Origin: Candidatus Omnitrophota bacterium
GTDB taxonomy: Bacteria; Omnitrophota; Gorgyraeia; Zapsychrales; Fredricksoniimonadaceae
Length of the DNA: 35,902 nucleotides
Reading direction: 5' to 3'
Assembly (NCBI GenBank): GCA_903908245.1
Contig: CAIVRE010000019.1
Coordinates: forward strand, 1-35,902
In this document: positions 1 to 35,902 of the stretch, in pieces
Numbering within the stretch: position 1 is the first letter of the stretch
Layout of the letters: each line of letters begins with the position of its first letter
Made by a program: the position numbers and the translations under genes
Notes under the pieces: model-generated
The model's input: the letters and a program-made list of their open reading frames with translations, nothing else
Databases searched by the model: none
Told to the model about the DNA's origin: nothing

Positions 1-3000
1 ATATTAATTGGCAGGATCTTCAGTCCATGACCAATACAGGAGTGAACTGGACAGATATCCAGTCGCTTTCGACGACCGGCATTAATTGGCAGGATATTGA
101 TACGCTGACGAAAACCGGCATTAATTGGCAGGATATTCAGTCCATGAGTAATATGGGCGTGAATTGGATAGATATCCAGTCGCTTTCGACGACCGGTATT
201 AATTGGCAGGATATTGATACGCTGACGAAAACCGGCATTAATTGGCAGGATATTGAAATATTATCCACCAAGGGGATCAATTGGATGGATCTTCAAACGC
301 TGACAAATGTCGGCGTAAACTGGATGGATGTTGAACGGCTGACGACCAATGCCATCAATTGGGATGATATTACGGTCATGGGGACCAGCGGTGTTAACTG
401 GATGGATCTTAATTATATGAGCGGGATCGGGGTTAACTGGTCGGATCTTAATGCCATGACCTCGCTAGGCGTTAATTGGAACGATTTCTCGGTTATGACG
501 AATGCCGGCACCAATTGGACGGATCTCTCTGTGCTCGCCAGTAATGCGATCAACTGGACTGATTTTGAAATAATGTCTGTGAATGGTATTAACTGGACCG
601 ATATTGCATCGATGCATAATGCCGGGGTGAATTGGTCTGATCTTGCCACATTGGCGACAACAGGCGTCAATTGGTCCGATCTTGAAACAATGACGGTTGC
701 CGGATTGAACTGGACAGATATTAATACCATGGCAAATTCTGCGATCAATTGGTCGGATATGGCGGTTTTAAGTGGTTCAACCATTAACTGGTCAGATATT
801 GCGACATTCTCTAATGTAGGCATGAATTGGCTTGATGTTCAAACATTAAGTAACCAGGGTATTAACTGGTTGGATATTGAAATATTGAGTACTGTAGGCG
901 TCAACTGGATGGATATGCAAGCATTAACAAATACTGCTATAAATTGGACAAATATTCAGGAGTTAAGTGTAACAGGAGTAAATTGGTTAGACCTTTCAGC
1001 AATGACTTCCGCCGGGGTTAACTGGTTGGATATGGACGCGCTTAGCAAAACCGGGATCAACTGGACAGACGTTGATGTGATCGCCAAACAGGGTATCAAC
1101 TGGATGGATTATGAAGTCCTTTCCAAGCAGGGATTAAATTGGTCGGATATAGAAGTGCTCAGCACTAAAGGCATCAACTGGAGCGATATTGAAACATTGA
1201 CCAAACAGTCCGTAAACTGGGCTGATATTGAAGTGCTGACAACACGTGGTGTCAACTGGCAGGATATTGAACGCTTGAGTGTTACGGGTGTCAATTGGGA
1301 TGATATTCAGCAATTAAGTATTAACGGATTGAATTGGTCGGATGTCGGAGTGTTGTCTGCAGCAGGTATCAATTGGCTTGATATGGGTGCGTTAAGCCAG
1401 TCGGGAGTGAACTGGACAGATATTAATAATTTAACTACAACCGGTATTAATTGGACCGATATTGATCAGATCTCAAAAACAGGGATTAACTGGACTGATA
1501 TTGGCAGGTTGACACAAAGTGGAGTGAACTGGACAGATATTGAACGCCTGACAACCAACGGGATCAATTGGGACGATATTACTGTCATGAGTTCTATTGG
1601 GGTGAATTGGTCGGACCTTAATTATATGAGTTCCGTCGGTGTTAACTGGTCCGACCTTAATGTCATGAACGCCCTTGGTATTAACTGGAATGATCTTTCT
1701 GTCATGACCAATGTTGGAACGAATTGGTCGGATTTTAGCATGATGACCAACCAGGCTGTTAATTGGGCAGATCTTAGTGTTATGACCGGTCAGGCGATCA
1801 ATTGGACGGATATCCAATCGTTTACGAATCAGGGTATTAACTGGTCTGATATTGAGAAAATTTCCAAGAGCGGAGTAAACTGGACGGATATCGAGGCGCT
1901 CAGTGTAACGGGTATTAATTGGAGTGACCTTGATGTTATCAGTAAGACAGGAATGAATTGGTGGGATCTGAGTATTATGGGTAATTCCAATATTAATTGG
2001 ACAGATCTTGCCGTATTAAGTGCCAACCAGATCAATTGGACAGATATTCAAACATTAACAGATACCGGGATTAACTGGACCGATCTTAACACATTGACTT
2101 TATCCGGTGTTAATTGGACAGATATTGAAAGATTAACAGCATCAGGGGTCAATTGGACGGATATTGAAACTATTAGTAACGCGGGAGTTAATTGGTTCGA
2201 CCTTAACATTATGAGTTCTACAGGAACGAATTGGGCTGATATTGCGGCGTTGAGCAATAACGGGATCAATTGGCAGGATATTGAATTATTTACCAAAACA
2301 GGGGTTAACTGGATCGATATTCAAACATTATCCAATTCCGGAATTAATTGGACAGATATCAATTCCGCGAGTTTAACAGGGATCAATTGGCAGGACATTA
2401 AAGAATTAACAAATACTGGTGTTAATTGGGCGGATATTGGAGCTATGAGCGCTCAGGGGCTTAATTGGTCTGATATTGAAAAATTATCAGTCAGTGGAGT
2501 GAATTGGACAGAAATTGAAAGCATTTCAAAACAAGGAATGAACTGGGATGATATTCAATTATTAACACAATCCAGTATCAATTGGACAGACCTGCAATCA
2601 ATGTCTTTAACAGGAATGAACTGGTCTGACATTGAGCTTTTGACCAAAACAGGGCTTAACTGGACGGATATTGATGTATTGGCTAAAACAGGGATCAATT
2701 GGACAGATATACAATCTTTAAGTAATGCAGGAGTGAACTGGACGGATATTACAGCCCTTAGTGATAGTGGTCTCAATTGGACTGAGATCTCCGATATGAG
2801 CGAAGTGGGTATCAATTGGTCAGATATTGGCATGCTCAGCAACAGCAGGATCAATTGGACGGATATTCAAACTTTGAGTAATACCGGGGTGAATTGGACC
2901 GATATAGACATGATGAGTCAAAGTGGTGTGAACTGGGCAGACCTGAATTATATGAGCAATGTCGGGGTGAACTGGTCTGACCTTAATATATTAAATGGCC

Positions 3001-6000
3001 TTGGAGTTAACTGGAATGACTTGTCAGCGATGACAAATTCTGGTGTTAACTGGAATGATATGGGGATGTTAACAGAAGCTGGTGTTAACTGGAATGATAT
3101 TGAGAAACTCAGTGATTCCGCAGTGAACTGGGCAGATTTCAATGCATTCACAACTTCAGGAGTGAATTGGGATAATTTCAGTTTGATGACAACATCCGGT
3201 GTTAACTGGACCGATATGACGGCTTTGAGCACTTCTTTGATCAACTGGCAGGATATGGAACAGGTCACTAAAACCGGGATCAACTGGATGGATATAGGGT
3301 CTCTGTCCACGAGTTCGATCAATTGGGCCGATATTGATGTCTTAACTCACCAGGGTGTTAATTGGCAGGAGATCGAACAGATCAGTAAAACAGGGATCAA
3401 CTGGTCAGATATTCAGATCCTGAGTGATTCCGGTGTGAACTGGTCGGATATGTCTGCGATGAGCAATATCGGTGTTAATTGGGTGGATATGCAAGTATTA
3501 ACGGACACAGGAGTTAATTGGTCGGCATTTAATGATATTAGCACGACAGGTATCAACTGGGCGGATATAGCAACACTGAGCCGTGCCAATATTAACTGGA
3601 CGGATATTCAAACGATCGCCGATCAAGGGATCAACTGGACCGATCTGGAAGTTGCTTCTGACTCCGGGATCAATTGGTTTGATATATCCGTTGAAAGTCT
3701 GGCCGGAGTTAACTGGTCTGATATCGCTTCTCTTAGTACAACAGCGATCAACTGGTCTGATCTGTCCGCGTTCTCTACTTCAGGTGTTAACTGGATGGAT
3801 ATTCAGTCGTTAACGCTTAATGGGATCAACTGGAATAATATTGAAACTTTAAGTGACACGGGCATTAATTGGTCTGATATTTCTGTAATGAGTGATACTG
3901 GCGTTAATTGGGCCAATATTGGATCATTGACAGATGCCGGGATCAATTGGATGGATATTAATGCGCTTTCCTCTGCTGCGATCAATTGGGCAGATATTAA
4001 TGCCTTAACTCAAAGTGCGCTTAATTGGACAGATCTTAGCACATTCTCTAATAGTGCGATCAACTGGACAGACATACAGATCATGTCGGCTCAAGGGATC
4101 AATTGGGCTGATATGGAAGCGTTGCATAGTGCTGGTGTGAACTGGAATGATTTTGAACGGATGACGAATTTGGGCGTTAATTGGGGCGATCTGGCCGTGT
4201 TGACGGATAGCGGACTTAACTGGACGGATATTCAAAAGATGTCCGGTGAAGCGATCAATTGGGATGATCTGGTGGTTATGTCCACCAAGGCCGTAAATTG
4301 GTCTGACCTGGGTATTCTTACCAATAGCGCGATTAATTGGATGGATATTGAAAAACTTTCTGATCAAGGGGTGAATTGGACTGATATTCAATCCTTATCG
4401 GTGACCGGGATCAATTGGATCGACCTGCAGCAGATGGGCGATAGCGGGATCAATTGGCAGGATATTGCGACCTTGAGTCAGGCACAGATCAATTGGTCGG
4501 ATATAAACACATTAAATTCTTCCGCTATTAATTGGACTGATATTTCTACAATGGCTGCTTCAGGTGTCAATTGGACTGATATGAATGTTATGACTGATGC
4601 TGCTGTGAATTGGGCTGATATTCAGACCATGACAAATTCCGGGATCAATTGGGAAGGCATTGTGGATATGAGTACAGCGGGTGTTAATTGGGGTGGGTTA
4701 AGCAATATGGCTTCTGCTCCGATCAATTGGGACGGGTTATCTTTATTGACCAATAGTGGCATCGATTGGGCGGCTCTTAATGCTATTACAACAAATAATG
4801 TTAACTGGGATAACCTTGGCCAATTGACCAGTGCCAATGTGAACTGGGATGGTTTAACGGTTATGTCTGAGGCTGGAGCCAATTGGGATGATCTGAGCAC
4901 TTTAACAAATTCAGGCATTAATTGGATCGACATGAATGTTATGTCCAATAATGCAGTTAACTGGATAGATATCGCGCAGATGTCTCTTGCCGGAACAAAT
5001 TGGAATGATATCAGTATGATGGCGGACATGGGGATCAACTGGGCCGCTTTTGATTCAATGACTGGAAGCGGGGTTAATTGGGCTGATCTTAATGTGTTAA
5101 CCACCACAGCGATCAACTGGGCTGATTTTGCGGCCATGACCGCTGCAAGTGTGAATTGGACCGACATGAATACTTTGTCTTCTGCCGGTATTAACTGGAG
5201 CGACATTGACCAGTTGGCTAAAGCAGGAATTAATTGGTCCGATCTGGATGTTCTCTCGGAATCCAGGATCAATTGGTCTGATATTGAAACAATGACAAAA
5301 ACAACTATTAATTGGAATGATCTTTCAGCCATGACTCAGGCTGCGATCAATTGGGATGATTTTGGCAGTCTGTCCTTGTCAACGATCAACTGGTTGGATA
5401 TGTCCGTCATGACAACGACAAGTATTAATTGGTCTGACATGTCTGCTTTAACGCAAACCGGGATAAATTGGACTGATATTGACACGATGTCTTTGTCTAC
5501 GGTCAATTGGTCGGATATAGCAGCGCTCACAGCAACGGGTGTGAATTGGGGAGATGTTGCAGTCCTGGCGCAAAGTGGTGTTAATTGGTCTGATATTGAT
5601 GCCATGTCCAAGGCCGGTGTGAATTGGATCGATCTTGCAACAATGACAACCAATGCTATTAACTGGAATGATCTGACATTGTTGACATCTTCCGGTATTA
5701 ACTGGTCGAATTTTGGCGAATTAGCCGGTTCCGGTATCAATTGGTCTGATATTAATATAATGAGTACGACCGGCATTAATTGGACAGATATTGATCAATT
5801 GACCCGTAGTGGTGTGAATTGGTCGGATATGAGTATTATGACCGATTCCAGTGTGAATTGGTCTGACCTCAGCGCGATGGCAACTGCTAACGTTAATTGG
5901 ACCGATCTCGGTACCTTGACGGATGCGGGGGTGAATTGGACCGATCTTCAAACCATGACCGCTGCAAGAGTGAATTGGGAAGAATTAAGTGTTATGACCG

Positions 6001-8681
6001 CTTCTAATGTGAATTGGACGGATCTTGATTCATTGACGAATGCCGGGGTGAACTGGACCGACCTGCAACGGATGACCGGTTCGAGTATTAATTGGGAAAG
6101 CCTTAGCGCAATGACTGCGGCGAATGTTAATTGGACAGATATGCAGTCATTGTCGTTAGCCGGTCTTAATTGGCAAGACCTGAGTGCCATGACGACCTCT
6201 TCTATTAATTGGGATAATTTTGATGTAATGTCCGCTGCGGGTGTTAACTGGGATGATATCGGGACCTTGACCGATTCAGGTATTAATTGGAGCGATTTCG
6301 GAAGTCTTTCGCAGTCCAGCATTAATTGGACGGATATTCAAACAATGACATCATCGTCCATGAATTGGGAAGATCTTGCTCAATTGACAGATTCGGGTAT
6401 TAATTGGAGCGATTTCGGAAGGCTCTCGCAGTCCAGTATTAATTGGACTGATCTTCAAACAATGACATTATCCCTGGTGAATTGGCAGGATCTTGGCCAA
6501 TTGACCAATACCGGTGTTAATTGGTCGGATATGACGGCGATGTCGTCATCACAGATCAACTGGGCAGATTTTGGAACACTGAGTAATACAGGAATAAACT
6601 GGCAGGATATTAATACGCTATCTTTTAGTGCGATCAACTGGAGCAATATTGCCGAGATGTCCAGTGCTGGTGTAAATTGGGATAGTCTTGGATCTATGAC
6701 CAATTCAGGGGTTAACTGGACCGATCTGCAGTCATTGACGGATAGTTCTGTTAACTGGACTGATTTAAGTGCAATGACTCAAAGCACGATCAACTGGGAC
6801 AGTTTTGGATTTATGTCCAATTCAGGGATCAATTGGACCGATCTGCAGGCATTGACTGACAGCAATGTTAATTGGAGCGATCTTGGCGCCTTAACACAAA
6901 GCACGGTTAATTGGGAGAGTCTCAGATTGATGACGGAAGCTGGTGTTAATTGGAGCGACCTTGCAACGCTTACAGCCACCGGGGTTAATTGGGATGAATT
7001 GCAAAAAATGACCCAGAGCGGGATTAACTGGATGGATATGTCCGCGTTGACAAATAACGGGGTGAATTGGACCGATCTAACGGTAATGTCGGAAACAGGG
7101 GTTAATTGGGAAGAGCTTGCAACGATCGCGGATACCGGGATCAACTGGTCGGATATGCAAGCCATGACAACGCAAGGTATTAATTGGGCAAGTCTTGGCA
7201 ATCTGACGGATGCCCAGGTGAATTGGGACGGATTAGCCGAGCTTGCGAGTTCAGATATTAATTGGGAAAGTTTAAGTAGTATGGCTGGCACGGGTGTGAA
7301 CTGGAGCGGTATTGCGGAAATGTCCTCAACCAATATTAATTGGGAAGATTTGAGAACACTTTCAACATCAAATATTAACTGGTCGGATATTTCCCAAATG
7401 TCGCGTGACGGGATCAATTGGGAAAGTGTCGGTGTTATGGCGGAGACTGGGATCAATTGGAATGATATTGCGCAGTTAAGTACGGAACTTATTAACTGGA
7501 CAGATATTATGTCCATGACCGCAAGTGGTGTGAACTGGGCTAATATTGGCGAACTTTCTTTGACCGGGATCAATTGGAACGAGATCGATAATTTGTCCCG
7601 TAATGGGGTCAATTGGGACGGTCTTGCGGCTTTTGCGAATACCAATGTTAATTGGTCAAGTTTGGCTGAAATGACGAGCTCCGATGTCAATTGGGCTGAT
7701 CTGAGTACGATCCTTGACGCCAAGATCAACTGGGATGATTGGGCTGTTATGTCTACGGCGAACGTCAACTGGAATGATACGGCATCAATGACCACCGCTG
7801 CGGTTAACTGGCAAGATGTCGGCAGCCTTGGCGCCGCAACAGTTGACTGGGTGGATATGGCGACAATGACGCGTTCCGGGATCAATTGGGGTGAAATGGC
7901 GGCAATGTCCCAGGCAGAAGTGAACTGGGATGATATTAAGTCCATGTCGACTTCCAATATTAATTGGGCTCAAATGTCGAATTTCTCCCAGAATGCTTCG
8001 ACCATGGTAAGCAACATGCAGCATATTTACGATGTGATCGGGAATATTACCGATACTGCCGGCACTAACAGCCTGATCGGAAAGATCTCCAAGATCTCGG
8101 ATGCGATCGGCACGAAAGATTTCAAGTCGATCATAGAATTGTTAGGCAAGAGCTCGGATACCTCAACCTCACAAACGATCTTTGGTGATATTAAAAATAT
8201 CCAGACATTGATCGGTACCGGAGGAGCAACCTCTGTGTTTACTCAAATGGCCACGATCCAGGATTTTGCCGAGAAAGGCAAAAATTCCGCCGGTGCGGCT
8301 CTTGGACTTGCGATGTCCATTGATGATGACCTGGGTGTTTATGGCAATTCTCCGAATATTTATGAAAAATTGAATGAGTTCTCAAAGTATATCCAGGATC
8401 TGAAGAAGAGTGCGGAAAGCCTCGGTGGAAAAGGTGAAGCGGCCGGCGGACTTGCCCAGGATGCGATCGGCATGCTCAAGAAGATACTGGAACAGCAGGC
8501 CAAGCTCGCGGGCCTTGAGAATACCGGATTGATGGTCGATAATCTTACCAAACAGCAGGCGCAGGACATGGAACGCGTCAATGCCAAGCTTGAAGAGATC
8601 GACGCCAAGCTGCGCGCTCTGCAGGAAGCCATGAAGGTCGATGATATTGTCGTCAAGACCTGGTTTGAAAGCGGGGAGTAA
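1..8681 (+). CDS. Giant 13-residue-repeat protein (3' part of gene, start upstream of window)
   Basis: The reading frame is open from the first complete codon (position 3) to TAA at 8679-8681, and the repeat is already running at base 3. The ATG at 27 is therefore only an internal Met, and the gene is larger than the roughly 2,890 codons seen. About 2,650 residues are tandem 13-residue units of the form N-W-x-D-(I/L/M)-x-x-(L/M)-(S/T)-x-x-(G/A/S)-(I/V). The last ~230 residues differ: Ile/Ser/Gly-rich helical segments, then Lys/Glu/Leu/Gln-rich sequence typical of a coiled coil, ending in an acidic tail. Hydrophobic residues at unit positions 2, 5, 8 and 13 suit a short amphipathic helix plus a turn, hence a solenoid. 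I saw no Cys in the repeats and only one Pro. Function is unknown. An extracytoplasmic fibre or a tape-measure-like protein are both possible. The next gene starts 6 bp downstream. Confidence 0.9.
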   Translation, partial: INWQDLQSMTNTGVNWTDIQSLSTTGINWQDIDTLTKTGINWQDIQSMSNMGVNWIDIQSLSTTGINWQDIDTLTKTGINWQDIEILSTKGINWMDLQTLTNVGVNWMDVERLTTNAINWDDITVMGTSGVNWMDLNYMSGIGVNWSDLNAMTSLGVNWNDFSVMTNAGTNWTDLSVLASNAINWTDFEIMSVNGINWTDIASMHNAGVNWSDLATLATTGVNWSDLETMTVAGLNWTDINTMANSAINWSDMAVLSGSTINWSDIATFSNVGMNWLDVQTLSNQGINWLDIEILSTVGVNWMDMQALTNTAINWTNIQELSVTGVNWLDLSAMTSAGVNWLDMDALSKTGINWTDVDVIAKQGINWMDYEVLSKQGLNWSDIEVLSTKGINWSDIETLTKQSVNWADIEVLTTRGVNWQDIERLSVTGVNWDDIQQLSINGLNWSDVGVLSAAGINWLDMGALSQSGVNWTDINNLTTTGINWTDIDQISKTGINWTDIGRLTQSGVNWTDIERLTTNGINWDDITVMSSIGVNWSDLNYMSSVGVNWSDLNVMNALGINWNDLSVMTNVGTNWSDFSMMTNQAVNWADLSVMTGQAINWTDIQSFTNQGINWSDIEKISKSGVNWTDIEALSVTGINWSDLDVISKTGMNWWDLSIMGNSNINWTDLAVLSANQINWTDIQTLTDTGINWTDLNTLTLSGVNWTDIERLTASGVNWTDIETISNAGVNWFDLNIMSSTGTNWADIAALSNNGINWQDIELFTKTGVNWIDIQTLSNSGINWTDINSASLTGINWQDIKELTNTGVNWADIGAMSAQGLNWSDIEKLSVSGVNWTEIESISKQGMNWDDIQLLTQSSINWTDLQSMSLTGMNWSDIELLTKTGLNWTDIDVLAKTGINWTDIQSLSNAGVNWTDITALSDSGLNWTEISDMSEVGINWSDIGMLSNSRINWTDIQTLSNTGVNWTDIDMMSQSGVNWADLNYMSNVGVNWSDLNILNGLGVNWNDLSAMTNSGVNWNDMGMLTEAGVNWNDIEKLSDSAVNWADFNAFTTSGVNWDNFSLMTTSGVNWTDMTALSTSLINWQDMEQVTKTGINWMDIGSLSTSSINWADIDVLTHQGVNWQEIEQISKTGINWSDIQILSDSGVNWSDMSAMSNIGVNWVDMQVLTDTGVNWSAFNDISTTGINWADIATLSRANINWTDIQTIADQGINWTDLEVASDSGINWFDISVESLAGVNWSDIASLSTTAINWSDLSAFSTSGVNWMDIQSLTLNGINWNNIETLSDTGINWSDISVMSDTGVNWANIGSLTDAGINWMDINALSSAAINWADINALTQSALNWTDLSTFSNSAINWTDIQIMSAQGINWADMEALHSAGVNWNDFERMTNLGVNWGDLAVLTDSGLNWTDIQKMSGEAINWDDLVVMSTKAVNWSDLGILTNSAINWMDIEKLSDQGVNWTDIQSLSVTGINWIDLQQMGDSGINWQDIATLSQAQINWSDINTLNSSAINWTDISTMAASGVNWTDMNVMTDAAVNWADIQTMTNSGINWEGIVDMSTAGVNWGGLSNMASAPINWDGLSLLTNSGIDWAALNAITTNNVNWDNLGQLTSANVNWDGLTVMSEAGANWDDLSTLTNSGINWIDMNVMSNNAVNWIDIAQMSLAGTNWNDISMMADMGINWAAFDSMTGSGVNWADLNVLTTTAINWADFAAMTAASVNWTDMNTLSSAGINWSDIDQLAKAGINWSDLDVLSESRINWSDIETMTKTTINWNDLSAMTQAAINWDDFGSLSLSTINWLDMSVMTTTSINWSDMSALTQTGINWTDIDTMSLSTVNWSDIAALTATGVNWGDVAVLAQSGVNWSDIDAMSKAGVNWIDLATMTTNAINWNDLTLLTSSGINWSNFGELAGSGINWSDINIMSTTGINWTDIDQLTRSGVNWSDMSIMTDSSVNWSDLSAMATANVNWTDLGTLTDAGVNWTDLQTMTAARVNWEELSVMTASNVNWTDLDSLTNAGVNWTDLQRMTGSSINWESLSAMTAANVNWTDMQSLSLAGLNWQDLSAMTTSSINWDNFDVMSAAGVNWDDIGTLTDSGINWSDFGSLSQSSINWTDIQTMTSSSMNWEDLAQLTDSGINWSDFGRLSQSSINWTDLQTMTLSLVNWQDLGQLTNTGVNWSDMTAMSSSQINWADFGTLSNTGINWQDINTLSFSAINWSNIAEMSSAGVNWDSLGSMTNSGVNWTDLQSLTDSSVNWTDLSAMTQSTINWDSFGFMSNSGINWTDLQALTDSNVNWSDLGALTQSTVNWESLRLMTEAGVNWSDLATLTATGVNWDELQKMTQSGINWMDMSALTNNGVNWTDLTVMSETGVNWEELATIADTGINWSDMQAMTTQGINWASLGNLTDAQVNWDGLAELASSDINWESLSSMAGTGVNWSGIAEMSSTNINWEDLRTLSTSNINWSDISQMSRDGINWESVGVMAETGINWNDIAQLSTELINWTDIMSMTASGVNWANIGELSLTGINWNEIDNLSRNGVNWDGLAAFANTNVNWSSLAEMTSSDVNWADLSTILDAKINWDDWAVMSTANVNWNDTASMTTAAVNWQDVGSLGAATVDWVDMATMTRSGINWGEMAAMSQAEVNWDDIKSMSTSNINWAQMSNFSQNASTMVSNMQHIYDVIGNITDTAGTNSLIGKISKISDAIGTKDFKSIIELLGKSSDTSTSQTIFGDIKNIQTLIGTGGATSVFTQMATIQDFAEKGKNSAGAALGLAMSIDDDLGVYGNSPNIYEKLNEFSKYIQDLKKSAESLGGKGEAAGGLAQDAIGMLKKILEQQAKLAGLENTGLMVDNLTKQQAQDMERVNAKLEEIDAKLRALQEAMKVDDIVVKTWFESGE
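3..254 (+). repeat. Recent 117-bp (three-unit) tandem duplication at the start of the array
   Basis: The block at 3-119 is repeated nearly identically at 120-236, and a third copy begins at 237. The two full copies share the run from gatatccagtcg (54 and 171) to the next attaattggcagg with almost no differences. This is much closer than typical neighbouring units, so it reflects a recent expansion of three units at once. Confidence 0.85.
3..8000 (+). repeat. Tandem array of 205 protein-coding 39-bp units
   Basis: The Asn codon of the Asn-Trp pair falls at 6 + 39k. I checked positions 6, 411, 1620, 1956, 2946, 3906, 4764, 5856, 6831, 7845 and 7962, and all fit exactly. From 6 to 7962 is 204 x 39, giving 205 Asn-Trp positions with no net insertion or deletion. 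Trp appears invariant. Asn is replaced by Asp at 4764 and 7845. Codons vary freely (aattgg/aactgg and others), so most units are old copies held by selection rather than recent clones. Confidence 0.95.
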
Positions 8682-8687
8682 TTCGCA

Positions 8688-10013
8688 ATGATATCCTGCC
8701 GTAAGCGCCAAGCTTTCGCTGTTACCGGGGCAGTCGTTGCAGGTTTGTTTTGTCTGTGCATTTCTTTTGCTTCGGCGGATGTGATCATCAATGTCCTGGC
8801 GGTGAACGGGACTGATGTCTCTCAGGATAAAGATATTCAATTTAGCATACCCGGTGAGATCAAACCGGCGGATATCCTTGATGCCGCCGGGCTTGAGGTC
8901 GATTACAATATCAAGGATTCTGGTTATTTCCTTCATGGCAAGTGTTTGCTTGCGCCGAAAGAATCGCGTACGTTCAAGGTGAGGATCCGTGATGTATGGC
9001 GCGTTTCCGATGAACAGACCGCCAGTATCCGTCAGGAGATTGATCAGGGGTTCAAGGAAATGGGCGCGGAGAAGAGCGTGGCGAACGGGCAGCTTTTGAA
9101 AGAGCAGCTGCTGGCCAAGCTGGAGTATGTTTTAGACCAGGAAGCGCAGGCAACAGGCACGATCGATCAGCGCATTGATACTTATCGCAGTCATCTTCAA
9201 ACCCTGGAAGATATCCGTACCAAAGCGAAACTGATCGATTTTTGGCGGTCAGACGCGCGGGACCAGGAAAGCAAGAAGATCGTTCAATATGTCCTGGAAG
9301 TCACGAATCCTACGGACAAGATGAGAAAGGTCAAACAGCAGCATTTCCTTCCGCCGGAAGTCCGTCCGGAATATGTGGTGGACCGCCAGGGGTATGAGAT
9401 CCGTTTCGATGAAAAGAAGAATACCTCTTTTCTTTTTAAAGAAGAAGACCTCGCGGCCAATGAGAAGAAAAGCATCAAGATCGGGATCCGGGATGTCTGG
9501 TTCATTCAGCAGAAGGACCTTGATTTTATTCATGAGCGTTCGACCGGGATGTATGAATCCCTTCAGTCCTCCGAGTTCGCCGCTACGGCCAAGAGCCTTT
9601 ATGACGAGATCATTAATAACCTGGATTTGATCGCATCCCTGCAGGCGATGCCGCAGCCGGATATCAACCAGCATATTGGCGCGTTTAGGATCAACCAGAA
9701 ACGGCTGGAACAGGCCAAGAACGATTTTGATGCCCTGGAAAAGTTGATTGCACGGCACCGGGCGGAACTGGAGAAAAGCAAGCTCAAGAATGTCATGCAG
9801 AAGATACAGTCCCTGAAGTCGCTGGCGCGCGTTTCACAGGCCATCTTTGACAAGAAGCCGACGGTCAATGCCGCCTGGAAGATCATTGGCAGTGTCATGA
9901 TCTTTCTGGCGATATTCACCATGATCTATTTCATTACTTGGAGCATCAGGACTTCCAAAGAGAAGAAACAGGAAGAAATGACAATTCCTAAAGAGGAAAA
10001 GAAAGAAGCATGA
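8688..10013 (+). CDS. Exported membrane-anchored protein with internal duplication, partner candidate of the giant protein
   Basis: The 441-residue product has an N-terminal signal peptide (hydrophobic ~10-28, ending near FASA), a long extracytoplasmic part, one membrane helix at about 395-418, and a short Lys/Glu-rich tail predicted to be cytoplasmic. Two segments look duplicated. Residues ~46-120 and ~222-290 both run from a Pro-rich start through a Gly-(Leu/Tyr)-Glu stretch to an IRDVW motif (100-104 and 267-271), followed by an amphipathic helix. Long Lys/Glu/Gln/Leu helices (~115-170 and ~300-375) suggest coiled coils. GGGGAG lies nine bases before the ATG. The gene begins 6 bp after the giant gene and its TGA overlaps the alpha-subunit ATG. 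I recognise no family. The topology would allow a link between a periplasmic or surface protein and a cytoplasmic motor; this is inference. Confidence 0.85.
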   Translation: MISCRKRQAFAVTGAVVAGLFCLCISFASADVIINVLAVNGTDVSQDKDIQFSIPGEIKPADILDAAGLEVDYNIKDSGYFLHGKCLLAPKESRTFKVRIRDVWRVSDEQTASIRQEIDQGFKEMGAEKSVANGQLLKEQLLAKLEYVLDQEAQATGTIDQRIDTYRSHLQTLEDIRTKAKLIDFWRSDARDQESKKIVQYVLEVTNPTDKMRKVKQQHFLPPEVRPEYVVDRQGYEIRFDEKKNTSFLFKEEDLAANEKKSIKIGIRDVWFIQQKDLDFIHERSTGMYESLQSSEFAATAKSLYDEIINNLDLIASLQAMPQPDINQHIGAFRINQKRLEQAKNDFDALEKLIARHRAELEKSKLKNVMQKIQSLKSLARVSQAIFDKKPTVNAAWKIIGSVMIFLAIFTMIYFITWSIRTSKEKKQEEMTIPKEEKKEA

Positions 10014-11497
10014 GCATTAAACTTCAATATACAGAAGAAGGGATCGTTAAGGCTATCCGCGGTTGTATTGTGATCGTGACGGGCTTTCAGAATTGCATTA
10101 ACGGCCAGTTGATCCGGTTCGGATTTGGGACGATCGGCCTTATCGTCGGGTTCAATGAATCCGAGGCGCAGGTCCTGATCATTAAAGAAGCGGAAAAGAT
10201 CCGTACCGGGCAAAAGGCGATCGCTTCGATCGAGCCTTTTTATACTCCGGCGGGCAAGAATTTCATCGGGCGCATTGTTAATCCCCTTGCGGAGCCGCTG
10301 GATGGCCTTGGGCCTATTACGGCGGATATTATGGCGCCTATTTTCCCGTCGTGTCCACCGATCCTGGACCGGCAACCGTTGAGCAAGACGCTGGAGACCG
10401 GGATCAAGGTCCTTGATGCCATGATCCCTATCGGGCTTGGGCAGCGTGAGCTTATTCTGGGTGACAAGATGACGGGCAAGACCACGTTTGTTACGGATAC
10501 GATCATCAATCAGCGCAATACCGGCGTGGTATGTATTTATTGCGGTATCGGTAAAGCGCGCGCGTCCCTTGCCAAGGTGGTCCAGCTTTTCAAGGATCAT
10601 AAATGTTTTGATTATAGCCTGATTGTTTCTGCTTCGGCTTCATCCACACCCGGACAGCAGTATCTGGCGCCGTACGTGGCGTGCGCGCTGGGGGAATATT
10701 TCATGCAGCGCGGGCAGGATGTGTTCATCGGGTTTGATGACTTTACGAAACATGCCTGGTGTTATCGCGAAATATCGCTTTTGCTCGGCCGTCCGCCGGG
10801 ACGCGATTCTTATCCCGGAGATATTTTTTACCTGCATTCAAAAATGATCGAACGTTCGTGCTATCTGAGCAAGGAACAAGGCGGCGGCTCAATGACGTTC
10901 TTTCCGATCGTTGAGATCCTGGAAGGGGACCTGACCGCGTTCGTCCCGTCGAACCTGGTGTCGATGACGGATGGGCAGATCCTCTTGAGCGCCCAGATCT
11001 TTGGTGAAGGGCAGAAGCCGGCACTGGACCTCGGGCTTTCCGTGTCCCGCGTTGGTTCCAAAGTGCAATGGTCGGCGATCAAGAATCTTTCAGGCCCGTT
11101 GCGCCTGGAATATTTACAGTACCGCGAACTCCTGCGCCTTTCCAAACTGAAGACATCCGGCCAGTCCGACGATATGAAGCAGAAGCTCAAGCGTGGGCTT
11201 ATCCTCACCCATATTCTTCGCCAGGATAAAGATGCGCCGGTTTGCCTGGAGATGCAGGTTTTTGTTTTTTATGCTTTTAACAGAAAATATATGAATGACC
11301 TTACGATCGAGCAGGTGAATATTTTTCAGGCCGAGTGTCTGTCGTATACGCAAAAGAACAAGCCGGAACTGATCACGTTGTTGCGCGAAAAGAAGAAGCT
11401 TGAACCCGAGATCGAGAAGCTGCTTGATACAGCCATTAGCGGTCTTATCGGCGACATCAGGAAGCGCGCGCCAAAATCGGCGGGCCAGGACGATTAG
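10010..11497 (+). CDS. atpA: F-type ATPase alpha-like subunit, N-terminally short
   Basis: The 495-residue protein aligns along its length with F1 alpha: beta-barrel, nucleotide-binding domain with P-loop GDKMTGKT (the usual GDRQTGKT with Met for Gln), the RRPPGR-like GRPPGRDSYPGD segment, TDGQI, and the arginine-finger motif SVSRVGS. All motifs needed at the alpha/beta interface are visible. It begins almost directly at the beta-barrel (EEGIV at residues 9-13), lacking roughly 19 residues that precede this point in E. coli alpha and bind delta. An in-frame TAA at 9989-9991, with no start codon after it, shows this is not a start-site error. The ATG overlaps the preceding stop (ATGA), implying translational coupling. 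The length is close to that of the alternate (N-type) F-ATPase family. Confidence 0.95.
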   Translation: MSIKLQYTEEGIVKAIRGCIVIVTGFQNCINGQLIRFGFGTIGLIVGFNESEAQVLIIKEAEKIRTGQKAIASIEPFYTPAGKNFIGRIVNPLAEPLDGLGPITADIMAPIFPSCPPILDRQPLSKTLETGIKVLDAMIPIGLGQRELILGDKMTGKTTFVTDTIINQRNTGVVCIYCGIGKARASLAKVVQLFKDHKCFDYSLIVSASASSTPGQQYLAPYVACALGEYFMQRGQDVFIGFDDFTKHAWCYREISLLLGRPPGRDSYPGDIFYLHSKMIERSCYLSKEQGGGSMTFFPIVEILEGDLTAFVPSNLVSMTDGQILLSAQIFGEGQKPALDLGLSVSRVGSKVQWSAIKNLSGPLRLEYLQYRELLRLSKLKTSGQSDDMKQKLKRGLILTHILRQDKDAPVCLEMQVFVFYAFNRKYMNDLTIEQVNIFQAECLSYTQKNKPELITLLREKKKLEPEIEKLLDTAISGLIGDIRKRAPKSAGQDD

Positions 11498-11515
11498 TGA
11501 CCACGCGGGAGTCTC

Positions 11516-11791
11516 ATGGCGGCAAAATATAAAGGCAATTTTCGCTGTGTGATCCTGAGCGCCAAGCGCCTCATTCTTGAGGAAGAAGTGAACAGTGTTT
11601 TTATCACGGGGGATCGCGGCGAGTATGAACTTTTGGCGTATCATTATCCTTTGATCGGGATCATTGCCGGGGATATCGTTATCAATTGGGACCGGAGGCT
11701 TCCGGCCAGGGGAGGGGTTGTCCGGTTCTTCGCCAATGAGTGCAATATAATGATCGAGGAAAAGATCGAATCCGTATCACAAGGCAAATAA
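11516..11791 (+). CDS. atpC: F-type ATPase epsilon-like subunit, beta-sandwich domain only
   Basis: The 91 residues match the N-terminal beta-sandwich of epsilon: an opening strand, an ITGDRGEYELLAYHYPLI segment equivalent to the conserved GELGIxPGHAPL region, and GGVVRFF near the end. The C-terminal helical hairpin of ~45-50 residues, which inhibits ATP hydrolysis in bacterial epsilon, is absent; the protein stops soon after the last strand. GGGAG sits just upstream of the ATG. It lies 18 bp after alpha and 15 bp before the first c gene. Epsilon normally contacts gamma and the c-ring, so its presence argues for a rotary architecture. Confidence 0.85.
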   Translation: MAAKYKGNFRCVILSAKRLILEEEVNSVFITGDRGEYELLAYHYPLIGIIAGDIVINWDRRLPARGGVVRFFANECNIMIEEKIESVSQGK

Positions 11792-11806
11792 CAAAGAGAA
11801 ACAGCC

Positions 11807-12025
11807 ATGTTAGCAGAAACATTTATTATTCTTACGGTCATGTTCATCGCGGTGATGGGGCCTTCGGTCGTTATTTCTGTCCTGGGGTATGCGGTCATTA
11901 AGGCGCTTAGCCGCAATCCATCGTCGGCATCCAAGATATTTATGGGAATGGCGATCCTTCTGGTGTTCGTGGAAGCGATAGCGATCGTGTCGATCCTGGT
12001 TATTTTTCAGTTGTTCGCGAGGTAG
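11807..12025 (+). CDS. atpE: F-type ATPase c-like proteolipid subunit (copy 1)
   Basis: The 72 residues form two membrane helices joined by a polar loop containing SRNP, equivalent to the conserved RQP/RNP loop that meets gamma and epsilon. The second helix carries Glu in LVFVEAIAIV, the position of the ion-binding carboxylate. The first helix lacks the normal glycine ladder and instead has MGP followed by bulky residues, so helix packing in the ring should differ from standard c. It aligns over its full length with the next gene, and both keep the Gly-Pro, LG, PS and MG positions. Confidence 0.88.
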   Translation: MLAETFIILTVMFIAVMGPSVVISVLGYAVIKALSRNPSSASKIFMGMAILLVFVEAIAIVSILVIFQLFAR

Positions 12026-12031
12026 AAAACC

Positions 12032-12262
12032 GTGAAATTCCAGTTTTGGCATGAAGGGTTTGTATTCATCGGTTGTTTTCTGGTCATGGTGGGCGTGCCG
12101 TGTTTCCTTATTGCCATGCTGGGGACACGCCTGATCGACAGGCTTGGTCAGTATCCAAGCCGCAGCGCCAGGTTGCTGATGGGTGTTTGTTTTCAGCTTT
12201 TGATGGTCGAGATATTCGGATTTTGTATGATCGCGCTTTTTTTACATGTTTTTTCAGATTAG
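12032..12262 (+). CDS. F-type ATPase c-like proteolipid subunit (divergent copy 2)
   Basis: The start is GTG, 6 bp after copy 1, with the upstream GAGGT overlapping the end of that gene. The 76-residue product again has two membrane helices, a QYPSRSAR loop in place of the RNP loop, and Glu in the second helix (LLMVEIFGF). Helix 1 has VGVP where copy 1 has MGP. The two are clearly paralogues (shared LG, PS, MG and VE positions) but differ at most other residues, so they may form a mixed ring rather than be a recent duplication. A TAG/TAA-free run of equal codon quality supports real translation. Confidence 0.82.
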   Translation: MKFQFWHEGFVFIGCFLVMVGVPCFLIAMLGTRLIDRLGQYPSRSARLLMGVCFQLLMVEIFGFCMIALFLHVFSD

Positions 12263-12269
12263 GACGTTC

Positions 12270-12294
12270 TTAATTTTTTCGTAGAGAAAATTAA
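12270..12294 (+). promoter_or_regulatory. mRNA hairpin before the b-delta ribosome-binding site
   Basis: Positions 12270-12280 can pair with 12284-12294 (11 bp with one G-U pair, loop of three bases). The right arm ends one base before the AAGGAG Shine-Dalgarno at 12296-12301, within the only gap (46 bp) inside the ATPase cluster. There is no U-tract directly after it, so it is not a plain terminator. It could set the stoichiometry between the c-type subunits and the downstream genes through RNA processing or masking of the ribosome site. Confidence 0.5.
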
Positions 12295-12308
12295 AAAGGA
12301 GCTTTTAT

Positions 12309-13067
12309 ATGGGTTTGGAATTAGTCATCCAGTTTCTGGTGTTAACAACGATCGTCAGCGGCGCGATCATTTTTGCGCTACATCGGGTCTTTGTTTCCAG
12401 TGTGGACGGGGCCAAACAGCGCCTTGACCGGGATGCCGAAGCGGCGCGCGCGAAAGAGGCGGAGCTTAACCGTAAGATCCGCCAGGCGGACGAGGAGCTT
12501 GCGCAGCGCAAACGCGAGCTGGATTCGCTTGAGCAGAAAATGAAAGGCGAACTGGAAGCCGAGGCGAACAAGCACAAGGAAGAATTGGTCAATAAAGCCC
12601 GCGCGGAAGCCGAGGAGATCATTGTCAAGGCCCAGAATGCAGCCGACGGGATACGCCGTGATATTGAGAAGCAGATGGAGCTCAAGATCATTGATTATTC
12701 CACCAAGATCCTGGATGATATTTTGACCAAGAAAGCCAAAGCGGCATTGGAGCGGGACCTTATTGATGATTTTATTACACAGCTTAAGGCTGTGGACATG
12801 TCGAAGATCAGTACCGAGATCAAACATGCCGATATTGTGACCGTGAACGGGACGACAGAAGCGGATGTGAAGAAGTTCGCCGAGATCATTCATTCCAAGA
12901 CCGGACGGGATATGACCCTGACCGCTAAAGTGGAGCCCGGGCACATCAGTGGCGTTGTGCTTAAGTTCGGCAGCCTGCAGCTTGACGGGAGCTTGAAGAC
13001 CGCTATTCGTGATAATGCGTTTGCGCTCAAGACGCTGATCGAAAAAAGTTATCAGGACAAGAAATAA
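12309..13067 (+). CDS. atpF: F-type ATPase b subunit fused to delta C-terminal domain
   Basis: The 252-residue protein has one N-terminal membrane helix (~5-27) and then a long charged helix rich in Ala/Glu/Lys/Arg (~30-130), as in the b stalk. The C-terminal part (~165-250) matches the C-terminal domain of delta (OSCP): a betaalphabeta stretch, then KVEPGHISGVVLKFG and LDGSLK. The delta N-terminal six-helix domain, which grips the alpha N-termini, has no counterpart. The size and layout resemble the long b subunit of the alternate/N-type F-ATPases. AAGGAG lies at 12296-12301. The protein should act as the peripheral stalk, anchored in the membrane. Confidence 0.88.
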   Translation: MGLELVIQFLVLTTIVSGAIIFALHRVFVSSVDGAKQRLDRDAEAARAKEAELNRKIRQADEELAQRKRELDSLEQKMKGELEAEANKHKEELVNKARAEAEEIIVKAQNAADGIRRDIEKQMELKIIDYSTKILDDILTKKAKAALERDLIDDFITQLKAVDMSKISTEIKHADIVTVNGTTEADVKKFAEIIHSKTGRDMTLTAKVEPGHISGVVLKFGSLQLDGSLKTAIRDNAFALKTLIEKSYQDKK

Positions 13068-13075
13068 GGGCAGTT

Positions 13076-13933
13076 ATGGGAAAGGCCAACAAGGTCAAAC
13101 GGGAAATGATCGAGGTTCGTGACCTTGTTGAGCTGGTGCAGGTCCTCAAGGATATCGCGGACATGAAGTTCCGTGACTTGTTTGCCCGGCGCGGCGGTTT
13201 TCAGCGTTTCGGTGAATCTTTTGCCGAGTTTTTCCGGCTTCTGGAGTATACCGAGATCGCGCATCCGTTGATATCGAACACGAATCCGAATCTTTGTATT
13301 GTCGTGATCACGTCCGAAGAAGGGTTCATCGGGGATCTGAACAACAAGGTCATTGTCCGCGCGCTTGAGGAGAGGGATAAATTCCCTGATGCACAGTTTG
13401 TGACCGTAGGGCGCAAGGGTGTGATGAAGCTTTCCATGATGGGCGTCAAGAATGCCATGACCTTTGAAGAGATCGCCGACCGGGGCATGTATGAAACCTC
13501 GGTTTTGCTTAAGGATTATCTGGTGGAACAGGTGATGACCGGCAAGATCGGGAAAGTCCTTGTGGTTTATCCCTGGCCCAAAGATCTGCAGACGGTTAAA
13601 GCGCGGGTGGTCAAACTTTTGCCCTGCGGGTTCATTTTTCAGAAGCAGAAGCAGAAAGTGGAGCAGTTCAACTATGTGATCGAGGAGTCGGACCCTCTGG
13701 ATATTATCGGTTACCTGGCGAATTTATGGACCTCGTCGAAGATCTATGAAATGATGTTCGATACCAGCATCGCGGCTGTTTCAGCGCAGTCGCAGCAGCT
13801 TGATACGAGTTTGACGAATGTTAAGAAAGAGGGCCAGGCTGTCAAGATGCGGTATCGCAAGGCTCGAAAGAATGATATTGACAAGAGTCTCCGCGAGGTT
13901 TTTTCTTCGAGGATGATGTCGATGTCCAAGTAG
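13076..13933 (+). CDS. atpG: F-type ATPase gamma-like subunit (central stalk)
   Basis: The 285-residue product has the gamma layout: an N-terminal helix with IKxV-type spacing, a central Rossmann-like domain, and a long C-terminal helix (~225-285) rich in Ser/Gln/Lys that would fill the alpha3beta3 core. The usual SDRGLCGGLN segment appears as TSEEGFIGDLN, so the region is recognisable but diverged. It begins 8 bp after b-delta and ends 22 bp before beta. Its length equals that typical of alternate-type gamma. Retention of the central shaft argues that the complex still rotates. Confidence 0.88.
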   Translation: MGKANKVKREMIEVRDLVELVQVLKDIADMKFRDLFARRGGFQRFGESFAEFFRLLEYTEIAHPLISNTNPNLCIVVITSEEGFIGDLNNKVIVRALEERDKFPDAQFVTVGRKGVMKLSMMGVKNAMTFEEIADRGMYETSVLLKDYLVEQVMTGKIGKVLVVYPWPKDLQTVKARVVKLLPCGFIFQKQKQKVEQFNYVIEESDPLDIIGYLANLWTSSKIYEMMFDTSIAAVSAQSQQLDTSLTNVKKEGQAVKMRYRKARKNDIDKSLREVFSSRMMSMSK

Positions 13934-13946
13934 CGGAATTCATTGA

Positions 13947-15398
<1,452 letters not shown>

Positions 15399-15420
15399 GC
15401 CGGGCCCTCGCTAAAAGTCT

Positions 15421-17157
15421 ATGCTCAAGCCTGTTGTCAGTAAAACACTCACGGAAGCTCTTCTCAAGGCCGAATTGCTCGACGAGGCCTCTATTGCCGT
15501 TTTTGCCACCGAAGCCCAGCGTGTTAACAAGAAGCTGGGCGTTTATCTGATCGAGGAGGGTGTTTTAAAGGCCCAGGAGATCCTGAAGGCTTTGTCGGAT
15601 CATCTGCGGATGGAGGTGGTCAACCTAAAAGCGGTGGTGGTTGATAAAGCCGTTATTGAACGGGTGCCGGTCAAGGTCGCTTCCTATTATCAGTTCATGC
15701 CGATCGCGCTGGAAGGCAACAAGCTTTCCGTGGCAGTCTTCGAGCCTCTGGATATCCATAGCCAGGATGATATCCGTGCCCATCTGGGACTGGATACGAA
15801 GTTTGTTCTCGCCGGTCCGTGGGATATTGAAGAAGCCCTGAAGAAATATTACGGGCTTGCGTCGGACACCATCGATCAGATCCTTACCAGGGAACCCCGG
15901 AAACGTTCGCAGTACACCCAGGAAGAGGGGGCTACGCTGGAGGACATCGAGCGTTCGAGCGAAGATCCGTCGGTGACCAAGCTGGTGAACCAGATCATCC
16001 TTGAGGCTTTTCAGAAACGCGCGACGGATATTCACATTGAACCGTACCGGAGCAAGGTCCGTTTTCGTTATCGTATCGACGGCGTGCTCATTGATGCCAA
16101 TCTGCCGGTGGAGGCCAAGCATTTTCTGGCGGCTATTCTTTCGCGCATCAAGATCATGGCCAATATCAGTATTACCGAACGGCGCAAGCCTCACGACGGC
16201 AGTGCGGTCGTGCGTGTCAAGGACCAGGCGCTGGACCTGCGCGTGTCGACCATCCCAACGTTGCACGGGGAAAGCATGGTCATCCGTCTTTTACCGACCA
16301 CGACCACTTTGCTGGACCTTGAAAAGCTCGGGTTCAATAAAGACAATGCGCGCAAGTTCCGCGAGCTGATCGTCCGTCCCCACGGGGTTATTTTTGTTAC
16401 CGGACCGACGGGCAGCGGGAAAACGACCACCCTTTATGCCTGTCTTCATGAGATCAATGACCCCAACCGCAAGATCATCACGATCGAAGACCCTATTGAA
16501 TACGAAATGGAGGGGCTGACCCAGATCCAGGTGAATCCTGCGGTTGATTTTACGTTTGCTTCGGGCTTGAGGAGCATTTTGCGTCATGACCCTGATATCC
16601 TGATGGTCGGGGAAGTCCGGGATAAAGAGACCGCGGATATCGCGATCCGCACGGCCCTGACCGGGCACCTGGTTTTTTCTTCCCTGCATACGAATGACGC
16701 GGCCAGCGCGGTCACCCGCCTGGTGGATATGGGAGTGGAACCGTATCTGGTGGCATCGAGTGTCCAGGCTTTTGTGGCTCAGCGCCTGGTGCGGGTCCTT
16801 TGCACACAGTGCCGCGAGATCAACGATGAACCATTGACCGAGATCCGCCAGGATATCACGCAGAGCCTCGGGCTTGCCGATCCTTCCAGGGTGAAGATAT
16901 ATAAAGGCCGCGGCTGTGACCATTGCAACGGCACGGGTTATTATGGCCGCACGGCCATTTATGAGATCCTGATGGTGGATGAAGCGATCCGGTCGGCGGT
17001 GCTGGATAAGGCGCGAGTGGAGGATATCGCGCGTATTGCCGTCAAGAACGGAATGCGCACCCTGCGTCAGGACGGGTGGATGAACGTGACCCTGGGGGTG
17101 ACGACTCCGGCCGAAGTCATGAATGTGACGATCAAAGAGGATCCTGTAAAGCATTGA
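15421..17157 (+). CDS. gspE: Type II secretion / type IV pilus assembly ATPase GspE/PilB
   Basis: The 578-residue hexameric ATPase powers pseudopilus assembly at the inner membrane. Visible parts are an N-terminal MshEN-like domain (~1-140), Walker A GPTGSGKTT (~328-336), an Asp box with ITIEDPIEY, Walker B-like ILMVGEVRD, the His box HTNDAASAVTRL, and a zinc-binding tetracysteine C461-x2-C464...C499-x2-C502. The length is normal for the family. The Shine-Dalgarno is weak. It directly follows the ATPase beta gene with no visible terminator and leads the gsp cluster. Confidence 0.96.
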   Translation: MLKPVVSKTLTEALLKAELLDEASIAVFATEAQRVNKKLGVYLIEEGVLKAQEILKALSDHLRMEVVNLKAVVVDKAVIERVPVKVASYYQFMPIALEGNKLSVAVFEPLDIHSQDDIRAHLGLDTKFVLAGPWDIEEALKKYYGLASDTIDQILTREPRKRSQYTQEEGATLEDIERSSEDPSVTKLVNQIILEAFQKRATDIHIEPYRSKVRFRYRIDGVLIDANLPVEAKHFLAAILSRIKIMANISITERRKPHDGSAVVRVKDQALDLRVSTIPTLHGESMVIRLLPTTTTLLDLEKLGFNKDNARKFRELIVRPHGVIFVTGPTGSGKTTTLYACLHEINDPNRKIITIEDPIEYEMEGLTQIQVNPAVDFTFASGLRSILRHDPDILMVGEVRDKETADIAIRTALTGHLVFSSLHTNDAASAVTRLVDMGVEPYLVASSVQAFVAQRLVRVLCTQCREINDEPLTEIRQDITQSLGLADPSRVKIYKGRGCDHCNGTGYYGRTAIYEILMVDEAIRSAVLDKARVEDIARIAVKNGMRTLRQDGWMNVTLGVTTPAEVMNVTIKEDPVKH

Positions 17158-17196
17158 ATGCCTATTTTGGATCTGTGTTTGAGAGAGCGATAGATC

Positions 17197-18408
17197 ATGC
17201 CGGTATTTGTTTATAAAGCCAAGAAAGAGAACGCGGAGACTGTTGCCGGGGATATTATCGCCCGCGATAGTGACGAGGCGGTCGAGTTATTGACCCGGAG
17301 AAATCTTATTCCGGTCTCGGTGGAAGAGCGGTCTTCTGCCAGCGGCGGTTTGTTGCGCGATCTAAAGGTTTCCAGGATAGGGCTTAAGCAGATGTATGTT
17401 TTTACCCGGCAGCTGGTGGCCCTGCTGAAGTCGGGAGTTGCTTTACTGCAGGCGCTTGATGTCCTCGGCCGTCAGACAAAACATGCGTATTTTTCCAGAG
17501 TTCTGGTGGAAGTCGCGGCCAGTATCCGCAATGGCCGTTCTTTTTCCGATTCCCTTTCTGACCATCCGGCGGTGTTTTCATCGTTATATGTGGCGATGGC
17601 ACGGGCGGGCGAGGAGAGCGGACGCCTTCGGGAATTGCTGGCGAATATGACCGTGTATTTCAAGAAACAGGACGAGATATCTTCCCGGATCCGGGCCGCG
17701 TTAGCTTATCCTGCCTTTATGCTTGGCGTGGGGATCCTGACGGTTTTCTTTATCCTGACATTTGTGATGCCGCGCGTTGCGGTGCTTTTTAGCGGGATCA
17801 ATACTCCGTTGCCCTGGCCTACGGTGTTTATCATGGGCTTGAGCCGTGGCGTGGTGAAGTCATGGCCTTTCCTGGCGGGTTTTGTTGTTGTCGGGGCGAT
17901 CGCGGCGCGGACGTTTGATCAGGCGGTCTGGTTACGCCGGGGGGTAGGGCAGTCCCTGGCATTGATCCCTTTTGTGAGGGAACTGGCGCTTAAAGTGGAT
18001 TCGGAGCGTTTTGCCCGTACATTGGGGTTGCTCCTGCAAAGCGGGATCCCGATCCTGAAGGCGCTTGAGGTGGCCATTCCGACGTTGTCGATCGAAGACT
18101 TGAAAAGTTCATTGTTGTTGGTGCAGCAAAGGGTCGCCGGCGGCGCAGGCTTCGGGGACGCGCTTAAAGAGGTCTCGGCCCTGCCGGAGATGTTCGCCCA
18201 GCTGATCTCTGTCGGGGAAGAGTCCGGTGAGCTGGCGGATACGCTGATGGATATCGCGGATACTTACGAGCAGGATATCGGGGAGGTTTCCAAAACGCTG
18301 ACGACGCTCCTTGAGCCGTTGATGATATTACTGGTGGGGGCTATTGTCGGGTTCATTGTTTTTGCGATGCTGCTGCCGATCTTTCAAATGGATATTTTGG
18401 CACAATAA
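17197..18408 (+). CDS. gspF: Type II secretion inner-membrane platform protein GspF
   Basis: The 403-residue protein begins with VYKAKKENAETVAG, the usual GspF/PilC opening, and contains two copies of the T2SSF helical domain (~70-195 and ~275-395). Each starts with FTRQLVALLKSG-like or FARTLGLLLQSG-like sequence, and membrane helices lie near 165-195, 220-240 and 375-398. GspF links the cytoplasmic ATPase to the growing pseudopilus. The gap to gspE is 39 bp. Its stop is one base from the start of the metallopeptidase gene. Confidence 0.95.
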   Translation: MPVFVYKAKKENAETVAGDIIARDSDEAVELLTRRNLIPVSVEERSSASGGLLRDLKVSRIGLKQMYVFTRQLVALLKSGVALLQALDVLGRQTKHAYFSRVLVEVAASIRNGRSFSDSLSDHPAVFSSLYVAMARAGEESGRLRELLANMTVYFKKQDEISSRIRAALAYPAFMLGVGILTVFFILTFVMPRVAVLFSGINTPLPWPTVFIMGLSRGVVKSWPFLAGFVVVGAIAARTFDQAVWLRRGVGQSLALIPFVRELALKVDSERFARTLGLLLQSGIPILKALEVAIPTLSIEDLKSSLLLVQQRVAGGAGFGDALKEVSALPEMFAQLISVGEESGELADTLMDIADTYEQDIGEVSKTLTTLLEPLMILLVGAIVGFIVFAMLLPIFQMDILAQ

Positions 18409-18409
18409 C

Positions 18410-19219
18410 ATGCGGTTATTTTTATTGCTTCTTATATTTTCCATCGGAGTATTTTTTCCAGGCCAGGCGGTGGCCCAGGATGCGTTCATTGACTTGAAGA
18501 GCACGCATTTTGTTGTGCGCTATACGTTGCCGGGAGAAAGAAATACGGCGGAGGAGATCCTCGATCAGGCGGAACAGATGTATGTGCGTGTTTCACGCAA
18601 CATTGGTTTTACGCGGTATGCGGACTTCTGGACCTGGGATAAGCGCGTCAAGATCATCCTGTTCCCCGATCAGATCTCGTATACGCGTTTTACCGGCCAG
18701 ACGCAATGGTCCAGGGGGTATGCTTCACGGGATTCCAAATTGTTCCGTGACCGTGTCGTTGTTACTTATGACGGCCAGCCGGAGATCTTCAGTGCGATCC
18801 TGCCGCATGAGATCGCGCATTTGATCCTTTGGGACCTCCTGGCGGAAGATGCCGGGAAGACGCCGGTCTGGTTCGAGGAAGGCGTGGCGCAGCTGGAAGA
18901 ACAGGGGAAGCGGCAGCTGGTCAAGGACGCGATGCGCCCGGTCATTGCCGCGGGCAAGCATATTCCGTTCAATGTGTTCATTGATCTTAAACCCTCGGAA
19001 TTGCAGGATGAGTCCCAGGTATCGCTTTTTTACGCGCAAAGTTTATCGGTCGTCGTATTTCTTATAGAAAAGTATGGACAGGACGCCTTTTATCGGTTAT
19101 CTAAAGAGTTGAGGGATGGCCGCAATTTTGAGGCCGCGCTGGTGCGCGCGTATAGCGGGATATTCGGTTCGATGGCGGATCTTGAAAGCCGGTGGATTGC
19201 AGACGCTTCAAGCCTTTAG
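18410..19219 (+). CDS. Exported zinc metallopeptidase, MA (gluzincin) clan
   Basis: The ATG at 18410 is preferred because it gives a clear signal peptide (LFLLLLIFSIGVFF... ending near AVA); upstream codons in frame belong to the gspF overlap. The ~269-residue product carries HEIAH at residues 133-137 and WFEEG near 155-158, the third zinc ligand being the second Glu. This matches the peptidase-MA-like family. It should act in the periplasm. Its place between gspF and gspG is unusual: it could mature a secreted substrate or assist the pseudopilus, though the sequence does not say which. Confidence 0.85.
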   Translation: MRLFLLLLIFSIGVFFPGQAVAQDAFIDLKSTHFVVRYTLPGERNTAEEILDQAEQMYVRVSRNIGFTRYADFWTWDKRVKIILFPDQISYTRFTGQTQWSRGYASRDSKLFRDRVVVTYDGQPEIFSAILPHEIAHLILWDLLAEDAGKTPVWFEEGVAQLEEQGKRQLVKDAMRPVIAAGKHIPFNVFIDLKPSELQDESQVSLFYAQSLSVVVFLIEKYGQDAFYRLSKELRDGRNFEAALVRAYSGIFGSMADLESRWIADASSL

Positions 19220-19242
19220 CGTTAACATTAGGGGAGGGTACA

Positions 19243-19647
19243 ATGGGGAAAAAAGCTTTTACGCTGGTTGAGATCATGCTCGTCGTTATTATTATCGGTG
19301 CGCTGGCGGCAATGATCATCCCTCGCCTCTCGGGGCGTTCGGAGCAGGCCAAGGTTTCGGTGGCACAGGCCGATATTCAGGCGCAGCTGGCTACCGCGCT
19401 TAAACTTTATGAGCTTGATAACGGGATGTTCCCCACCACGGCCCAGGGCCTGGCGGCGCTCAAAGACAAGCCTGCCGGAGACCCTCAGCCGAAGAACTGG
19501 CGCGGCCCGTATATTGAGAAAGAGCCGGTCGATCCCTGGGGGAATGCTTATGTGTATGTTTCACCGGGCACCCATCGTACCGATTATGACCTTTCTTCCA
19601 AAGGCAAGGATGTGGCTTCCGCTCAAGATGACATTAATAACTGGTAA
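19243..19647 (+). CDS. gspG: Major pseudopilin GspG
   Basis: The 134-residue protein starts at the ATG after GGGGAGGG. It has a short basic leader and a class III prepilin site KKA|FTLVE, with Glu at +5 and Ala rather than the usual Gly at -1, then a 20-residue hydrophobic helix. The C-terminal part shows GspG hallmarks: DNGMFPTTAQGL, GPYIEK, DPWGNAYVYVSPG and YDLSSKGKD. The length is typical. The 3' end overlaps gspI by 20 bp. Confidence 0.95.
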   Translation: MGKKAFTLVEIMLVVIIIGALAAMIIPRLSGRSEQAKVSVAQADIQAQLATALKLYELDNGMFPTTAQGLAALKDKPAGDPQPKNWRGPYIEKEPVDPWGNAYVYVSPGTHRTDYDLSSKGKDVASAQDDINNW

Positions 19648-20068
19648 ATGGCCCCGGCCTTTTGGTCGTCGGGGCATTACGTTTATCGAGGTGATGGTGA
19701 CCGCGGTCATTCTTTCGGCCGGGCTTGTGGCCATCTACCGGTCGTTTTTTATCGGTGTTGATTATCTTGACCATCTTTCTCGCCGTTTATGCGCACTGGA
19801 CCTTATTGAAAGCCGGGTTGCGGCCATTGAGCGCGATTTTCGTGTTTTAAGGGATGTGGATGTCGGCCGTCTTAACGAGACGGTGCTCCTCAACGGCCGT
19901 CCGGTCGATTTTAAATATAATATTCAACTTAAGCCCGTCGGGCAGTTGCTTTCGGTCTTTCAGCTCGACATTGCCTTGTCGTGGGTTGAGCGCGGCCGTG
20001 AGGTCGAGATCGCGCGGTCGGCGTATTTTTCGGGGATAGGGTCAACAGAGAAAGGGAAAGGGAATTGA
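19628..20068 (+). CDS. gspI: Minor pseudopilin GspI-like
   Basis: Starting at ATG 19628, inside the end of gspG, the ~146-residue product has a basic leader RRG|ITFIEVM with Gly at -1 and Glu at +5 and a hydrophobic helix. The remainder resembles GspI in length and in the early ALDLIESRVAAIE helix. Gene order G-I-J-K supports the call; no gspH is seen. It ends in TGATG with gspJ. Confidence 0.8.
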   Translation: MTLITGKWPRPFGRRGITFIEVMVTAVILSAGLVAIYRSFFIGVDYLDHLSRRLCALDLIESRVAAIERDFRVLRDVDVGRLNETVLLNGRPVDFKYNIQLKPVGQLLSVFQLDIALSWVERGREVEIARSAYFSGIGSTEKGKGN

Positions 20069-20661
20069 TGCGCAGCTCCCGCCGTGCCTTTACTCTTGTT
20101 GAGATCCTTCTGGTCACAACCCTGATCGCCGGGATATCGCTGGCGGTCTTTTCCTGCCTGATCAATGGCCTCAGATTATGGGACCGCAGCCGCGTGCTCA
20201 TGATCGAGGAAGATGCGGCGTTCTTTTTCGACCGTTTTTCTTCCGACGTGCGCAACAGTTTTCCGTTCAGCACGCTGGCTATGGTGGGGGCCGAGGGCAC
20301 GCTCGCTTTCCCGACGATCGTTATGACAGGATCCGACAGGGCCGGAAGCCGTTCGGCGGAAGTCCTTTCCGATGGCATCGGGATGGTCCAGTATGTCTTT
20401 TCAATATCGACCGGCGAGCTTTCCCGTCTTCAGGCGAATTATTCCCAGGGCTTGCGCGGGTCCTGGGGAGAGCCCAGGCCGATGATCAAGGGGCTCAAGC
20501 GTGTGCGGTTCAAGTATTTTTCGACGGCCGGGGATTACAGGCTCAGCCAGGACCCCGGAGACCCGTTCCCGGCGGGGGTTGAGGTCGAGCTCCTGTTCAT
20601 GAACGGTTCGAACGAGAAATTCCTGCGGCGGTTTGTCCCTGTTCCGGCGGGGTTGAAATGA
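20068..20661 (+). CDS. gspJ: Minor pseudopilin GspJ-like
   Basis: The ATG in TGATG is chosen over a TTG three bases earlier. The 197-residue protein has the prepilin site RRA|FTLVEILL (Ala at -1, Glu at +5) and a hydrophobic helix, then GspJ-like sequence with a WDRSR helix, an acidic aromatic patch and a GLKRVRFKYF strand near 145-155. It is coupled to gspK by an ATGA overlap. It should form the pseudopilus tip with GspI and GspK. Confidence 0.82.
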   Translation: MRSSRRAFTLVEILLVTTLIAGISLAVFSCLINGLRLWDRSRVLMIEEDAAFFFDRFSSDVRNSFPFSTLAMVGAEGTLAFPTIVMTGSDRAGSRSAEVLSDGIGMVQYVFSISTGELSRLQANYSQGLRGSWGEPRPMIKGLKRVRFKYFSTAGDYRLSQDPGDPFPAGVEVELLFMNGSNEKFLRRFVPVPAGLK

Positions 20662-21686
20662 CCGCGCGGCGCATCTCCTCCCAAAGAGGTTTTGTCCTGA
20701 TCATGGCGCTGTGGGCCCTGGGGTTCCTGACGGTGCTGGCATTATCGATCGGGATGGGGACACGCCAGAAGATCATCCTTCTCGGCCGGCTCGAAGGCCG
20801 GAGCCAGGCGCAGTTCTCTGCCGAGGCAGGGGTCAAGAAAGCCATTGCTGTCCTGTTAGACGACCTGGAGAAGAACCAGTTCCTTTATTCGCCTGCGGCC
20901 AAGGTCCGCCGGCATAATAATCCTTCGGAGTTCGGCGCTATTGCTTTGGGCGGGATGACGGCCGAGGTTGTCTGCCCGTATTTTGACGAGGTTGCCGGCC
21001 GGGTGGTGGACCGTTCCGGTCTTTGTGACGAGCAGGGCAAGATCAATATTAATACGACCGATATTGTGACCCTGACCCGTCTGGTATCTTTTGTCCTCGG
21101 GCTGGATGACGAGAAGGCAAAGCAGCTTGCGGGCGGGATCATCGACTGGCGCGATTATGGCCAACGTGAAGCCACGGGTTTCTTCAGCGATGATTATTAC
21201 AAGAATCTTGAGTTCCCTTACGATATGAAATCGACCCCTTTCGAGCGTATCGATGAATTGCTTTTGGTCAAGGGGGTCGATAAAAAGATTTACGACCGCC
21301 TCCGCCCGTTCGTGACCATTTACGGCGACGGGCGTATCAATATCAACACCGTTTCAATGCCGGTCCTTCTGGCTTTGGGGCTCGATGAGGTTGTCGCCGG
21401 TAAATTGCTGAAAGCCCGGCGCGGTCAGGACAACCAGGATTCAACGGCGGATGATCATATTTTCTTGAAGGCATTTGATATCCCGGCGGAAGTCAGCGCT
21501 ATTGCCGCGCTGGAAGAAAAAGAGGCTCATCAGCTGGACATCCTTAATGCGGCGAACCTTTTGCGCACGGATTCGATGATGTATGGTTTTATTGCCCGCG
21601 TTGCGGATGCGAAGGGGAGTGCCCGTTCCATTGAAACTGTATTTGATGCCGCGCAAAATAAATATTTATATTGGTATGAAAAATAA
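20658..21686 (+). CDS. gspK: Minor pseudopilin GspK
   Basis: The 342-residue protein has the leader QRG|FVLIMALW, lacking Glu at +5 as is usual for GspK, and a hydrophobic helix. It contains an INTTDI and INTVSM pair with helix-hairpin-helix-like segments (LLLVKGVDKKIYDRLRPFV), typical of the GspK SAM-like region. GspK caps the pseudopilus. It is the last gene before a 66-bp gap that contains a promoter. Confidence 0.9.
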   Translation: MTARRISSQRGFVLIMALWALGFLTVLALSIGMGTRQKIILLGRLEGRSQAQFSAEAGVKKAIAVLLDDLEKNQFLYSPAAKVRRHNNPSEFGAIALGGMTAEVVCPYFDEVAGRVVDRSGLCDEQGKININTTDIVTLTRLVSFVLGLDDEKAKQLAGGIIDWRDYGQREATGFFSDDYYKNLEFPYDMKSTPFERIDELLLVKGVDKKIYDRLRPFVTIYGDGRININTVSMPVLLALGLDEVVAGKLLKARRGQDNQDSTADDHIFLKAFDIPAEVSAIAALEEKEAHQLDILNAANLLRTDSMMYGFIARVADAKGSARSIETVFDAAQNKYLYWYEK

Positions 21687-21698
21687 TCCATTTTTGGG

Positions 21699-21728
21699 TT
21701 GAAGCCTTCTTCCACATTGGTCTATAAT
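21699..21728 (+). promoter_or_regulatory. Sigma-70-like promoter for the gspL unit
   Basis: TTGAAG at 21699-21704 and a perfect TATAAT at 21723-21728 are separated by 18 bp, within the 66-bp gap after gspK. It is well placed to start transcription about 18 bases before the gspL ATG, giving the L-M-TPR-nuclease group its own promoter. Confidence 0.65.
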
Positions 21729-21752
21729 GATTTTATCTAAGGTCAAGGAGCT

Positions 21753-23255
21753 ATGAATTTAACCAAACCCCGTGTTATCACAATTTCGGCGAATACATCC
21801 CTGGTAAGGGTCGCGCAAGTGACCGGCAGCGGTGTTGTCGAGAAACTTTCCAGGAAAAATGTCGAGAACGGGCTTGTCGACGTGGCTCTTCGCCAGGTGC
21901 TTGCGGGTTTTGATGTGAAGAAGTCCGCGATCGTCTGGGTGCTTCCCGGAGAAGTTGCGACCACCAAGAATATCGAGGTCCCTTCCACCGATAACGATGA
22001 GATCGAATCGATCCTCAGCCTTCAGGCAGCGCGGCATACGCCTTTTAACAAGGATGAGATCCTTATCAGTTATTTGAAGCTCGGGGTCGCAAAAGCCAAT
22101 TATACGCAGGTGCTCCTGATCATTGTCAAGCGTGAGGCGATCAAGGAAAAGATCGATATCCTAAAAGGGGCCGGATTATCCATGGACACGGTCCTCTTTG
22201 CGCCGGAATGTATTGCCCGCTTTTATGCCAAAGCGATCAACGAGAAGAAGAATGACGCGCCTTTTGTTCTTGTTGATGTGAACATGCAAAGCACGAATTT
22301 TATTGTTGCGTCGAACGGGACTGTGGTGATGAGCCGCAATATTCCCCTTGGCATTGAACAGCTGGCCGTCGATGCTGAAGCGGCCAAACATATGGCGGAT
22401 GAGATCAAGGTGTCTCTGGACGCATATAATCAGGAAGGTGTTTTTGCGAAGCCGGGAAGATTTTATTTTACCACCGCGCATCCCGCGTTGGCGGCTGTTA
22501 CGCCGGTCATCTCCCAGTCTTTGGGGATCCAGATCGAGAGCCTTCCTTATCAGAAATTCGTGAAGGGGCCCAGGCCTGTTCAGGGTGCTTTGGCCACTGA
22601 TTTTGCGGATGATAGCGCCCTGGATATTATTGCCGCGGCTGTGACTGCGGCTAAATGCCAGGCGGAACTTATTCCACAGGAAGTCCGTGACCAGCGTTCT
22701 GTGTCCGAGAAGGGGCGTGAAACGCTGAAGGCAGGGATATTCTTTTTATGCTCCCTGTTCTTTGTCGGGTTCGCCTTGTTAAGCAAAGTATATTTCAAGG
22801 ACCAGTTCCTTCAGCAGAATCTTGTGGCCAAGTACAGCGCCCAAAGGGCGGAGGTCAAGAACCTGGAGAGCATGATCACCCGTACCGAGATCCTGCGGCA
22901 ATATTTGCAGGCCAGGAGTGTTCCCCTTGAGGCTGTTCGCGAGTTGTACCGCATTATCCCGCAGGAGATCTTTCTTTCAGCGGTGAGCATGGATGACGCC
23001 GGGATGGTTTCGATCCAGGGGATATCGGATTCAATGTCCAAAGTATTCAATTTTGTGACGGCCCTTGAGGCATCGCCGTTGTTCGAAGGGGTAAAGACCA
23101 AGTCTACCTCAACGAAAAAAGACCGTGGCAAGGAAGTGGCAGCTTTTGAGATCATCATGAAGCTTACACCGGAGGGTGTGCCTGCCGCGGCTCCGGCATC
23201 GGCCCCTGCCCCTGCCGATGTCCTGGACAGTAAAAAAGCGACCAAGGATAAATAA
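21753..23255 (+). CDS. gspL: GspL-like protein: PilM-type actin fold fused to PilN-type domain
   Basis: The 500-residue protein has an actin-like N-terminal part (~5-300) with PilM features such as PFVLVDV, IPLGIEQ and an alternating strand/helix pattern. A single membrane helix follows (~327-350), then a PilN-like periplasmic part: a coiled coil (~355-390) and a ferredoxin-like domain. The end is Ala/Pro-rich and low complexity. A PilM-PilN fusion is how GspL is built. It should recruit GspE to the inner membrane. Its stop overlaps the gspM ATG by one base. Confidence 0.82.
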   Translation: MNLTKPRVITISANTSLVRVAQVTGSGVVEKLSRKNVENGLVDVALRQVLAGFDVKKSAIVWVLPGEVATTKNIEVPSTDNDEIESILSLQAARHTPFNKDEILISYLKLGVAKANYTQVLLIIVKREAIKEKIDILKGAGLSMDTVLFAPECIARFYAKAINEKKNDAPFVLVDVNMQSTNFIVASNGTVVMSRNIPLGIEQLAVDAEAAKHMADEIKVSLDAYNQEGVFAKPGRFYFTTAHPALAAVTPVISQSLGIQIESLPYQKFVKGPRPVQGALATDFADDSALDIIAAAVTAAKCQAELIPQEVRDQRSVSEKGRETLKAGIFFLCSLFFVGFALLSKVYFKDQFLQQNLVAKYSAQRAEVKNLESMITRTEILRQYLQARSVPLEAVRELYRIIPQEIFLSAVSMDDAGMVSIQGISDSMSKVFNFVTALEASPLFEGVKTKSTSTKKDRGKEVAAFEIIMKLTPEGVPAAAPASAPAPADVLDSKKATKDK

Positions 23256-23893
23256 TGTTCAACAAGTTCATTTCTGGCCTTTCAGTCATTGAAAAAAAGA
23301 TCCTCAGTGTGGCGGCGGTTTTTGTCATGCTGGCTCTTTTTGATCGCCTGCTTATCGGCCCTTCTTTGTCCAGGTTGAATGACATTAACGAAAAGATCGT
23401 CAAGGAAGAGGCGGTCATCAAGCAGAACATGCGTTTTCTGACGTACCGTGACCGGATCGTCAAGGAAGCCTCGACGTTCAAGGATTATTATGCAAAGGAT
23501 GTTCGCGCGGAGGAAGAGGTCATCGGCGAGTTCCTCAAGAAGATCGAACTGATGGCGACCCAGTCCCAGGTTGAGCTTTCGAAGATATCTCCGGCGGGCC
23601 AGGATTATCAGAAGAACTATATCAAGTACCTGGTCACTCTTGACTGCACGGGGAAACTCGAGGATATTACTTATTTTATTTACGCCGTGAATAATTCCAA
23701 AGACCTGCTCAAGATCGAGAAAATGAATGTCTTGAGCAATGCCCGTGATGCTGAAAAGGTTCAGGCGGCTTTGACGATCTCCAGGATGATCATCGGAGCA
23801 GACCCCTCTGCCGACCCGAAGAGCCTCGTCAAGATCACCCAGGATTCGCTTGCGGCGCCTGAGGCTTCCACTGTGGTGCAACCAAAGAAGTGA
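23255..23893 (+). CDS. gspM: GspM/PilO-like inner-membrane assembly protein
   Basis: The 212-residue product has a short cytoplasmic tail, one membrane helix (~15-35), a coiled coil (~38-100) and a C-terminal ferredoxin-like domain (YIKYLVTLDCTGKLEDITYFIYAVNN), the pattern of PilO/GspM. It partners the preceding GspL/PilN domain. Its end overlaps the next gene (GTGA). Confidence 0.8.
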   Translation: MFNKFISGLSVIEKKILSVAAVFVMLALFDRLLIGPSLSRLNDINEKIVKEEAVIKQNMRFLTYRDRIVKEASTFKDYYAKDVRAEEEVIGEFLKKIELMATQSQVELSKISPAGQDYQKNYIKYLVTLDCTGKLEDITYFIYAVNNSKDLLKIEKMNVLSNARDAEKVQAALTISRMIIGADPSADPKSLVKITQDSLAAPEASTVVQPKK

Positions 23894-24726
23894 GTTCCAT
23901 TCCGAAGGCCTTTTGTATGTCCTTTCAGGCCAAGATCCCCGTTGGATTGTTCGCTGTTATCATCAGTCTTTTTTTTCCTTTAGTATCCCTCAATGCGGTA
24001 ACGCTTAGTAAAGAACAGATATTTCAGGTGGCTACGCTGGCGGCCCGCGATGGTGAGTATGAGAAAGCGGCCGAATTCTTCAAGAAAGTCCTTGAGGTCG
24101 ATCCGCATTTTGCTCCGGCTTATAACAGTCTGGGGCTGGTTTATCAGGCTATTGGAGGCGATAGCGGGCCAGCGGAGTCGTTGCGGTATTATGAGCTGGC
24201 AGTGGAGGTCGACCCTGACTATGTTGAGGCGCTTAACAATTTGGGGCGTGCGTATTATTCTGCGGGAAAGTTCGTTGCGGCAGAGCAGGCTTTGGTCAAG
24301 TCATTACAGCTGCGTCCCGGCCAGGCCGATATCGATCTGATCGTCGGTTGGGTGTATCTTCTCGGGGAGTCGCGCGCCGAACAGGCCATCAAATATTTTG
24401 AACAGGGGCTGGCGCTTGTGAATGACGATATGGCGCATTACGGGATTGGATTGGCACATTTGCTTCTGGATGAGAAGTTCAAGGTCTTTGACCAGATCAC
24501 GGAGCTGCGTCATCGACATAAGGAAGAACTGGCGGGCAGGCTGGAGGCCATGGTCCGCAGCAATGTTAAGCTGTCTTCCACGATCGGACAGCCTCTGGTG
24601 ACGGGGATAGATCCGGGGGTTTCGATCTTTGATAAACAATTGCAGGCGCTGACGGCCAATGGTTTCAGGGCCGGCAATGATGCCAAGGGGATACAGGTGC
24701 GCCTGAAAGGGCCTTTAGACGAATGA
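23890..24726 (+). CDS. Exported tetratricopeptide-repeat protein
   Basis: The start is GTG overlapping the gspM stop; an ATG at 23917 is a good alternative and gives a cleaner signal peptide (ending near SLNA). The ~278 residues carry at least four TPR units between about 45 and 200, with LGLVYQAIGG, LNNLGRAYYSAGKF and VGWVYLLGE as helix pairs and the usual DP turns. The C-terminal ~60 residues are not TPR. Position after gspM suggests a helper of pseudopilus or secretin assembly, as TPR pilotins do in type IV pilus systems; this is inference. Confidence 0.85.
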   Translation: MSSIPKAFCMSFQAKIPVGLFAVIISLFFPLVSLNAVTLSKEQIFQVATLAARDGEYEKAAEFFKKVLEVDPHFAPAYNSLGLVYQAIGGDSGPAESLRYYELAVEVDPDYVEALNNLGRAYYSAGKFVAAEQALVKSLQLRPGQADIDLIVGWVYLLGESRAEQAIKYFEQGLALVNDDMAHYGIGLAHLLLDEKFKVFDQITELRHRHKEELAGRLEAMVRSNVKLSSTIGQPLVTGIDPGVSIFDKQLQALTANGFRAGNDAKGIQVRLKGPLDE

Positions 24727-25274
24727 TGTCCACTTTTCATAAGCCTCTTGGTTTTGTTCAATCGTTGGTGTTTGTGGCTGCTCTTTTGGGGTTGCTGGCA
24801 GGGATCCTTGTTTTTCCTTCTTTCCAGCGGCAGAAACCGCCTGTTTCGGGGATTTTTCGTGTAGAGCGGGTGGTTGATGGCGATACGTTCAAGCTGGTTG
24901 GAGGGGAGCGGGTCCGTTTGCTGGGAATTGATACGCCGGAACTGCATGAAAGCAAGAAACTCTTTCGTGACGCCGAACGTTCGGGCCTGGATGTTGAGGT
25001 GATCAAGGCAATGGGGAAAAGGGCGTATGATTTTGTGAGGCCATTGATCGAGGGCAAGAATGTCCGGCTTGAGTTTGATATTGAAAAACGTGATAAATAT
25101 GGTCGTTTGCTGGCGTATGTTTATCTGGAAGACGGAACTTTCGTGAATAAGCTGATCATTGGGAGCGGGTATGCATCGCCGCTTACGATCCCGCCGAATA
25201 TCATGCATGCCGATGAATTCAAGGAATCATTTAAAGCGGCAAGGAAGAATAATATGGGATTATGGGGAAAATAA
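24723..25274 (+). CDS. Membrane-anchored or secreted thermonuclease-like (SNase) protein
   Basis: The 183-residue protein starts with a hydrophobic helix (~13-31) and then one SNase domain: VVDGDTF, VRLLGIDTPE and KRDKYGRLLAYVYL hold the calcium-binding Asp and the catalytic Arg, Glu and Arg expected from staphylococcal nuclease. It ends in GLWGK, a common family ending. It would cleave nucleic acid outside the cytoplasm. The ATG overlaps the TPR gene stop, so it belongs to the same unit and could be a nutrient-scavenging enzyme. Confidence 0.9.
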   Translation: MMSTFHKPLGFVQSLVFVAALLGLLAGILVFPSFQRQKPPVSGIFRVERVVDGDTFKLVGGERVRLLGIDTPELHESKKLFRDAERSGLDVEVIKAMGKRAYDFVRPLIEGKNVRLEFDIEKRDKYGRLLAYVYLEDGTFVNKLIIGSGYASPLTIPPNIMHADEFKESFKAARKNNMGLWGK

Positions 25275-25441
25275 TTTTTCTCTTCCCGGGTATTCCTTTT
25301 ATTCGCGCCTAACCATATATACTGCAATGTTTTTCTTCCTGTAAGACGGGTTTTCTAAAAGAAAGCGTTTTCTCGATCTTCTCCCAAGTCCTTGTAATCA
25401 AGTCTTTTATATTGAATACTTGTTATTGGTGGAACAACTAT

Positions 25442-28400
25442 ATGTCTAAGATCATTGTGACCATTATTTTTGTGCTGAATTGCATTATGCCGCCGCAGGG
25501 CTATGCCCAGATCCTGTCTGCGATGGGCCAGATGCCGGCGCCGGGCGTAGCGGTATCTTTGACCGGTGCGTATGTGCCCGCACAGCTCAAGGGGATGATC
25601 ATTGATCCTAATACGCCTTTTCAGTTCGATTTCATTGTCCGCCGGGGCGACGATCTTCTGCCTGACAACGAGAAGCAGGCGGAATATTTCAAACTCATCA
25701 AATATTTCCTGGCTGCTTTGGCTGTGCCGGACGCGGATCAGTGGGTGAACCTTTCTCCGTATGAGAAGGATCGTATTATTCCCGAGAGTTTTGGGCTTAC
25801 CGAGATGGGGAGGGACCTTCTGGCGCAGGATTATTTCCTGAAGCAGATATCCGCTTCGTTGACCGGCCCCGATACGGAGCTTGGAAAAAAGTTCTGGGCC
25901 GGGGTCTATGCCAGGGCGTACGAGAAGTTTGGCACCACCGATATTCCGACAGATGTTTTTAGCAAAGTATGGATCGTTCCGGATAAGGCTGTTGTTTATG
26001 AAAAAGGGAATACGGCTTATATTCTGGAGCATCATTTGAAGGTCATGACTGAAATGGATTATCTGGCGGCCAGGAATAACGGGGCGCAGCCCCAGGATGA
26101 TGCGGCGCGGATATCCCTGGAGGTGATGCGTGAGGTCATTATTCCGGCCCTTGAGAAAGAGGTCAATGAAGGCAAAAATTTTGCGGTGGTGCGGCAGATC
26201 TACAGCGGGGTGCTTCTGGCGGTCTGGTATAAGATCGCATTGAAGAATGCGGTCCTCAACAAGGTCTACAGTGATCGTGGGCATGTGAAGGGGATCGACC
26301 AGGATCCGGCCACCAATGAGCGGATATGGGAGCAGTATGTGGACGCGTTCCGCAAGGGCGCGATCAATATGATCCGTGAAGATGTGGATGCGTATTCGCA
26401 GGAGGTTTTGCCCCGGAAGTATTTCTCCGGCGGGGCGATGGCCGGAATGGCGGATGCCAGGATATTGGAACGCCGGACGGACGAGAGCGCGGCGCAAACA
26501 GCCGATGCGGATTTTGCAGCCGGCCCGAGCGATGTGGTGCAGGCAAAATTGATCGATCCCAACGGGTCCGGAGCCCCGATCGGGGGGGAGGTCGGTTTGC
26601 GTTCCCGCGGGGTCGAGCTTCGCGGTAACATGCAGGAGCGCGTTGCTTTTGCAGGGGATGTCTGGATGCGGGCCGGGAAGGACCTGGAACAGTCCAAATC
26701 TTCTTATAGGGTCTGGGTCAGTGGAGGAGATGTCCTGTATCAACGTCACGACCAGAATGGCCCCAGGGGATCGCAGCACAGGGCCGCGCTCGGGCATCAG
26801 GTGAGCGTCGGGTACGGGGAGGATAATGAGTACAGCCTGGGGGACCGCAATCTTGACGAACGGCACTTTGCTTTTTCGGTTGACCGGGGGGCGGATGGAC
26901 AATATGCGTTATCCGTGGAGAATCGCTCCGCGTCCGGGGCAACGTCCTTCCGGTGGAACGATGCGTTGGGAGAGTTCATGTCATCGACGGAGACGGACGG
27001 GATCAACGACAAGAAAGCCCGCCTGGTAGCTGCGATGGTATTGGCCGGGGCAGGCGATATTTTGCAGGCCATGAAGATATTGGAAGGCCGGGCGCCTCAT
27101 GGTTTGAATGTGGCTGTGGTACAGAAATATCTTGCTGACCGTGTTTCCTATGAGGCAGCTAAATCCGGGGGGAATTTTAAAGAAAACGCGTTCTATAAAG
27201 CGCGCATGTCGTTGTATCGGCATCCTGAAATGACTCCGGCTTTAAGAGAGCGTTATTTCCAGGCGCCGTTGTCTGTGATGAACCAGATGGCGGCTTCCGA
27301 GGTCACGGCGGCTTTTGAGGCGATCAAGCAGTTGCCGCCGATGCAGGAGGCCAAAGAGGCGGTGGTCGAGGAAGAGGATCAGGAGTGGACGACCCGGGAG
27401 TATGGCGAAGAATTCAAGGATACCGTCTGGAAGGACATCCTTGACAATGAGGCGGACACGTTGCCGCCTCCGGAAGAACCGGATACCCAGGATGCCGGCA
27501 TAGAAAGGACCATTAACAACGATATGATCAGGTTGATGCCGGCTGAAAAGGCGAAGAATGAGGTCCGGCGCCGGATCGAGGAGCGTAACGGCAAGGCCGG
27601 ATTTCAGCCTGCTGTTGTCAATGAACGGATCACTCTTACTGGTGAAGCGGACGATGTGGATGCGTACAAGAATCTTCTTAAACTGGTGGAGATCGGCCTG
27701 AATATGCTTTTTTATGATCAGCATCGTGATGCCTTGTTGCAGGAGGTTCAGTCCCTGGTTCCGGTTGCCAGTGCGGAAGGGTATCATGATTTTACGAGTA
27801 TTCCTGCCCGGGAGGCGTTGCTTGGGCCAGGGCAGGGGTTGCCCCAGGGGCTGTCGAGTTCTATTCAGCGGTATTTTCTTGGGTTGAGAGGAAGGAAGCT
27901 TGGTGAATATGTTGACGGGGATCTGATGCGGGATGTTATCCGCAACCTTGGGGGGAAGATGGGAGAGCGTTCCAGTCTTCTGCGTGTCCTCAGGGACTAT
28001 TTTGAGAAGGTGTACCATTTTGAGACCGCACGGGACAGCCAGGAGGTTCAGGCGGCGTTGAATGACCTTTTGTACACCTACAGTAGTTATAAATTTTCCA
28101 AGGCAGTGGACCTGGGGCGTGCCAAGCTACTTCAGGGGGGGCGGTTTGTTCTTGATGAAGAGAAGCCGCTGGTATTGCTTGATCCCAAAAAAGTCAATTT
28201 TCAGGTCGTATCTTCATCGGTGGCGGCCACATTAGCGGATTTCAAGGCGTTCGTCCGTGGGCAGGCGGGGCGGGGTTCCGCCGGGGATAATTTCTATATA
28301 TTTCATCGTTCATGGCAATGGGATGGACGTAAATGGATGCTGGCGGCCCGCAACGGGCGCATGGAGCTTTATTATACGAGCACGACGTATAGCAAGGTCG

Positions 28401-29128
28401 CGGGCCAGTCCCAGTGGTGCCGGCAGGAAGCGGCCCTGGGGGTCATTCGGGAGGGGAATCTTCGCCTTGGATGGTTTGCCAAACCGGCTGTCGAGTCGGG
28501 CCATGATGTTAATGATGCCAGTTCCAAGGAGATCAACCGCCGGTTGCGTCAGGCGGGGGTGGTATTCGAAGATGTAGGCGCGGAGAAAGGTGCTGCGGTG
28601 ATCGGCTTGCACCTGGACCTGGGGCTTGTTTACGCTCCTGACGGGAAAGCGATGTCGCGGGAGCGGGATGGAAAACCGCAATATGATCCGAACGGGCTTT
28701 CGATCGACCCTTCCCGTTATCCGGCCTGGAGTTCAGTGGCGTTCCGGTACGTTCAACGGGATGCGCCGCAGATGCTTGACGGGGTCATAGCCCTGTCAGA
28801 GGCGTCGAAGGTCCGGGCTCCGTCGGGTGAGCTTGAGCTTCTTGATCAACAGGTAAAGTTTGACCGGGTCAATTCAGGGCTGGACCGCGCGATGACCCCC
28901 GATGCGGATGCCAGTGAGGCATCGGTGGTTGAGTTGAATGAGGCTGCTTCTGCCTCGGTGAATGGTGGTATCGACCTTACGCGTTCCAGCCTGGACCTGC
29001 AGATCAAGCGTGACGGGAACGGGATCATCCTTCCGCTTGACCAGCAGAAGCTGGACAATATCCGTATTGACGGGCTTGTTCCGGTTATTTTGAACATCTA
29101 TCCGGCTACTGTTGCGATCTTTAAATAA
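25442..29128 (+). CDS. Large exported protein of unknown function with possible degenerate FHA-like segment
   Basis: The ATG at 25442 follows GGTGGA and gives a signal peptide (residues ~4-22, ending GYAQ); a TTG ten codons upstream is less likely. The product is 1,228 residues. Residues ~30-360 form a conserved-looking globular domain ending in RKYFSGGAMAGMADA, a sequence type I associate with large Omnitrophota secreted proteins. Residues ~420-510 resemble an FHA fold (GYGEDNEYSLGDR, then ERH and VENRSASG) but lack the canonical GRS arginine. Residues ~630-690 are very acidic. The C-terminal 450 residues contain WCRQEAALGVI and other unassigned sequence. No enzymatic motif is evident. It stands alone, 167 bp after the nuclease gene and 100 bp before a tRNA. 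Confidence 0.75.
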   Translation: MSKIIVTIIFVLNCIMPPQGYAQILSAMGQMPAPGVAVSLTGAYVPAQLKGMIIDPNTPFQFDFIVRRGDDLLPDNEKQAEYFKLIKYFLAALAVPDADQWVNLSPYEKDRIIPESFGLTEMGRDLLAQDYFLKQISASLTGPDTELGKKFWAGVYARAYEKFGTTDIPTDVFSKVWIVPDKAVVYEKGNTAYILEHHLKVMTEMDYLAARNNGAQPQDDAARISLEVMREVIIPALEKEVNEGKNFAVVRQIYSGVLLAVWYKIALKNAVLNKVYSDRGHVKGIDQDPATNERIWEQYVDAFRKGAINMIREDVDAYSQEVLPRKYFSGGAMAGMADARILERRTDESAAQTADADFAAGPSDVVQAKLIDPNGSGAPIGGEVGLRSRGVELRGNMQERVAFAGDVWMRAGKDLEQSKSSYRVWVSGGDVLYQRHDQNGPRGSQHRAALGHQVSVGYGEDNEYSLGDRNLDERHFAFSVDRGADGQYALSVENRSASGATSFRWNDALGEFMSSTETDGINDKKARLVAAMVLAGAGDILQAMKILEGRAPHGLNVAVVQKYLADRVSYEAAKSGGNFKENAFYKARMSLYRHPEMTPALRERYFQAPLSVMNQMAASEVTAAFEAIKQLPPMQEAKEAVVEEEDQEWTTREYGEEFKDTVWKDILDNEADTLPPPEEPDTQDAGIERTINNDMIRLMPAEKAKNEVRRRIEERNGKAGFQPAVVNERITLTGEADDVDAYKNLLKLVEIGLNMLFYDQHRDALLQEVQSLVPVASAEGYHDFTSIPAREALLGPGQGLPQGLSSSIQRYFLGLRGRKLGEYVDGDLMRDVIRNLGGKMGERSSLLRVLRDYFEKVYHFETARDSQEVQAALNDLLYTYSSYKFSKAVDLGRAKLLQGGRFVLDEEKPLVLLDPKKVNFQVVSSSVAATLADFKAFVRGQAGRGSAGDNFYIFHRSWQWDGRKWMLAARNGRMELYYTSTTYSKVAGQSQWCRQEAALGVIREGNLRLGWFAKPAVESGHDVNDASSKEINRRLRQAGVVFEDVGAEKGAAVIGLHLDLGLVYAPDGKAMSRERDGKPQYDPNGLSIDPSRYPAWSSVAFRYVQRDAPQMLDGVIALSEASKVRAPSGELELLDQQVKFDRVNSGLDRAMTPDADASEASVVELNEAASASVNGGIDLTRSSLDLQIKRDGNGIILPLDQQKLDNIRIDGLVPVILNIYPATVAIFK

Positions 29129-29186
29129 TTCCAAGTTATTAAAGCTTTTTTTCAAGTCGGAGAACGGGGGCGATTATATTTTTGAA

Positions 29187-29215
29187 TTGTTTTTTAAAAA
29201 TTTGTTTGTTATGAT
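29187..29215 (+). promoter_or_regulatory. Promoter of tRNA-Ala
   Basis: TTGTTT at 29187-29192 and TATGAT at 29210-29215 are 17 bp apart. The tRNA begins 14 bases after the -10 box, as expected. The surrounding DNA is strongly AT-rich. Confidence 0.55.
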
Positions 29216-29228
29216 ATTCGCCTTATTC

Positions 29229-29305
29229 GGGTCAGTAGCTCAGTTTGGGAGAGCGCCTCGTTCGCAATGAGGAGGTCGTGGGTTCGATCCCCATCTGATC
29301 CACCA
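29229..29305 (+). tRNA. tRNA-Ala (anticodon CGC)
   Basis: The 77-nt gene folds as a cloverleaf: acceptor stem GGGTCAG/CTGATCC (one G-U pair), a D-arm with AGCTCAG, anticodon stem CCTCG/TGAGG enclosing TTCGCAA (anticodon CGC), a T-arm with GGTTCGATCC, and an encoded CCA at 29303-29305. It reads GCG codons. Confidence 0.95.
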
Positions 29306-29381
29306 GTTTCCTTCCCCAAGAAAAAAGCCGTCATCCAGAAATGGAGACGGCTTTTTTCCTATATGAGAGAAGGAAACTGGT
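29302..29381. repeat. 13-bp perfect inverted repeat starting in the tRNA 3' end
   Basis: accagtttccttc at 29302-29314 (including the encoded CCA) is the exact reverse complement of gaaggaaactggt at 29369-29381. The pair flanks the terminator hairpin, giving a nested double palindrome. It is inverted rather than direct, so it is not a normal tRNA attachment-site duplication. Confidence 0.8.
29321..29357 (+). terminator. Rho-independent terminator after tRNA-Ala
   Basis: aaaaaagccgtc (29321-29332) pairs with gacggctttttt (29346-29357). Inside, TCCA/TGGA extend the stem around a GAAA tetraloop. With an A-run before and a T-run after, it could act in both directions. Confidence 0.85.
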
Positions 29382-29421
29382 AGTCCTGGCTAGGCCTCCG
29401 GACTAGCCAGGGCACCTACCA
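29378..29421. repeat. Imperfect palindrome of unknown role
   Basis: tggtag/ctacca form an outer stem and cctggctag/ctagccagg a 9-bp inner stem, with a few unpaired bases between them and a 9-base loop gcctccgga. No U-tract follows. The remaining bases up to 29615 show no gene or clear RNA; only a possible TATAAT (29479-29484) without a well-spaced -35 box. Confidence 0.6.
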
Positions 29422-29615
29422 TTATGAGCATTCATAGAAGAAGCTAATAGAAAGATCTTTGAATATGTGCAAATATATTATAATTGAAAAAGAGCTCATT
29501 CAACGATCGGCTTTTTGAGCCCCTTTGAGTTTGAGAGGCTGGCGAGACCGAATTGATTGGTTTGATAACAATGTTTCCACTGTTTTCAAAAGTTTAAATA
29601 GACCGGAGCACAAAA

Positions 29616-30062
29616 ATGTCGGATCGACGCAGGCCGCCTGTTAAAAAATCAGATGAAATATTGGAAAATGTTTTTGCAGGGCATCGCGAAGCTCTGATCG
29701 GCGGCAGGGAGAACGGGAAGCGGTATCTGCTGAATTTTCTCGATAAGTTCAACTCGATCCCCAACGCGGTGAAGTTTTTCATCTATGATCTTTTGGCAGA
29801 AGACGCCTATCAGGTCGACGATCTTGTCTTATGCCGGCAAGCGGTAGACCGTGCCGGTGAATATCTGGAGGAAGCGCGGGCAAAAAATACCCGCCAATTA
29901 ACCGAATACCTGCCCTCACTCCGTTTTGTCGAACGGGGAATATCGATCACGGTCGAGGCGGGTGAATATGAATCGGCTCTTTCTTTTTGTGATCGGGCCA
30001 TTGAAAACGGTTTGGGTAAGGCGTATGCCGCTAAAAGGGCTTCTATAGAAAAGATGCTGTAG
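29616..30062 (+). CDS. Hypothetical protein with TPR-like C-terminus
   Basis: CCGGAG lies seven bases before the ATG. The 148-residue product is cytoplasmic (no signal or membrane segment), basic at the N-terminus and largely helical. The C-terminal part (EAGEYESALSFCDRAIENG...AYAAKRASIEKML) has the spacing of a single TPR-like helix pair. I recognise no family. It is the first gene after the tRNA and its palindromes, followed by another orphan gene 58 bp on. Confidence 0.65.
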   Translation: MSDRRRPPVKKSDEILENVFAGHREALIGGRENGKRYLLNFLDKFNSIPNAVKFFIYDLLAEDAYQVDDLVLCRQAVDRAGEYLEEARAKNTRQLTEYLPSLRFVERGISITVEAGEYESALSFCDRAIENGLGKAYAAKRASIEKML

Positions 30063-30120
30063 TGATGATGGGCGAAACGAGAGGGCATAGGGTTTTTAAA
30101 AAATCAGGAGAAGATAATCC

Positions 30121-30915
30121 ATGAAGATCTACCGCCACTGGGCATTAGAAAAAGCGAGGATCACTATCGGCCGCGAGGAAAAGGAGATCCGTTGCTGGGG
30201 AGGGTCGTTCACTTCGATGGAGGAGGCGAGGGCCAACGCACTCGAGCGGGCGTCCTGGGTCCAAAAGAAGGTGAGGGGCCAGCGCGTCGAGACGCCCGAT
30301 TACGAGGCGGCCATCCGCGAGGAGATATTGGAGGAGATCAGCCCTGAGGCTGTGGTGACGCGCAACCGCTATGGGGCGAAGATCCTCAACGTTGAGAGGC
30401 TCATGTTCCTCGATATCGACCACGCGCCCTTTAACCTTATGAAGATGTTCGCGAAGCGGGACGTCAAGACAGAAGCCATCGCGCGGATCGAGAAGCTTGC
30501 AGCCACACCCAAATACGCTCATTTGGGTTTTCGCATTTACGAGACCAGCAAAGGGATCCGGGTCATTGTGACAGGCAGAGATTTCGAGGCCAGGGGCTCC
30601 GAAGCCCAGGCCCTGATGAAAGATTTCGGCTGCGACGGACTTTATATTGTTCTATGCCTTAAGCAGAACTGTTTCCGGGCACGGCTTACTCCCAAGCCCT
30701 TCCGCCTTAAACTGGTGAGGATGAAGTTCATCTACCCTTACGAACCCGCACAGGAGGCGACGCAGAAGGAATGGCTTAAAGTCTATGAGCAAGCCAGCGG
30801 AGGTTTTGCTACCTGCCGTTTTATCAAGACCGTCGGCCAGCAGGGTTTCGAGAGCCCGGTGGTGAAGTACCACGACACCGAGACCGGAGTCTACAAGACC
30901 TGCCCCTTGGCGTAA
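30121..30915 (+). CDS. Conserved uncharacterised protein, possibly nucleic-acid enzyme-like
   Basis: The 264-residue protein resembles a widespread uncharacterised bacterial family that I recall only by its motifs: TRNRYGAKILN, MFLDID, FRIYETSKGIRVIVTG, CFRARLTPKP and KYHDTETG. The hhhDhD motif followed by a G-x-R-V strand recalls archaeo-eukaryotic primase-like folds, but this is weak. There is no signal peptide. By eye the gene is richer in G+C than its neighbours, which could indicate transfer. AGGAG lies about 10 bases before the ATG. Confidence 0.7.
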   Translation: MKIYRHWALEKARITIGREEKEIRCWGGSFTSMEEARANALERASWVQKKVRGQRVETPDYEAAIREEILEEISPEAVVTRNRYGAKILNVERLMFLDIDHAPFNLMKMFAKRDVKTEAIARIEKLAATPKYAHLGFRIYETSKGIRVIVTGRDFEARGSEAQALMKDFGCDGLYIVLCLKQNCFRARLTPKPFRLKLVRMKFIYPYEPAQEATQKEWLKVYEQASGGFATCRFIKTVGQQGFESPVVKYHDTETGVYKTCPLA

Positions 30916-30965
30916 TAGCTTCAACCTGCGCGGATGAGGACATGGGAATCGGTGGTTATAGTCAG

Positions 30966-30993
30966 TTGACTTTTGCTTTTGATTAGGTATTCT
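30966..30993 (+). promoter_or_regulatory. Sigma-70-like promoter before small exported proteins
   Basis: TTGACT (30966-30971) and TATTCT (30988-30993) are 16 bp apart in the 180-bp gap ahead of the 93-residue gene. This leaves a 5' leader of about 95 bases with no clear hairpin. Confidence 0.5.
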
Positions 30994-31095
30994 TAGTTAA
31001 GCGATCTCTAAAGCGAAATTGGCACGGGGATTATATTAAGTTGAGACTAGCCGCATAAAACGGATAGCGATATAACCAAATATTGGGAGGGGCAG

Positions 31096-31377
31096 ATGAG
31101 GGTGAAAAGAGTGTTTTTGATGGGCGTGCTTCTTGTTGGTTGCGTTCTCTGGGCAGGATTAAAACAAGCACAGGCTCAAGACGCTGTGGCGACACAACCT
31201 ATTGCTGGAGATAAAGTTCAAGCGGGGCAGGATATGATGGCAACGGCCCCTGATCAGGATGAAATGAAGGCGGCTGCTGAAGATAAGGCTACTGAAGAGG
31301 CATTAAAGGATTCGGACATGGCTGAAAAGGATACGCAGGCTTTAGCTAACGTCGAGGCTGAGCCTGTTCAGAAATAA
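31096..31377 (+). CDS. Small exported Ala/Asp/Glu-rich protein
   Basis: GGGAGGGG precedes the ATG. The 93-residue product has a signal peptide (VFLMGVLLVGCVLWAGL, likely cut after AQA) and a mature part of about 65 acidic residues rich in Ala, Asp, Glu and Lys, probably helical or disordered. No family is recognised. It lies 31 bp before another small exported protein and is probably cotranscribed with it. Confidence 0.65.
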   Translation: MRVKRVFLMGVLLVGCVLWAGLKQAQAQDAVATQPIAGDKVQAGQDMMATAPDQDEMKAAAEDKATEEALKDSDMAEKDTQALANVEAEPVQK

Positions 31378-31408
31378 ATATAATCATGTTTATACCAGAG
31401 GAGGGATT

Positions 31409-31777
31409 ATGGTCACTAAGATGTCACGGATGGGTATTGTTTTAGGTATCGTTGTTATTTTTGTTAGTGTAGCACATGCTCAACAGGCAGCTCCCACAGG
31501 GAAATCACAGGGGTCAGGTGAGGGAGCCCAGCTGCGCCAGGAGATCCAGTCTTTGCGGCAGCAGGCGGCACCGTTACGTACACAAATTCAGCAGCTTCAG
31601 GCGCAGATCAAGCCGATACGGGAGCAATTGCGGATAATCCAGGAGAAGATCAAGGCGGATCGTGAAAAACTTGAACAGTTGCGTGGAGAACATCGAGGAG
31701 AACATCGGGAACATAAGCAGCATTCGCAGGGACAGGGGACAACCGCGCCTGTACCCGCTCCCACAGCAGGTCAGTGA
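31409..31777 (+). CDS. Small exported coiled-coil protein
   Basis: The 122-residue product follows GAGGAGGG. It has a signal peptide ending VAHA|QQ, a Gln/Leu/Ile/Arg-rich coiled coil at about 42-95 with clear heptads, a short EHRGEHREHK repeat, and a Pro/Ala/Thr/Gly tail. It looks like a periplasmic or envelope helical spacer. Two terminators follow, so it ends the unit. Confidence 0.7.
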   Translation: MVTKMSRMGIVLGIVVIFVSVAHAQQAAPTGKSQGSGEGAQLRQEIQSLRQQAAPLRTQIQQLQAQIKPIREQLRIIQEKIKADREKLEQLRGEHRGEHREHKQHSQGQGTTAPVPAPTAGQ

Positions 31778-31793
31778 TAGATGTTTTGATTTG

Positions 31794-31832
31794 GATCCCT
31801 GTGGTTGATTATTCAGCCACGGGGATCTTTTT
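31794..31832 (+). terminator. Strong Rho-independent terminator
   Basis: gatccctgtggttga (31794-31808) pairs with tcagccacggggatc (31813-31827) over 15 bp with two G-U pairs. The loop is TTAT and the tail is TTTTT. It lies 16 bp after the coiled-coil gene. Confidence 0.88.
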
Positions 31833-31895
31833 AAGGATTTAGATCAAGCGGTTAGCGAAGATATTCCGGTGCGCACTGGCGCATGCGTTTAAGAG

Positions 31896-31927
31896 CCTCT
31901 TTCTTTCAGGAAGAGGTTTTTCTTTTT
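31896..31927 (+). terminator. Second Rho-independent terminator
   Basis: cctctttc (31896-31903) pairs with ggaagagg (31909-31916), loop TTTCA, followed by TTTTTCTTTTT. It lies about 65 bases after the first terminator, with no gene between them. The rest of the 316-bp gap holds only the promoter reported separately. Confidence 0.7.
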
Positions 31928-31982
31928 AGGGTGCCATCCATTCTTCGTTAATGTCTTATCCTCCTGTTATACCCGGGTACAA

Positions 31983-32011
31983 TTGATTCATTCTGCTTCC
32001 CTCTTTAGTAT
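31983..32011 (+). promoter_or_regulatory. Sigma-70-like promoter
   Basis: TTGATT (31983-31988) and TAGTAT (32006-32011) are 17 bp apart and lie downstream of both terminators and upstream of the 216-residue gene, whose AAAGGA site is near 32080. Confidence 0.45.
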
Positions 32012-32093
32012 ACCTTCAGTGAAGTTTCAACGCTTCGCAGTCCTTCTCAAGAGAGAGGGATGGTGTTAATTAAAACCGAAAGGAACGTGCACC

Positions 32094-32744
32094 ATGAAGG
32101 AAACAAATTTAAAACTTATTTTTGTCGTTACGGCAGCGATGGTATTTTCAGGTTTTTCTGTGCGTGCGGCAGACACTGCAAGTGTCCGTCATGAGTCTGG
32201 TGAGATTACCTGGGTGGATCTTAATCAGGGGAAGTTGCAGCTAAGAAGTGATGTGTCCCCGGGCAAGGGAGATATATTCGAATATCGTATTACTCAGAAT
32301 GAGACGCGGGTTACTGATCCTACAGACAAGAAACTTCTTACCGTCGAAGATCTTTGGCCCGGGCAACAGGTTAAGATCGACGTGATTAACGGGAGTGAAG
32401 AGAAGATCGTTCAAAAGGTCGTCGTTAACCGTAACAAGAAGGTTTATTTGCAGCAAGCTTATGGCGAAGTCAAGGAGATAGATGAGGCGGGGACTCTGGT
32501 GGTGGCAGAAAGATCAAAGACGGGGGTGGCGGACAGGGTGTTGTCGTATTTTATTTTTGAACCAAAGACCCTTGTTGTTATGCAAAGCCCAAGCCGCAAG
32601 CCTGTTGAATTACTGGTCAAGCCGGGAGATATCGTAAAAGTTGAATTTGTGGTGAAGAACAAGAAACAGCAGGCACAGTACATTACGCTGTATGCGCCAA
32701 CGGTTGTAAGCACAACTACAACAACCATTATCACAACACGATAA
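32094..32744 (+). CDS. Exported protein with two beta-rich repeats
   Basis: The 216-residue product has a signal peptide ending VRAA and two similar beta-rich halves: GEITWVDLNQGKL...WPGQQVKIDV and GEVKEIDEAGTLV...KPGDIVKVEFV. Each has a strand-turn pattern that suggests an OB-like or small barrel fold of the kind seen in DUF5666-type proteins. The end is Thr-rich (STTTTTIITTR). Function is unknown. It heads a short unit with a lipoprotein gene and the GtrA-glycosidase gene. Confidence 0.7.
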   Translation: MKETNLKLIFVVTAAMVFSGFSVRAADTASVRHESGEITWVDLNQGKLQLRSDVSPGKGDIFEYRITQNETRVTDPTDKKLLTVEDLWPGQQVKIDVINGSEEKIVQKVVVNRNKKVYLQQAYGEVKEIDEAGTLVVAERSKTGVADRVLSYFIFEPKTLVVMQSPSRKPVELLVKPGDIVKVEFVVKNKKQQAQYITLYAPTVVSTTTTTIITTR

Positions 32745-32777
32745 TTTCGATAATGGCGGCAACTGAAAGGAAGCAAT

Positions 32778-32945
32778 ATGTTTAATAAGATCAAGAGCGC
32801 GTTATTGATCCTGGTCTGTATTGCTGTGGTTATGCCGTTGGAAAGCTGTTTGTTCAATCGGCAGGAACGGCAGTCGGATGATGACCATTATAAACATGAA
32901 CCTCGCATGTCAGACCGTGCGGTCCTCGACAGGAATGCTCGTTGA
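32778..32945 (+). CDS. Small lipoprotein (55 residues)
   Basis: The ORF is preceded by AAAGGAAG. It encodes a basic start, a hydrophobic stretch (LLILVCIAVVM) and a lipobox-like LESC, so Cys would be lipidated after signal peptidase II cleavage. The mature peptide is short, charged and His/Asp/Arg-rich. The TGA overlaps the TTG start of the next gene (TTGA), which suggests coupling. Confidence 0.65.
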   Translation: MFNKIKSALLILVCIAVVMPLESCLFNRQERQSDDDHYKHEPRMSDRAVLDRNAR

Positions 32946-35602
32946 ATACCAAAAGAGAAATGATCCGGTTTTATATTGCCGGGCTTTTTACAGGGGCGAC
33001 GGACTTTGGCATCTATTATTTATTGATCCCTTTTTTGCCTTTTAGTGTTTCCAAAGGGATCTCATTTTCCTGCGCGGGTATTGTCGGGTATTTGTTCAAT
33101 AAATACTGGATATTTTCATGCGATCAGCCGTCATACGCGGAGGTCGGGCGGTATGTGTTTATTAATATTCTTGCGTTGGGCATGAATATTTTAACCAATC
33201 AACGCATCCTCAACGTATGGCCAGGGTCAATTTTCCCCGCGTTGGTCCTTGCCTCGATAGTAACAGGTGTATTTACGTTTGTTTGTTATAAATGGTGGGT
33301 CTTCAGGACATTGTTAAAAGAGGGCGTTTCTTTTATATGGTGGAAATGGTTCCCATGGAGGTTCTTAGTCAAGGATGTGGCGCGCAGGCATGGTTTTTTG
33401 GATCCTGACAAGATCCTTTCTGCGTTACAGAACTTTGCGCAGCCTTCAGAAGTGGTCGCTCCGCTGGAATTGGTCCGTTCGGGTGTTGTTTTGCATGCCC
33501 GCGGGCTGATCAATAGCCTGGCTATTCAGCATAACCTCGATTGGATCTGGCCTTTTTGGGTTGAATGCCAATACGATCCCAAGAACGACGCGTTCATTCC
33601 CCGTTCGTTTTCGTTAACACAGATCAATCTCACTCACCGGAATTGGACGGCGTTGGGCGTGCCGGATTGTGCGGAATTCCCTCTAATCGACCCCCGGGGC
33701 CTGGTAACGCCATTTTTTGATAGCTGGTCTATTGATGCCTGGGTCATCCCGAAAGAGGGGGCGTCATTGATCCCGTCGCGTTGTTCCAGTGTAGTACAGG
33801 CTATGGTCATCAATGACAATCTGTGCGTGACCACAGAATTCAATTTTGATCAGTGCAGGTTGCAATTGAAGGCGCAGGTTATTGGGAGTGCCCAGGCGCC
33901 TGTTTGCCAGATCAGGATCATGGGGTCTTCATTGAAAGAAGCCCGGCTGGTCATTTCTCTGAGGCCGTATAACCCCGAAGGGGTAAGTTTTATTAATAAT
34001 ATTACGTTTCTTTCTGACTCGCCGGGTTGGCAGGTTAACCATGAGAGTCATGTTTATTTGGATAAGTCTCCGGATCAGTATGTGTTCTCCGACTATCATC
34101 GAGGTGATGTTTACAGCCGTTTGTCGACAGATGAAACAGAGAAAGACGTTTCATGTAATGTCGGCCTTGCGACCGCGGCCGCGTTATATCTATTGGAAGC
34201 CGGGCTGCCACAAACAATAACCGTTTCGGTGCCTTTAACCAAGAAGATGGAAAATGGGCCTTATCCTCAATATCAGGAAACGGCCAGAGATGGCTGGAAG
34301 AACAGCCTCCTGGGCGCGTGTTCCTTGCAGATCCCCGATCAGCATTTTCAGTTCCTTTATGAAGCCGCGATCCACACCATGGTCTTGCATTCTCCAAAGG
34401 AAGTTTATCCCGGGCCATATATTTACCGTCGTTTCTGGTTCCGGGATGCGGCTTTTATATTACAAGCTTTGTTGAGTGTCGGGCTGAAGGAGCGTGTTCG
34501 CAGGGCTTTGGATTGTTTTCGTGCCCGTCAGACGGCGCAGGGGTATTTTCTTTCGCAGGAAGGGGAGTGGGATTCGAATGGCGAGGCTTTGTGGATCATG
34601 CATCAGTATTGTGCGATGACGGGGAGCCTTCCGCCCAAAGAATGGAGAGACTCGGTCATCAAGGCGGGCCTGTGGATCTGCAACAAGCGGCTGTCGGGGG
34701 ATTTGAAATTGCCGCACGCGGGTTTACTGCCGTCGGGATTCAGCGCGGAACATTTGGGCCCGAATGACTTTTATTATTGGGATGATTTCTGGGGTGTTGC
34801 GGGATTAAGGTCGGCGGCCTTTCTGGCTGCGAGGTATGAGGATAAAGACAGGGCGGTGCTTTTTGATAAGGAGTCCTCGGCATTGCTTCTGTGCATGGAA
34901 CAGAGTTTGATCAATGTCGAACTGCGCTTAAAACGCAAGGCGATACCGGCCTCTCCCTATCGCCGTATGGACTCCGGCGCGATCGGTTCTTTGGTCGGTA
35001 GTTATCCGTTGCGTGTTTTGGAAGGGAGCGACCCCAGGATCCTGGATACAGCTGAATTCCTGATGAAAAAGTGTTTGGTTCATGGCGGCTTCTTTCATGA
35101 CATGACCCATTCCGGGATCAATCCTTACCTTACGCTGCATTTAGCGCAAGTGCTCCTGCGGGCGGCGGATCCCAGGTATTTTGCTTTGATGAGTGCCGTG
35201 GCTAAACTGGCAACAGCTACCGGCCAATGGCCTGAGTCGGTGCATCCACGCACCGGCGGCGGGTGTATGGGGGATGGTCAGCATGTCTGGGCCGCGGCCG
35301 AATGGGTGCTTATGATCAGGAATTGTTTTGTCCGGGAAGAGGATGATCGATTGATCCTGTGTTCCGGCATCCCCAGGGCCTGGATCGAGAAACAGCAAAC
35401 AATGGTTTTCGGCCCGGCGCCGACACGATTTGGGGATATTCAGATCTCTATAAAACCGCAAAGGCCGAAGATCCTTGTTGAATGGCGCGGGCAATGGTTC
35501 ACGAAAGAGCCATTGATCGATATCCATTTGCCCGGGTTTATGAATATAACGATCCTGCCCGGTACAAATTCCTTTGAGTTAAAAGAAGAGACAGACAAAT
35601 GA
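32942..35602 (+). CDS. GtrA-like membrane domain fused to (alpha/alpha)6 glycosidase-like domain
   Basis: The TTG start (AGGA about 8 bases upstream) is preferred; an ATG six codons later is possible. Of 886 residues, ~5-125 are a four-helix GtrA-like domain (FYIAGLFTGATDFGIYYLL, GYLFNKYWIF, TFVCYKWWVF), a family linked to export of polyprenyl-linked sugars. The remainder is a large soluble part: beta-rich ~160-430, then a helical toroid-like region from ~480 with FWFRDAAFILQALL, GEWDSNGEALWIMHQY, DDFWGVAGL and GDGQHVWAAAEW, resembling six-hairpin glycosidases such as GH15. It could trim or remodel a lipid-linked glycan. I cannot assign catalytic residues with certainty. Confidence 0.8.
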   Translation: MNTKREMIRFYIAGLFTGATDFGIYYLLIPFLPFSVSKGISFSCAGIVGYLFNKYWIFSCDQPSYAEVGRYVFINILALGMNILTNQRILNVWPGSIFPALVLASIVTGVFTFVCYKWWVFRTLLKEGVSFIWWKWFPWRFLVKDVARRHGFLDPDKILSALQNFAQPSEVVAPLELVRSGVVLHARGLINSLAIQHNLDWIWPFWVECQYDPKNDAFIPRSFSLTQINLTHRNWTALGVPDCAEFPLIDPRGLVTPFFDSWSIDAWVIPKEGASLIPSRCSSVVQAMVINDNLCVTTEFNFDQCRLQLKAQVIGSAQAPVCQIRIMGSSLKEARLVISLRPYNPEGVSFINNITFLSDSPGWQVNHESHVYLDKSPDQYVFSDYHRGDVYSRLSTDETEKDVSCNVGLATAAALYLLEAGLPQTITVSVPLTKKMENGPYPQYQETARDGWKNSLLGACSLQIPDQHFQFLYEAAIHTMVLHSPKEVYPGPYIYRRFWFRDAAFILQALLSVGLKERVRRALDCFRARQTAQGYFLSQEGEWDSNGEALWIMHQYCAMTGSLPPKEWRDSVIKAGLWICNKRLSGDLKLPHAGLLPSGFSAEHLGPNDFYYWDDFWGVAGLRSAAFLAARYEDKDRAVLFDKESSALLLCMEQSLINVELRLKRKAIPASPYRRMDSGAIGSLVGSYPLRVLEGSDPRILDTAEFLMKKCLVHGGFFHDMTHSGINPYLTLHLAQVLLRAADPRYFALMSAVAKLATATGQWPESVHPRTGGGCMGDGQHVWAAAEWVLMIRNCFVREEDDRLILCSGIPRAWIEKQQTMVFGPAPTRFGDIQISIKPQRPKILVEWRGQWFTKEPLIDIHLPGFMNITILPGTNSFELKEETDK

Positions 35603-35820
35603 TGAAGTTATTTGCTCCCAGTCATCAGGATTCTATTTTATTGAGTTCCGGAGAACACATTGATCCGGAAGAGATCGAGGAGGTTTATACAAAGGTTGCT
35701 CCTATTAAAGAGATGTGTGTGTTTATTGTGTCTGGAATGCAGGGCGTACGCAGATCTAAAGTTTTGTGGGCTATCATTGTAGAGCGTCAGCATCGATTGG
35801 ACATGTTGGGGAAAAATTGA
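35599..35820 (+). CDS. Stand-alone fragment of AMP-forming acyl ligase C-terminal domain
   Basis: The ATG overlaps the preceding stop. The 73 residues include SSGEHIDPEEIEEVY...IKEMCVF and LWAIIV, matching the start of the C-terminal lid domain of acyl-CoA/acyl-ACP synthetases. The ligase N-terminal domain is absent, and the lid breaks off after LWAII, before the region that normally carries the catalytic Lys. It may be a remnant of a split or decayed gene, or a small partner of another protein. Confidence 0.6.
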   Translation: MMKLFAPSHQDSILLSSGEHIDPEEIEEVYTKVAPIKEMCVFIVSGMQGVRRSKVLWAIIVERQHRLDMLGKN

Positions 35821-35850
35821 GTTTGCAGATTTGATCCTGGTTTGGGTAAA

Positions 35851-35902
35851 ATGGGCAGGTTAAAACCGCTCAAGAAAAGGACCCAAATGAATACGCCCCA
35901 AG
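35851..35902 (+). CDS. Start of an unidentified gene (runs off the window)
   Basis: An ORF opens at ATG 35851 and stays open to the edge. A second in-frame ATG at 35887, with AAAAGGA 5 bases upstream, is the better start. Only a few codons are visible, so no function can be given. Confidence 0.35.
   Translation, partial: MGRLKPLKKRTQMNTPQ

Follow-up and report, generated by a model that had tools for sequence, protein, structure and literature searches.

The window analysed here is a stretch of 35,902 nucleotides that makes up the whole of contig CAIVRE010000019.1 (C19) in a 2.16-Mb, 34-contig genome (GCA_903908245.1) of a Candidatus Omnitrophota bacterium. Omnitrophota are widespread, have almost no cultured members and are believed to live as predators or associates of other cells. 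The contig edge falls inside a giant gene, the reading frame of which is open at the 5' end from position 3 and ends with a stop codon at 8679-8681. The giant gene is followed on the same strand by the gene for a 441-aa protein (hereafter, X), by genes for an F-type ATPase and by genes of a T2SS/T4P-like system, as listed below.

3..7997, forward strand: array of 205 in-register 13-residue units (hereafter, NW units), the 3' part of the giant gene
7998..8681, forward strand: non-repeat C-terminal domain of the giant, including the stop codon
8640..8678, forward strand: C-terminal tag DDIVVKTWFESGE (VVxTWxE-like)
8688..10013, forward strand: X, 441-aa protein, proposed anchor of the giant
10010..11497, forward strand: F1 alpha-like subunit
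11516..11791, forward strand: epsilon-like subunit, N-terminal domain only
11807..12025, forward strand: c-like ring subunit
12032..12262, forward strand: second, divergent c-like protein (c')
12309..13067, forward strand: b-delta fusion, peripheral stalk
13076..13933, forward strand: gamma-like subunit
13956..15398, forward strand: F1 beta-like catalytic subunit, with the GERxREG motif kept
15421-17157, forward strand: GspE/PilB-type ATPase
17197-18408, forward strand: GspF/PilC-type platform protein
18344..24726, forward strand: Peptidase-MA protein, GspG-like protein, two more pseudopilin-like ORFs, GspK, PilM-PilN, PilO and a TPR protein

The array comprises 205 consecutive 39-bp units (window positions 3-7997), each encoding 13 aa, with zero slip. 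The Asn codon falls at 6+39k and the final one at 7962, in agreement with the exact Asn-Trp spacing that had been noted from the letters alone (hereafter, the sequence-only reading). The unit consensus is [IV]-N-W-[ST]-D-[ILM]-x-x-[LM]-[ST]-x-x-G, with Trp present in 205/205 units and Asn in 203/205 (Asp in the remaining two); the hydrophobic positions 2, 5, 8 and 13 of the sequence-only reading correspond to W3, I/L6, L/M9 and I/V1 in this numbering. That most units differ from one another was also borne out, as 204 of the 205 were distinct, both as protein and as DNA. The mean unit-unit identity was about 43% (aa) and 55% (DNA) and showed no trend with lag; because identity stays flat with distance, the array is old and diversified, the sole exception being a recent duplication of 117 bp (3 units) at the contig edge. 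Pairwise pN between units was lowest at N and W (0.00-0.01), intermediate at the remaining patterned positions (0.16-0.47) and highest at positions 4, 7, 8, 11 and 12 (0.62-0.68); pS was 0.55-0.78 at nearly all positions. The constraint on the units is thus site-specific, since pN tracks the consensus while pS stays high, which agrees with the structural selection proposed earlier.

Covariation was analysed over ~6,100 distinct units, with an effective number of about 2,600. The two strongest covarying pairs were 7-11 (i,i+4), where E-K was observed 69 times against an expected 20, and 5-8 (i,i+3), where D-R and D-K were enriched and D-D was strongly depleted. Averaged by separation within positions 4-12, the signal was clearly above zero at 3 and 4 alone. 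Position 4 favours S/T/D/N, and 80% of units have Gly at position 13, as expected if the two were helix caps. AlphaFold, run on 17 units, predicted a single short helix (about 6-10 residues) in each unit, with low confidence overall (mean pLDDT 49.4, pTM 0.24). Taken together, covariation and prediction give good support to one helix per 13-aa unit, spanning roughly residues 5-12. This part of the sequence-only reading stands; the packed solenoid with a Trp ladder that it also proposed is a candidate arrangement at most, given the pLDDT of 49 and a covariation analysis in which no coupling specific to adjoining units was found. Couplings between identical positions of different units were rejected as contacts because they persist at a 6-unit gap and involve invariant columns.

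Searches of the array against Pfam and NCBIfam profiles returned sub-threshold matches only, with none over a curated cut-off, and no family in the PDB fitted by sequence search; the sequence-only reading had not recognised the repeat as a named family, and these databases supplied none. The weak Pfam, NCBIfam and PDB matches were rejected as compositional. Plasmid tblastn hits in Peribacillus and Mesomycoplasma, with 30% and 13% identity, run opposite to annotated genes and were attributed to chance. Phages gave no hits.

The remaining NW repeats of the genome occur only at the end of another contig, C7, where a giant gene begins with a signal peptide (...ASAFA-Q) followed by about 300 non-repeat residues. 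Assemblies mostly break within the array, so that contigs end in a 5' or a 3' fragment of the gene. Together with synteny to a sister genome (G001, an Omnitrophota MAG) and the lack of other copies, this leads us to infer that C7 and C19 carry the 5' and 3' parts of one giant gene that was split by assembly. In G001 the orthologue is intact on a single contig and encodes 10,958 aa (about 1.20 MDa, pI 4.05) with 802 NW sites, 791 of the 801 intervals between them being exactly 13. Judging from its signal peptide, the giant is probably an exported protein. NW repeats were detected in 55 of the 384 genomes sampled from the phylum, and an X-like sequence in 155 of them.

The structure predicted for X (pLDDT 83) has a signal peptide, two modules each of a beta-sandwich and a helix, a long helix and, at the C-terminus, a single TM helix; in a fold search of the PDB with X, no match reached E<=0.001 (best 0.11). 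Nearly all genes directly upstream of X share a VVxTWxE-like tag at their ends, whether or not they encode NW units: one pattern matched 52 of 60, and tagged giants without NW units were found at L089, L090, L095 and L156-L158. In other lineages, the C-terminus of the giant and X form one polypeptide, fused where the genes of the window are split. The split genes of the window read VVKTWFESGE* / ADVIINVLAVNG and the fused counterpart reads PVVSTSLAPGSVKFRIAVANPS, and in the fused giants the tag position leads without a break to the first X strand. The shared tag and the fusion through its position suggest that the giant and X act as one unit. A variant was seen on a single contig of G127, where two giants ending in PVVQTWxEYS (L089 and L090) are each followed by a half-length X-like protein, with ATPase genes absent beside these pairs.

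The ATPase encoded downstream of X has alpha and beta subunits that pass the atpA/atpD cut-offs, and the catalytic machinery is conserved across the related loci, with the catalytic Glu motif kept in 45/45 beta sequences and the Arg finger in 69/69 alpha sequences. Subunit a (PF00119) is absent from the locus. Matches to PF00119 sit on other contigs and, in every case that was fetched, accompany a canonical ATP synthase; in G039, G043, G045, G046, G048, G052 and G053, an NW/ATPase locus is present and the genome has zero PF00119 matches. L146 and L148, which both carry NW genes, have Q in place of the acidic ring residue of c, and L091, L092, L093 and L096 have Q or V there. In the alpha tree, which included no Mycoplasma rows, the sequences of the NW/ATPase and related loci were separated (98/99) from the canonical copies encoded in the same genomes. 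The loss of the c acid in some loci while the catalytic motifs are kept points to ATP hydrolysis without ion pumping, and the ATPase likely performs ATP-driven mechanical work rather than ion transport. The c' protein was found mainly in loci with the gene order of the window, and its acidic residue is gone in several relatives.

Within 10 kb, the F-type ATPase is co-located with GspE/F/G/K, PilMN and PilO. Upstream of the giant on C7 are genes for a small protein, a secretin, a TPR protein and two FGE-sulfatase-like proteins, and all the NW 5' ends inspected with upstream sequence were preceded by secretin, TPR and/or FGE-like genes. The two FGE-sulfatase-like (SUMF1-type) proteins lie directly 5' of the giant (L010:11868-15133 on C7) and are kept in most NW loci. 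Among the 66 places with X and the ATPase in the fetched stretches, which were picked via X or NW matches and so are not a random sample, an NW gene lies directly upstream of X at 46 and X is fused to the end of a different giant (>3,100 aa) at 7; several others have a separate non-NW giant. The conserved order is secretin/FGE-like genes, giant, X, F-type ATPase and GspE/F/G/K-PilMNO. Exceptions were observed at L134 (G371:C120:1-7296), where an NW gene with the conserved C-terminal domain has a 3' neighbour other than X, and at L108 (G040:C10:1-20000), where two X-like genes (280 and 737 aa) lie in tandem at an ATPase/pilus locus and are not directly preceded by a giant.

Seymour et al. 2023 (PMC10066038) described, in the part of the paper covered here, non-respiratory 'symbiotic' F-type ATPase genes beside type-4a pilus genes in Omnitrophota, and an extra Omnitrophota alpha reported as kin to Mycoplasma type 2/3 motors. 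The window shares with that locus an ATPase set apart from the respiratory copy and co-located type-4a pilus genes, and is very probably an instance of it; the pairing of ATPase and pilus genes and the extra alpha are thus already known from the covered part of PMC10066038. The same part treats giant ORFs as a separate feature and does not describe X, the NW array, the shared tag or the fusions. The repeat, X, the tag and the giant-ATPase link appear to be new with respect to the literature covered. The giant ORF of V. archaeovorus, as described in the covered part of PMC10066038, has 39,678 aa and 42 TM helices. Like it, the NW giants are very long proteins of the same phylum with predicted export, but they have no TM helix visible beyond the signal peptide, and they have a 13-aa repeat and a fixed ATPase neighbour.

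Mycoplasma species have type 2 (M. mobile gliding) and type 3 (F1-like X0, MIB-MIP) ATPases, of which the type 2 ATPase drives gliding (PMC3369863, PMC12994834, PMC11864180). As in those systems, the window encodes F1-like alpha, beta, gamma and epsilon without subunit a, and the ATPase adjoins a large protein with a signal peptide and a C-terminal TM helix; the Mycoplasma ones work with surface proteins. The Mycoplasma clusters lack c, b and delta homologues, whereas the window keeps c, c' and b-delta and adds a pilus/T2SS set. No relation of X to the large protein of the Mycoplasma type 2/3 clusters was found in any search run. The alpha of the window scored below the curated MMOB1660 and MSC_0619 models (381 of 600 and 282 of 520 bits), and its beta below the MMOB1670 and MSC_0618 models (402 of 850 and 385 of 570 bits). 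We regard the combination of an F1-like motor, a signal-peptide/TM protein and a surface protein as a close functional analogy with the Mycoplasma systems. Compared with the F1Fo ATP synthase, the alpha, beta, gamma, epsilon, b-delta and c subunits are homologous, and the differences are the missing subunit a, another gene order, the loss of the c acid in some loci and a separate alpha lineage.

We consider it highly likely that the giant, X and the ATPase belong to one system, and we lean, with modest confidence, towards a surface machine driven by ATP in which the giant is the anchored outer arm. In such a machine, the giant would be exported and its C-terminal tag would dock onto X, which would be anchored in the inner membrane next to the c-like ring. 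The F1-like ATPase, with its b/delta stalk and no subunit a, would hydrolyse ATP to turn the c ring, and torque or force might reach the outer NW arm via the c ring and X, the link between X and the c ring being a conjecture. The arm would extend out through the secretin/pilus apparatus, with the NW units as a length-adjustable spacer, and would hold, pull on or move along other cells. This reading is based on gene content, gene order, fusion, conservation and one helix per unit, from which we infer export, docking, coupling, motion and cell contact. More tentative is the specific proposal that a rotary F-type ATPase without ion transport drives a megadalton extracellular arm via the c ring and the anchor, as a motor for surface movement or prey handling in Omnitrophota, with giant arms interchangeable across the phylum.

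Against the arm reading, the GspE ATPase of the same cluster could power everything outside, and L134 and L108 depart from the giant-X-ATPase arrangement. Instead, the T2SS/T4P-like system may secrete the giant as an adhesin, coat or tether with a passive role, and the F1-like ATPase may power export or assembly, or prime the pilus, without moving the giant. We regard this as possible, if rather unlikely: a near-complete T2SS/T4P set surrounds the giant, the phylum's giant ORFs have been proposed as adhesins or coat (covered part of PMC10066038) and the giant + half-X pairs of G127 have no adjoining ATPase, but GspE would normally be enough for pseudopilus-driven export, and it is the ATPase genes, not the pilus genes, to which X and the giant are adjacent or fused.

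An improbable alternative is that the giant stays unexposed in the periplasm as a scaffold or ruler joining the ATPase-anchor complex to the secretin. The signal peptide, the predicted inner-membrane anchor X and the fixed position in the locus would fit such a role, yet about 11,000 residues (G001) go far beyond the need for spanning the periplasm, and giants in a similar position are completely different in sequence. Scores over the atpA/atpD cut-offs would also suit an ordinary second ATP synthase or ion pump with the giant as an unrelated neighbour; this is already disfavoured and very improbable, in view of the missing subunit a, the c acid lost in some loci, the separate alpha lineage, the X-giant fusions and the near-fixed gene order across families of the phylum.

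With the giant read as the working arm of an ATP-driven envelope machine, a testable model is available in which one locus joins two separate puzzles of Omnitrophota, the giant ORFs and the extra F-type ATPases, and supplies a defined anchor protein and a candidate docking tag. It is the gene-cluster context, unused in the sequence-only reading, that says most about function. The analysis also defines an unnamed 13-residue helical repeat, with about 800 copies in one protein.

Further downstream in the window, a 1,238-aa ORF (25412-29128) had no Pfam match, and an 886-aa protein (32942-35602) combines a GtrA-type membrane domain at its N-terminus with a long C-terminal part that is uncharacterised. 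Between them lies a tRNA-Ala (CGC) at 29229-29305.
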